A stretch of 50,093 bases of DNA from Oscillospiraceae bacterium (GTDB lineage: Bacteria; Bacillota; Clostridia; Oscillospirales; Ruminococcaceae). Positions 1 through 50,093 of this stretch are shown here, in pieces. Positions within the stretch are counted from its first letter, which is position 1. Each line of letters begins with the position of its first letter. Where the stretch lies: assembly GCA_017550285.1 (NCBI GenBank), contig JAFZPP010000009.1, positions 1 through 50,093 on the forward strand, given 5' to 3'. The notes beneath the pieces were generated by a model. It saw only the letters and a program-made list of their open reading frames with translations, made no database searches and was not told the DNA's origin. Position numbers and translations under genes: made by a program.

Positions 1-1
1 A

Positions 2-1453
2 TTCATCGAGAACGGTGACTACACGAAGATCAGCGGCGTCGATTTCGGCGAAAAGGGCGCTGCGGAATTCTATGCATCTGTCGGCTCTGCCGGCGACGGC
101 GGAAAGGTCGAGGTTCACCTCGATAAGGTTGACGGTCCGATCGTCGGTACCGTAACAGTTGAGCCGACCGGCGGCTGGAATACCTTTAAGACTGTCAGCG
201 GCAAGTGCTCCGGCGCAACCGGTACACATGATGTGTTCTTCCGCTTCTCCGGCGGAGACAGCTACCTCTTCAATGCAGACTGGTGGCAGTTCAAGGAAGT
301 CGGCGACAGCTCCGAGGTCACACCGGGTTCGACAACCGAAAAGGAGGAGCCCGGCACCACCACACAGACTACACCGAACACCGATTCCGGCATCCTCGGC
401 GATGTCAACGGCGACAAGGTGATTGATGCGGCAGACTTCTCCTATGCAAAGGCTCTGTTCATTAAGCAGGAAACCGATGCATCCAAGTTCAAAGCTGCGG
501 ATATCAACTGCAACAAGAAGCTCGAAAAAGAAGATATTGAGTGGTACATTCAGTATCTGACCGGCAAGACCGACAAGTATCTCGACAAGGTCGAGCCCGA
601 TGAACCTGAAAAGGACCTGAACGAGTTTACATCGTTCAATTATAACGGGAATGTTCAGGCGCGTGAATGCGACAACAGCTACTTCAACCAGCCGCAGAAT
701 CACGGTCAGGTTATCAAGGAAAACTACACCGGCATCAACGGCAACAAGACCATGTATGTCTATGTTCCTTACGGCTACGATAAGAGCAAGAAGTACAATG
801 TCTTCTACCTGATGCACGGCGGCGGAGAGAACGAAAACACCTGTTTCAACGATGACAGCATCAACATTGACATCATGCTTGATAACATGATCGCCAAGGG
901 CGAGCTCGAACCGATGATCGTTGTAACCCCGACCTTCAACAACAGCCCCGACGGCTCCGGCGATGTCTGGAAGGAAATGCGTCAGACCATTATTCCGTAT
1001 GTGGAAGAGAAATATTCCAGCTGGGCAAAGTCCACTTCGCTGGATGATCTCAAGGCATCGCGTTTCCACCGTGCATACGGCGGCTTCTCAATGGGTGCAG
1101 GCTCCACATGGAGAATGTTCTGCAACAACCTCGATATCTGTGCATACTACATGCCGCTTTCCGGTCACAGCTGGGACGGCGCAAAGGGTATTCAGGATGC
1201 GATCGACAGAGGCGGTTATCAGAAGGATGATTATTACATCTTTGCTGCAACCGGTACCGAAGACCTCGCATACGGCAACATGGTTCCGCTCATGAATGAA
1301 CTCAAGGGCGACACCAAGCGCTTTACCTATACGAGTGATTTCTCGAAGGGTAATCTCTACTTCATGGAGGCAAAGGGCAAGGTCCACTGGTGGCCGCAGG
1401 TTCGTCATTATATCTATGTCGGACTGCCGTACTTCTTCCACGAAGGCAAATAA
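2..1453 (+). CDS. CBM6 - dockerin - CE1 esterase, 5' partial
   Basis: C-terminal 483 residues of a secreted cellulosomal enzyme; the start and any earlier catalytic module lie outside the window. Reading from base 2, residues 1-100 look like a CBM6 carbohydrate-binding module (ending FNADWWQFKE). A Thr/Glu-rich linker follows, then a type I-like dockerin at about 132-190 (GDVNGDKVIDAADF and ADINCNKKLEKEDI calcium loops). A CE1 feruloyl/acetyl-xylan esterase domain runs from about 210 to the end. The CE1 nucleophile is the Ser of GGFSMGAGS (about residue 363); ATGTEDLAY and the His of GKVHWW fit the Asp and His of the triad. CE1 enzymes remove ferulate or acetate from arabinoxylan. The dockerin sits internally rather than at the terminus, so the missing N-terminus is probably a xylanase, which is inference. 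Confidence 0.9.
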   Translation, partial: FIENGDYTKISGVDFGEKGAAEFYASVGSAGDGGKVEVHLDKVDGPIVGTVTVEPTGGWNTFKTVSGKCSGATGTHDVFFRFSGGDSYLFNADWWQFKEVGDSSEVTPGSTTEKEEPGTTTQTTPNTDSGILGDVNGDKVIDAADFSYAKALFIKQETDASKFKAADINCNKKLEKEDIEWYIQYLTGKTDKYLDKVEPDEPEKDLNEFTSFNYNGNVQARECDNSYFNQPQNHGQVIKENYTGINGNKTMYVYVPYGYDKSKKYNVFYLMHGGGENENTCFNDDSINIDIMLDNMIAKGELEPMIVVTPTFNNSPDGSGDVWKEMRQTIIPYVEEKYSSWAKSTSLDDLKASRFHRAYGGFSMGAGSTWRMFCNNLDICAYYMPLSGHSWDGAKGIQDAIDRGGYQKDDYYIFAATGTEDLAYGNMVPLMNELKGDTKRFTYTSDFSKGNLYFMEAKGKVHWWPQVRHYIYVGLPYFFHEGK

Positions 1454-1481
1454 TCAAAAGTAACACACAGGATGTCCGGAA

Positions 1482-1521
1482 GGATCACTGAACCGTTCCC
1501 CCTTCAACGGATCAGCGATCC
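1482..1521 (+). other. Long imperfect hairpin just after the esterase gene
   Basis: Bases 1482-1497 pair with 1506-1521 with two mismatches (GGATC/GATCC, CTGA/TCAG, CCGTT/AACGG) around an 8-base loop. There is no U-run, so it is more likely an mRNA 3' stabiliser or processing site than a terminator. Confidence 0.4.
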
Positions 1522-1557
1522 GACCGCGCCTGATGTGTCAAATCGTGAAATGAATAA

Positions 1558-1596
1558 GCCGCGAATCTCGTAATCGTGCTGAGATTCGCGGCTTTT
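1558..1596. terminator. Bidirectional intrinsic terminator
   Basis: Perfect 12-bp stem (1558-1569 with 1581-1592), 11-base loop, then TTTT. It lies between the convergent esterase and bioY genes and can serve both. Confidence 0.8.
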
Positions 1597-1654
1597 CATA
1601 TGACTGTAGAAATCTCTCTCCGTATGGCGCGGAGAGGGATTCTTTGCGGTATTG

Positions 1655-2233
1655 TTATGCAGCAGCCTTGCGGGCGCCGGAGAGCATCGGCTGCACTCTG
1701 CGCGCAACCGTCAGCGCGAGCCCGAGCTTGATCAGATCGGGCAGAATGAACGGGAATACGCACCATGAAAGCACCGTGCCGAGTCCGACCGCTCCGTTTG
1801 CCTTCGCATAAACATACATGAACCATGCCGTGCCGAATGCATAGCAGAGCGCGAGTCCGAGCAGCAGCGCGGTAATTTCAATGTACAGTTTATTCCCGAA
1901 GAGCTTTGTCATGAGCAGGTAGACCAGACCGCTCAGCAGAAATCCGAGGATATAGCCGCCGGTATTACCGAGCAGAATCCCGATGCCGGATGTAAATTCC
2001 GCGAAAACCGGTACACCGACCGCACCGAGCAGGATATAAACGAGAATCGACCATGTGCCCCGTCTGCCGCCGAGCGCCGACAGCACGAAAAAGACGGCAA
2101 AGGTTTGCAGTGTAAAGGGGACAGTCAGCGGAATGCTGATCCAGGAGCAGGCGGCAATCAGTGCCGCGCCGACGGCAATATATGCCAGATCAATCGTGCG
2201 GAATTTCCGCGCAGATGTGTTGATTTTGTCCAT
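1655..2233 (-). CDS. bioY: BioY biotin transporter S component
   Basis: 192-residue integral membrane protein of the BioY family, the substrate-binding (S) component of ECF-type biotin uptake. Visible family features are the N-terminal helix, the AALGGRRGTWSILVYILLGAVGVPVFA segment, the glycine-rich GIGILLGNTGGYILGFLLSG segment and about six hydrophobic helices. I chose the ATG at 2233 because a CGGAGG ribosome binding site sits just upstream; a longer frame to 2299 has no such site. It overlaps the 3' end of the DUF1284 gene and is likely cotranscribed from the promoter at 2650-2678. No ECF ATPase or T component is in the window. Confidence 0.92.
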   Translation of the reverse strand: MDKINTSARKFRTIDLAYIAVGAALIAACSWISIPLTVPFTLQTFAVFFVLSALGGRRGTWSILVYILLGAVGVPVFAEFTSGIGILLGNTGGYILGFLLSGLVYLLMTKLFGNKLYIEITALLLGLALCYAFGTAWFMYVYAKANGAVGLGTVLSWCVFPFILPDLIKLGLALTVARRVQPMLSGARKAAA

Positions 2234-2612
2234 TTGAAACCTCCGTTTCCCTGCAAAGCGGATACCATTCGCAGCAGGAACAAATTGTATGAAATGCATC
2301 GGTCAGCAGGATGCGGCTGCGTGCAAGTGACGACAGATCAGCCCATGTGCCGGATGTATCTCCGGACAGTGAAGCGGCTTCGCGCACGCCTGCATCGAGG
2401 TGCGCGACCTTCTCCGCGGACTCGCAGATACCGTCCTGATTGTGCGGACATGCAGTGCACAGATCGTCGCAGCGGCAGATCAGCGTGACCGGCGTTTCGG
2501 GATGCAGATGCAGTTTTTGCAGCAGCGCGGACATATGTGCCGTGAATGCCGGACTGTAGCCGTGCCCTGAAAATTTCTGCATACAGAGCAGGTGATGCGG
2601 ACGCAGAAACAT
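2190..2612 (-). CDS. DUF1284 cysteine-rich protein
   Basis: 140 residues beginning MFLRPHHLLCMQKFSGHGYS, the characteristic N-terminus of DUF1284 proteins (RPHHLLC). It has many cysteines (CRCDDLCTACPH, CSCCEWYPLC) that could bind iron-sulfur or zinc; the function of the family is unknown to me. I chose the ATG at 2612 for its GAGG ribosome binding site 7 bases upstream, rather than an ATG at 2645. Its last 44 bases overlap the start of bioY, so the two are one transcriptional unit. Confidence 0.75.
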   Translation of the reverse strand: MFLRPHHLLCMQKFSGHGYSPAFTAHMSALLQKLHLHPETPVTLICRCDDLCTACPHNQDGICESAEKVAHLDAGVREAASLSGDTSGTWADLSSLARSRILLTDAFHTICSCCEWYPLCRETEVSNGQNQHICAEIPHD

Positions 2613-2649
2613 CGCTGTACCTCGCTTTCCTTTGAGTGCCGACATGCCT

Positions 2650-2678
2650 ATTATAACATATTATCACGCAAAAAGCAA
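2650..2678 (-). promoter_or_regulatory. Promoter of the DUF1284-bioY operon
   Basis: Minus-strand -35 TTGCTT (2673-2678) and -10 TATAAT (2650-2655) with a 17-base spacer. The -35 side overlaps a short sequence resembling the 103-bp repeats at 5.85-6.05 kb. Confidence 0.75.
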
Positions 2679-2716
2679 GCTGAGAGAAGCAATCTTTGAA
2701 AAACAGAATGGTATAT

Positions 2717-2756
2717 AAAAGCAACGCCTGATGCTTGATCATCAGGCGTTGCTTTT
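2717..2756. terminator. Bidirectional intrinsic terminator
   Basis: Perfect 17-bp stem (2717-2733 with 2740-2756) with a 6-base loop and A/U runs inside both outer ends. It ends the minus-strand dockerin gene that stops at 2783. Confidence 0.85.
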
Positions 2757-2782
2757 CAGGGTTATGTCATGTGGATATAGCT

Positions 2783-4702
2783 TTATGTCTCATCTTCTGT
2801 GCTGTCATCCGTGAAAAACGCTTTCAGCTTCAACAGGAACGGCATCGGCTCTGAGGGCTTGCTTTTTCCGAGCAGTTCATCCCATTTGATATTCTGTCCG
2901 GACAGCGTATTGCTGACATAATAGAGCAGAATATTCTGTGCATCCTCGACAGAGATTTCATTGTCCCCGTTGATATCGCCGGCGAGCTTCTGCTTTTCTG
3001 CCAGATGACTTTCCAGACCGGTCATTGCGTTGACGTATTCGAGCAGCGCAAGCTGCGCATCCTCCACGCTGACGCTGCCGTCATCATTGATATCACCAAG
3101 CAGATAATCCGGTTCCGTCGGTGCTGTTGTACCGGTTGCGGTCGTCGTTTCAGATGTATCCGTCAGCGAATCGCTTGTCACAGGCGCCGTTGTCGTGGCT
3201 GCCGAAGTAGTAGTGGTAGTTGTCGTGGTCTGCTTGCCGAATGTCAGGCTGCCGTTTCCGGTGAGTGTCACATCCTTTTCAGAATAGATGACAGGCAGGA
3301 CCGAGCCCGATCTCGGTGTCAGCTCAAGATGATTCTCACCGATCAGATTCACGGTCAGTTCATCCTTTGAAACGATGACTGCGTATTGGTTGCGCGCATA
3401 GGTATTCTGCCATTCCGTATACGCAAGTGTGCCGTAATCCTTCAGGGTACAGTCTTTCAGCGTCAGCGTTTTGGTTTCGGGATCATAATGCCAGCCGTCA
3501 TAATTGAGCTCACCGAGATTGCTGTCTGTGACCGGCGTGCGTCCGACAAATACGCCGTAATTCTGACCGGATGTCCGGAAGGTTCTGATATATGATTTGC
3601 CGGACATACCCTGACGGTAATAGAGATTGTATTCGGTATCAGGTGTCAGACCGGTGATGCGTGCGTCGCTGATGAAATGCTCGCCGTCCTGCGAAATCTG
3701 AATCCCGTTGATCTCGTTTCCGTCCGCATCCTTTACGCAGACATAAACAGAATTCTCATTGCTGCTGATTTTCGCGCTGTCAGCGGATACAGTCCTGACC
3801 GTATAGCTTTCGCCGTCAACGAAATTTTCGACGATCCGGTCTGCGCCGTTACCGTCCGCATCGTAGGTCACTGTATAATACAGCGTAAAGCTGTCGCTCT
3901 CCTTGCCTTCAAAATGCGGTGTTACCGTTCCGGCATACGTGTCATAGGCAAAACAGGATTTGAATTCATCCGTAAATGTGGATTCGTCAATCCGTACTTT
4001 GACATTCGGATCATCTGAGACCAGCAATGCTTCCAGATAAATCGTTTCATCCGAGACCGCGCTGACCGGCAGCATCTGATATGCCGGCATGCCGGGGACA
4101 GTTTTGCCGTCTGTCACAGTCAGCGTATCCGGAGCAAGCGCCGAAATCATACCCGAATGATAAACATCCAGCGAGCCGCTCTCTTTGCCGTTGACATAGA
4201 GCTTTACATCCTTTGCAAATACATCACCCAGCGCTCTCAATTCCTCCGGTATTCTGATGTATGCGCCGACACCGGTCTGCAAGCCCTTGATAAAGCTGCG
4301 GATGCGTTCACCTTCTCCTGCGTTGTCATTGCAGCCGTAGGAATCGGTAATGCTTCTCGCTTCCTCGTTGTAAATCGGATAAACACTATAGGTAATGCCA
4401 TCATTGTAGCCGTTGGTGTAGATATGGGCATCCTTCATCCAGTCATTGTAATTTGTTCCTTCCGGCACTTCTGTCGGGAAATCCATATAGATTTTGTCGA
4501 TGGTCTTGGCTTCGTGGTCTGTCTGTGCCGCATAGGTATATTTGAAATTGAATGTCTGACGGTAAACATACGCACCGTTTACGATGTCCGAATCCTGCCA
4601 TGCATAATTTGTTTTATTGATCGCCGTATCGACTGCTTCGGGCGATGCACCGTCCGGCTGTTCCGCGAGCAGGAAATAGGACGCATCCTTTCGATCAGTT
4701 CC
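2783..4702 (-). pseudogene. Dockerin protein, 5'-truncated at a deletion junction
   Basis: The frame is open on the minus strand from about 4702; the first ATG is at 4486, giving 567 residues. The first 70 or so codons upstream of that ATG (DASYFLLAEQ ... TIDKIY) read as normal protein, so the true N-terminus and signal peptide are missing. The body has FN3-like beta segments (ISQDGEHF ... LTPDTEYNLYYR) of unknown role, then a Thr linker, then a dockerin (LLGDINDDGSVSVEDAQLAL ... GDINGDNEISVEDAQNILLYY) and a short tail. The dockerin closely matches those of the 38.3 and 40.9 kb genes. Immediately upstream, another gene's 3' end has been lost at the same point near 4687. An assembly misjoin is the alternative explanation. 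Confidence 0.7.
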
Positions 4703-5687
4703 TGCTCATGCTCCAGCAGCTCATTTTCCATTGCCAGAATATCATTTGCATTTTCCAGTTCCTCGTTCAGCCGGTGCTGATTGCTTTCATCGGATGCGAA
4801 AAAGGCATATCCTGCCTGTAATCCCATTCCGGCAATCCTTGTGTCCGGCTCCGGATATATATGACCGCCGACTGCCTGAAGCATCTGCGCTTTGTCTGCC
4901 TGAATCGGTACTGCGCTCTGATAGACAGGCTCCATGTCACAATCGGTAATGCTGGCAGTTCAAGCTGTGAAAAGTATACATCATAGTTGATATTATGCGG
5001 CAGCAGTCTGTTCCGGATACAGAATTCCAGCACGCCGATCATGCAGAAGATCATGATTTCCGGCATCAGGAACGGCTTGGGCAGATCGGCGGCATCCAGT
5101 ATCTTGTTGACTGTCGTCAGCAGCGGGATCAGCAGGATACACAGAAAGGGACGAATTGCTTTTTTCCAGTCCTTCATTTTGCGTGAAATGCCGAACAGAT
5201 GCATGATACCCGCTGCGGTGATGCTGCCCGCCCAGATATACGCGGCATAAAACAGGACACCGTGCGTATACGTGCCGCTTTGCCCGATAAATTTCTCTAT
5301 ACCCGGATTCGGTTTGAATGCAAGATGATGCAGGTCATTTGTCAGGATGCCGAATGCAAGCACAATTCCCAGAACCAGCGGATAGCGTTTGATTGGCGGT
5401 GACCACGTGCCAATACGGTATTTGACTGTCCGCAGTACAAGGAACAGCAGCATCATTCCGCCGGCGGCAATGACATAGCTTCTTGCGCAGGACGGCAGCA
5501 GTCTGCGCCGGACAGATTGCAGCCAGTAGAGGATCAGACCGGAATAGATCATCAGAACCGTGCAGAACAGTCCTGTGCTGATGATATAATTATTACCCTC
5601 GGCGATGACACTGTCCATGACATGACAGAAGCCGCCCAGCAGCAGAACACAGACAAACAGCAGTATGCCTTTGGATTGTTTCCTCAT
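4687..5687 (-). pseudogene. Sensor histidine kinase remnant, frameshifted and 3'-truncated
   Basis: Starts MRKQSKGILLFV at 5687 behind an AAGGGAG ribosome binding site. About seven hydrophobic helices follow, then NYDVYFSQLELPALPIV, as in Firmicutes 7TM-type sensor kinases. The frame breaks near 4938: restoring one base between 4938 and 4939 gives PIVDMEPVYQS and leads into the frame 4687-4938 (AGMGLQAGYAF ... ENELLEHEQELIER), the normal coiled linker before the HisKA-like domain. Homology stops about 4687, and the dimerisation and ATPase domains are absent. Two independent lesions make this a pseudogene. The +1 frame continues meaninglessly to 4579. Confidence 0.75.
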
Positions 5688-5748
5688 CTGTGCGCTCCCT
5701 TCGTTCGGATTGAACAGCGGCATTATGAATGCTGCATACATTGTTTAA

Positions 5749-5777
5749 AGTATAGCATAGAATGCTGACAAAAGCAA
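5749..5777 (-). promoter_or_regulatory. Promoter of the sensor-kinase remnant
   Basis: Minus-strand -35 TTGCTT (5772-5777) and -10 TATACT (5749-5754) with a 17-base spacer, 62 bases before the ATG at 5687. Confidence 0.6.
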
Positions 5778-5822
5778 TATCCGTAAATTATTATTCGTAT
5801 CATGAAGCAAAAATCAAAGCAA

Positions 5823-6055
5823 ACGGGCGCTGTCCGCTTATCGCACATAATCACGAAAAAGCAAGTTGAGAGTATCATGCTTTATGTTACGTTCAACCTG
5901 CCGGAGAGCTTTAGATCAAAACGTGCGGGTGCTGCCCGCTTTAAACACATCATCATGCAAAAAGCAGGTTGAGAGTATCATGCTTTATGTTACGGTTAAC
6001 CTGCCGGAGAGCTTTAGATCTATACCAGCGGGCGCTGCCTGCCGCCTTTAGATGA
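5823..6055. repeat. Tandem 103-bp repeat, two copies plus a partial
   Basis: Two near-identical units start about 5849 and 5951 (period 103 bases, fixed by TTGAGAGTATCATGC at 5866 and 5969). Each holds an inverted pair GCAGGTTGA ... TTAACCTGC and a small GCGGG ... CCCGC hairpin; a third copy of that hairpin at 5824-5837 marks a partial unit. No open frame runs through. A short related piece is at 2661-2689. This accounts for most of the 460-base gap between 5688 and 6147. Confidence 0.75.
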
Positions 6056-6083
6056 TTTGTTATATTTTTGCTCTGAAATATCA

Positions 6084-6112
6084 TTGCTTTGCGAATGGAA
6101 ATATGGTATGAT
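6084..6112 (+). promoter_or_regulatory. Promoter of the GH51 gene
   Basis: -35 TTGCTT (6084-6089) and -10 TATGAT (6107-6112), 17-base spacer, about 30 bases upstream of the ATG. Confidence 0.7.
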
Positions 6113-6147
6113 AACTGTAACAACGCAACAGAAAGGAACCCCAAAAA

Positions 6148-7617
6148 ATGAAACAATTTCGCATGCTGATCAATGCGGCAGATACAATCGGACATATCGA
6201 GCCGGAGATTTACGGTCATTTCGCGGAGCATCTCGGCAGATGCATCTATCAGGGCATTTATGTCGGCGAGGATTCTCCGATTCCCAATACATACGGTATC
6301 CGCAATGATGTAATTGCGGCGTTCCGGCAGATTCATATGCCGGTTCTGCGCTGGCCGGGCGGCTGCTTTGCAGACGAATATCACTGGAAGGACGGCATCG
6401 GCGAAAAATCCGCGCGCCGGAAAATGATCAATACGAACTGGGGCGGCGTGACCGAGGACAATTCCTTCGGGACACATGAGTTCATGACGCTCTGTGAGCT
6501 GGTCGGCTGCGAGCCGTATATCACGGGCAATGTCGGCAGCGGCACCGTGCAGGAGCTGTCGGAATGGGTCGAATATGTGACCTTTGACGGCGTTTCGCCG
6601 ATGGCGGAGCTGCGCCGCGCAAACGGCAGGGAGAAGCCGTGGCGGCTGAAATATCTCGGCATCGGTAATGAAAACTGGGGCTGCGGCGGCAATATGCGTC
6701 CTGAATATTATGCGGATGTATACAGGCGGTATCAGAGCTTCTGCAAGAATTATTCGGGCAATCAGCTTTACCGGATTGCATGCGGACCGAGCTGCGGCGA
6801 CTGGCACTGGACCGAGGTCATGATGCAGAATCTGAATCCGACGCAGACGGATGCGATAGCGCTGCACTTCTATTCGATTCCGGATTGGGAACATAAGGGC
6901 TCGGCGACGGAATTCACGGATGATGAATATTATGCGATTGTTGAAAGTGCGGCATATATGGAAACACTCCTGCAAATGCATACGCAGATCATGGAACGCT
7001 ATGACCCCGAGAACCGGATTGCGCTGGTCGTGGACGAGTGGGGGACATGGTATGATGTTGAGCTGGGCACGCATCCGGGCTTTCTCTATCAGCAGAATAC
7101 GATGCGCGATGCAATGACGGCTTCGCTGACGCTCAATCTGTTCAACAGGCACAGCCGCCGCGTCAAAATGGCAAATCTCGCGCAGGCGGTGAATGTACTG
7201 CAAGCGCTGCTGCTGACAGAGGGCGAAAAGCTCGTCAAAACGCCGACTTTCCATGTCTTCGATCTGTTCAAGGCGCATCAGGGCGGCGACGCGGTCTATT
7301 GCTTCACCGAAAATGCGCCGCTCTGCGAGGGGAAAAATGTACCGATGCTCTCCTGCTCGGCATCGGTCAAAGACGGCGTGCTGACGCTGACTGCCGCAAA
7401 TCTCTCGCTGCATGAGGAGGCGGAGATTCTGTGCGATGTCTGCAATCTGGATGTTTCTGACGTATCTGCGCGGATTTTGACGCAGGAGGTTCATGCGCAT
7501 AATGATTTTGATGCACCGGAGCGTGTGACAATCGTTCCGCATCCGGCGGCGCTGCAAAACGGCAAGCTGCATATCACTCTGCCGCCCTGCTCGGTGACTG
7601 CGGTGACGCTGAAATGA
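6148..7617 (+). CDS. GH51 alpha-L-arabinofuranosidase
   Basis: 489 residues, the usual length for intracellular GH51 enzymes, which release arabinose from arabinoxylan-derived oligosaccharides. There is no signal peptide. The N-terminus ([21 protein letters not shown]) and [19 protein letters not shown] are typical of the family. The general acid/base is Glu175 in GIGNENWG and the nucleophile is Glu297 in VVDEWGTW. A beta-sandwich domain forms the C-terminus. The start has a GAAAGGA ribosome binding site. Its stop overlaps the start of the next gene (ATGATG), so they are translationally coupled. It would complement the extracellular CE1/CBM6 enzymes by finishing arabinoxylan breakdown inside the cell. 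Confidence 0.95.
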
Positions 7618-7865
7618 TGCCGGTCTGCAAACGATGTCTGCTCGCGGATATGGATGCAGACGGCGTATATCAGGCGATTCAGCGCCGCATTGCGCAGATG
7701 CCTGAGGAGCAGCGCACCGACGGGGAGACCTACCGTCAGCGTCTGGCATGCTGCCGCGGCTGTGATGCGCTTGTCAGCGGGCTTTGCCGCATCTGCGGCT
7801 GTTTCATCGAGCTGCGTGCCGCAAAGGCTGCGATGCACTGTCCGCATCCCGATCATTTCTGGTAA
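7614..7865 (+). CDS. Small Cys-rich protein, DUF6171-like
   Basis: 83 residues with [10 protein letters not shown] at the N-terminus and [23 protein letters not shown] further on, a pattern of a small zinc-binding protein. It resembles the DUF6171 family (recognised by pattern, not by search); its function is unknown. The first ATG overlaps the GH51 stop codon. It is followed directly by an intrinsic terminator, so the two genes form one transcript. Confidence 0.75.
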
Positions 7866-7876
7866 TCAAAAAACAA

Positions 7877-7908
7877 CCGCGGAATCAACGCTGATTCCGC
7901 GGCTTTTT
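7877..7908. terminator. Intrinsic terminator between convergent genes
   Basis: 11-bp perfect stem (7877-7887 with 7892-7902), 4-base loop, then C and five T. It ends the GH51 transcript; the A-run on the other side would also serve ispE. Confidence 0.85.
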
Positions 7909-7914
7909 ATAGGA

Positions 7915-8769
7915 TTATCCGGCAGGGACGGTCTCTGTCACCGTGACAAATGCAAGTCCGGCAGCACAGAGATCGCGTGCACAGGCTTCCGCGCGCTGCG
8001 GCTCTGCGCAGCCTGCAAAGACCGCTGCACCGCTTCCGGAGAGTACAGGATTCAGCCCGTGGCTGCGCATGATTCTGCGGATTGTTTCGACTTCGACAAG
8101 GTCTGTGATTGCGTCAAAATGATTGCCGCATACCGAAAACAGCGTATCTGCATCACTTTGCAGCGCATCCAGTACATGCTTTGTATCATGCGGCAGCGCT
8201 GCTTCATATGCATCCAGCCGACGGTATGCCTCCGGCGTAGAGATGCCCTCATTGCCCTTTGCAATGACAAGCGGATAGCGCGGCAGATCGGGCAGGGGAG
8301 TCAGTTCATCGCCGATGCCGCCTGCACAGCAGGTTCCGCCATAGAGGAAGAAGGCGCAGTCCGCGCCGAGCGATGCCGCAATCGCATGGAGCGCCGGATC
8401 GGAGACCGGAAGCGCAAACAACTGCCGGATTCCCTTGAGCGCGGCGGCACAGTCAGAGCTGCCGCCGCCCATGCCTGCCTGCGAGGGAATCTGCTTTTCA
8501 AGGTGAATTGTCAGTCCGCGGGGCTGATCGCCGAGCAGCCTGACCGCTGCCTTCCAGACAAGATTCCGTTCATCGCAGGGGACATCCGGCGCATTGCAGG
8601 TCAGTGTCATCGGCTGATCTGGTGCGGTTTTCGTCAGCGTCAGCGTATCGTAAATGCCGACCGTCTGAAAGACGCTGTGCATGGTATGGTAGCCGTTCGG
8701 CAGCCTGCCGGTGATATCGAGCGAAAGATTGATCTTCGCGGGAGTGCGGATGATCAGGGTATCAGGCAT
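7915..8769 (-). CDS. ispE: 4-diphosphocytidyl-2-C-methyl-D-erythritol kinase
   Basis: 284 residues, full length for IspE, the GHMP kinase that phosphorylates CDP-methylerythritol in the MEP isoprenoid pathway. PAKINLSLDI at the N-terminus and the ATP-binding GHMP loop AGMGGGSSD (about 98-106) are both present, as is the C-terminal SGSGAAVFAG segment. The start overlaps the end of the upstream hydrolase gene by 8 bases. It is the last gene of the long minus-strand block and ends at the 7.9 kb terminator. Confidence 0.95.
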   Translation of the reverse strand: MPDTLIIRTPAKINLSLDITGRLPNGYHTMHSVFQTVGIYDTLTLTKTAPDQPMTLTCNAPDVPCDERNLVWKAAVRLLGDQPRGLTIHLEKQIPSQAGMGGGSSDCAAALKGIRQLFALPVSDPALHAIAASLGADCAFFLYGGTCCAGGIGDELTPLPDLPRYPLVIAKGNEGISTPEAYRRLDAYEAALPHDTKHVLDALQSDADTLFSVCGNHFDAITDLVEVETIRRIMRSHGLNPVLSGSGAAVFAGCAEPQRAEACARDLCAAGLAFVTVTETVPAG

Positions 8770-9586
8770 CGGATTTGCTCCTTTCGGGTTCTGTCAGCCA
8801 TTCGAGTGCGCGGTCATAAAAATCCGCAGTTTCGTCATAAACGCCGTGACTGTAATCGTCAAACATGATGAGCAGACTGTCCGGAATCTGTTCTGCAATC
8901 AGCCGGGACGCCTCTACGCCGACGATCTGATCCTGACCGGCGCCGATCACGAGCGTCGGATTCCGGATGCCGTCGAGCAGATCAAGCACATCATGCGACA
9001 GGCATGAGCGGACGATTACATCAAAGCGTTCCGGCTCGGCGGGCTTTGTGTGCTTGTTGACAAGATTCAGCATCAGCTTGTTTTTTCGCAGATATGCCTC
9101 CGTATAGGAGCGCGCTGCGGTATCCTGCATGATATGCGCCCAGTCGTTCTGCTGTGCCCATTGCAGCCAGCCGGTGAGTGCCTGCTGCGTCATATCGCAC
9201 ATCCTTGCGGATGTGACGGCGAGTATGAGTCTGCCGACCTTTTCCGGATGCCGGATTGCAAGCTGCTGCGCGATCATGCCGCCCTGTGAAACGCCGAAAA
9301 CATCTGCGCAGGCGATCTGCTTCTGCTCCATAATCTGTGCGATATCATCCGCCATATCGGCGGTCGTGAAGCCCTCGGGCATCCGGTATCTGCGGCTGAT
9401 AAAGTAAACTGTGTATACCTTTGCGAATTTGCGGTAAAGGAGCGAGAGCGGGAGCGCCATGCCCTTGACGGTTTTGAAGGCGTCGCCTGCACCGGGCAGG
9501 ATGATGAGCGTGCGGCTGCCGCTTCCGAATACGGCAAGCTCGGATTCTGCGCCGTTCACGCAGATGCGTTCATTCTTCGTATGCAT
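8762..9586 (-). CDS. Alpha/beta hydrolase
   Basis: 274 residues from the ATG at 9586, which has a GAGGA ribosome binding site; an upstream frame to 9673 lacks one. The alpha/beta hydrolase fold is shown by IILPGAGDAF (oxyanion region), the nucleophile elbow GVSQGG, the Asp in GAGQDQIVG and the His in DDYSHGVYDE. There is no signal peptide, so it is cytosolic; the substrate is unknown. It overlaps the CPBP gene upstream by 17 bases and ispE downstream by 8, so translation is coupled. Confidence 0.85.
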   Translation of the reverse strand: MHTKNERICVNGAESELAVFGSGSRTLIILPGAGDAFKTVKGMALPLSLLYRKFAKVYTVYFISRRYRMPEGFTTADMADDIAQIMEQKQIACADVFGVSQGGMIAQQLAIRHPEKVGRLILAVTSARMCDMTQQALTGWLQWAQQNDWAHIMQDTAARSYTEAYLRKNKLMLNLVNKHTKPAEPERFDVIVRSCLSHDVLDLLDGIRNPTLVIGAGQDQIVGVEASRLIAEQIPDSLLIMFDDYSHGVYDETADFYDRALEWLTEPERSKSDA

Positions 9587-10496
9587 CCGGATCGTCCTCA
9601 TCAAATTCGTCATATTCCTGCGAATCAAGATAAACCTGAATCGGGTCTTCATCCTCCGTTTCGTCCGGTTCATCCGGTTCGGCAGGAACAGGCGCTTCGG
9701 CTTCCGGTTTCTCTGCCGGTTCCGGCTCTTCGGGTTCCGGTTCAGGGTCCTCAGCTTCGACCTTTGCAGCCGTGAGCATCATTCCGCCGAGGCAGCAGAC
9801 CGCCAGCGGCAGCGTGATCCAGAGCCAGTCCTTGTTTTCGGCATGGGAGATTTTATCGTAGGCGATCATCGCCGTCAGATTGGCAATCAAGTGGAAAAAG
9901 ATCGGATATGCGATGCTTTTCGTGCGAATCAGAATGAATCCCGCGATGCAGCCGAAGAGAAACAGATCGAGCATATTCGCGGTACCGGCGAGCAGATGCG
10001 GAATCATGAACAGAATCGCCGAGATCAGCAGCGCCGCCGCCGTCCGGAGCGGATCACGGCTCCTTTTGCGCAGCAGATTGAGAATTGAGAAGCGGAACAG
10101 CAGCTCCTCGCCGACCGGTGTCAGCCATGAGATACCGAAAAGCTGCAAGACCGAGAGCGGATACATTTTTCCGTAATAGCGCGGAAATCTGCCCGCATCG
10201 GTCGTGAACAGAAAGCATGCGGATATGCTCCAGAACACCGCCGCGAGAATCACGAACAGCATGACGGGAAAATTCAGGCTGTGACACTGCTCCTTGAACG
10301 GCACCTTGAAGAATTTGTCTGCAATCCATGCGGAAAGGACGCCGCCGAGCAGCAGACTGATGCTGTATGCAAGCGTTTCAAATGTATCGTCCTGACTCAT
10401 GTAGACCATACAGGCAGCGAACAGCATCGGCGTAAAGCCGGCGATCAGCAGGATGATTGTTTTGACAGCAGAATCAACGATATAGGATGATTTGAT
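9570..10496 (-). CDS. CPBP family intramembrane metalloprotease with acidic tail
   Basis: Membrane protein with the CPBP/CAAX-protease motifs: EELLFR (EExxxR), the His of FMIPHLLAG, and FFHLIANLTA. About seven helices are followed by an unusual Glu/Pro/Asp-rich cytosolic tail of about 70 residues (EPEPEEPEPAEKPEAE...). The first ATG (10427) has no ribosome binding site and would cut the first helix. The frame is open 23 codons further to an ATC codon at 10496, placed 7 bases after AAGGGGG, giving I/MKSSYIVDSAVKTIILLIAG; I take that as the likely start. Substrate unknown. Confidence 0.8.
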   Translation of the reverse strand: MKSSYIVDSAVKTIILLIAGFTPMLFAACMVYMSQDDTFETLAYSISLLLGGVLSAWIADKFFKVPFKEQCHSLNFPVMLFVILAAVFWSISACFLFTTDAGRFPRYYGKMYPLSVLQLFGISWLTPVGEELLFRFSILNLLRKRSRDPLRTAAALLISAILFMIPHLLAGTANMLDLFLFGCIAGFILIRTKSIAYPIFFHLIANLTAMIAYDKISHAENKDWLWITLPLAVCCLGGMMLTAAKVEAEDPEPEPEEPEPAEKPEAEAPVPAEPDEPDETEDEDPIQVYLDSQEYDEFDEDDPDAYEE

Positions 10497-10525
10497 AGAA
10501 TCGCCCCCTTAGCGGATGAGAATGA

Positions 10526-11143
10526 TTATTGCGCTGTGCCGGCGGCTACGATCGCACGCGCGAGCTTGGAGCGCTTCTGCGGAATCAGCGAGAATCTCTG
10601 CTCCAGCATCTCGGCATATGCGATGAACGCATCCGTGTCGCCGGATTTCAGCTCGAGTTCAATCTCCTCAAAGGGATGCATATTTCCGACAGCGCCGAGT
10701 ACGCCGATATCAATCGAAAACTCTGCGGTGAATCCGGCATCTGTGCTGATTTCAAACAGATAGCTGTTGCGGATGAACTCTGTTCTGGCGAGCTCACGGA
10801 AGGTCTGTGTCGAGAGCATCATGCAGAGATCGCGGGGCGCACCGGCTTCGGGCAGCTTGATGAGTCCGCCTTCGAGCGTATGCGCTTCGACCTCATACTC
10901 CTCGCGGAGCGCCTGTGCACCCTCCTTTTTGAGTGTGCGTTTCATGCAGACGACAGAGCGTCCGTTTTCCTTCCGGATGCGCAGTGCCGCGCTGTTCCGG
11001 TAGACCAGATCATCCGGTGTGTCATAGTAGATTGCCGCCATGCGAATTGTCTCATGTGAGACGCGCTCTTTTTCTTCATGCAGATATCCCGCGAGTGCAG
11101 ACATGGTATCCTGCGGTATTTTCCATTTATATTCCCGTTCCAT
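10526..11143 (-). CDS. CYTH domain protein (triphosphate tunnel enzyme family)
   Basis: 205 residues from the ATG at 11143, which follows GAAGGAGAT; a longer frame to 11203 has no ribosome binding site. The N-terminus MEREYKWKI carries the ExExK signature of CYTH enzymes, and later strands have the expected charged residues (RIRKENGRSVVCMKRT, FEEIELELKSGD, KRSKLARAI). Members are adenylate cyclases, thiamine triphosphatases or inorganic triphosphatases; the sequence alone does not tell which. It lies 11 bases after the HEPN gene. Confidence 0.85.
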   Translation of the reverse strand: MEREYKWKIPQDTMSALAGYLHEEKERVSHETIRMAAIYYDTPDDLVYRNSAALRIRKENGRSVVCMKRTLKKEGAQALREEYEVEAHTLEGGLIKLPEAGAPRDLCMMLSTQTFRELARTEFIRNSYLFEISTDAGFTAEFSIDIGVLGAVGNMHPFEEIELELKSGDTDAFIAYAEMLEQRFSLIPQKRSKLARAIVAAGTAQ

Positions 11144-11153
11144 ACAATCTCCT

Positions 11154-11597
11154 TCAGACGGCTGCTTTTTTTGCGTGATAGCTGGTAAAATCGAATTTGA
11201 CAAGGCTGTTGACGAAGGTCAGCATATCCGTTGTATCGACGATCAGCGCCTGCACGGAATCCTCATCGAGCGAAAGAAGGAAGTCGGCAGGGTAGCGCGA
11301 TTCAATGTAGTAATGGTTGATCTGGCTGCAAAGCGCGATGCGGTCGCGGAAATTCGGGTCCTCCTGCATTGCCTGCTTGCAGAGAAAGGGGAGGTTGTGC
11401 CCGTCATAGAGATGATGCTTCCGCCAGAGCAGATAGCCCTTGAGCGCCTTTTCTACACATTGCTGACAGTGGAATGAAATGATATTATAGCAGCGCGTAT
11501 CATCGAGCAGCAGCTTTGCCGCGCGCAGATCAATCGCGGCGTAATAAAGCCAGTCGAAATAGCGCTTGCTGTCTCCGTCACGAAATCCCCTGCTCAT
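11154..11597 (-). CDS. HEPN domain protein
   Basis: 147 residues starting MSRGFRDGDSK, with GGAGGTG 8 bases upstream. The helical HEPN pattern is clear: DWLYYAAIDLRAAKLLLDD, then YNIISFHCQQCVEKALKGYLLWRK, the usual signature of nucleotidyltransferase-associated HEPN proteins. The Rx4-6H RNase motif of toxic HEPNs is not evident. It overlaps the upstream MNT-like gene by 20 bases, the classic HEPN/MNT pairing, so it may be one half of a toxin-antitoxin or regulatory pair. Here it sits in a housekeeping operon. Confidence 0.75.
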   Translation of the reverse strand: MSRGFRDGDSKRYFDWLYYAAIDLRAAKLLLDDTRCYNIISFHCQQCVEKALKGYLLWRKHHLYDGHNLPFLCKQAMQEDPNFRDRIALCSQINHYYIESRYPADFLLSLDEDSVQALIVDTTDMLTFVNSLVKFDFTSYHAKKAAV

Positions 11598-11898
11598 ACA
11601 GTACACCTCCGGTTTCACGAATGGACCATGCAAATGTCCGCGGGTCATTGGAGAGCGTTTCCCATTCGCTTTCTTTGTAGAGCACGAGGTCATAGGGGTA
11701 GTTGCAGTCCACAGCGGTATAGAGGAAGCATTCCAGCTCGGAGATGCTTGCCGTTTTGTCCGGAACGATCAGCGCGAGCTTAAAGCTGATGAGCTCGCTG
11801 GTCGCATGGTTTGTCTTATGACTGATCAGGTAAATTTTCAGCGGCTTGCCGAGCCGTGCGATTTCATTCGCAGTTGCCTGAATTTCAGGATAAATCAT
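11578..11898 (-). CDS. Degenerate nucleotidyltransferase (MNT)-like partner of HEPN
   Basis: 106 residues from the ATG at 11898 behind AAAGGAG. The order LKIYLISHK - ATSELISFKLALIVPD - VDCNYPYDLVLYKESEWETL - FAWSIRETGGVLYE matches minimal nucleotidyltransferases strand by strand. The catalytic GSxxxG and DxD residues are replaced (ISHKTNHATSELISFK), so it cannot be an active transferase by the known mechanism. It is probably a scaffold for the overlapping HEPN protein. The assignment rests on pattern and neighbourhood. Confidence 0.55.
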   Translation of the reverse strand: MIYPEIQATANEIARLGKPLKIYLISHKTNHATSELISFKLALIVPDKTASISELECFLYTAVDCNYPYDLVLYKESEWETLSNDPRTFAWSIRETGGVLYEQGIS

Positions 11899-11920
11899 GA
11901 ATCTCACTCCTTTGATAAGT

Positions 11921-12427
11921 TTACACAAGGCTGCCCAGTGTGATGATCAGCGTCATGACGCCCGACAGCACGAACGCGATGACCGGCGAACCGATCAGGG
12001 TAAACATCCATTTCATTTTCTTGGTATGGCTGGGAATATAGGGCATAAGGTCCTCCGTTCCGGAAATCAGCCAAGCCTTTGTCTTTTCGACCCACCAGCC
12101 GTCGATGAACAGGCGGTCAAAGAGCCCTTCAATCAGCAGCAGAATGCAGATTTGCCAGAATCCGCTGAAAAATCCGCGCGTGCCGTTGATGCCGTAAACC
12201 GCAAACATCACGAAGATGTAAAACGGCAGAATCCCGAAGAGCAGGAAGTTCCGCTTCTGCCGGTCGATCTGATCTTTGGTGAGTGTACCGCGCGCAATGA
12301 CACGCTGCTGCACATCCTTCTCGTAAAGGAACACCATACCGAGCGGACCGTTTGCAATGCCGGCAACACAGTTGAGCAGCACGATGAAACAGGCGGCAGC
12401 GCCTTCTGTCAGAATCAAACCGAACAT
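11921..12427 (-). CDS. Membrane protein of unknown function
   Basis: 168 residues with about four hydrophobic helices (ACFIVLLNCVAGIA, NFLLFGILPFYIFVMFAVYGI, ICILLLIEGLFDRLFI, MFTLIGSPVIAFVLSGVMTLII) and a polar stretch DVQQRVIARGTLTKDQIDRQKRN between the first two. I do not recognise the family. It is tightly placed between rlmH and the MNT-like gene, so it is cotranscribed. A GGAGG site precedes its ATG. Confidence 0.7.
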   Translation of the reverse strand: MFGLILTEGAAACFIVLLNCVAGIANGPLGMVFLYEKDVQQRVIARGTLTKDQIDRQKRNFLLFGILPFYIFVMFAVYGINGTRGFFSGFWQICILLLIEGLFDRLFIDGWWVEKTKAWLISGTEDLMPYIPSHTKKMKWMFTLIGSPVIAFVLSGVMTLIITLGSLV

Positions 12428-12439
12428 ACGAAAACCTCC

Positions 12440-12913
12440 TTATTTGTGGTACTTTCCGCCGGTACTGATCTGGAATGCGCGGTAGAGCTGTTCCATGAGC
12501 AGCACACGGGCAATCTGATGCGTAAAGGTCATCGGGGACATGGAAAAGCGCAGATCGGCAGCTTTTTTCACTTCGTCAGAGAGCCCGAAGCTCGAACCGA
12601 TCACAAAGCTGACGGTGCTGTCTCCCGAGACGGCGGCACTGTCGAGCATTTCAGCAAATTCCTCGCTGCTGCGCAGTTTTCCTTCAATACAAAGGGCAAT
12701 GATTTTGCCGCGGCAGCTATGGAGGATCGTTTTCCCTTCCTGCTGCAATGCCGCAGCAATTTCGGCATCCGAAGGGGATTCGGAAAGCCTTGCCTCCGGC
12801 AGCTCTGTCAGCGTCAGGCGGCAGTAGCGCTGCAAACGCTTGTCATATTCGGCGTAGGCGTCGCGAAGCCATTTCTCCTTGAGCTTGCCGACTGTAATCA
12901 GATGTATCTGCAT
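12440..12913 (-). CDS. rlmH: 23S rRNA (pseudouridine-1915-N3) methyltransferase RlmH
   Basis: 157 residues, the normal RlmH length. RlmH is a SPOUT methyltransferase that modifies pseudouridine 1915 in helix 69 of 23S rRNA using SAM. Typical parts are the N-terminal QIHLITVGKLKEKWLRDAYAEYDKRLQRY, the knot region IGSSFGLSDEVKK and the C-terminal TFTHQIARVLLMEQLYRAF with GGKYHK. The ATG shares one base with the stop of the upstream walJ (TGATG). An in-frame TTG one codon earlier is an alternative start. Confidence 0.95.
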   Translation of the reverse strand: MQIHLITVGKLKEKWLRDAYAEYDKRLQRYCRLTLTELPEARLSESPSDAEIAAALQQEGKTILHSCRGKIIALCIEGKLRSSEEFAEMLDSAAVSGDSTVSFVIGSSFGLSDEVKKAADLRFSMSPMTFTHQIARVLLMEQLYRAFQISTGGKYHK

Positions 12914-13701
12914 CAAAATCCGATCATCCTTCCGTCAGTTTCGGGCGGAGCCGTCTCCATGAGGTAGTCGCTGCCGCGCCGGAAGTCTGCGAGCGCCTGC
13001 GCAACCGTCGATACCGCCAGCTCCGGCAGATTATTATGCTGACTCAGGTGCCCGAGAATCAGTCTGGTTGTACCGGTGCACAGGAGCATCTGCGCTGCTG
13101 CGGCACAGTCATCATTGGAAAGATGTCCGACCTCCGAAGCGATGCGCTTTTTGAGATAGTAGGGGTAGGGACCGGTGCGGAGCATCTCCCTGTCATAATT
13201 TGCCTCGAGCAGCACCAGGTCACATCCCTCAAGCGCTGCCGCAACGGTATCAGAGACATAGCCGAGGTCCGTGCAGACCGCACAGCTTCTGCCGTCCGGC
13301 AGCTCCATGCGGTAGCCGCAGCTCTGCGCGGTATCATGCGAGGTCGCAAACGGTGTCACGCGGATGCCGCCGCATTCGACCGTGCTTTCCAGTGCATAGG
13401 AAATCTGCTCCGGCTCGAGATATTTTGCATCATAGAGACATTGCCGCGTCACAGGCTGCGCATAGACCGGAATCTGATATTTCTTCGCAAATACGCGCAA
13501 TCCGGCGACATGATCGACATGATCGTGCGTGACGAAAATGCCCTGTACCGCCGCAGCCGGAATGCCGCAGCGTTCGAGTGCGAGTGTGATTCTTCGCGCA
13601 GACACGCCGCAGTCAATGAGGATGCCGCCGGCAGGGGTTCCGATGAATTCGGCATTGCCGGAGCTCCCGCTGAACAGGGGATAGATTCGCGCCAAGTACA
13701 T
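12913..13701 (-). CDS. walJ: WalJ/YycJ-type MBL-fold hydrolase
   Basis: 262 residues of the metallo-beta-lactamase superfamily. The N-terminal YPLFSGSSGNAEFI, the metal site FVTHDHVDHVAGL (HxHxDH), GHLSNDDCA and ILGHLSQHNN are all as in WalJ/YycJ proteins, which in Bacillus lie with walKR and help coordinate cell division and DNA repair. No walKR genes are near; the partner here is rlmH, as commonly in Firmicutes. Confidence 0.88.
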   Translation of the reverse strand: MYLARIYPLFSGSSGNAEFIGTPAGGILIDCGVSARRITLALERCGIPAAAVQGIFVTHDHVDHVAGLRVFAKKYQIPVYAQPVTRQCLYDAKYLEPEQISYALESTVECGGIRVTPFATSHDTAQSCGYRMELPDGRSCAVCTDLGYVSDTVAAALEGCDLVLLEANYDREMLRTGPYPYYLKKRIASEVGHLSNDDCAAAAQMLLCTGTTRLILGHLSQHNNLPELAVSTVAQALADFRRGSDYLMETAPPETDGRMIGF

Positions 13702-13722
13702 TCACATCCTTTGCATATGCAA

Positions 13723-13748
13723 ACAGGGCGAAACAACGTCCGCCCTGT
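13723..13748 (-). terminator. Weak terminator between murA and walJ
   Basis: 8-bp perfect stem (13723-13730 with 13741-13748), 10-base loop, with only TTT after it on the minus strand. It may terminate murA partially. Confidence 0.5.
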
Positions 13749-13758
13749 GATATTCCAA

Positions 13759-15099
13759 TTATACCGCGTCCTGATGCGGCTTTTCCGGCTGAACCTCCTG
13801 AATAATCGGTTCACTTTGCTTCGTCACCGGACTGATCGGTTTTTTTTCTATGCAGGCACCGAGCGCACGGAGCTTGCCTTCCATATCGGCATAGCCGCGC
13901 TCAATGTGGAAGATATCTTCAATCGTTGTGACGCCGCTTGCGGCGAGACCGGCGATCATCAGCGCAGCACCTGCGCGCAGATCACAAGCCTTGACGGGTG
14001 CACCGGTGAGTCTGCCGGTTCCCTCAATGACGGCGACCTTGCCGTCTACCTGAATATCGGCGCCCATTCTGCGCAGCTCATCGACATACTGGAAGCGCTG
14101 CTCGGAGACGCCCTCCTTGATCATGCTGGTGCCTTCTGCAAGGCAGAGCAGTGCGGAGATCTGCGGCTGCATATCTGTCGGGAAACCCGGATGCGGCCGT
14201 GTTTTGATGCTTGTCTTAACAAGCGGACCGTCTACGGAAACGCGGACCGCGTCATCGAACTGCTCGATCTTGACGCCGATCTTTTCCATGACGGAGATAA
14301 TGGATTCGAGATGCTTCGGGATGACATTCTTGATGAGGACATCGCCGCCGGTCGCAGCAGCCGCAACCATATAGGTGCCTGCTTCGATCTGATCGGGGAT
14401 GACCGCATAGCTGGTGCCGCGGAGATACTTGACGCCGCGGATCTTGATTGTATCCGTACCGGCGCCCATGATATCGGCACCCATGGAGTTGAGGAAGCTG
14501 GCGAGGTCAACGATATGCGGCTCCTTGGCTGCATTTTCGATGACCGTCAGACCCTCCGCCTTGACAGCGGCGAGAATGGCATTCATCGTTGCGCCGACGG
14601 TGACACAGTCAAAGAAAATCTGATTGCCCTTGAGCCCATTCGGCGTGGTAATGTCAATCATACCGCGATCCTGCCGGCAGTCGGCGCCGAGCTTTGCAAA
14701 CGCCTTCATATGCTGGTCAATCGGACGGTCGCCGAGCGGACAGCCGCCCGGTCTGGAAACGCGGCAGTGCCCGAATTTACCGAGCAGCGCGCCCATGAAA
14801 TAATAGGAAGCACGCATTCTTCTGGCGCTCTCATAGGGAACGCAGTGATTCTGAATGCTGCGCGTATCAATCCGGTAGGTATGCGGTGCGATGAAATCAA
14901 CCTTTGCACCGAGCTCGCGCAAAATCTGGATGCTGATTGCAACATCGCTGATTTCCGGCACATTCTCAATGATACACGGTTCATCCGCGAGAATCGTTGC
15001 GGGCAGAATTGCCACAACAGCATTCTTTGCACCGCTGATCTCGACCTCACCGTGCAGCACTCTGCCGCCGCTGATGACAAATTTCTCAGGTGTTTTCAC
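13759..15099 (-). CDS. murA: UDP-N-acetylglucosamine 1-carboxyvinyltransferase
   Basis: 446 residues. MurA adds enolpyruvate to UDP-GlcNAc, the first committed step of peptidoglycan synthesis. Family marks are EVEISGAKNAVVAILPA at the N-terminus and the catalytic Cys in RPGGCPLGDRP, the fosfomycin target. I place the start at a GTG (15099), because AAGGAG lies 9 bases before it and the protein then begins VKTPEKFVISGG as in relatives. The frame is open to ATG 15180 and TTG 15192 with poorer sites. A Pro/Glu-rich tail of about 25 residues (KKPISPVTKQSEPIIQ...) extends past the usual end. Confidence 0.93.
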   Translation of the reverse strand: MKTPEKFVISGGRVLHGEVEISGAKNAVVAILPATILADEPCIIENVPEISDVAISIQILRELGAKVDFIAPHTYRIDTRSIQNHCVPYESARRMRASYYFMGALLGKFGHCRVSRPGGCPLGDRPIDQHMKAFAKLGADCRQDRGMIDITTPNGLKGNQIFFDCVTVGATMNAILAAVKAEGLTVIENAAKEPHIVDLASFLNSMGADIMGAGTDTIKIRGVKYLRGTSYAVIPDQIEAGTYMVAAAATGGDVLIKNVIPKHLESIISVMEKIGVKIEQFDDAVRVSVDGPLVKTSIKTRPHPGFPTDMQPQISALLCLAEGTSMIKEGVSEQRFQYVDELRRMGADIQVDGKVAVIEGTGRLTGAPVKACDLRAGAALMIAGLAASGVTTIEDIFHIERGYADMEGKLRALGACIEKKPISPVTKQSEPIIQEVQPEKPHQDAV

Positions 15100-15216
15100 G
15101 GTTTGTTCTCCTTGTTCATGACACAGATCGTTTTTATTTACCGGCAGCGAGTGTGTTTCTGTATTCGCCGCCGTCTCCATTATTGTATCCAAAATGACTC
15201 AATCATCCTTCGCTTT

Positions 15217-16023
15217 TTAATCAGAGGAAATGCTGATTTCCTCTCCGGCTGCATTGTACCAGTGCGGTACTGCGCCGTCATATTCCGTGACAATCGCCTT
15301 TTCAATGACGACAGGTGTTTTCGGCTTTGAGTTGCCGTCCACTGTGACCTTCTGGATTTCGAGACAGTGCTCGAGTCCGTCGAAGACCTGTCCGAAGACT
15401 TCGTAGCCGCCGTCGAGATAGGGAACACCGCCGGCGTGCTGATAGAGCTGTGTCGCCTCAGGGGAGAGCGACACGCCGTAATCACGGAGCTGCTGGAGAT
15501 AATCAGGGGTAACCTCTTCGCCTGTGACGATATAGAACTGACTCTTGTTCATCTTATCGGAGCCGATCGCATAGGCGAGCGCACCGCTCACATGGCAGAG
15601 GTGTCCGGAAATGGTCTGTGCGAAGCCGGTTTCACTGCCCCACGCATCGACACCGCCGGTACCGTTGCCCTTGGGGTCGCCGCCCTGAATGACGAAGCCG
15701 TCCACAACGCGGTGGAAAATCAGCTCATCATAGAAGCCGCTTTTGACCAGCTCTTTGAAATTTTCAACGCCCTTGGGCGTTTCCTCCGGAAAGAGCTTGA
15801 TTTTGACATCGCCGTAATCCTTGATTGTCATGACGACGATCTCTTCGCCCTTCTGCGGAAGCGTAAAATTTACGATATCAGATGCGGAGAGCGTTTGCTC
15901 TGTGATCTGACCGGTATTGTCATTGCTTTCGAGCGTGACTGTTTTCTGCTTGCAGCCCGTGCAGAGCAGCATCGCACCGCAGAGCAGTACAGCAGAGGCT
16001 CGTCTGAGATCCTGTTTTTGCAT
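15217..16023 (-). CDS. Lipoprotein peptidyl-prolyl isomerase (cyclophilin type)
   Basis: 268 residues from the ATG at 16023 behind AAGGAGATA; an upstream frame to 16098 has no site. The signal sequence ends in the lipobox LLCTGC, so it is a membrane-anchored lipoprotein on the outer face. The cyclophilin domain shows FHRVVDGFVIQGGDPKGNGTGG, the central catalytic and substrate loop, and YEVFGQVFDGLEHCLEI at the end. It probably helps fold exported proteins, which this organism makes in quantity. Confidence 0.92.
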   Translation of the reverse strand: MQKQDLRRASAVLLCGAMLLCTGCKQKTVTLESNDNTGQITEQTLSASDIVNFTLPQKGEEIVVMTIKDYGDVKIKLFPEETPKGVENFKELVKSGFYDELIFHRVVDGFVIQGGDPKGNGTGGVDAWGSETGFAQTISGHLCHVSGALAYAIGSDKMNKSQFYIVTGEEVTPDYLQQLRDYGVSLSPEATQLYQHAGGVPYLDGGYEVFGQVFDGLEHCLEIQKVTVDGNSKPKTPVVIEKAIVTEYDGAVPHWYNAAGEEISISSD

Positions 16024-16098
16024 GAGAACAATATCTCCTTGTGAGCTTCCGGCGATCTGCGTCAGGGCGCAGTACATCCGCCGAACCATAACATTCAT

Positions 16099-16127
16099 AT
16101 TATATCACGTTTTTTGCGGTTTGTAAA
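16099..16127 (-). promoter_or_regulatory. Promoter of the lipoprotein cyclophilin gene
   Basis: Minus-strand -35 TTTACA (16122-16127), -10 TATAAT (16099-16104), 17-base spacer, followed by a leader of about 70 bases. Confidence 0.75.
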
Positions 16128-16161
16128 GAAAATTTTCAGGATTCTGTTATCTTTTTCTAAT

Positions 16162-16187
16162 AAAAGCAGGATGTGTCAGCCTGTTTT
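16162..16187 (-). terminator. Intrinsic terminator after the second cyclophilin gene
   Basis: Stem of about 8 bp including one G-U pair (16162-16170 with 16180-16187), 9-base loop, then TTTTATTAG on the minus strand. Confidence 0.6.
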
Positions 16188-16272
16188 ACAGCATTATGAG
16201 GAAAATCGGCAGGCGAATCTGCACGTTTCTTTATAAGAATGCACAAAACAAGGGGTTACAGCACTGTAACCG

Positions 16273-17088
16273 TCACGGCACGGTTGTAATGTCGATACGG
16301 GTGATGCGGATATCCTCGGCAGGCTTTCTCTGCTCGCCCTCGCCGGTAATCTTTGCATCGGTGATTGCATCGAGCACCTCAAAGCCCTCCTGTAGCTGTC
16401 CGAAAATTGCAATCTGCTGGGAATAATTCGGGATGCCGCCGTGTTCAATCAGCGCGTCGCCGACCTTCCGCAGTCCGTCATCCTCAACCGATTGCAGTCC
16501 CTGAATCATCTCATCGGTCATTTCGACGGTATCGACGACGAGGAACCGGCTGCCGGTGAAGGTATCGCGTGTTTTGGTGAGTGTTTTCCAGAAGCCGCCC
16601 TCGGTTTTGGTCTCGAGTGCGCAGAGTGCGCCGCGGAAGGGCCAGAGCTTCGGCGTAATCTCCTGCGGAATGCGCTCGCGGGAATCGGCTGCGTCCTGCT
16701 CGGAAAGCGTACCTTCCGGATTCTTTCCGCCGCCGGAGAAGAAAATTTGCGGCTCTACGTGGAATACATAAGTATCATTATAGTATCCTTCCTCCGCCAG
16801 CTTGCAGAATGCAGCGACGGTTTCGGGACACTGTTCGGGATAAAGTACAAAGGTCATATCGCCGCATGTCGTGTGCATGACGGCAAGCGGCGCGCCGGAT
16901 TTCGGCTTTTCCAGCTGAATCAGCTCGATATCCTCAGAATCAATGACGGCAGAAAAACCGCCTGTCAGATTGGAGAAAAGCGCCATGCCGAAGGAACTGA
17001 GCAGCGTCAGCGTAAAGACGATGAGCAATCCCTTGACGATCTTCGATTTGTTTTGCGGCGGCTGGGACGCAAGATGTGGCATATCCAT
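16273..17088 (-). CDS. Membrane-anchored cyclophilin-like protein
   Basis: 271 residues with a single N-terminal transmembrane anchor (KIVKGLLIVFTLTLLSSFGMALF) and an extracytoplasmic cyclophilin-type domain (MTFVLYPEQCPETVAAFCKLAEEGYYND ... IAIFGQLQEGFEVLDAI). The usual FHRV(I)xxFxxQGGD core is altered to FHVEPQIFFSGGGKNPEGT, with the catalytic Arg replaced, so isomerase activity is doubtful and a chaperone-like role is possible. It is a paralogue of the lipoprotein gene 250 bases downstream. The ATG at 17088 or that at 17082 could be the start; AAAGGA fits the second slightly better. Confidence 0.85.
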   Translation of the reverse strand: MDMPHLASQPPQNKSKIVKGLLIVFTLTLLSSFGMALFSNLTGGFSAVIDSEDIELIQLEKPKSGAPLAVMHTTCGDMTFVLYPEQCPETVAAFCKLAEEGYYNDTYVFHVEPQIFFSGGGKNPEGTLSEQDAADSRERIPQEITPKLWPFRGALCALETKTEGGFWKTLTKTRDTFTGSRFLVVDTVEMTDEMIQGLQSVEDDGLRKVGDALIEHGGIPNYSQQIAIFGQLQEGFEVLDAITDAKITGEGEQRKPAEDIRITRIDITTVP

Positions 17089-17115
17089 TTATCCTTTACG
17101 TAATAGTTATCTATT

Positions 17116-17144
17116 ATTATACACTCTTTTCTGCGGATTGTCAA
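17116..17144 (-). promoter_or_regulatory. Strong promoter of the membrane-anchored cyclophilin gene
   Basis: Consensus -35 TTGACA (17139-17144) and -10 TATAAT (17116-17121) with a 17-base spacer. Confidence 0.85.
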
Positions 17145-17235
17145 GGAATCGGCAGGAAAAATGCCGGATTTTGCCGAAAAATGTCTGACCGGCGGCAGCG
17201 TGATATCATCAGACTGCGCGCCGGTCAGAGGCTGC

Positions 17236-17634
17236 TTACTGGCTGAGCTGTGCGGAATGACCGGCGGCGTGCAGATTCCGCGGGCGGGGGATCAGACCGA
17301 AGCTGATTTCGAGCGCGTGATCGACCTGCCGCAGCACCTCACGCGGGATTTCGCCGGTATATTCCTTGAGCCGCCGCTTGTCGATTGTGCGGATCTGTTC
17401 GAGCAGAATGACGCTGTCCTTCGTCAGTCCGCAGCCCTCTGCGCTGAGGGAGATATGCGTCGGGAGCTTTGCCTTATCGCGCCGGCTGGTAATCGCAGCA
17501 GCAATGACGGTCGGGCTGTAGCGGTTCCCGACGTCATTCTGGATGATCAGCACCGGACGGATGCCGCCTTGCTCAGAGCCGACGACGGGGCTGAGATCGG
17601 CGTAATAGATTTCGCCGCGTTTGACTGTAATCAT
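17236..17634 (-). CDS. MazF/PemK-family endoribonuclease, apparently without antitoxin
   Basis: 132 residues. The N-terminus [31 protein letters not shown] is the MazF (EndoA/NdoA) signature with its catalytic Arg, followed by VIAAAITSR and LPTHISL strands, and [13 protein letters not shown]. MazF enzymes cut mRNA at short motifs. A good AGGAAG site precedes the ATG. No plausible MazE-type antitoxin frame exists within the 200 bases upstream, so it is either an orphan or paired with a distant antitoxin. The C-terminal residues ([16 protein letters not shown]) exceed the usual 116-residue form. Confidence 0.9.
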
Positions 17635-17841
17635 AATGATGCTTCCTTTCGGTTTTGCATTCTTGATGTAACGAATGCTGATCGTAGTTTGTCCCGAAAC
17701 GTATCCGGATAATCACATCCGACAATATAATATATGCCGCTTTTTGTCAGATTGTGCCGGATGATTCTGACATTGCAGAAGCATCGCTGATGCATAAAAA
17801 TACACGGAATCTCATAAAATACAAAGATTCGTGTATTTCGA

Positions 17842-18366
17842 TTATGAAAGTCCGCCGGTGAGTATTTCGCGGAAATAGTCTTCGAGCGGCAGGGTTGCGC
17901 CGGAATGATGTCCGTCCGGCACGATACGGAAGCGTTCGTTTCCGAGGAGGTTTTTTGTGAAATCATGCGTGTCGATGACCTCATCCGCACCGCCGGTGAT
18001 GCAGCTTACCAGCTGGCTGTCGATTGCAGAAAATGTGCCGAAGATCGGGATAAACGGTGCAATATCACCCGTATAGCCGAGCCGCGGCAGATGCAGAAAC
18101 GGCAGCAGGCAGGGATTGACAAACATCGTCGGTAGATGAGATTCCGCACAGAGCGCCGCAGCAAAAAATCCGCCGAGACTGGTGCCGGTGATGCGGTCAA
18201 TCCGCTGATCTTTGAGAATCTGCCGCAGCATTTGCAGCAGCTCCTGCGGCGAAATACTGTCGTAGTCGATTGTCGGAGAGATGACATTGCAGCCGAGCGT
18301 CTGCAAAGCAGAGCAGGCGGCGTTCTGCGGCGTGCCGTGGTAGCCGTGAATGTTGAGAATGTTCAT
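17842..18366 (-). CDS. YqiA/UPF0227-like alpha/beta hydrolase
   Basis: 174 residues with the compact hydrolase layout of YqiA-type esterases: N-terminal NILNIHGYHGTPQNAA, nucleophile elbow GTSLGGFFAAALC, Asp in GGADEVID and His in PDGHHSGA. It is cytosolic and its substrate is unknown. An AAAGGAA site lies just before the ATG. It stands alone between the purL terminator and mazF. Confidence 0.8.
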   Translation of the reverse strand: MNILNIHGYHGTPQNAACSALQTLGCNVISPTIDYDSISPQELLQMLRQILKDQRIDRITGTSLGGFFAAALCAESHLPTMFVNPCLLPFLHLPRLGYTGDIAPFIPIFGTFSAIDSQLVSCITGGADEVIDTHDFTKNLLGNERFRIVPDGHHSGATLPLEDYFREILTGGLS

Positions 18367-18390
18367 GTGATGTTCCTTTCTATGAAAATC

Positions 18391-18425
18391 AAACCCGAAA
18401 GCAATTTACGGTTGCTTTCGGGTTT
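18391..18425 (-). terminator. Intrinsic terminator of purL
   Basis: 14-bp perfect stem (18391-18404 with 18412-18425), 7-base loop, then GATTTTC on the minus strand. Confidence 0.8.
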
Positions 18426-18498
18426 GTTGCATGAATCGTACATACAATGAGATTTCAAACGGGCGCGCTGACCGGTATCAATCCGTCTGAGACAACGC

Positions 18499-21400
18499 TT
18501 AATCTGCGAAATAGCGCACGCCGCTCAGGAAAATCTGCTGATCCTTCTTGCCGGGAACATTCTTGCAGACCTCATTGCCGATACGCTCACTGTGACCCAT
18601 TTTGCCGAGGATTCTGCCGTCGGGGGAGGTGATACCCTCGATTGCATCGACGGAGCCGTTCGGGTTGAAGCGGATATCCATGGTTGGGCGGCCGGAGAGA
18701 TCGACATACTGCGTTGCAATCTGACCGTTGTTTGCCATGCGCTGGAGCAGCGAGCCGGAGGCGATAAATCTGCCTTCGCCGTGGGAAATCGGAATCGTAT
18801 GCAGCTCACCGACCTCACAGCCTGCGAGCCACGGCGATTTGTTGGATGCAATGCGCGTTGTGACCATCATGCTCTGGTGACGGGCAATCGTGTTGAAGGT
18901 CAGCGTCGGGGAGTTCTCGCTCATCTCGGTGATTTCGCCGTAGGGGACGAGACCGAGCTTGACGAGTGCCTGGAAGCCGTTGCAGATGCCGAGCATCAGA
19001 CCGTCGCGGTTCCGCAGCAGGTTATGCACAGCCTCGGTGACCTTCGGATTGCGGAAGAATGCGGTAATGAACTTGCCGGAGCCGTCCGGCTCGTCGCCGC
19101 CGGAGAAGCCGCCCGGAATCATAATCATCTGGGAGTTGTCAATCAGCTTGACCGCTGCCTCGACGGATTCCTCGATTGCCGCTGCCGAGAGATTGCGGAT
19201 GACCAGAACCTCCGGCACAGCGCCTGCACGCTCAAATGCACGCGCGGTATCGTATTCGCAGTTCGTGCCCGGGAAGACCGGAATCAGGACGCGCGGCTTT
19301 GCGGTCTTGACTGCCGGAACCGGACGGGTGCCTGCCTTGTGTGCATAGGGCTCGATGGTTGCGAAGGCGGTCTTGATGCGGCACGGGAAGACGGATTCGA
19401 GCTTGCCCTCCCAGGCCTTCTGGAGCGTATCGAGGCTGATTGTCTGCGTGTCGGAGAAGATTTTGTACTGCTCGGTCGTTCTGCCGATGACTTCCTCGCC
19501 CGCCTTTGCCGGACCGTTCAGCTCGATGATGAAGGAGCCTGCACACGGCTCAAAGAGGATGAATTCCGGCAGAACCTTTGTGAACTCGAAGCCGATGTGG
19601 TTGCCGAATGCCATTTTTGCAAGACCTTCCGCAACACCGCCTGCATCGACGGACCAGATTGCCTTTGCTCTGCCCTCGGAGACCAGCTTCTCGACATAAT
19701 CGAAGACCGTGCGGACACTCTGCCAGTTCGGCAGACCGCTGGTGGAGTATTCCGGTGCAATGCGGATGACCGTGCTGCCGGTCTCCTTGAATTCGGTCGA
19801 AATGACGCGCTTGGTATCAGCCGTGGAGACTGCGAAGGAAACAAGCGTCGGCGGAACGTCAATATTCTCAAAGGTACCGGACATGGAGTCCTTGCCGCCG
19901 ATGGACGCGCAGGAGAGTTCAAGCTGTGCACGGAATGCGCCGAGCAGTGCGGAGAACGGCTTGCCCCAGCGTCTTGGGTTGTTCTGGGTGCGCTCGAAGT
20001 ATTCCTGGAAGGTCAGCCAGCACTGATGCCACGAGCCGCCCGCTGCGATGACCTTTGCAACGGATTCGATGACCGCGTAGATTGCGCCGTGATAGGGCGA
20101 GTGCTCAGAGATGACCGGATTGAAGCCCCAGCCCATGATCGAGCAGGTCGAGGTTTCGCCGGAGAGTACCGGAATCTTGGCTGCCATTGCCTGTGCCGGC
20201 GTCAGCTGATAGACGCCGCCGTAGGGCATCAGGACCGTGCCTGCGCCGATTGTCGAGTCGAATTTCTCGACCAGACCCTTCTGCGAGCAGACATTCAGGC
20301 TGCTCATGAGTTCGCGCCAGCCGTCCGGTGTATCCTCAAAGCGCTCGTCGCGCTGCGGTGTGCCGGTCGGTGCGGCTGCGATGATATTCGTATGCTTTTC
20401 TGCGCCGTTGGAATTGAGGAATTCACGCGACAGATCGACAATCGTCTTTCCGTTCCAGTTCATGCGCAGACGGTTTGTATCGGTTGCCTTTGCAACAACG
20501 GTCGCAAGCAGATTTTCCTTCGCTGCTGCCGCCATGAATGCATCGACATCCTCCGGTGCAACGACGACAGCCATGCGCTCCTGCGATTCGGAGATTGCAA
20601 GCTCGGTGCCGTCGAGACCGTCATACTTTTTCGGGACGGCATTCAGGTCGATGTCCAGACCGTCGGTCAACTCGCCGATTGCAACGGAAACACCGCCCGC
20701 GCCGAAGTCATTGCAGCGCTTGATGAGCTTTGTGACAGCCGGATCGCGGAACAGTCTTTGCAGCTTGCGCTCCTCGGGCGGATTGCCCTTCTGAACCTCT
20801 GCACCGCAGTGCGTCAGCGATTCAAGCGTATGGGATTTCGAGGAACCGGTTGCACCGCCGCAGCCGTCTCTGCCGGTTTTGCCGCCGAGCAGGATGATAA
20901 TATCGCCGGGAACAGGACGCTCTCTGCGGATATTCTCAGCCGGAGCCGCGCCGACAACTGCGCCGATTTCCAGACGCTTTGCGACATAGCCCGGATGATA
21001 GACCTCGGAGACATGTCCTGTCGCCAGACCGATCTGGTTGCCGTAGGAGCTGTAGCCGTTTGCCGCGCCGACCGTGATCTTTCTCTGCGGCAGCTTGCCG
21101 GGGATTGTATCGGAGACCGGAATCAGCGGATTTGCCGCACCGGTCACGCGCATTGCCTGATAGACATAGCTTCTGCCGGAGAGCGGATCGCGGATTGCGC
21201 CGCCGAGGCAGGTTGCAGCGCCGCCGAACGGCTCAATCTCGGTCGGGTGGTTATGGGTCTCATTCTTGAACATGAGAATCCAGTCTTCCTGTCCCTTGTC
21301 GGTATCGACCTTGATCTTGACGGAGCAGGCGTTGATCTCCTCACTCTCGTCGAGCGCCGGAATTTTGCCGTCCGCCTTGAGCTTGCGCATCGCCATGGTT

Positions 21401-22212
21401 GCCATGTCCATGAGCGTGATCGGCTTGTTCTCTCTGCCGAGCTCTTTGCGGACATTCAGATAATCCTCATAGGCATCCTTGATATAGGGTGTCTCGATCT
21501 TGACCTTGTCGATTGTGGTGAGGAAGGTCGTATGGCGGCAGTGATCGCTCCAGTAGGTGTCGATCATGCGGATTTCGGTGATCGTCGGGTCGCGGTGCTC
21601 GGTATCGCGGAAATATTCCTGACAGAAGGTGATATCGTCAAAATCCATTGCGAGGGCATAGGTCTCGAGGAATTTCTCTCTCCCTGCCTCGTCCAGCTCG
21701 CAGAAGCCGTCGAGCGTTTCAACGGTCTCCGGCAGCGCATAGTTCATATCGAGCGAATCGACGGTTTCAAGCGATGCCTCGCGGCTTTCGACGGGGTTGA
21801 TCAGATATGCCTTGAGCCGGTCGAATTCCGCATCGGTCAGAATGCCGGAAACGATATAGATTCGTGCATTGCGGACGCGGCAGCGCTCCTTGCCGTTGAG
21901 AATCTGGATGCACTGCTCACAGGAATCCGCGCGCTGATCGAACTGTCCCGGGAGATACTCGACGGCGAAAATGCGCTCCTGATTGGAGAGCAGCGGCAGC
22001 TTTTCATAGACATAATCGACAGCCGGCTCGGAGAACACGGTCGGGATCGCTTTCTGGAAGTCCTCGGCGTCGATGCGGTCGGCATCATAACGGTTGAGGA
22101 CACGGATACCCTGCACATCCAGACGCAGGGCAGTGCGCAGGTCGGAGAGAACGGATTGCGCCTCTACGGCATATTGCGGCTTTTTTTCGGTGTAAATACG
22201 ATAAACAGCCAT
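18499..22212 (-). CDS. purL: Phosphoribosylformylglycinamidine synthase, single chain
   Basis: 1237 residues from ATG 22212, which follows a GGAGG site; two earlier in-frame ATGs are less well placed. This is the large fused PurL that makes FGAM in purine synthesis, carrying PurS-, PurL- and PurQ-like parts in one chain. Seen are DTYWSDHCRHTTF, FKNETHNHPTEIEPFGGAATCLGGAIRD, GGGVSVA-like GAGGVSVAIGELTDGLDIDL, and a C-terminal class I amidotransferase with PGTNCEYDTARAF and nucleophile Cys in LGICNGFQAL. It is 57 bases downstream of mtaB and probably cotranscribed with it. Confidence 0.96.
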   Translation of the reverse strand: MAVYRIYTEKKPQYAVEAQSVLSDLRTALRLDVQGIRVLNRYDADRIDAEDFQKAIPTVFSEPAVDYVYEKLPLLSNQERIFAVEYLPGQFDQRADSCEQCIQILNGKERCRVRNARIYIVSGILTDAEFDRLKAYLINPVESREASLETVDSLDMNYALPETVETLDGFCELDEAGREKFLETYALAMDFDDITFCQEYFRDTEHRDPTITEIRMIDTYWSDHCRHTTFLTTIDKVKIETPYIKDAYEDYLNVRKELGRENKPITLMDMATMAMRKLKADGKIPALDESEEINACSVKIKVDTDKGQEDWILMFKNETHNHPTEIEPFGGAATCLGGAIRDPLSGRSYVYQAMRVTGAANPLIPVSDTIPGKLPQRKITVGAANGYSSYGNQIGLATGHVSEVYHPGYVAKRLEIGAVVGAAPAENIRRERPVPGDIIILLGGKTGRDGCGGATGSSKSHTLESLTHCGAEVQKGNPPEERKLQRLFRDPAVTKLIKRCNDFGAGGVSVAIGELTDGLDIDLNAVPKKYDGLDGTELAISESQERMAVVVAPEDVDAFMAAAAKENLLATVVAKATDTNRLRMNWNGKTIVDLSREFLNSNGAEKHTNIIAAAPTGTPQRDERFEDTPDGWRELMSSLNVCSQKGLVEKFDSTIGAGTVLMPYGGVYQLTPAQAMAAKIPVLSGETSTCSIMGWGFNPVISEHSPYHGAIYAVIESVAKVIAAGGSWHQCWLTFQEYFERTQNNPRRWGKPFSALLGAFRAQLELSCASIGGKDSMSGTFENIDVPPTLVSFAVSTADTKRVISTEFKETGSTVIRIAPEYSTSGLPNWQSVRTVFDYVEKLVSEGRAKAIWSVDAGGVAEGLAKMAFGNHIGFEFTKVLPEFILFEPCAGSFIIELNGPAKAGEEVIGRTTEQYKIFSDTQTISLDTLQKAWEGKLESVFPCRIKTAFATIEPYAHKAGTRPVPAVKTAKPRVLIPVFPGTNCEYDTARAFERAGAVPEVLVIRNLSAAAIEESVEAAVKLIDNSQMIMIPGGFSGGDEPDGSGKFITAFFRNPKVTEAVHNLLRNRDGLMLGICNGFQALVKLGLVPYGEITEMSENSPTLTFNTIARHQSMMVTTRIASNKSPWLAGCEVGELHTIPISHGEGRFIASGSLLQRMANNGQIATQYVDLSGRPTMDIRFNPNGSVDAIEGITSPDGRILGKMGHSERIGNEVCKNVPGKKDQQIFLSGVRYFAD

Positions 22213-22269
22213 GAACGAATCATCCTCCATGATCATATAATATGGTGAGAGATCGGAGACTGCCGTGCA

Positions 22270-23568
22270 TCAGTCCGCAGAAGGGACCCCCAGCAGGCAA
22301 TCATCCTCATACCCTTCTATTGTAACACAAATCGCGGAATTCTGCAAACCCTTTTCTGCATTTTCCGGAAAAATTTTCACAAGTGTACCATCCGGCGTAT
22401 GCCCTTGGTAAAACCGCTGTGCATTTTGCTGTTTCTCACCCTCGACGAGGACGCTGACCTGCCGTCCGGTGAACCGGCTGAGATGTGCTTTGCGAATCTC
22501 ATTTGCGATTTCGGTCAGCTTTCCGGCGCGCCGCATCCTGATTTTCTGCGGCACCTGATCGGGAAATGCAGCGGCTCTGGTGCCTTCGCGCGCGGAATAC
22601 GGAAAAACATGTACCTTCGTGAATCCGATCTCCTGTACAAAGCGGCAGGTTTCCTCGAACTGTTCGTCTGTCTCGCCCGGAAATCCGACGATGACATCGG
22701 TCGTGAGCGCTGCATCGGGAAAGAGCCTGTGGATTTCTTCTGCCAGTGCGCGGTACTGCGCCGTATCATAGCGGCGGTTCATGCGCCTGAGAACGGCATC
22801 GCAGCCGCTTTGCAGCGACAGATGAAACTGCGGACAGAATTTCTCACAGGCAGCAAACCGGCGGAGCGTTTCCGTGTCCATGCGTTCCGGTTCCAGCGAA
22901 CCGAGCCGGACGCGGAGGATGCCTTCCTGCGCTGCGCAGAGCCCGACGGCATCTGCCAGCGACTGACCGGTATCCGTGCCGAAGAAGCCGAGATTGATGC
23001 CGGTCAGCACGATCTCACGGAAGCCTGCTTCGGCAAGCGCCTGCACCTCGCTCCGGAGGCGTTCAGGCGGCATGGAGCGGCATCTGCCGCGTGCAAAGGG
23101 GATGATGCAGTAGCTGCAAAACTGATTGCAGCCGTCCTGAATTTTCAGGAATGCGCGTGTGCGCGTGGTATCGGCACAGGGCAGGGGAGAGAAGACATCG
23201 CCGCTGCTGTAGGTCGGAATGTTTTTCTGCGGCATATCTGTCTGCGCGGAGAGCCATTCCAGCAGTGCTTCGCGGTTCTTTGTGCCGGTGACGAAATCCG
23301 CCTCGGAGAAATCGTCCTCGGGAAACGCCTGCGGCCAGCAGCCGGTCAGCAGCCGCTTCGCCTTCGGATTCTTCCGTTTCAGGCTGCGCAGAAGCTGCTT
23401 TGTCTTGCGGACGGATTCCGCCGTGACGGCGCAGCTGTTGACGATCAGGATGTCTGCCTCGTCGGCGGTTTCCGCATCCTCGAGCTGCATGCCGCGCAGC
23501 ACGGCGGCAAGTCCGGAGCTTTCTGCCTGATTGACCTTGCAGCCGAGTGTCAGTATTTTGAATTTCAT
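22270..23568 (-). CDS. mtaB: tRNA (t6A37) methylthiotransferase MtaB
   Basis: 432 residues. MtaB is a radical-SAM enzyme that converts t6A to ms2t6A at position 37 of ANN-decoding tRNAs. The N-terminal UPF0004 domain has TLGCKVNQAES and further Cys in VNSCAVT and LLTGCWPQ; the radical-SAM cluster is CNQFCSYC, followed by IPFARGRCRSM; VIVGFPGETDEQFE is conserved, and a C-terminal TRAM-like domain follows. KVNQ, rather than the MiaB pattern, favours MtaB. The ATG is behind TAGGAGAT. Confidence 0.95.
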   Translation of the reverse strand: MKFKILTLGCKVNQAESSGLAAVLRGMQLEDAETADEADILIVNSCAVTAESVRKTKQLLRSLKRKNPKAKRLLTGCWPQAFPEDDFSEADFVTGTKNREALLEWLSAQTDMPQKNIPTYSSGDVFSPLPCADTTRTRAFLKIQDGCNQFCSYCIIPFARGRCRSMPPERLRSEVQALAEAGFREIVLTGINLGFFGTDTGQSLADAVGLCAAQEGILRVRLGSLEPERMDTETLRRFAACEKFCPQFHLSLQSGCDAVLRRMNRRYDTAQYRALAEEIHRLFPDAALTTDVIVGFPGETDEQFEETCRFVQEIGFTKVHVFPYSAREGTRAAAFPDQVPQKIRMRRAGKLTEIANEIRKAHLSRFTGRQVSVLVEGEKQQNAQRFYQGHTPDGTLVKIFPENAEKGLQNSAICVTIEGYEDDCLLGVPSAD

Positions 23569-23703
23569 AACGATCTCCTATGCAAATTGCACAAATTCAA
23601 CAATAAAAGATTGTGCATCTCCTATAGTATATTTGGAATGCAAAAAAGAAATACGAATGTCCTCCGAAAAATCGGTCAGGTGTACAAAATGGTGCAATAT
23701 TGC

Positions 23704-23732
23704 TTGACTTTTCACTATATATGGTGTATATT
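23704..23732 (+). promoter_or_regulatory. Promoter of the HPr-like gene
   Basis: -35 TTGACT (23704-23709) and -10 TATATT (23727-23732), 17-base spacer. The 23569-23907 gap otherwise holds the mtaB upstream region and a leader of about 170 bases in which I see only a small CGGC/GCCG hairpin. Confidence 0.75.
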
Positions 23733-23907
23733 TTACGTAGGGTGATTCATGACAACCCTCCAACAAGATTCGGTGCGCGGGAGCAAGCGGCAGTTCTCAG
23801 CCGTGCATCCCCTCTCGTCACGCTGTGCGCGCGGCATCCCCGTACACCACATGTTTCTCCGATAATATCTGTCCGGTTTATGGAAAGGACTAAGTGAGGT
23901 AAGAACG

Positions 23908-24156
23908 ATGTACGTAACCACCGTTTATCTTCCCGAAATTGCTGATGTTGCCGAGTTCGTCAACGTCATGAGCCAGTTCCGCTTTGAGGCACAGCTTCAT
24001 GTCGGCAACTATTCCGTCGATGCAAAATCCATTATGGGTATTTTCACGCTCGACCGTGATCAGCAGATTCAGCTGGAGGCATCCGTGACCGATGCGTCGC
24101 AGATTGCAAAGCTGAATGATGCAATCGGCAGATTCCTCTATCATCCGGTACACTGA
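23908..24156 (+). CDS. HPr-like protein lacking the phosphorylated histidine
   Basis: 82 residues aligning with the phosphocarrier HPr over most of its length: FVNVMSQFRFEAQLHVGNYSVDAKSIMGIFTLD matches the HPr helix, strand and regulatory Ser46 region (KSIMG), and the final helix IAKLNDAIGRFL follows. The active-site GLHARPA is replaced by PEIADVA, so it cannot accept phosphate from PTS enzyme I. It resembles Crh-type regulators or further diverged relatives; a regulatory role is inference. It has its own promoter and a long leader. Confidence 0.8.
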   Translation: MYVTTVYLPEIADVAEFVNVMSQFRFEAQLHVGNYSVDAKSIMGIFTLDRDQQIQLEASVTDASQIAKLNDAIGRFLYHPVH

Positions 24157-24276
24157 GACCGGAACTCAAGATTGTTTTCTACTTCTCAGGGAGGCAGATG
24201 CTGCTCCCAAATCCCCCTTTTTTCATGTTGCTCCCCAATGCTTCCGCAAGGGGGGCATCAACCCACTTGCGTGTCG

Positions 24277-24316
24277 TTCTCTGTGTGTTCCACAGAGAAT
24301 GATGCGTGTTTTTTTT
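24277..24316 (+). terminator. Intrinsic terminator after the HPr-like gene
   Basis: 9-bp perfect stem (24277-24285 with 24291-24299), 5-base loop, then 9 bases and eight T (24309-24316). A weaker hairpin (24189-24208) followed by a T-run at 24218 precedes it. Confidence 0.55.
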
Positions 24317-24436
24317 GCATTGCGAAACGGGACATACCGGATACAGTATACCACAAAACCGCATGAAAAGCAAGCCCCTGCACACAAAGAAATCACGCCG
24401 GCGTATCCGCTTGGGACGGATGCACCGGCGCTTTGT

Positions 24437-25048
24437 TTATACGGAATGCTGCTGCGCGAGCCAGTCGGTGAGACCTGCATAGAGCGTAAGCGCGACCTGA
24501 TGTTGATAATCGGGGTCGGCGAGCTTTGCGGCTTCTTCGGGATTGGAGAGAAATCCGCATTCCGCCATGACCATCGGATGCTCGCAGAACCAGCAGAGGA
24601 ACAGCTCCTTGCCGCAGCGCTTGATCTCGCGCTCGTTCTGCGGCTGGAGCAGCGTCCGGAACTGTGTCTGCATCGACTGCGCAAGGCTTTCGCTTCCGGA
24701 ATTGGTCGGGGAGTAGAACATCTGCGCGCCGCTGTATTTCGGGTCGGTAAACTGATTCTGGTGAATCGAGATGCAGACGGCGTTCTCCGGTGCATTCAGG
24801 ATTTTGAGCCGGTTATCCATATCGGAGCTTTTCTGATTTGCAATGCCCTCGATGCCTGCATCATGAATGGAGCGGTCGGTGTCGCGCGTGACCTGCACCT
24901 CAAATCCGGAGATTTCGAGCAGTCCGCGCAGATCAAGCAGAATGTTCAGATTGATGCCCTTTTCCGGAATGCCGTCCGCCGAGGAGCATCCGCCGTCCAT
25001 GCCGCCATGCGGCGAATCAACTTAAACTAAGTCGTATTTTCTTCGCAT
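24437..25048 (-). pseudogene. N-acetylmuramoyl-L-alanine amidase (Amidase_3) with early in-frame stop
   Basis: The domain is a zinc amidase that cuts peptidoglycan stem peptides. From ATG 25000 there are 187 residues (INLNILLDLRGLLE, VTRDTD, SIHQNQF, catalytic Glu in VMAECGFLSNPEEA). The first zinc ligand lies before that ATG: reading back in frame gives VDSPHGG, a TAA at 25022-25024, then MRRKYDLV from ATG 25048. A product from 25000 would lack the His of the HGG motif. No ribosome binding site precedes 25000. So this is a nonsense-mutated gene or a short inactive form. No signal peptide is visible in either version. Confidence 0.75.
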
Positions 25049-25061
25049 CTTCGTTGTTTTT

Positions 25062-25090
25062 ATTATATCACAATTTGAGGATTTTGTCAA
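25062..25090 (-). promoter_or_regulatory. Consensus promoter of the amidase gene
   Basis: Minus-strand -35 TTGACA (25085-25090), -10 TATAAT (25062-25067), 17-base spacer. Transcription should begin about 25055, only some 7 bases before ATG 25048, so the mRNA would be nearly leaderless. Confidence 0.85.
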
Positions 25091-25165
25091 GAGGGGGACC
25101 GTGCCTTTCTACTGCCGACAACGCAGAGAAGGCAGTTTTAAACATAAAGAATGTAATTTTCAACA

Positions 25166-25194
25166 TTGACGCTCTATTGGGTTTATGATATAAT
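25166..25194 (+). promoter_or_regulatory. Promoter of the giant dockerin protein operon
   Basis: -35 TTGACG (25166-25171), -10 TATAAT (25189-25194), 17-base spacer; predicted start about 25201. Confidence 0.85.
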
Positions 25195-25209
25195 AATATC
25201 GTTCGTGTT

Positions 25210-25246
25210 TGCGGACCCTGCTTTCGGCGCAGAGTCCGCACTTTTT
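25210..25246 (+). promoter_or_regulatory. Terminator-like hairpin in the 5' leader (possible attenuator)
   Basis: 12-position stem with one mismatch (25210-25221 with 25229-25240), 7-base loop, then C and five T. It lies about 10 bases after the predicted start of transcription and 40 bases before the ATG of the 8.6-kb gene. There is no other gene it could end. Confidence 0.65.
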
Positions 25247-25282
25247 ATGCCATGAATGAAATAATACGATGAAGGAGCTGCT

Positions 25283-28200
25283 ATGAAAAAAACGCGAAAC
25301 AGGCTGTTTGCCGGCGGGCTTTCTGCATTTATGCTGATGAATGCTTTGCCGCTGCAAACAGCACAAACTGCATTCGCCGCTGAGATCGAAGCCGCAAGCC
25401 GCGGTGATCTCAACGGTGACGGAATAACAGACAGCGTCGATCTCGATGCACTGAAATCGCTGATCGGAAAGCGGCCGGACACGATCCTTGTTGAGACAGA
25501 CGAAGTGCTGCCCTATGATATCACACAGGACGGCTTTGTCGATGCGCGTGATACCTATGCGCTGTCGCAGTATCTGTCCGGTGCGGCAAAGGAACTGCCG
25601 GTCAAGCCCGGCAAAAAGACAGATGCACGCATCGGCATGAATCTCACCGGTGCGACATGCTTCCCGGGCGATGAGGTCAGGCTGACGCTTTCGTTTGTGG
25701 AATGGACAAAGGATATCGCAGCCTATGAGATTACGCTTGGATTTGATACCGGTCTCAAGCTGAAAGATGTGCAGTTTTTCTCGGATGACTGTCAGTATGT
25801 TCCGGCGGCACGTACCGTCAAGCTGACCGGTCTGCACAAAATCGATACGCTGCACCGCGGCGATTTCGCAGTCCTTACCTTTACGACAGACAAAACGCTC
25901 GACGGCAAATTCCCTGTTGCCGTGGAAGCAGCAAATGTGTTTACTTCTGAATACAATATCTATCAACCGGTCAAACCCGAGACAACCGTTGAGGTCTATC
26001 CGCTCTATGAACCGGTCGCGCTGGAGGCGTCAGGTATCGGCAGCAAATCCGTTTCACTGAAATGGGATATGCCGTTCACCGATCAGCCTGTTGTCGGTTA
26101 TCGAGTATACCGCGGTAAGGATATGATCAAAGAGACTGAGGATACATCGTTTCTGGATACCGGTCTGACGGTTGATACAGACTATATATATACGGTCTCC
26201 GCCGTCACAGAAAGCGGTGCGGAAACAGCACAGTCCCAACCGGTTCAGGTGCGCACGGCAGGTCCGAAGATTCTCAGCGCAGATTTCCCTGCGGAGACGG
26301 TCTCCGATGCGAACAGTGATCTGACAGTCCGGCTGGAGCAGGCTGCTCCGCTGAAATCGCTGACTCTGACCGGAAAGAGTGCGGACGGCAAAACCGTGAC
26401 AGAATCTGCTGATCTGCAAGGTGCGGATCTCAGCACGGTCACGCATCACTGGAAGGTCAGTGAACTGCCGGACGGCGCATATACGTTCCATATTACAGTG
26501 ACCGATACTGACGGTGCTTCGGCTTCATCCGAGGTCAGCGTCAAGGTTGAAAAGTCGCCGCTGAAACCGGTCACACTGAAAGGTGAAGCGGGCGGCGGTA
26601 CCGCGGTACTGACATGGTCGCTGGCGGCGGAGGCTGCCGTGACCGGCTATACCGTCTATCGCCTGAAAGATGACGGCAAAACATGGGAAAAGCTGGCGGA
26701 AATCCCGAAACGGGATGCGCTTTCCTATACGGATACAAAGCTGACGGCAGGGAAAAAGTATACTTATGCTGTTCGCAGCAAGGACAATCTGGGACAGGAA
26801 AGTCCGGACAGCAATACCGTGACCGTTACACCGGAGGCAGATACGGTTCCGCCGGAGATCACACTGTTCAAGCCGGCAGGCGGTCAGTTTGTTTCCGGTG
26901 CGGTGACGGTCAGCGTCCGTGCAGAAGACAGCAGCGGTGTTGCTTATGTGGGCTGTGAGATTTCCGCTGATGACGGCAAGACATGGAAAGCAATCGGCAA
27001 AACAGAAGGCGGTGCCGGAAGCTGGCAGCTCAATACTGCTGATTATAAGGACGGAACATACAAGCTGCGTGCAGTTGCAGAAGATACGCTCAAAAATGTA
27101 TCCGACGGCAAAAATACAGCCGAGCTGGCATTTGACAATACCGCACCGGCGCAGGTTCAGAATATCCGTGCCGTGCAGGTGAACGGCAGTGCAGCAACGC
27201 TTGCATGGGATGCGGTTGCCGATGCGGACTTTTCATATTTCGCTGTGATTGTTTCCGGCGGCGTTCAGAAGACGGAATATACGGTCAAAGATACGCTCGG
27301 CATCAATCTCAATGATCTGACACCGAAAACGACCTATGCCGTCACCGTATATGCCGTGGATGCTGCAGGCAATGCCGGAGCAGCTTCGGAGCCGTTCCGC
27401 TTTGTTACCACCAATGATACAGAGCCGCCGGTGATCTCTGCGATCAGTGCAAAGCCGTCTGTCGCATCGGCAAAGGTGCCGCTGACAGTCACGGTTTCCG
27501 CAGAAGACATTTCTCAGGTGAGTGCAGTCTATCTGGAATACTCGCAGGATCAGAAGAACTGGAAGCAGCTGAGTGCAGCAAATACAAAGCAGGCAGTTTT
27601 CAGTCTCAGTGATTCATCTCTGAAAGAGGGTAAGCTGTATCTTCGCGCATATGCCAAAGATCAGAACGGCAATACCGGCGATCCGAAAACAGCAAAGATT
27701 TATGAGATTGACGTGGACAATACAGCGCCGCCTGCACCGAAAAATATCGCTGCATCTGTCCAGCCGGCTGTCAATGTGATCACATGGCAATCCGGAGACA
27801 ACACGGAGCCGGTCACATACCGTGTGGAATGCGGAAAGAGTAAGACGGATACTGCATTCAGGCTGCTTGCAGACCGCATCAGCGTAAGCAGATTCGAGGA
27901 TAAAGAGGTTGCGCCGAATCATACATATTGCTACCGGATCACGGCGATTGATACTGCGGGCAATCTCAGTACGCCGGTCTATACGGACGAACTGAAACGC
28001 ACGCCGGATACGGAAAAGCCTGTGATCCGGACATGCAGCATTTCACAGAACGAAATTGTCTGCTCTGCACATCATACGCTGCAAATCCTTGCTTCGGATA
28101 ATATCCGTATTGCTTCTGTCAGCGCGGCTTACCGCTGCAAGGAAACCGATGAATGGAAGTCACTGAAAACCGAGCAGGTAAAAGTCAATTCTGCCGGCAC

Positions 28201-31200
28201 CGAGCTGCTTGTACGCGCGGTACTGCCGGAGGAGGTTCTGCTGGCTAGCGGCGTGAACGTTATGGTGACGGCTACGGATGCGGCAGGCAACAAGGCGGAG
28301 CGTGAATTCGGTTTTCAGGTCGATGATAAACTGGCGGAGATCAAAAACTTTGCAGTCAAGCCGGAAAACAATCAGGTGACCGTCAGCTGGACCTGTCCGG
28401 ATTCCTCCGGTGTCAGTGCATTTTATGTATACCGCAAAACCGGCTCTCAGGGCAGCGAATACTGTGTCGGCAAGGTCGATCCGCAAAAGGACGGCACAGA
28501 GTACGTCTGCATTGATGATAAGCTTTATGACGGCGGTGATCTGATTTACCGCATTGAAGCGGTCATGGATAACGGCAACAGTGTATCCGTCACGCTCGAC
28601 CCGATCAGGACCGAAGCAAGACCGCAGGCGGTTCTGTACTATACGCCTTCTCAGGTGCTTGGCGCAGAATACAGCTATGACGCTACGGATTCCATGAAAG
28701 CATCAGATATCACAAAGCTTGTGATTGACTTCGGTGACGGCGAGCGCGCAGAGAAGGGCTCTGTTGAAAGCGCAGTCTTTACACATAAATATCTGAAAAC
28801 CGGCACGTATACCGTGACACTGACTGTATCGAACAAATCCGGCATGACCGGTACGGAAACGGGTACTGTCACGGTTGCTGAACCGTCCGTAGCCGGAAAG
28901 GTACGTGTGAAGGTCACCAAAACTGACGGTTTACCGGCTGCAAATATCACGGTCTATTCCGATATCGGAACGGATCAGCAGGTTCGCTACCGGACGGACA
29001 CAAACGGTACTGCGCTGATCCCGTGCACGGCAGGAACGCATGAATTCGGTGTGTTTGATAAAGGTTATCTTCCCGTCCGGAAAATCTGCACCGTGACACC
29101 GGATTCTGTCACGGAGCTTCCGTTTACCGTGCAGCCGGAGCAGCTCGTAAAGGCGGATTTCACGGTCAACCGGATGTCCCTTGCGGAGATTCAGGCAGCG
29201 GGTATTGATGTCAAGGATCCGGAAAACTGCAATCTGGTCAAAATTGATGTTTCTCTTTCCTATCAGATCACTTCAACCGTGACAGATCATATTACGATCT
29301 ATTATGATGCCGACGGCAAAAAGGCCGTGGCGCCTCCGGTATACAGCGGCCACGGCGGCGGAAGCGGAAGGGGCACCGGAACGGATGAAAACGTCAGTGA
29401 TTATCATTATCAGATCAAGGAAATCTCCAAAGACGTTGAGACGCTTGTTCTGATGCGTGTGCCTGCAAATGTGCAGTTCCTCAAGGAGTTCTTCAAGGTC
29501 GATATGATCGTGTTGAACAATGCCTCGAAGGAGTTTTCGCTGACGAACAGCGTTGCTTCGCTGAATCTGCCCGAAGGGCTCTCGCTTGTGGAGCATACGC
29601 CTGCATCTCAGCCGCGTACTGTCAGTCTCGGCACGATTGAAGGCGGTTCGCAGAGTCAGGTCAGCTGGATAGTCCGCGGTGACCGCAGCGGGGACTATGA
29701 TATCAGTGCCGATTTCACGGCGGAGCTTCAGCCGTTCAAAGAGCATGTTTCCATGCATTTTCAGTCAGATAAGAAGATTTCGGTCAACGGAAACGAAGCT
29801 GCATCTGTTCAGATCAACTTTGATCCGGTTATCCGCAAGAAGAATATGATTGCGGAGATCGTGGTTGAAAACAATACTTCATCTGATATGAACAAGGTCG
29901 ATGCATCGTTCGGGGATGTGCTCTCGCAGGCAGCAGGGGAAGCGGATGTCAAGTCTGAGCTGTATCAGACACGCATCATTGATACGAACGGCGCAGCACT
30001 GATTGTGGATTCGCCGGAGAAGGTGCCGGTGCTGCATCCGGGACAGAAGCTCAGCTTTGTGTATAAGATCGGCAATGTCCTTTCTGAAAGCATCGACGGC
30101 ATCTATAAAAAGACCGAATCGGAGATCAAAGCAACTGCGAACAGCAAAAATGTGCGTGTTGCAGTAAAACATGTCAAGATCGAAGATGAGGACAACATTC
30201 TTTACGGTATCGCATTCGATCAGAAAAAGGACTTCCTGTTCCTGATCAGAAACAAGAACCGCGAACCGATTGCAAACGCGAAATTTGAGATGTATCAGCA
30301 GAACAATGAAGGCAAGGCTGTCATGACACCGTGCATCTCGGATGAGAAGGGCAGAGTGATTGTTCCGCGCGGTGAAAGCGGGCAGGATTACCGCATTCTT
30401 GTTACACCGGATTCGGAGCAGTATCTGATCTATGATGACAAAAACTTCCGTTTTTCGCAGTCGCTTGTCAAATACAGTGAAACAATCCTGCTGGACGGCA
30501 ATTATGATGCGGATGACTATACAGTGAACCATGCAAGATACAGCGACAGCGAAAATCAGGTTAATCTCCTGACGCAGCAGCACACGATCAGCGTGTTTGA
30601 TGAAGGCAAGTTCTCGATTACCGGTACTTCTGCGAATCCTGGTTCTGCATATGAGCTCTGGCAGGAGGGGAGAAAAGAACCGGTCAAAGTGACAGAAAGC
30701 ACGGGCAATACCTTTGCATTCACAGATCTGAAACCGTCCTCATTTATCGCAGACCGTCCGGTGTTTATCCGCGTCAAAACGACAACGGGTGATCCGGTTG
30801 ATACACGGATCGGGTTGAATTTCATCAATCTGAACCCGGATGATCCGCTTTCAAATGAAATGGTAAAGCAGGCAAGTGATGCAATAGTAGAAAGCGTCCA
30901 GACACAGGACTGGTGCTTTACAATTCCGCTTGACTGGATACCGGAATGCCTGAAAGAGGCAATCGCAGACTTTACAATGAACTGCACCGGTGCAATGGCA
31001 TTGTTGCCGGATCCTGTACTGCCGGAAGGTCAGTTTAGTTTTGAAGAGAACGATTTCGGTGCAGGCTCTTACTTCAAGCGTGATCCGGATAAAAATACAT
31101 TTGAATACGGAAGTATGGTAATGTTCATGAAACCGTTCAAATGGGGAATCGGTACACCTCCGTTTTTAGAGGGAGAATTTAAGTTTACGGTAAAATTTGG

Positions 31201-33889
31201 TGTGGTCTTTGATACCGCGCTGAATCGTGCAGTATCTGTCAAATTGACAGGTAATCCGGAGCTGTCCGCAAAAGGCAAACTGAATCCGGTACCGATTGTT
31301 CTGCCGTTGGGCGCAGAACTCGATCTGTTTGCGGAGGGCAAATTTTCCTTAGAGGTAATTTATGAACCGGAGATCTCATTTGATGAAAAATCGAATCTTC
31401 GCGTCAAACTGCCTGAGCATTTGAAGTACGGCTGGGAGGCCGTATTGGGCGCCAGAGCAGAAGCAGGCTGGCAGGTCGGCGAAGCACTGAATGCGATCAT
31501 CTACGGATCGCTTGGTTTCCTTTTCACGAAGGAAGAATCGGATATTGACGGAAAATTTGACACTTATCCGTTTGATAAACTAGAATTAGACGGAAAAGTG
31601 GGCATTGAAGTTACGGCAATGGATTTTGCAAAATTGGATTTGACGCTGCTGCAAGGCAAGGCACTGCTCTGGTCGAATGCGGATCAGGTATCTGCTGCTT
31701 CCAGACCGCCGATGTACCTCGTGAGATTACAGACTGAGGACGGCAGAACGGTCGAAGAGGCATCGAAGGATGCAGCTGCTTATGTGCCGTATACTGCGGA
31801 TATGATCCCGCAGGCAGGCTCATGGAATGCACAAATTAGTGAAGCTCTGACGGAGCTGCAAAGCGGCATTTCCAACGGTTCAGCACCGGTCATTATATGT
31901 GACGGCACAAATACGGTCATGGTCTGGATTGTGAAAGATGTTGCGCGCGGTGCTGAAAATGCGCCGTATGCAGTCTGGTCGCGCTATGACAGCAGTACAA
32001 AGACATGGTCTGAACCGAAGGCTGTCGATGACAATGGCAACGCAGATTCCTCGCCGATGTTGCTTGCAGGCAAAGACGGCATCCGCCTTGCATATCTCGA
32101 ATCTGGAAAAACCTATGCAGACGGTGAATCGCCGGAGCTGGGCGAGCTGTTCAGCGGCTTTGTATTCAAGACAGCGAAGTTTGACGCGGAAGCCGGTGCG
32201 TTCACCGATTTCCGTACCGCGGAAATCAACAAGGACGGCGGCGTCGCATTCAAGCCGAAGCTCGCGCAGGCAGCGGACGGCACGACCTATCTGGTCTGGC
32301 AGTCCAATGCAAACGGTGATATCTTCGGCAATGACAGCAGCAACCGCATCCTCTGCGCAAAGGAAACCGCAGACGGCTGGGATACGCCGGCTGTTCTGGC
32401 AGAGAATCTCCCGATGATCTGTTCTATGACCTGCGGACAGAATGCAGCCGGTGAGCCGGTTCTTGCATATACCTGCGCAGAAGCTGCGGAAGACGGTACA
32501 GCCGAAGCGGGTCTGTATCTCACATCGCTTTCCGGTGAAACATTGAAACTTGCAGCAGGTCAGATTGATGCACCGCAGTTTGCAAAAATCCCCGGCAGAG
32601 ATGCATCCGGTCTGGTCTGGTATCAGGACGGCAGTCTGTATGCGTCCGAAGATCTGACCAAAGCCGAGGTGATATGCAGCAGCGAGGATTGCTTTATCTC
32701 CAATCGTTTTGCGATTGCAGGCGACCGGATTCTGTTCCTCTCGAATGTCTCAGATGCCTCTGCACTGTTCAGTACGCAGTATGATGCGGAGACCAAGAAG
32801 TTCACTGCACCGGTCTGTATCGAAGCTGGAGAGAACTTATATTACGAATCGCTCTCGCTTGCAGATGTCAGCGGCGAAACACTCTATGCAATGGCACGCA
32901 CGACGGTGGAAAGCAGTGAAGAGAATACAGCATATGCAACATCCCTGACCGGCGGTGTGCTTTGTGAAACCGAAGATATCCGTCTTGCTGAGGCAGCATT
33001 TTCGGTTTCGTCTCTGGAAGCCGGACAGAAGTTCCCGATCAGGACGCAGATTGCCAATGACGGCACAGTACCGGTCGAATCCCTGACCCTGCGCATTCTG
33101 GATGAGGCAGGCAACGAGGTTGCAGCCGATACAAAGGCTGCAAAGATCATCTCAGGCAATACGGAAACAGTCACCTTTGAGCCGGTGCTCCCAAAGCTGC
33201 CGACAGCAGCGGTCTATACGATTGCCGTCAGCACCTCCGGCAGTGACAGAACACCTGACAACAATGCAGCAGAGCTTGATCTCACAAAGACGGATATTGC
33301 AGTATCAACTGATCTGACTTATATCGGCGACAAGACGCTGGTGACGATCTATGCGACGAACCAGAGCCTTGTACCGGCTTCTGCGTCGATCCGTATTCGT
33401 CCGGAGCAGGCAGAGGAGGATACACTGACGCTGTATACAAATGAGATCGCACCGCAGACCACGGTTCTCTGGCAGTTGGATGCGGAGGATATGCTTGGCG
33501 GTATTTACCGTGATCTCGTTCATATCACGGCGGAAACGGATATTGAGGATGCTGCTCCCGAAAGCAATTCAGATTATGTGCTGATTTCCGACAGCGGCAT
33601 GAATCCGTTCAAAATCGGTGATATCAATCTGGACGGAAAAGTCGATCTGGAAGATGCAATGCTTGCGCTGAACAGTTATACCAGAATCATCACGGAGCTT
33701 CCGGATACCGGTCTGACCTATTCACAGGAACAGTCTGCCGATGTCGATCAGAACGGCAGTATTGACCTGATGGATGCGATGACGATTCTGGAATACTATG
33801 CCGGCTGTGTGGCAGAAACCGCACCGGCAGACTTCCGGGAATTCTTAGATAAAAAACAAAACGGAGGTGCGAATCATGAAGCTGAATAA
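25283..33889 (+). CDS. Giant secreted multi-module protein with two dockerins and a cohesin-like module
   Basis: 2868 residues. A signal peptide ends near LQTAQTAFA. A dockerin at 40-100 (GDLNGDGITDSVDL, DITQDGFVDARD) and a cohesin-like beta module at about 113-238 (PGDEVRLTLSFVEW...GFDTGLKLKDVQFF) follow. Then come at least four FN3 domains mixed with Ig-like repeats to about 1110, a PKD-like domain at about 1120-1205 (DFGDGE, GTYTVTLTVSN), long regions I cannot assign, propeller-like segments, a CARDB-like region (about 2570-2740) and a C-terminal dockerin (GDINLDGKVDLEDAML, SADVDQNGSIDLMDAM). No catalytic domain is recognisable. It may be an adaptor scaffold or a surface adhesin joined to cellulosomes; this is inference. 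Its stop overlaps the next gene. Confidence 0.85.
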   Translation: MKKTRNRLFAGGLSAFMLMNALPLQTAQTAFAAEIEAASRGDLNGDGITDSVDLDALKSLIGKRPDTILVETDEVLPYDITQDGFVDARDTYALSQYLSGAAKELPVKPGKKTDARIGMNLTGATCFPGDEVRLTLSFVEWTKDIAAYEITLGFDTGLKLKDVQFFSDDCQYVPAARTVKLTGLHKIDTLHRGDFAVLTFTTDKTLDGKFPVAVEAANVFTSEYNIYQPVKPETTVEVYPLYEPVALEASGIGSKSVSLKWDMPFTDQPVVGYRVYRGKDMIKETEDTSFLDTGLTVDTDYIYTVSAVTESGAETAQSQPVQVRTAGPKILSADFPAETVSDANSDLTVRLEQAAPLKSLTLTGKSADGKTVTESADLQGADLSTVTHHWKVSELPDGAYTFHITVTDTDGASASSEVSVKVEKSPLKPVTLKGEAGGGTAVLTWSLAAEAAVTGYTVYRLKDDGKTWEKLAEIPKRDALSYTDTKLTAGKKYTYAVRSKDNLGQESPDSNTVTVTPEADTVPPEITLFKPAGGQFVSGAVTVSVRAEDSSGVAYVGCEISADDGKTWKAIGKTEGGAGSWQLNTADYKDGTYKLRAVAEDTLKNVSDGKNTAELAFDNTAPAQVQNIRAVQVNGSAATLAWDAVADADFSYFAVIVSGGVQKTEYTVKDTLGINLNDLTPKTTYAVTVYAVDAAGNAGAASEPFRFVTTNDTEPPVISAISAKPSVASAKVPLTVTVSAEDISQVSAVYLEYSQDQKNWKQLSAANTKQAVFSLSDSSLKEGKLYLRAYAKDQNGNTGDPKTAKIYEIDVDNTAPPAPKNIAASVQPAVNVITWQSGDNTEPVTYRVECGKSKTDTAFRLLADRISVSRFEDKEVAPNHTYCYRITAIDTAGNLSTPVYTDELKRTPDTEKPVIRTCSISQNEIVCSAHHTLQILASDNIRIASVSAAYRCKETDEWKSLKTEQVKVNSAGTELLVRAVLPEEVLLASGVNVMVTATDAAGNKAEREFGFQVDDKLAEIKNFAVKPENNQVTVSWTCPDSSGVSAFYVYRKTGSQGSEYCVGKVDPQKDGTEYVCIDDKLYDGGDLIYRIEAVMDNGNSVSVTLDPIRTEARPQAVLYYTPSQVLGAEYSYDATDSMKASDITKLVIDFGDGERAEKGSVESAVFTHKYLKTGTYTVTLTVSNKSGMTGTETGTVTVAEPSVAGKVRVKVTKTDGLPAANITVYSDIGTDQQVRYRTDTNGTALIPCTAGTHEFGVFDKGYLPVRKICTVTPDSVTELPFTVQPEQLVKADFTVNRMSLAEIQAAGIDVKDPENCNLVKIDVSLSYQITSTVTDHITIYYDADGKKAVAPPVYSGHGGGSGRGTGTDENVSDYHYQIKEISKDVETLVLMRVPANVQFLKEFFKVDMIVLNNASKEFSLTNSVASLNLPEGLSLVEHTPASQPRTVSLGTIEGGSQSQVSWIVRGDRSGDYDISADFTAELQPFKEHVSMHFQSDKKISVNGNEAASVQINFDPVIRKKNMIAEIVVENNTSSDMNKVDASFGDVLSQAAGEADVKSELYQTRIIDTNGAALIVDSPEKVPVLHPGQKLSFVYKIGNVLSESIDGIYKKTESEIKATANSKNVRVAVKHVKIEDEDNILYGIAFDQKKDFLFLIRNKNREPIANAKFEMYQQNNEGKAVMTPCISDEKGRVIVPRGESGQDYRILVTPDSEQYLIYDDKNFRFSQSLVKYSETILLDGNYDADDYTVNHARYSDSENQVNLLTQQHTISVFDEGKFSITGTSANPGSAYELWQEGRKEPVKVTESTGNTFAFTDLKPSSFIADRPVFIRVKTTTGDPVDTRIGLNFINLNPDDPLSNEMVKQASDAIVESVQTQDWCFTIPLDWIPECLKEAIADFTMNCTGAMALLPDPVLPEGQFSFEENDFGAGSYFKRDPDKNTFEYGSMVMFMKPFKWGIGTPPFLEGEFKFTVKFGVVFDTALNRAVSVKLTGNPELSAKGKLNPVPIVLPLGAELDLFAEGKFSLEVIYEPEISFDEKSNLRVKLPEHLKYGWEAVLGARAEAGWQVGEALNAIIYGSLGFLFTKEESDIDGKFDTYPFDKLELDGKVGIEVTAMDFAKLDLTLLQGKALLWSNADQVSAASRPPMYLVRLQTEDGRTVEEASKDAAAYVPYTADMIPQAGSWNAQISEALTELQSGISNGSAPVIICDGTNTVMVWIVKDVARGAENAPYAVWSRYDSSTKTWSEPKAVDDNGNADSSPMLLAGKDGIRLAYLESGKTYADGESPELGELFSGFVFKTAKFDAEAGAFTDFRTAEINKDGGVAFKPKLAQAADGTTYLVWQSNANGDIFGNDSSNRILCAKETADGWDTPAVLAENLPMICSMTCGQNAAGEPVLAYTCAEAAEDGTAEAGLYLTSLSGETLKLAAGQIDAPQFAKIPGRDASGLVWYQDGSLYASEDLTKAEVICSSEDCFISNRFAIAGDRILFLSNVSDASALFSTQYDAETKKFTAPVCIEAGENLYYESLSLADVSGETLYAMARTTVESSEENTAYATSLTGGVLCETEDIRLAEAAFSVSSLEAGQKFPIRTQIANDGTVPVESLTLRILDEAGNEVAADTKAAKIISGNTETVTFEPVLPKLPTAAVYTIAVSTSGSDRTPDNNAAELDLTKTDIAVSTDLTYIGDKTLVTIYATNQSLVPASASIRIRPEQAEEDTLTLYTNEIAPQTTVLWQLDAEDMLGGIYRDLVHITAETDIEDAAPESNSDYVLISDSGMNPFKIGDINLDGKVDLEDAMLALNSYTRIITELPDTGLTYSQEQSADVDQNGSIDLMDAMTILEYYAGCVAETAPADFREFLDKKQNGGANHEAE

Positions 33890-36800
33890 CATAGGATCCG
33901 CACGGAAACTGCGCCGCACTGCTGCTGCATTTGCTGCGGCGGTGATGGCCGCTGCCGCGATGCATACGGCTTCTGTCGATGCAAGGGTACAGCTTCCGCA
34001 GTACGGACTGACAAATCCGGCGGTTCGCTTTGCAGCAGTCACTGCTGCTGAAACTGTGCCGGGGACAACCACTGTCGCGGCAACGACTGTATCTGCGGTC
34101 AGGACAACGACCGCTGCGGTTAATACGACAACAAAGGCTGCCGTCACTACAAGCGCCCAGACAACTGCCAAGGCTTCTGCAACGACAAGCGTGCAGACGA
34201 CTGCCAAGGCTTCTGCAACGACAAGCGCGCAGACGACTGCCAAGGCTTCTGCAACGACAAGCGCGCAGACAACCACCAAGGCTGCCGCCGCCACAAGCGG
34301 GCAGACGACTACCAAGGTTGCCGTCACTATAAGCGCGCAGACAACCACCAAGGCTGCCGTCGTCACAAGCGGTCAGACAACCGTCACATCTGCGGCAACA
34401 TCTTCTGCGCAGACAGTGACCACGACCACCGCGGATGACACGCAGAAAGATTTTACCTATGAGATCATGGACGGCAAGGCGACGCTGCTCAGATGGAACA
34501 GCACGGCGCCGGATGCAGTCATTCCGGAGCAGGTGGAAGGCTGTCCGGTCACCGCGATTACAAGCTATGCATTTCAGGATGTCCGCAGCACGCTCCGGAC
34601 TGTCAGGATACCGGAGAGCGTGACCGTGATTCCGGCAAAGCTGTTTTACGAATGCAGTCAGCTGGATCATGCAGATATTCCGGAGACTGTAACAGAAATC
34701 GGCAATTCTGCTTTTGCCGGATGCTTTTCCCTTTATCTCGATCATCTGCCTGCCGCACTGAAATCGGTCGGCTCCGAGGCGTTTCAGTATATCGGAATGC
34801 TCCGGAATTTAGAACTCTCCGCAGACATCAGTTATGCAAGCAATGCGTTCAGCTGCGTGAATTGCATTCAGCGGCTTTATATTTCGTCGGATATCCGACT
34901 GTCGGATTACATGTTCTACGGCTGCGGCAATCTGGTTTATGTCTGCCTGACAGACAGCATCGAAAACTATAAACTTCCGGAAGGTTTGTTCTACCGCTGC
35001 CGGAAACTGCGCAGATTTGACTGGCACGGAACATGGAAATCCGTTCCGGGCAGTTTTTTCCAGGGCTGTGCTTCTCTGGAACTTGAAATCCCGAAGGAAC
35101 TGACGGCGATTGGCTCGTTTGCATTTTTCGGCTGTAATCAGCTTGGACCGGAACTGATGATCCCGAACAGCTGCTCAGTCGGTATGTATGCATTTGGAGA
35201 CTGTACCGGCATCCGAACATTCCGGTTTGCCGGAAGTGCGATCCTCAATGACGGCTGTTTCTCGAATACCGGCGTCACGACGCTCAATCTGCCGGAAAAA
35301 GCAACGGCTGTTCCGGCACAGGCATTCAAGAACTGCAAACAACTGGCAGAGCTTACATTTCCGAACACTGTCCGCTCGATCGGTAATGAGGCATTTTCCG
35401 GTTGTACCGCATTGAAATCGCTGGAGATTCCTTCCGTTCTCACCGGAATCGGTGAACAGGCATTTTTAAATTGCATTGCATTGGAAAAAGCCGGAATCTC
35501 GGATCAGAATGCGCTGACCGCTGTGCCTGCGAATATGTTTTCGGGCTGTACTGCACTGAAAGACATCACGCTGCCGGAGCATATCACAGAACTGAAAGAC
35601 TATGCATTTGCAGGCTGCACGGCGCTGACCGGTATTCATCTCCCGAAGAAACTGAACACAGTCGGGGCGCATGCATTCAGCGGCTCCGGACTTGAATCAA
35701 TCGTATTTCCGGATACGGTCAGAACACTCGGCGAGGCTTGTCTGTCCGGCTGCGGAATGCTGAAAAAAGTGACGCTTCCTGCGCATATTACCATTCTTCC
35801 TGTGAGCATGGTCACATCCTGCAAAGCACTGGAAACGATTACATTACCGCAAACCGTACATCTGATCGGAAGGCAGGCATTTGAAAACTGCATTGCGCTG
35901 AAACAGATCAGCATTCCGCAGAGTGTGACGTCTGTCGGAGAGGGTGCGTTCAAGGGCTGTACTGCACTTACGGAACTGCTCCTGCCGGATGCACTCCTTG
36001 AAGTATCCAATTCGCTCTGTCAGAATTGTACATCACTGAAATCCGTACAGATTCCGGAAAGCGTGACATATATCGGTGCTTCAGCGTTTTACTGTACGGC
36101 ATTGGAATCCGTGAAACTGCCGTCTGCGCTGCAAACGATCCGCAGCAGTGCGTTTCGTCAGACACCTTTGAAAGAGATTCATATTCCGGATACAGTTACA
36201 TCGCTTGAGTATGCCGCGTTTTCCTGCTGCAAGGAGCTGACCGCAGTAACTTTGCCGAACGGGATTACAATACTGGATTCATCCGTATTTGAGCTTTGTG
36301 AAAAGCTGACATCTGTTTCCATTCCGGATACGGTTACGGTATTCTCCATGCACTGCTTTACCGGCTGTACGGCACTTAAAGAGATCAAGCTCCCTCCGAA
36401 CATTGGTGAAATCAAAGATCAGCCGTATAGAGATAGCAGCACGATTTACCAGGCACAGAAGGGTTCGCTGACTGCTGCATCTGCCGAAAAGGCAGGTATT
36501 CATCTGACGCTGATTGAGCCTGCCGTGACAACGACCGCACCGGTTGAGACTGGTATCACAACTACCACAACGACAGTCGTCACAATCAGTGAAAACGGCA
36601 TCAGTTATACAAGAACCGGCAATTCGCTGTATGTCACCGGTTGTGATCCGAAGGCAAAGGAACTGAATATCCCCGAAAAAAGCGGCGATTTGCAAGTTGC
36701 GGGACTGTGGGCTGATGCGTTTGCCGGAAGCAGTGTCGAAACGGTCACGCTGCCGGATACGATTGCATATTTGCCGGAGGGTGCGTTCCGCAATGCTGCG

Positions 36801-38252
36801 CATCTGAAAACAGTAAAGTTCAGCAACAAAATTGAATCGATTCCAAACGATTGCTTCGACGGATGCACTGCTTTGACATCACTTCCGGCGGAAAACATCC
36901 GCTATATCAACCGGGGCGGATTCCGCGGCTGTACGTCTTTGAATATCAGCACATGGGGCAGTCTCGAATATATGTATACCGGCGCTTTTGAGGGCTGCAC
37001 GGCATTGACATCGTTTTCAATTCCGGAAAAGATGACCGAGGTGCCGAATGCCTGCTTCAAGAACTGTACGTCACTGAAAAACATTGAACTGAACGACAAA
37101 ATCACATGGATCGGAGTAGAAGCATTTGACGGCTGTTCCGCACTGACAACGATCCGTTTTCCGGCGGAATGTGGCTGCATCAGTGCTTATGCATTCCGCG
37201 GCTGTTCGGCGCTTGTTTCGGTTTGGCTGCCGGAAAAGCTGACCACAGTATATGAAAGAGCATTCGCAAACTGCACAGCTCTGGAATCCGTCACATCTAT
37301 GACAAAGCAAACATTCAGTGTCAATACGGATACATTTCTCAACTGCCCGAAGCTGAAAGAACTGACATATCATTCATCGGGCCTTTCATACGGTTCACAT
37401 TCGCTCGGATATCTGCTGGATGCAGACGGTAATTATACGAAAAATACGGTACCTGTGAATGTCATAGGTTTATACAACAGCAGTCTCGAAACGCTGATCA
37501 GTGAGGGCGTAATCACCTGTACCCCGGTCGGTCTGACCTACCATGTGATTCCGGAAACGGATACAATCTGCATTGACTTTATCGCTGTACCGGAAGGTTT
37601 CTCTGAGAATACCTGTTATATTCCTGCATCGATTGACGGAAAAACCGTAGCCGTGATCGGAAACGGAACACAGTGTGTTGCAGAGGAATCTTTCAAAAGC
37701 ATCTATATTCCGGAGACCGTGACAGAGATCGGCGATTATGCATTTACCTGCTGCCGCACATTACGGAGCTTTTCTGTGAACAGAGACAGTCAGCTGAAAC
37801 GGATTGGTTTGCAGGCTTTTTACGGTACCGAAATGCAAAAAGATGTACAGATCAGACATGGTGAGATGTATTTTGCCGGGATTCTGTACCGTTGCTTCAC
37901 AGATCAGGAACAGTATACGGTGTCAACCGCCTGTAATCAGATTGCTGCGGATGCCTTTGCGCATAACCGTGATTTGAAGCAGATCGTTCTGCATGATAAA
38001 GTGACCGCGATTGATGACGGAGCGTTTTATGACTGCCAGAATCTCGAAACAATCACCATTCCGGATTCGGTTGTTTCGCTCGGAACCGGTGCATTTGTAG
38101 ACTGTACAGCACTGAAAAGTGCCAAACTCGGCAGCGGACTTGCGGAAATCGGCAGTGATCTGTTTGCGGGTTGTACGGCACTGGAAACAGTGACCGCGCC
38201 GGAAGGCTCTGCCGCCGCAAAATGGTGCAAAGATAACGGCTATACCAAATAA
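33876..38252 (+). CDS. Secreted BspA-type leucine-rich repeat protein
   Basis: 1458 residues from ATG 33876, 7 bases after CGGAGGT; a GTG at 33867 is an alternative. An N-terminal hydrophobic Ala-rich signal segment is followed by a Thr/Ala-rich linker made of 12-residue repeats. A long run of LRR_5 (BspA/Treponema pallidum type) repeats of the form AFxGCTALxxIxLPxxxTxI is broken once by a second Thr-rich linker near TTAPVETGITTTTTTVVTI. No dockerin or sortase motif is seen. It overlaps the giant gene's stop by 14 bases, so the two are coupled and probably act together at the cell surface. A role in binding plant or host material is inference. Confidence 0.9.
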   Translation: MKLNNIGSARKLRRTAAAFAAAVMAAAAMHTASVDARVQLPQYGLTNPAVRFAAVTAAETVPGTTTVAATTVSAVRTTTAAVNTTTKAAVTTSAQTTAKASATTSVQTTAKASATTSAQTTAKASATTSAQTTTKAAAATSGQTTTKVAVTISAQTTTKAAVVTSGQTTVTSAATSSAQTVTTTTADDTQKDFTYEIMDGKATLLRWNSTAPDAVIPEQVEGCPVTAITSYAFQDVRSTLRTVRIPESVTVIPAKLFYECSQLDHADIPETVTEIGNSAFAGCFSLYLDHLPAALKSVGSEAFQYIGMLRNLELSADISYASNAFSCVNCIQRLYISSDIRLSDYMFYGCGNLVYVCLTDSIENYKLPEGLFYRCRKLRRFDWHGTWKSVPGSFFQGCASLELEIPKELTAIGSFAFFGCNQLGPELMIPNSCSVGMYAFGDCTGIRTFRFAGSAILNDGCFSNTGVTTLNLPEKATAVPAQAFKNCKQLAELTFPNTVRSIGNEAFSGCTALKSLEIPSVLTGIGEQAFLNCIALEKAGISDQNALTAVPANMFSGCTALKDITLPEHITELKDYAFAGCTALTGIHLPKKLNTVGAHAFSGSGLESIVFPDTVRTLGEACLSGCGMLKKVTLPAHITILPVSMVTSCKALETITLPQTVHLIGRQAFENCIALKQISIPQSVTSVGEGAFKGCTALTELLLPDALLEVSNSLCQNCTSLKSVQIPESVTYIGASAFYCTALESVKLPSALQTIRSSAFRQTPLKEIHIPDTVTSLEYAAFSCCKELTAVTLPNGITILDSSVFELCEKLTSVSIPDTVTVFSMHCFTGCTALKEIKLPPNIGEIKDQPYRDSSTIYQAQKGSLTAASAEKAGIHLTLIEPAVTTTAPVETGITTTTTTVVTISENGISYTRTGNSLYVTGCDPKAKELNIPEKSGDLQVAGLWADAFAGSSVETVTLPDTIAYLPEGAFRNAAHLKTVKFSNKIESIPNDCFDGCTALTSLPAENIRYINRGGFRGCTSLNISTWGSLEYMYTGAFEGCTALTSFSIPEKMTEVPNACFKNCTSLKNIELNDKITWIGVEAFDGCSALTTIRFPAECGCISAYAFRGCSALVSVWLPEKLTTVYERAFANCTALESVTSMTKQTFSVNTDTFLNCPKLKELTYHSSGLSYGSHSLGYLLDADGNYTKNTVPVNVIGLYNSSLETLISEGVITCTPVGLTYHVIPETDTICIDFIAVPEGFSENTCYIPASIDGKTVAVIGNGTQCVAEESFKSIYIPETVTEIGDYAFTCCRTLRSFSVNRDSQLKRIGLQAFYGTEMQKDVQIRHGEMYFAGILYRCFTDQEQYTVSTACNQIAADAFAHNRDLKQIVLHDKVTAIDDGAFYDCQNLETITIPDSVVSLGTGAFVDCTALKSAKLGSGLAEIGSDLFAGCTALETVTAPEGSAAAKWCKDNGYTK
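34125..34376 (+). repeat. Coding 36-bp tandem repeat, seven units
   Basis: Seven exact-length 36-bp units encode the 12-residue repeat TTAKASATTSAQ and variants. Units 2-4 are nearly identical and units 5-7 diverge, which fits recent slippage expansion of the linker. Confidence 0.85.
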
Positions 38253-38257
38253 AACAC

Positions 38258-38287
38258 AGGACGGGATCCCTTTCGGGGTCCCGTCCT
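38258..38287 (+). terminator. Terminator hairpin after the LRR protein gene
   Basis: 13-position stem with one mismatch (38258-38270 with 38275-38287) and a TTTC loop. The following TGCTTATAT is only moderately U-rich. Confidence 0.65.
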
Positions 38288-38329
38288 TGCTTATATATAT
38301 ATTGAAATTGACGCAGCTGTTTTGCGGCT

Positions 38330-39907
38330 TCAATAAGCCCCTGTCGGAACCGACGTGAACGCCATGCTGATCTGATCAGACAGCTTCATGGATTTGTCCA
38401 CTGCAATCAGGATATTCCATGCAGCCATATCGTCTGACCCGATCAATGGGAAGTGCTCTTCAATCATGACAGTATCTTCCGTGATGTCGGTCACCAGAGG
38501 TCTGATTGAACCGCTGGTTTCCGTGAACACCGCGATGAGCAGATTATGTCCGCTGAACCATTCTTCTGAATAAGCAGCGGCTTTCTCAGCTGAAAAGGCA
38601 TTCGTTTCCGCGATGTATGCATCGAGCTCCCAGCGTGAAGTGATCTTTTGAACGTGCGGTTCGATTCCGCTGTTCCAGTGGATACGGATATACTCCGCAT
38701 GGAATTTGCCGTACAGCTCGTTCCATGAAGCCGGAATTTCGGCGAGTGTGTTGCAGACGTAATAAAGCAGGATCAGCTGTGCATCCTCAACGGTAATCTC
38801 ATTGTCTCCGTTGACATCGGCTGCGGCTTTCTGCGCTTCCGTCAGACCGCTGTCCAGCCCTGCCATGCTGTTTGTATAGGCATTCAGTGCAAGCTGTGCA
38901 TCCTCAATACTGACGACTGCATTCTGATCTAAGTCGCCGGAGACAACAGAGAGCAGTGCAGGATCGGTCTGGGTATCATCTAGCGCGGAGAATGTAAATC
39001 CGTGCTTGTTCGCGTACTGTTCGGCGGTAGAGCCTGCATAGCCGTGAATACAGCAGTGTTCAGTAAAATAGCCGGTTTCCGCTTGGATTGCGCCTTCTGT
39101 ATCCGCGATTTTGCAGTCCGGATTGTATATATAGATATTTGCATTGCCGCTGAGCCCGAATGCAAGATCCTCAATGGAATCAACGCTCTTGGAAATGACA
39201 ACGTTATTCAGTGGGCATTTATTAAATGCGCCGTATTCAATGGTTTTCACACCCGTCGGAATGACTACGCCTTTCAGATTGATGCATTCGCTGAATGCGC
39301 CCCTTCCGATGATGCTGACGCTTTCGGGAATTGTGACGCCTGTGAGCGCTTTATTCTCATAAAAAGCTCCGCCGCCGATACCGGTCAGACCATCCGGCAG
39401 AGTGACATTGCCGCTGGTCGTCGCTGCATCGACCAGAACATGATTGACAATGACCAGAGGATCCGTTTTTCGATGATTCTCAAGCCACGGTGTATCTTCA
39501 AATGTCAGACCGCCGAACCATGTCGCGCTTTCCGGAAGTGTGATGTCTGTCAGATTCGTGCAGCCCGAAAACGCACACTCTTCAATGCGTGTCACGCCTG
39601 CCGGAACGGTAACGGCTGTGATGCCTTTGATATCCGAAAACGCATATTCTTCGATGACCGTGACCGGTTTGCCCTGAAATACAGACGGAATTGTGACCGC
39701 GCCTGTATAGTCCTCGTTGCAGCAGTAGACCGCTGCATGATCGGCATAAACCGAATAGGTGAGCAGTTCGTTTTCATCCTCGATATGTTCATCGTTTTCT
39801 TCTGCGGCAGCCGTAAACCCGCCGATGCGGTCCGGCATACACGCGGCAGAGGCAGTCACAGCAAAGCTGAGTGCGCAGATCAGGGCGCCTTTTTGTAATT
39901 GCTTCAT
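38330..39907 (-). CDS. LRR - dockerin protein with PrcB-like C-terminus
   Basis: 525 residues with a signal peptide (QLQKGALICALSFAVTASAACM). About six BspA-type LRR_5 repeats fill residues 75-290 (AFSGCTNLTDITLPES and similar). A dockerin at about 320-385 (GDLDQNAVVSIEDAQLAL, ADVNGDNEITVEDAQLIL) follows. The last 130 residues (EWFSGHNLLIAVFTETSGSIRPLVTDI) resemble the PrcB protease-regulator domain, a tentative call. The ATG follows AGGAGG. This places an LRR binding module on the cellulosome, whereas its LRR neighbour has no dockerin. Confidence 0.87.
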   Translation of the reverse strand: MKQLQKGALICALSFAVTASAACMPDRIGGFTAAAEENDEHIEDENELLTYSVYADHAAVYCCNEDYTGAVTIPSVFQGKPVTVIEEYAFSDIKGITAVTVPAGVTRIEECAFSGCTNLTDITLPESATWFGGLTFEDTPWLENHRKTDPLVIVNHVLVDAATTSGNVTLPDGLTGIGGGAFYENKALTGVTIPESVSIIGRGAFSECINLKGVVIPTGVKTIEYGAFNKCPLNNVVISKSVDSIEDLAFGLSGNANIYIYNPDCKIADTEGAIQAETGYFTEHCCIHGYAGSTAEQYANKHGFTFSALDDTQTDPALLSVVSGDLDQNAVVSIEDAQLALNAYTNSMAGLDSGLTEAQKAAADVNGDNEITVEDAQLILLYYVCNTLAEIPASWNELYGKFHAEYIRIHWNSGIEPHVQKITSRWELDAYIAETNAFSAEKAAAYSEEWFSGHNLLIAVFTETSGSIRPLVTDITEDTVMIEEHFPLIGSDDMAAWNILIAVDKSMKLSDQISMAFTSVPTGAY

Positions 39908-39956
39908 GAATAAACCTCCTGTCCTTTCTCATCAGTCGGAAAGATTATGTCCTTAT

Positions 39957-39985
39957 ATTATATCATATAACATAAGAAAATACAA
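39957..39985 (-). promoter_or_regulatory. Promoter of the LRR-dockerin gene
   Basis: Minus-strand -35 TTGTAT (39980-39985), -10 TATAAT (39957-39962), 17-base spacer. Its 45-base leader has no hairpin. Confidence 0.75.
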
Positions 39986-40097
39986 TAGGGGAACCGGAAA
40001 AAGATTCGGACAATGAACTGCATGGGAGATAAAACGGATGCAGGCACTGCCTGCTTATATCATATTATCATATATAATGCAAGACAGGAGATATATT

Positions 40098-40942
<845 letters not shown>

Positions 40943-42502
40943 TCATTCAACAATCAGATCTTCGGTTTTTGCTGCTTCCTTTTTGAATGCGAGTACGGCA
41001 TCTTCATAGGTATCCGCGCTTTTTGCGGCAAGCATAAAACTCCATGAAAGATCGTAATCAAGTCTCGAATAGTTTTCGGAGATGTCAAGCGCCTTTGCGT
41101 TCCGGTCGAGGACAGCAATCTCAGACTGACCGCCGAGCAGCGGATTAGACCGCTTCACTTTTTGCATCGCAGCGGAGCTGTTGACAAATTCGCCGGTTTT
41201 CTCCGCATAGGAAGCCATGGTATCCGGATTGACGACAAAATGCTCAATGAAATCATGTGCCGCCTTGCCGGAATTGCATTTGGGCGAAAGCGTCAGGAAG
41301 GCGCCGCCCCAATACCATGCCGCCGGACCTTCGGTGATATTGTACAGACCGTAAGTTTTGCCGTTTACATCACCCTCAACATTGCTCAGCATGGTACCTT
41401 CAAAGAGACACCATGTCGTGAAGAAGTAACCGAGGGTGCGGTCATTCTGTCCGACCGTGTACCAGTCATCGCTCCACTGTTCGGCATCGGTAATGTATCC
41501 GTTCTTCCGGAACGAGGTCATGCGCTGATAGAATGCCTCGGCATCCTTTCCGAATTGCAGCTTATTGTCTGCATCGGTCCATGCGCTGTGTTTGCCCTGT
41601 GTCCACGGGAATGCGGTGCCGGCAAAGGTCGCAGCCATAGCCGTTTTGCCGTCGGATGCGGTTTTGAGCTTTGCTGCGGTCTCCGTAAATGCATCCCAGT
41701 CCTTGACGAGCGGCTGCATTTCCTCCGGCGTGCTGACGCCGAGATACTTCTTTGCAAGGTCGCTTCTGTATACATAGCCGCCCGGCGTTGCCTGCCATGT
41801 GACGGCTTTCAGCACACCATTTGCATTCTTTCCGATTGTCAGCGTATAGGGATAATTGCCGCTGAAATCAGATTCCGAGAAGCCGAGATCGGTGATCGGT
41901 GCGGAATATTCGTCATTGTCAGTATAATCGCGCAGCCAGTTAAACTCCGTGACGTAAAGGTCAACATCCTCGTTGCCTGCAAAATAGCTGGCATACATCT
42001 CTCTGGATTCTCCGCCGGCGCTGCCGACATTCCAATATTCCACTTTGTTCTTATACTGCGGATATGCTTCGGTAAAGTGCTCAAACATCTTATGGATGTC
42101 GTCGTCGGTCCAGCAGAGTACGGTGAGTTGTTCGTCGCTGTTCGGAAAACGGTTTTCGGGCTTTTCAGGGCTGAGCAGCGATTCCCATGTGACAGCGGTG
42201 CCTGCGAGCGTATTGTTGACGTAATAGAGCAGTATCAGCTGTGCATCCTCGACGGAAACCTCCTTGTCTCCGTTGACATTGGCAGCGGCTTTCTGCGTTT
42301 CCGTCAGACCGCTGTCCATGCCTGCGACGGTCTGCGCATATGCGTTGAGCGTCAGCTGTGCGTCCTCGACGCTGACCTTGCCGTCGCCGTCCAGATCACC
42401 GCGCAGAACATCTGCCGCGGACGGACTGATGCGCGGACTGCCGGTACCGAATACGGCGAGTGCCGCGGCGATTGCGATTGCTTTCGTGATGTAAAGTTTC
42501 AT
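40943..42502 (-). CDS. Dockerin - extracellular sugar-binding protein fusion
   Basis: 519 residues. A signal peptide without lipobox cysteine (AIAIAAALAVFGTGS) leads straight into a dockerin at 33-100 (GDLDGDGKVSVEDAQLTL, ANVNGDKEVSVEDAQLIL). From about 125 to the end it is an ABC-transporter family 1 solute-binding protein: LTVLCWTDDDIHKMFEHFTEAYP, DVDLYVTEFNWLRDYTD, YVYRSDLAKKYLGVSTPEEM, and aromatic residues such as WYWGGAFLTL that usually stack on sugars. Such proteins are normally lipid-anchored beside a permease; here the anchor is replaced by a dockerin and no permease genes are adjacent. Ribosome binding site AAAGGAG. Confidence 0.9.
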   Translation of the reverse strand: MKLYITKAIAIAAALAVFGTGSPRISPSAADVLRGDLDGDGKVSVEDAQLTLNAYAQTVAGMDSGLTETQKAAANVNGDKEVSVEDAQLILLYYVNNTLAGTAVTWESLLSPEKPENRFPNSDEQLTVLCWTDDDIHKMFEHFTEAYPQYKNKVEYWNVGSAGGESREMYASYFAGNEDVDLYVTEFNWLRDYTDNDEYSAPITDLGFSESDFSGNYPYTLTIGKNANGVLKAVTWQATPGGYVYRSDLAKKYLGVSTPEEMQPLVKDWDAFTETAAKLKTASDGKTAMAATFAGTAFPWTQGKHSAWTDADNKLQFGKDAEAFYQRMTSFRKNGYITDAEQWSDDWYTVGQNDRTLGYFFTTWCLFEGTMLSNVEGDVNGKTYGLYNITEGPAAWYWGGAFLTLSPKCNSGKAAHDFIEHFVVNPDTMASYAEKTGEFVNSSAAMQKVKRSNPLLGGQSEIAVLDRNAKALDISENYSRLDYDLSWSFMLAAKSADTYEDAVLAFKKEAAKTEDLIVE

Positions 42503-42529
42503 AAGATGTCTCCTTTCGGATGATAAGTT

Positions 42530-42587
42530 GAAAAGCGGGCTGATTTGCCCGCTTTTCTATTATAGCATATTTGGTTATAAATTTCAA
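42530..42587 (-). promoter_or_regulatory. Promoter and start-of-transcript hairpin of the dockerin-SBP gene
   Basis: Minus-strand -35 TTGAAA (42582-42587), -10 TATAAT (42559-42564), 17-base spacer. An 11-bp inverted repeat (42530-42540 with 42547-42557) starts right after the -10. The RNA would begin inside it and fold GCGGGC/GCCCGC followed by UUUUC. It is a candidate attenuator or 5' stabilising hairpin. Confidence 0.7.
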
Positions 42588-42654
42588 TAGATATAATAAA
42601 CAAATTGAAATATGAAAACGCCGTTATGAAAGCTGCTCCGCTCTCAAGGCTAAC

Positions 42655-42678
42655 ATGAGTCCCCGATTGGGGACTCAT
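42655..42678. other. GAGTCCCC hairpin at the 3' end of the WYL operon
   Basis: Perfect 10-bp stem (42655-42664 with 42669-42678), GATT loop. A near copy lies at 48525-48552, beyond the other end of the RNA-repair island. Confidence 0.7.
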
Positions 42679-42686
42679 CAGTCTGT

Positions 42687-42717
42687 CGAACCGGAGAAAA
42701 ATCCGGTTCGCTTTTTT
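42687..42717. terminator. Intrinsic terminator at the end of the WYL operon
   Basis: 9-bp perfect stem (42687-42695 with 42702-42710), 6-base loop. The run of six T is on the plus strand, although the adjacent gene is on the minus strand. It could end an unannotated plus-strand RNA or act in both directions. Confidence 0.6.
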
Positions 42718-42718
42718 A

Positions 42719-43723
42719 TCACGGTGCGTCCTGCGCCTCTTTGCTCAATCCGAGCATCTCGTACTGCCGGAGCACCCGATCCGCTGCCTGCGCGCGGAAA
42801 TCCGGCGGCCCGAGAATCTCCAGAACCGGACCGAAGCTCAGCAATTGAATCAGCAGTTCGGTTTCGTCCTGCTTATCGTAATAGAGCTGTACGGTAAGGG
42901 TTCCGGTCTCCACGTCACGCTCGGTGTGCTTTTCGTAGGAAGCGAATTCCATGAGAAACCGTTCGACGGCATTGCGCTCGGTTGTCACGCGTACGGTCAC
43001 GGGTGTTCGGTTTCTGCGCAACTGAAAGTAATCTGTCAGCGAGATCTCGCCATCATAGTGCCTGCCGGTTTCAGTGACCTGCTCGATTCTGCCTAAATTG
43101 ATTATTCCGCTGCCGGCGAGCCGGTTTCCTCGGATGCTGCGGCAGCATAAGCGGAATTTATCGTTTTTGCGTGAATATTCGATTGCCAGCGGGAGATACT
43201 GCATTGCCATGCGCCGCCCGCCGCCTGTCTGGAACCGAATTTGTACGAATTCTTTCGTGCGGAGCGCATGCAGGAGCGCACGGAAATGTTCTCTGTATGC
43301 TGGGTCTGTGAACGGGTCGCCGTCCGAAAAGCGGTCGGTATACCGGAAAAGATCCGGCTGCCACAGCGGTGAAACATCCTCAAGTGCGTCCGTCAGCGCT
43401 GCGAATGTTTTGTCATCGAAGAAAAGCTGCATTTTCGGGTCGGAGAGCCGCGCTTTCAGCCAGCGCTTTTGCAGCAGCGTCAGCGGCATGACCGGTTTGT
43501 TTTTGGTCACGGCAGCAAGGGTGCCGTCCGGATTCCGGCGCAGCAGACCCCAGTCGGATCCGTCTTTTTGCGGGAGCAGCTTTTGCGGAACAAAGAGCAC
43601 CGAATCGCGGAAGCCCTCTTTTGCAACAATATCCTGCACACGGCGGTCGGTCAGCGGTGCCTCCTTCAGAACCCGCGCCGCGATCCGGAAATATGCGCCG
43701 TACATCTCATGAAACAGTGTCAT
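42719..43723 (-). CDS. WYL-domain protein
   Basis: 334 residues from ATG 43723 behind GGAGGTGA; an upstream frame to 43765 has no site. The C-terminal half shows a WYL-type Sm-like region (VQIRFQTGGGRRMAMQYLPLAIEYSRKNDKFRLCCRSI, then INLGRIEQV) and the WCX extension (PVTVRVTTERNAVERFLMEFASYEKH). The N-terminus is helical without an obvious HTH, unlike its upstream partner. WYL domains sense nucleic acid or nucleotide ligands. It overlaps the other WYL gene by 17 bases, so the two are made together, perhaps as a hetero-oligomer. Confidence 0.85.
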   Translation of the reverse strand: MTLFHEMYGAYFRIAARVLKEAPLTDRRVQDIVAKEGFRDSVLFVPQKLLPQKDGSDWGLLRRNPDGTLAAVTKNKPVMPLTLLQKRWLKARLSDPKMQLFFDDKTFAALTDALEDVSPLWQPDLFRYTDRFSDGDPFTDPAYREHFRALLHALRTKEFVQIRFQTGGGRRMAMQYLPLAIEYSRKNDKFRLCCRSIRGNRLAGSGIINLGRIEQVTETGRHYDGEISLTDYFQLRRNRTPVTVRVTTERNAVERFLMEFASYEKHTERDVETGTLTVQLYYDKQDETELLIQLLSFGPVLEILGPPDFRAQAADRVLRQYEMLGLSKEAQDAP

Positions 43724-44981
43724 CTGCGTCACCTCCGTACATGTCCCGCATCCGGCAGATATCATAATAGAACCTGCCGCGCATCTGCCGGGTTCCGCCC
43801 TCGACGGACACGATTCTGCCGATCAGCGTCTTTGCCCAGTGCATGACCTCGTTCGGGTCGAATGCATCAACGGTCAGCGTATAGAGTCCCTCGCCGGATT
43901 TTTCCAGCACACCAATGCGCTTTTCCCGTTCCAGCCGCTCGCGGATATAGCCCTCGGTGTACTCATTGAGTGCGATGGTCAGCCTGACCGGTTCCACTGC
44001 GCCAAGATCATGCCGCATCCCGAATGATACCCCGAACACATGCGCCAGATTCCGGCGGTAGGCCTCTGCCAGCTTGTCATAATCCGGCTCCGGTACGGAG
44101 CGCTTCACATTGCGGATGAAGTCCAGCCGGAACGCATGAAACCGCTTCTGCTCAGGGATATAAGCCGCGAGATAGCGCCTGCCAGTCTGCACGGATGCAA
44201 GAATCTGCATCGGCACGACCTCAAAGCTGCCGCCCTCAGAATCCGGACGTCGCTGCGTCTTTGCGCTGATCGTCCGGAAGCAGACGCGCCGCTTTTCTGC
44301 GGTTGCCGCGAGAAATTCCGGCAGCACGGCATCTTCGAGCGTATGGACAATATAATGGTGCTTGCGGTAAAAGATATCGTTCCGCAGACCGGTACTGCGG
44401 AGTATCTGTGCGCCGATGACGCCGAATTCCTCGTCCTCGGAATAAAACCGGACTGCCTCGTCCAGCCCCGGACAGTCTGCAAGCAGCTTTGCGACGGTCT
44501 CCGGCACGATGCGGTAATACGCGGTTTTGCCCTGCATTTCTGCGATCAGAAGCCCCTCTGCGGCATATTCCCGCAGCTTATTGCGCACAGTCTGCTCGTC
44601 AAACACGGCTGCGTATTCGTTGCTGAGCCGGTCTGTCAGTGTCCGGAGATTCTGCGGCTGTCCGTCTGCCAGCAGATCGAGCAGCAGAAAATGCAGCCGG
44701 ATATCATTATCCGTAAAGCTTTTGGCGCCGTATGCCTGATACAGCGGGTTTTCGGGAATATGCCCGCTGTCCACGGAAATGGAGACCTGCCGCCCGTGTA
44801 CGGAGTCATCATAGCGGATGACGTCCCCGAGCCAGCTTTCTGCGCGGCGCTTCTCATCGTCGTAGGTGCGGCTGCTTTTGCGGACGAATTCGCCGCGTGC
44901 CTTGCAGCCGTAAATAAAGAAGTCGCGGATATAGTCCCGTGTTTTTTCAAAGGTTTTGATGAGCTCCGAAAAGCCTGCCAT
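43707..44981 (-). CDS. WYL-domain transcription regulator
   Basis: 424 residues from ATG 44981 behind GAGGTGAG. The N-terminal 190 residues contain a winged-helix region (IRLHFLLLDLLADGQPQNLRTLTDRLSNEY, TVRNKLREYAAEGLLIAEMQGKTAYYRI). The WYL domain follows (KRRVCFRTISAK, FEVVPMQILASVQTGRRYLAAYIPEQKRFHAFRLDFI) and then a WCX-like C-terminus. It is divergent from rtcB with 190 bases between starts, the usual position for a regulator of the neighbouring operon. WYL regulators have been linked with RtcB/Ro60 RNA-repair clusters, so control of rtcB is the likely role (inference). Confidence 0.88.
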   Translation of the reverse strand: MAGFSELIKTFEKTRDYIRDFFIYGCKARGEFVRKSSRTYDDEKRRAESWLGDVIRYDDSVHGRQVSISVDSGHIPENPLYQAYGAKSFTDNDIRLHFLLLDLLADGQPQNLRTLTDRLSNEYAAVFDEQTVRNKLREYAAEGLLIAEMQGKTAYYRIVPETVAKLLADCPGLDEAVRFYSEDEEFGVIGAQILRSTGLRNDIFYRKHHYIVHTLEDAVLPEFLAATAEKRRVCFRTISAKTQRRPDSEGGSFEVVPMQILASVQTGRRYLAAYIPEQKRFHAFRLDFIRNVKRSVPEPDYDKLAEAYRRNLAHVFGVSFGMRHDLGAVEPVRLTIALNEYTEGYIRERLEREKRIGVLEKSGEGLYTLTVDAFDPNEVMHWAKTLIGRIVSVEGGTRQMRGRFYYDICRMRDMYGGDADDTVS

Positions 44982-45006
44982 GTTCTCACCTCTTTGCGTT
45001 TTTTTT

Positions 45007-45035
45007 ATTGTATCATATTTTGATGTCCGATGCAA
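45007..45035 (-). promoter_or_regulatory. Promoter of the WYL operon
   Basis: Minus-strand -35 TTGCAT (45030-45035), -10 TACAAT (45007-45012), 17-base spacer; a standard sigma-A promoter, unlike the rtcB promoter facing it. Confidence 0.75.
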
Positions 45036-45061
45036 GCGCAGCGGAACGGTGCGCAGAAAAA

Positions 45062-45110
45062 TTTACATGATTTTCCGATCCGGCTGTGATATACTAAGCA
45101 CATGAACAGG
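45062..45110 (+). promoter_or_regulatory. rtcB promoter with paired ACATGA boxes
   Basis: TTTACATGATTTTC (45062-45075) is identical to 46421-46434. A -10 TATACT lies at 45090-45095. The -35 position 17 bases upstream reads ATGATT, which is not consensus. ACATGA occurs at 45065 and again at 45100, 35 bases apart, as in the second promoter. A weak -35 covered by a conserved box suggests activator control. A 7-bp hairpin (45127-45133 with 45139-45145) is in the leader. Confidence 0.7.
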
Positions 45111-45171
45111 AGAGAAACACAAGCAGCGGAAGCACAGGGCTTCCGGAAACTACACAAAGGAGCTGAGAAAG

Positions 45172-46401
45172 ATGTTTGTGATCTCGGAACAGCATGCAGT
45201 GCCGGTGAAAATCTGGCAGGAAGGAAAAGATGTGCTCGACAACAAATGCATCGAGCAGGCACAGCATCTTTCCAAGCTTCCCTTCGCATTCAAGTGGATT
45301 GCGCTGATGCCCGATACCCACGCAGGCAAGGGCATGCCGATCGGCGGTGTCATCGCATGTGAGGATGCCGTCATCCCGAATGCCGTCGGTGTCGATATCG
45401 GCTGCGGCATGGGCTTTGTCCAGACCGATATTCCGGTCTCGGTGCTGCGGGAGACTGTCACTGGCAGCGGAAATCTGGTACAGGCGATCTGCGGGGATAT
45501 CCTGCGGAATGTGCCGACCGGCTTTGGGCATTATCGGCAGCCTCAGGCATCCGCGGTGCTTGACCGCGCCAAGGCAGAGATGCAGAAGTATGAAGCGGAC
45601 GCGGTGCTGCTCCCTCAACTTGATGAGGGATATTTCCAGGCGGGAACCCTCGGCGGCGGAAACCACTTCATTGAGCTTCAGGAGGACGAAAACGGTCTTT
45701 GCTGCATCATGCTGCACTCCGGCAGCCGGCATTTCGGCAATATCGTCGGGCAGTATTTCAACAAGATCGCCGCAGCGCTGAATGCAAAGTGGCATTCGGT
45801 GGTCGATCCTGCATGGCAGCTTCCGTTCCTGCCGGTGGATTCCGACGAGGGTCGGCGCTATCTGGAATGGATGCAGCTTTCGATGGATTTTGCCTACGAA
45901 AACCGTGCGATCATGCTGAAGAAGGTTAAGGAGATCTTCGCAAAGTATGTGGAGAAGTACACCGGTTCGGTACCGGTTTTCACCGGTGAGATCAACTGCC
46001 ACCACAACTACGCCGCACTGGAGCATCACTACGGCAAAAATGTCTGGGTACACCGGAAGGGCGCGATCCGTGCACGCGAGGGCGAGCTTGCGATCATCCC
46101 TGGTGCGATGGGCTCTTACAGCTACATCGTCCGCGGCAAGGGCAACCCCGAGAGCTTCATGTCCTCGTCGCACGGAGCGGGACGTACCTGCTCCCGGACT
46201 GCCGCGGTGCAGAATTACCCAGTGCAGGAGGTCATGACCGATCTGCATGAGAATAATGTCGTCCTTGCAAAGCACTCCAAGAATGACGTGGCAGAGGAAT
46301 ACCGACTGGCATATAAGGACATCAATCAGGTCATGGCGCAGCAGTCTGATCTGGTCGAACCGGTCAAGCGTATGTTCACGGTCGGCGTTGTCAAGGGCTG
46401 A
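45172..46401 (+). CDS. rtcB: RtcB RNA-splicing ligase
   Basis: 409 residues, the E. coli RtcB length. RtcB joins 2',3'-cyclic phosphate (or 3'-phosphate) and 5'-OH RNA ends using GTP and Mn2+, repairing cleaved tRNA or rRNA. All key residues are present: Asp75 and Cys78 in GVDIGCGMG, His165 in GGGNHFIE, His182 in HSGSR, His278 in NCHHNY, and the guanylylated His334 in SSHGAGR. Ribosome binding site AAAGGAG. No rtcA cyclase is present. The ncRNA region and Ro60-like gene follow on the same strand. Confidence 0.97.
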   Translation: MFVISEQHAVPVKIWQEGKDVLDNKCIEQAQHLSKLPFAFKWIALMPDTHAGKGMPIGGVIACEDAVIPNAVGVDIGCGMGFVQTDIPVSVLRETVTGSGNLVQAICGDILRNVPTGFGHYRQPQASAVLDRAKAEMQKYEADAVLLPQLDEGYFQAGTLGGGNHFIELQEDENGLCCIMLHSGSRHFGNIVGQYFNKIAAALNAKWHSVVDPAWQLPFLPVDSDEGRRYLEWMQLSMDFAYENRAIMLKKVKEIFAKYVEKYTGSVPVFTGEINCHHNYAALEHHYGKNVWVHRKGAIRAREGELAIIPGAMGSYSYIVRGKGNPESFMSSSHGAGRTCSRTAAVQNYPVQEVMTDLHENNVVLAKHSKNDVAEEYRLAYKDINQVMAQQSDLVEPVKRMFTVGVVKG

Positions 46402-46420
46402 AAAAAGCCTCGCAGAGTTT

Positions 46421-46469
46421 TTTACATGATTTTCATGCCGCTTTGTGGTATGATACAGACATGAAAGGC
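46421..46469 (+). promoter_or_regulatory. Second ACATGA promoter, upstream of the ncRNA region
   Basis: TTTACATGATTTTC (46421-46434) and -10 TATGAT (46449-46454), with exactly the same 14-base gap as in the rtcB promoter. ACATGA boxes start at 46424 and 46459, again 35 bases apart. It should drive the structured RNA and the DUF2828 gene under the same signal as rtcB. Just before it is a weak hairpin with TTTTTT (46394-46420) after rtcB. Confidence 0.7.
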
Positions 46470-46518
46470 TCATACAGCGATCTGAAAAGAAAACCAGATG
46501 CTTCACAGTGCCTTGGAA

Positions 46519-46688
46519 GTCTGCCGGATTGGTTCAGACAGCAGAAGCTTTGTCCCACGCGGAGGTGCGGGAGCGATCTTTGCGCCGCGTCAAAAACGAA
46601 CCGCGTTTTGGCAGATTCCGACAAAGACAGCAGCAGCAAGAATGAATTGGTCCTTTGCAGGTTCGAATCCTGCCGTGCCGGTGCAGAC
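46519..46688 (+). ncRNA. Candidate Y-RNA-like / tRNA-like RNA A
   Basis: A perfect tRNA T-arm is at 46657-46673: stem GCAGG/CCTGC, 7-base loop TTCGAAT. The outer ends pair: 46519-46527 (GTCTGCCGG) with 46678-46688 (CCGG, TG bulge, CAGAC), 9 bp. Inside, 46532-46547 can form a short D-like arm and 46548-46564 an anticodon-like arm (CTTTG/CGGAG, 7-base loop). About 90 bases containing an AAAACG/CGTTTT hairpin separate this from the T-arm. The layout, a stem holding a tRNA mimic beside a Ro60-like gene, is that of bacterial Y RNAs such as YrlA. True ends are unknown; the promoter predicts a start near 46460. Confidence 0.6.
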
Positions 46689-46717
46689 CGGTATCGAAAA
46701 TGCTGTCTTGTATTCCC

Positions 46718-46748
46718 GCAGAAGCCGGGCATTCTGTCCGGTTTCTGC
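46718..46748 (+). other. Strong hairpin between the two tRNA-like elements
   Basis: 11-bp stem with one G-U pair (46718-46728 with 46738-46748), 9-base loop, followed by AAAAA rather than U. It is probably part of the structured RNA or a processing site. Confidence 0.6.
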
Positions 46749-46760
46749 AAAAATGAAAGA

Positions 46761-46821
46761 GCGGTGTATACAGCAAATTCGGCAGCCGGAAACGGCGGGT
46801 TCAACTCCCAAAGTACACCGC
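46761..46821 (+). ncRNA. Candidate mini tRNA-like RNA B
   Basis: An 8-bp perfect acceptor-like stem GCGGTGTA (46761-46768) with TACACCGC (46814-46821). Inside are a GCCG-GAAA-CGGC tetraloop hairpin (46785-46796) and a T-arm-like GGG-TTCAACT-CCC (46797-46809), with a GG at 46781-46782 that could make the D-loop/T-loop contact. At 61 bases it is shorter than a tRNA and has no anticodon arm, so it is a mimic rather than a tRNA gene. Confidence 0.5.
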
Positions 46822-46834
46822 GAACACAAAAAAC

Positions 46835-46904
46835 GATCGGAACGGCACATACAGCAACCAAAACATCACCTTTTAAGTGAATGACTGTGCCGTGTGAACC
46901 GATC
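46835..46904 (+). promoter_or_regulatory. Long structured leader immediately before the DUF2828 start
   Basis: 46835-46840 pairs with 46899-46904 (GATCGG/CCGATC) and 46843-46849 with 46886-46892 (CGGCACA/TGTGCCG), separated by an internal loop. A small TCAC/GTGA helix is inside. The ribosome binding site AGGAGG (46911-46916) follows 6 bases later. It could be a protein-binding site for self-control. Confidence 0.6.
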
Positions 46905-46922
46905 TGAAAAAGGAGGATCACC

Positions 46923-48425
46923 ATGAATTTTCTGAATCATATGAAGCAGGAATCCAACCTGACTTATACCGAGAACGGTGCACTGACGCATGCATCCTCC
47001 GGTTCTGAATGTCTGGATCTGTTCTTCCGTGCCGGCGGGATGCGCGGCGCGTCGGAACAGGAGATAGCGGATGTTGTCATCCGCGCATTTGCCGCAGACC
47101 CCGCCAAGGCGATGAAGATTCTGTTCTTCATCCGCGATGCCCGCGGCGGTCTCGGCGAGCGTCGGTTCTTCCGCGTTGCCATGCAGAAGCTGACGATGCT
47201 GGATGCTGCGGCAGTCCGCCGGAATATCGGCGTGTTTGCGGAGTATGGCAGATTTGACGACCTGTGTGCGATGCTGGGTACGCCCTGCGAGGCTGACGCA
47301 CTGGAGATCATCCGGGAACAGCTGACCGCAGACTGGCTCGGCATGGAAAACGGTCAGCCGGTCTCTCTGCTGGCAAAGTGGCTGCCGTCTGTCAATGCTT
47401 CTGCTGCGGAGACCTGCGCGGCAGGCAAGCGGGTCGCAAAGGCGCTCGGCATGTCCGAAAAGCAGTACCGTCACACGCTGGCGGCGCTGCGGAAGTACAC
47501 GGACATCATCGAGAACCGGCTGCGCGAGCGTGACTACACGTTTGACTACGCAAAGCAGGCATCCCGCGCAATGTTCAAGTACCGCAAGGCGTTCATCCGC
47601 AACGACGGCGAGCGCTATCAGGCGTATCTCGGCGCAGTGGAACGCGGTGAAGCGATCCTGCACGCAGACGCGCTGTACCCCTATGACATCATCCGCGCAT
47701 GCGGCGGCAATGACCGCACTGCATGGACTGCGTTCCGCGACATTTCCGCTCTGACCGCTGAGGAGCGGCGTTCGCTGGATGCGGCATGGAAGAACCTGCC
47801 GGTATTTGGTGCGCGCAGCGAGAATGCGATCGCGGTGGTGGACGGCTCCGGCTCCATGTACATAAACGGCAGCTCGCCCCGCCCGATCGACGCGGCGCTG
47901 TCTCTGGGCATTTACTTTGCAGAGCACAACAAGGGTGCCTTTGCCAATCACTTCATCACGTTTTCCCGTACGCCGAGACTTGTGGAGATCAAGGGAAGAG
48001 ATATCGCGGAAAAGGTGCAGTTCTGCGCGACCTTCAACGAGGCGTGCAATACGAATCTGGAAGCGGTCTTTGACCTGATCCTGCGCACGGCGGTACAGAA
48101 CCGGATTCCGCAGAGCGAGATGCCCGCACGGCTGTACATCATCTCCGATATGGAATTTGACTGTGTCTCGGGCGGCAGCAATCAGACGCTCTTTGTGGCA
48201 ATGCGGCAGAATTACGCGGCATACGGCTACCGTCTGCCGGAGATCGTGTTCTGGAATGTTGCAAGCCGGCATCAGAATATTCCCGTTTCGCGGTCAGAGA
48301 CCGGCGCGGCGTTGGTATCCGGCGCATCGCCTGCGATCTTTGACATGGTGATCGGCGGTGAGATCTCTCCGGAGATCGTCATGGAGCAGATCATCGGCAG
48401 CGAGCGGTATGCAAAGATCTCATAA
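46923..48425 (+). CDS. DUF2828 / Ro60-like (TROVE-related) vWA protein
   Basis: 500 residues. The N-terminal 290 residues are helical, with the DUF2828 marks ENGALTHASSGSECLDLFF, IRDARGGLGERRFF and EYGRFDDL. The C-terminal von Willebrand A domain has a full MIDAS: DGSGS (Asp307-Ser311), Thr377 in NTNLE, and Asp409 in ISDMEFD. The same build, a helical-repeat ring plus vWA, is that of Ro60/TROVE proteins, which bind Y RNAs and misfolded RNA. Its place next to rtcB and tRNA-like RNA elements supports an RNA quality-control role. Start chosen for AGGAGG 6 bases upstream. Confidence 0.88.
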   Translation: MNFLNHMKQESNLTYTENGALTHASSGSECLDLFFRAGGMRGASEQEIADVVIRAFAADPAKAMKILFFIRDARGGLGERRFFRVAMQKLTMLDAAAVRRNIGVFAEYGRFDDLCAMLGTPCEADALEIIREQLTADWLGMENGQPVSLLAKWLPSVNASAAETCAAGKRVAKALGMSEKQYRHTLAALRKYTDIIENRLRERDYTFDYAKQASRAMFKYRKAFIRNDGERYQAYLGAVERGEAILHADALYPYDIIRACGGNDRTAWTAFRDISALTAEERRSLDAAWKNLPVFGARSENAIAVVDGSGSMYINGSSPRPIDAALSLGIYFAEHNKGAFANHFITFSRTPRLVEIKGRDIAEKVQFCATFNEACNTNLEAVFDLILRTAVQNRIPQSEMPARLYIISDMEFDCVSGGSNQTLFVAMRQNYAAYGYRLPEIVFWNVASRHQNIPVSRSETGAALVSGASPAIFDMVIGGEISPEIVMEQIIGSERYAKIS

Positions 48426-48433
48426 AAACGAAA

Positions 48434-48461
48434 CCGGACAGGGCTTTGCGGCTCTGTCCGG
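48434..48461 (+). terminator. Terminator-like hairpin after the DUF2828 gene
   Basis: 8-bp perfect stem (48434-48441 with 48454-48461). The following ACAGTTTGTTG is only moderately U-rich. Confidence 0.55.
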
Positions 48462-48524
48462 ACAGTTTGTTGAAAAAGTATGATCAAAACTTTTTTGATA
48501 TATCGCATGTTTATCGGCAGTCTG

Positions 48525-48552
48525 AAATGAGTCCCCGATCGGGGGCTCATTT
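48525..48552. other. GAGTCCCC hairpin beyond the DUF2828 gene
   Basis: 12-bp stem with one G-U pair (48525-48536 with 48541-48552), GATC loop. It is nearly identical to the hairpin at 42655-42678; both are preceded by CAG(A/T)CTGA-like sequence when read outward from the island. Confidence 0.65.
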
Positions 48553-48597
48553 CGCAAGCTGTGATTTGTTCCGCAGCGATTGTGCTGTTGTTTACGG

Positions 48598-49509
48598 TTA
48601 AAATGCAAAGGCTGAATTGACACCGGTCAGGAAGCGCTGCTCTGCCAGATAGCCTCTTTGTGCGTACTTTGCAAGATCCCAGTCTGCCATTGTGATTTTA
48701 CCGTCATTATTGATATCGCCGGCTTCTTTGGTATACATTCCGTTGAACGCCTGCGGATACTGATATGTTCCCTCTGCCATCTGCTTGATGATAGCGACAT
48801 CCGTGCTGTTCACGAGTGTATCGCCGTTGACATCACCGGACATACAAGGACGGTCATACCAGACCAGCGAATATGCATTTGAGCCGATTTTGATCTTGTC
48901 ATTCTGAACTGTTGCGCTGTTGTTCCAGCGAATCTGGCAGGTGTTATCCCAGTTACAGTCGGCAAATTTGATCGTACCGCTTTTTACCTCTGTGACGAAA
49001 ATGCTGTGGTCAACCGTTCCGTTATTTGTGGGAATACGGATACGAAGCTGATCGCCGACGCGCGGTTTATAATTGGCGCAGCTGTGCTGACGCAGCCATA
49101 CATTGCAGCCACCGTAGAAGTCATAGGCAAGTTTTCTTGCAAAGCCGTAGCATTGTGTAACATAGGTCATTATTTCCGTTTTAGGCAACTGCGTATAGCC
49201 AACGTTCACTGTGGTATTGAACTTAAAATGTGTGCAGTAAGTGTCTCTTGGTATCCCTCCGATGCGCCGGTGATTTTCCGCTGAACAGGGATGATCGGTA
49301 TAGGTATCCGGATCGCCGCTGTTCCAGTATTTTCCATCAGGGAATTTGTACTGCTCACTCACCATGAAAAATGTCTGGTAGGGCGTGGTGAACGCTTCTG
49401 CCTGAATCGTTGTTGACTTGTTGTAGGTTGCAGATACCGGAAATGCCGAACAAACTGCAACTGTCGCAAGTAACGCTGCCCCGATTCTGATAAAATGCTT
49501 GTGTTTCAT
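48598..49509 (-). CDS. Cysteine peptidase/amidase-like protein with dockerin
   Basis: 303 residues with a signal peptide (FIRIGAALLATVAVCSAFPVSA). The middle domain has the layout of papain-like NlpC/CHAP enzymes: Cys120 in TQCYGFARKL, His168 in GTVDHSIFV, and a polar residue after the next strand (FADCNW). Such enzymes usually cut peptidoglycan or peptides; the exact family is not certain. A dockerin fills 225-300 (SGDVNGDTLVNSTDVAII, AGDINNDGKITMADWDLA). AAGGAG precedes the ATG. Confidence 0.82.
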   Translation of the reverse strand: MKHKHFIRIGAALLATVAVCSAFPVSATYNKSTTIQAEAFTTPYQTFFMVSEQYKFPDGKYWNSGDPDTYTDHPCSAENHRRIGGIPRDTYCTHFKFNTTVNVGYTQLPKTEIMTYVTQCYGFARKLAYDFYGGCNVWLRQHSCANYKPRVGDQLRIRIPTNNGTVDHSIFVTEVKSGTIKFADCNWDNTCQIRWNNSATVQNDKIKIGSNAYSLVWYDRPCMSGDVNGDTLVNSTDVAIIKQMAEGTYQYPQAFNGMYTKEAGDINNDGKITMADWDLAKYAQRGYLAEQRFLTGVNSAFAF

Positions 49510-49529
49510 AATTATGTACTCCTTCTGTC

Positions 49530-49593
49530 AAAAAAATCAGTATCAAGCGATACTGTTATCGCCCATTATAGCACAAATAAACGAAAAATGCAA
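49530..49593 (-). promoter_or_regulatory. Promoter and leader terminator of the dockerin peptidase gene
   Basis: Minus-strand -35 TTGCAT (49588-49593), -10 TATAAT (49565-49570), 17-base spacer. About 10 bases after the -10 comes a full intrinsic terminator: 7-bp stem (49549-49555 with 49538-49544), AAGC/GCTT loop, then A and seven T (49530-49536). It lies inside the 5' leader, 20 bases before the ATG, so it should attenuate the gene. Confidence 0.75.
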
Positions 49594-49690
49594 GAGAAAA
49601 TCAAAATAATCAACATTATATCACATGCGCGAGCGTACAAATGAAGCTGCTTTGTTGAAATAAACCGTTTATTTTCAGTATCACATTTTT

Positions 49691-50092
49691 TCACGAAGCC
49701 GTTTTATCATCACCGGCATCCGGATATTGAGCGGTTTCAATCAGCAGATACTGTCTGAACCATGCGATGTCCTGTGCATCCACTGAACCGTTCTGATCGA
49801 CATCGGCAGCCTTTTCCGCTGCGCGGTCTGCAAATCCGTTCAGGATGCCGCGCTTTGCGAGTGTCAGATCGACTGCGTTGATGATGCCGTCGCCGCTGAC
49901 ATCGCCTCTGAGCTGCTCCGATTGAATCCGCGACATGATCGTCGCCGTCAGAAAGATCATCGCCGCATTGCCGTAGATTGTATTTTCATTGGTTGTCCAT
50001 TCCGCATCGCTGTCCATGTAGCACTTGCCGTCATACTTGGAAAGCTGCCGGTTGTTGTTCGGATTCGTTCCCTCCGTCACATAGCCCGACGG
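49691..50092 (-). CDS. Dockerin protein, C-terminal part (5' partial)
   Basis: 133 residues continuing off the right edge. The first 60 (YVTEGTNPNNNRQLSKYDGK ... IYGNAAMIFLTATIMSRI) are the end of a catalytic or binding domain I cannot name. They are followed by a dockerin (GDVSGDGIINAVDLTLAKRGIL, ADVDQNGSVDAQDIAWFRQYLL) that ends the protein. It lies upstream of the dockerin peptidase gene on the same strand, with 180 bases between them and a separate promoter for the latter. Confidence 0.85.
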   Translation of the reverse strand, partial: PSGYVTEGTNPNNNRQLSKYDGKCYMDSDAEWTTNENTIYGNAAMIFLTATIMSRIQSEQLRGDVSGDGIINAVDLTLAKRGILNGFADRAAEKAADVDQNGSVDAQDIAWFRQYLLIETAQYPDAGDDKTAS

Positions 50093-50093
50093 A

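What the first reader, a model, noticed from the sequence alone, without database searches (positions are those of the whole stretch)
42719..48425. Complete RNA-repair island: two WYL regulators, RtcB, tRNA-like RNAs and a DUF2828 Ro60-like protein
All catalytic residues of RtcB and the full MIDAS of the Ro60-like protein are visible. Between them is a 520-base gap rich in tRNA-like structure. Known systems (Salmonella rsr-yrlA-rtcBA; RtcB/TROVE neighbourhoods described in comparative genomics) pair a Ro60 protein, a Y RNA and RtcB. Here the Ro60 role seems taken by DUF2828, rtcA is absent, and two WYL proteins replace the sigma-54 activator RtcR. A tRNA-mimic RNA partner for DUF2828 would be, to my knowledge, little described.
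Basis: partly seen in the sequence, partly recalled or inferred. Interest (0 to 1): 0.85.

Follow-up and report, generated by a model that had tools for sequence, protein, structure and literature searches.

The report
tRNA-mimic RNA array beside Ro60-like protein
A gut bacterium's RNA-repair locus, like many phages, carries a Ro60-like protein gene next to a row of tiny RNA units that share one handle and each display a different head, often a piece of a transfer RNA, most likely as bait for enzymes that attack tRNAs.

Summary
A WYL pair, RtcB, a 521-base gap and a DUF2828 protein are present. The gap holds five tandem small-RNA units, each a ~7-9 bp clamp, then NN-ACAGCA(A) (ACAGCG in unit 1), a head, and the clamp's complement plus G. 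In the window one head holds a T-arm, one a short T-loop-like hairpin, one an anticodon arm with the tRNA-Lys(UUU) loop; two are not recognised tRNA parts. Units lie upstream of DUF2828 in 72 of 72 dereplicated clostridial loci (minus strand 0), around it in 44 of 65 viral loci (minus strand 1) and in 16 of 22 named phage or plasmid loci (0). Of 309 units, 82 have anticodon-type hairpins; 59 of these loops equal real tRNA loops (shuffles 1.25 of 7.6). Close relatives can differ by anticodon alone. Viral anticodon heads favour Lys-UUU (31 of 70 clusters; 21 of 144 tRNA genes with that core). RtcB was found in 45 of 80 clostridial and 1 of 80 viral stretches, so repair is optional. Best reading: a Ro60/Y-RNA-like particle displaying interchangeable tRNA decoys; the anatomy is well supported, the function inferred. 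Nearest kin: YrlA Y RNA, whose Rfam cut-off is not met.

The parts
42719..43765 (-). WYL/WCX-domain regulator (second of the pair)
   Evidence: PADLOC WYL 7.3e-11; Pfam WCX 7.5e-06; homologs accompany DUF2828 in clostridia
43707..45035 (-). WYL-domain regulator, divergent from rtcB
   Evidence: PADLOC WYL 1.5e-11; at least one WYL homolog in 54 of 80 clostridial stretches, 0 of 80 viral
45172..46401 (+). RtcB 3'-phosphate RNA ligase
   Evidence: Pfam RtcB 3.1e-108; active-site motifs kept against PDB 1uc2
46420..46456 (+). possible promoter/operator of the array: TTTTACATGATTTTCATG ... TATGATA
   Evidence: window sequence; similar boxes before the first unit in L017, L018, L019, L022, L024 and L029, by eye; the strict sigma-70 scan found none
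46465..46515 (+). unit 1: clamp AAGGC-C / GTGCCTT (one mismatch here), ACAGCG, small hairpin head, no recognised tRNA part
   Evidence: R1 21.8 bits; clamp complete in L017, L018 and L019; L020 stretch was cut short
46529..46605 (+). unit 2: clamp GGTTC/GAACC, ACAGCAG, GC-rich hairpin head, no recognised tRNA part
   Evidence: clamp kept in 5 of 5 genus members in the consensus fold
46624..46710 (+). unit 3: clamp AAGACAGCA/TGCTGTCTT, T-arm head GCAGG-TTCGAAT-CCTGC at 46657-46673 plus a second hairpin
   Evidence: z -3.36; clamp kept in 5 of 5; weak YrlA alignment 46635-46715
46761..46822 (+). unit 4: clamp GCGGTGTA/TACACCGC, hairpin plus short T-loop-like hairpin GGG-TTCAACT-CCC at 46797-46809
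   Evidence: z -4.20; consensus fold
46842..46894 (+). unit 5: clamp ACGGCACA/TGTGCCGT, ACAGCAA, anticodon-arm head TCAC-CTTTTAA-GTGA (loop 46870-46876 identical to this genome's tRNA-Lys UUU loop)
   Evidence: R1 48.1 bits; consensus fold; own tRNA-Lys loop CTTTTAA on a different stem; its single-sequence minimum-energy fold does not show this hairpin
46923..48425 (+). DUF2828/DUF7788 Ro60-like protein with complete vWA MIDAS
   Evidence: Pfam, PHROG 850 'RNA-binding protein' 6.4e-135, hhalign to TROVE proteins

Best explanation
The gap makes a set of five small noncoding RNAs that are partners of the DUF2828 protein, a Ro60-like protein with a vWA/MIDAS domain. Each RNA has the same handle: a 7-9 bp clamp formed by its ends, then an asymmetric internal loop with the signature ACAGCA(A). 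I infer that the protein binds this handle. Beyond the handle each RNA shows a different head, many of which imitate one part of a tRNA: an anticodon arm with a genuine anticodon loop, a T-arm, or, in some phages, a whole circularly permuted tRNA body. Most likely (inferred) the particle is a rack of tRNA decoys. Enzymes that attack or recognise tRNAs, above all anticodon nucleases set off during phage-host conflict, meet the decoys, which are held out of translation and can be re-aimed by changing the anticodon loop. Where RtcB is next door it can mend cleaved decoys or tRNAs, and the divergent WYL pair would switch the locus on. SHOWN (computationally): units, signature, tRNA-part heads, linkage to DUF2828, anticodon switches, Lys-UUU bias in the viral heads sampled. 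INFERRED: transcription as separate RNAs, binding by DUF2828, decoy action, repair, WYL control.
For: Handle: in dereplicated loci, the 7-mer ending 2 nt before ACAGCA has a perfect complement downstream at 223 of 314 upstream sites (clostridia) and 59 of 149 (viral); registers other than 0-2 give at most 12 of 314 and 7 of 149. Linkage: 72 of 72 clostridial loci have a unit (motif AC[AC]GCA, 7-bp clamp, then G) within 2.5 kb upstream, 0 on the minus strand; with the full ACAGCAA motif 66 of 72 vs 1; viral 44 of 65 vs 1 on the minus strand and 0 in shuffles; named records 16 of 22 vs 0 and 0. Reciprocal: a unit pattern blind to DUF2828 gives DUF2828 in 42 of 88 clamped loci vs 4 of 135 unclamped ones, 49 of 49 same strand; of 45 records of the other 46 loci 19 hold it elsewhere and 0 hold TROVE. 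Genome-wide: 16 of 18 DUF2828 genomes have model hits vs 3 of 179 others. Heads: T-arms in 53 of 309 units (shuffles 1.2); anticodon-type hairpins, T-loops excluded, in 82 (shuffles 7.6), 59 with a loop identical to a real tRNA loop (shuffles 1.25). Position 34 is G or U in 72 of 82 and A in 6 of 82 (shuffles 33% A). Anticodon-only switches: window loop CTTTTAA (Lys) vs CTGTTAA (Asn) in the relative whose DUF2828 is 98% identical; five of 70 viral clusters mix anticodons. Lys-UUU in 31 of 70 viral unit clusters vs 21 of 144 viral tRNA genes with the same core, Fisher p 6e-6. In phages DUF2828 sits among tRNA genes: 45 of 65 loci, 199 ARAGORN tRNAs, all on its strand. A decoy role was already floated for Salmonella YrlA (passage).
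Against: No expression or binding data for this locus, and none of decoy action; the PNPase-tether role known for Rsr/YrlA would also use tRNA-like heads. 158 of 309 units carry no T-arm, anticodon arm or D-arm by my tests; units 1 and 2 of the window are such. The single-sequence fold of unit 5 does not show the anticodon hairpin, and the covariation term of the five-genome consensus fold is small (-0.6 kcal/mol), so that fold rests mostly on conservation. By script, units are missing in 6 of 22 named loci and 21 of 65 viral loci. DUF2828 itself is patchy (16 of 61 near genomes including one fragment; 18 of 197 in the family). Anticodon nuclease targets are recalled, not tested.
Confidence: 0.5

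Rival explanations
1. Y-RNA-like scaffold: the units tether DUF2828 to an exoribonuclease (as Rsr-YrlA-PNPase) or gate its ring, and the tRNA-like heads are only docking surfaces for RNA degradation or quality control.
For: Closest known RNA is YrlA: Enterococcus phage EFDG1 stretches score 44.9 and 34.2 bits to RF02553. Rsr/YrlA/PNPase precedent (review passages). PMC12282133 offers this as one of several possibilities for Listeria phage CKA15 (passages).
Against: A docking surface would not be expected to need many different, genuine anticodon loops, anticodon-only switching or a Lys-UUU bias. YrlA is described as resembling the D, T and acceptor arms, not the anticodon arm.
Confidence: 0.25
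2. Damage sensor: anticodon-arm units are sacrificial. Cleavage by tRNA nucleases yields 2',3'-cyclic ends that are sensed by the WYL pair, and RtcB resets the units.
For: A WYL pair diverges from rtcB or the array in many clostridial loci; in Salmonella the rtc operon responds to tRNA fragments (PMC7790460 passages; review passage).
Against: Viral stretches have units and DUF2828 but WYL homologs in 0 of 80 and RtcB in 1 of 80, so sensing through these proteins cannot be the general function.
Confidence: 0.17
3. The units are permuted or split tRNA genes that are processed, with RtcB, into working tRNAs.
For: EFDG1 and momo units have the order anticodon-place hairpin, T-arm, closed acceptor, D-arm, as in permuted tRNA genes (recalled); RtcB is a tRNA-splicing ligase.
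Against: Median unit length is 64 nt including the clamp, and 158 of 309 show none of three tRNA arms, so most are too small for a tRNA body; RtcB was not found in 79 of 80 viral stretches.
Confidence: 0.04
4. 5' leader: the units act in cis to control expression of the DUF2828 gene.
For: In clostridia they lie directly upstream on the same strand; in Vibrio phage nt-1 one short clamp overlaps the start of the gene.
Against: In 14 of 65 viral loci and in LeBron, Faith1, momo, ESh21 and BE22 units lie downstream of the gene.
Confidence: 0.06

Closest known systems
YrlA (bacterial Y RNA, RF02553) with Rsr/Ro60 (TROVE)
   Same: Small RNA closed by a terminal stem with a tRNA-like head, encoded beside a Ro-like protein and often RtcB. 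In the Rfam alignment the T-arm comes first inside the stem, as in the phage units.
   Different: Several units per locus; ACAGCAA handle; many single-arm heads; anticodon arms with real, switchable anticodons; DUF2828 in place of TROVE. Below the YrlA gathering score in each stretch scanned; two TROVE loci here also stayed below it (39.9 and 39.8 bits).
Salmonella rsr-yrlBA-rtcBA RNA repair operon
   Same: RtcB plus Ro-like protein plus tRNA-like RNAs; its YrlA was suggested as a possible competitive inhibitor of the anticodon nuclease (PMC7790460 passage).
   Different: No RtcA match in this genome; WYL pair beside it instead of RtcR; RtcB dispensable across relatives.
Listeria phage CKA15 putative Y RNAs and Rsr-like CKA15_055 (PMC12282133)
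   Same: Rsr-like protein, detected in particles there, with highly transcribed unannotated regions within 2 kb upstream on the same strand; the Listeria phage List-36 (Pecentumvirus) has three ACAGCAA units just upstream of its DUF2828 gene.
   Different: In the passages read the paper proposes Y RNAs among several options, without a sequence model or tRNA-arm assignment; its transcribed regions are not shown to be these units.
'Ro-like RNA binding protein' of mycobacteriophages (LeBron, Faith1)
   Same: Same DUF2828 family at 37-38% identity; clamped ACAGCAA units downstream, two in LeBron and three in Faith1 by script.
   Different: No RNA feature is annotated in the stretches fetched.

Membership tests
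Ro60/TROVE protein | TROVE domain (PF05731) detected | tested here: not met
   Pfam finds only DUF7788 and DUF2828; genome-wide TROVE search 0
Ro60/TROVE protein | C-terminal vWA domain with complete MIDAS | tested here: met
   D307, S309, S311, T377, D409 invariant in 20 of 20; MIDAS pattern recalled
Ro60/TROVE protein | Sequence-profile kinship to Ro60 | tested here: inconclusive
   hhalign 78.6%, E 1.7e-5, residues 201-493 only; PDB top hit Ro60 E 0.038; with the narrower alignment no PDB hit at E<=1
Ro60/TROVE protein | HEAT-repeat ring fold | not testable with these tools
   structure prediction switched off
YrlA Y RNA (RF02553) | Reaches Rfam gathering score (69 bits) | tested here: not met
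   window 17.8 bits; EFDG1 44.9; 12 related loci none at gathering
YrlA Y RNA (RF02553) | 5' and 3' ends form a stem that carries a tRNA-like head | tested here: met
YrlA Y RNA (RF02553) | Head with T, acceptor and D arms | tested here: inconclusive
   clear folds in EFDG1 and momo; not in the FADO or BcoS-136 -1480 minimum-energy folds; window units have T-arm or anticodon arm only
YrlA Y RNA (RF02553) | Bound by a Ro-family protein | not testable with these tools
   needs co-purification
rtcBA RNA repair operon | rtcB present | tested here: met
rtcBA RNA repair operon | rtcA present | tested here: not met
rtcBA RNA repair operon | RtcR sigma-54 activator adjacent | tested here: not met
   the regulators beside rtcB are WYL proteins; RtcR was not searched genome-wide
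tRNA gene | Recognised by ARAGORN or RF00005 | tested here: not met

The most novel reading that the evidence does not exclude
A modular tRNA-decoy system: a Ro60-like ring carries a rack of interchangeable Y-like RNAs, many with a single tRNA arm as head, and phages and bacteria re-aim it by changing only the anticodon loop so as to track the anticodon nucleases they face (Lys-UUU foremost). It exists in topological isomers: permuted tRNAs with an open handle and, in one cyanophage, apparently real tRNAs with a closed handle inserted between D-arm and anticodon arm.
Probability: 0.35. Interest if true: 0.95.

Novelty: new variant of a known kind. Interest (0 to 1): 0.82.

Why it matters
Why bacterial Y RNAs mimic tRNAs is an open question (my judgement). 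Here the mimicry is split into single, readable pieces with named anticodons, in phages of tractable hosts. The protein is in 667 of 50,697 phage records; units were checked in 22 named phage or plasmid stretches and found in 16. If the heads are decoys, they name the enzymes they oppose, link Ro60 ribonucleoproteins to the tRNA front of phage-host conflict, and give the uncharacterised DUF2828 family a testable role. The signature (clamp, NN, ACAGCAA, clamp', G) would let annotators find units that ARAGORN and Rfam at gathering did not call in the window or in the 12 related loci scanned.

Tried and rejected
Coding explanation of the gap: only mechanical ORFs; the conserved blocks follow clamps and hairpins; no codon statistics were run. 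tRNA genes: none called. Simple YrlA membership: fails the gathering score. Repair as the core function: rejected because RtcB is optional. 'Loci with two anticodon arms always have two different anticodons' (18 of 18) is not counted as evidence, since random pairs would usually differ. Model hits without DUF2828: three genomes (G128, G170, G182); the G182 and G170 heads look, by eye, like Cys and Phe anticodon loops; left open. Extra hits on other contigs of G241 and G163 were not resolved. TROVE in the phylum: 6 of 249 genomes; in the 5 loci fetched the unit scan found three clamp-like matches in two (one in L283, two in L284), which I read as chance, and YrlA-like hits in L284 and L286.

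Biases to bear in mind: the 309 units and alignment A2 were selected for perfect clamps (A2 also for anticodon hairpins), so the covariation is partly by construction; the less biased tests are the register test, the free-NNN scan and the five-genome consensus fold. Model R1 was trained on DUF2828-linked units, some from assemblies that were then searched. The 442 ARAGORN tRNAs used as the loop reference and the 1040 used come from the session's loci and may include a few units. Earlier scans of the named loci used other rules and found other subsets; one search is the one counted. MT837221, a miss there, has ACAGCAG units. The literature statement rests in an open-access library only; no paper naming both RtcB and DUF2828 was found (0); the key Y RNA papers and Burroughs and Aravind 2016 are not held.

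Full report
What is there. The locus is divergent: two WYL-type regulators on the minus strand (42719-45035), then RtcB (45172-46401), a 521-base gap and DUF2828 (46923-48425) on the plus strand. RtcB keeps its active-site motifs against PDB 1uc2. The DUF2828 protein keeps the five MIDAS residues in 20 of 20 diverse members. RtcA and TROVE give no match in the genome. ARAGORN and Rfam at gathering find nothing in the window.

The gap is an array. Comparing DUF2828 upstream regions in 15 genomes (a sixteenth hit was a fragment) showed a repeated design: about 7-9 bases, two more (fewer in some), ACAGCA(A), a variable head, the complement of the first bases, then G. In the window there are five: 46465-46515, 46529-46605, 46624-46710, 46761-46822, 46842-46894. 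A consensus fold of five genus members, made without selecting for clamps, recovers all five; 17 of 102 pairs show a double-sided change, but the covariation term is only -0.6 kcal/mol, so the support there is mostly conservation. The three units folded alone do better than shuffles (z -3.4, -4.2, -2.6). A covariance model trained on other loci finds unit 5 at 48.1 bits and unit 1 at 21.8 bits in the window; unit 5 is its only hit at E<=0.01 in the 3.4-Mb genome under stricter filters.

The signature is real and in one register. Among 72 dereplicated clostridial and 65 viral DUF2828 loci, a 7-mer ending two bases before ACAGCA has its exact complement 26-200 nt downstream of the motif start at 223 of 314 and 59 of 149 sites. 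Registers 0 and 1, which overlap it, give 38 and 120, and 11 and 35; the other registers give at most 12 and 7. ACAGCAA occurs at 2.58 per kb in the upstream kilobase on the coding strand, 0.03 on the other strand and 0.11 elsewhere (clostridia; viral 2.14, 0.05, 0.21).

It belongs to DUF2828. With the motif AC[AC]GCA, a 7-bp perfect clamp and a following G, 72 of 72 clostridial loci have a unit within 2.5 kb upstream (236 units), 0 on the minus strand and 0 downstream; viral loci 30 of 65 upstream, 0 on the minus strand, 14 of 65 downstream. With full ACAGCAA, one G-U allowed, on both sides of the gene: clostridia 66 of 72 (minus strand 1, shuffles 1), viral 44 of 65 (1, 0), named phage or plasmid stretches 16 of 22 with 41 units (0, 0). 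The named carriers are Bacillus phages FADO and vB_BcoS-136, Enterococcus EFDG1, Escherichia momo, Shigella ESh21, Listeria List-36, Campylobacter F348 and CP39, Staphylococcus BE22, Aeromonas 4_4572, Sinorhizobium phiM12, Synechococcus BUCT-ZZ01, mycobacteriophages LeBron and Faith1, scaffold MT838485 and a Subdoligranulum plasmid. The six without are MT837221, nt-1, phiAS5, Alsa_1, Milchi and the Jeotgalibacillus plasmid. In 197 genomes of the family, the unit model hits 19, DUF2828 occurs in 18 (one a fragment) and both in 16; in all 16 the listed positions put the best unit on the gene's contig and strand, less than 2 kb upstream. In the reverse direction, a scan of viral contigs for ACAGCAA plus an anticodon-type core, blind to DUF2828, gives 88 loci with a clamp, 42 with DUF2828 in the held stretch, against 4 of 135 loci without a clamp; 49 of 49 such units are on the gene's strand. 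Of 45 records of the remaining 46 loci searched whole, 19 have DUF2828 outside the held stretch and 0 have TROVE; none of these records is rated 90% complete, so absence in the other 26 says little.

Many heads are pieces of tRNA. In 309 units, 53 hold a T-arm (TTCRANY loop on 4-5 pairs; shuffles 1.2, maximum 4). A mirror-image loop control gave 5 units against 113 for the anticodon type with T-arms included. Position 34 is G 36, U 36, A 6, C 4 of 82. About half of the units, 158 of 309, show none of T-arm, anticodon arm or D-arm by these tests. Unit 5 of the window carries CTTTTAA, identical to this genome's own tRNA-Lys loop, on a different stem.

Anticodons change while the hairpin stays. 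The relative L017 (DUF2828 98% identical) has CTGTTAA, the Asn loop, in unit 5: one base changed, at position 34; L020 has CTTTTCA. The same stem TTATC/GATAA carries CTGTCAC or CTGTCAA (Asp-type) or CTTTCAC (Glu) in different clostridia. Five of 70 viral unit clusters mix anticodons. In Campylobacter phages F348 and CP39 the matching unit has CTGATAA and CTGCTAA (listing).

Lys-UUU leads in the viral heads sampled. After clustering with the shorter core, 31 of 70 clusters are TTT, against 21 of 144 tRNA genes with that core in the viral loci (Fisher p 6e-6). That tRNA-Lys(UUU) is the target of the PrrC nuclease, and was reported for PARIS, is recalled, not tested.

Full-size units are permuted tRNAs. 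In EFDG1 and momo the minimum-energy fold gives a hairpin in the anticodon-arm place (loop CUGAAAA, Phe-type, in EFDG1), T-arm, acceptor stem closed by a short loop, and D-arm, all inside the clamp. EFDG1 stretches score 44.9, 34.2 and 28.4 bits to YrlA, below its cut-off of 69. FADO and the BcoS-136 unit at -1480 do not show the cloverleaf in their minimum-energy fold, although T-arm and D-arm strings are visible. Other units have the normal D - anticodon - T order by eye (L100 -642, Subdoligranulum plasmid -1601); Rfam's tRNA model matches these two in part, 38.9 and 45.7 bits.

Neighbours. At least one WYL homolog lies in 54 and an RtcB in 45 of 80 clostridial stretches (some stretches are cut by contig ends); in viral stretches 0 and 1 of 80. 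Two RtcB types are used: at least 50% identical to the window's in 33, the divergent type in 13. In phages DUF2828 lies among tRNA genes: 45 of 65 loci contain ARAGORN tRNAs, 199 in all, every one on the gene's strand and densest within about 3 kb; some may be units.

Is DUF2828 a Ro60? Pfam does not say so. A DUF2828 profile aligned to four TROVE proteins gives 78.6% probability, E 1.7e-5, over residues 201-493. Its best PDB hit is the 60-kDa SS-A/Ro protein (1yvp) at E 0.038; the narrower clostridial alignment had none at E<=1. Annotators of mycobacteriophages already call it Ro-like. I treat it as Ro60-like, not as a proven member.

Mechanism. A shared handle with different heads is how a protein would hold a set of interchangeable displays. 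The heads are what tRNA-recognising enzymes see, including the anticodon. Switching by anticodon alone and the Lys bias point to antagonists that read anticodons, so I commit to decoys or baits for anticodon nucleases, with RtcB as optional repair, at 0.5 overall; the anatomy itself I hold at about 0.9. The scaffold, sensor, tRNA-gene and leader readings are given as rivals.

What is known. YrlA resembles the D, T and acceptor arms and links Rsr to PNPase (PMC8394870 passages). In Salmonella the operon responds to tRNA fragments, and its YrlA was suggested as a possible competitive inhibitor of the anticodon nuclease (PMC7790460 passages): the decoy idea for a single Y RNA is therefore not mine. 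A jumbo phage survey mentions ROT/TROVE proteins with a tRNA-like partner (PMC7824862 passages). PMC12282133 (passages) reports a Listeria phage Rsr-like protein in particles and highly transcribed unannotated regions nearby, and suspects Y RNAs. I found no description of clamped multi-unit arrays or anticodon-arm Y RNAs in the searches listed, within the limits of that library.

Noticed in passing
L208 4084 and 4215 (Synechococcus phage BUCT-ZZ01, ON615601.1): Two tRNA-like genes with a CCA end (CCA or CCAG after the acceptor strand) carry the same insertion between D-arm and anticodon arm (CATTCTG-TAA-AGAATGAATTCTGCAATC), which reads like the 3' end of a unit set before the 5' start of a unit: a tRNA with a closed handle, the topological isomer of the permuted units. 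By eye.
   Followed up: partly
L514 2704, 2773, 5475 (minus-strand offsets): The same phage has further clamped units with a variant signature TCAGCAA instead of ACAGCAA, one with T-arm and D-arm strings; the signature used in the counts therefore undercounts.
   Followed up: partly
L200 about 492-913 and 913-1560 (Listeria phage List-36): Two long stretches without annotated genes each begin, by eye, with a TTGACA...TATAxT promoter; they fit the highly transcribed unannotated regions near tRNA genes described for phage CKA15 and are distinct from the three units at about 2152-2420.
   Followed up: no
L278 5167-5226 (genome G182): Orphan unit-like RNA with a Cys-type loop CTGCAAA in a genome without detected DUF2828; neighbouring ORFs look, by eye, like IspF and a DisA-type cyclase.
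   Followed up: partly
window 46716-46750: Strong hairpin between units 3 and 4 that lacks the ACAGCA signature and is largely kept in four of five relatives.
   Followed up: no
window 33867-42502 and 48598-49509: The island is flanked by leucine-rich-repeat-like (by eye) and dockerin-bearing proteins; I looked for no mobile-element genes in the rest of the window.
   Followed up: no
L201 2454-2500 (Vibrio phage nt-1): A short clamp (6 of 7 pairs) with ACAGCAA overlaps the start of the DUF2828 gene, possibly autoregulatory.
   Followed up: no
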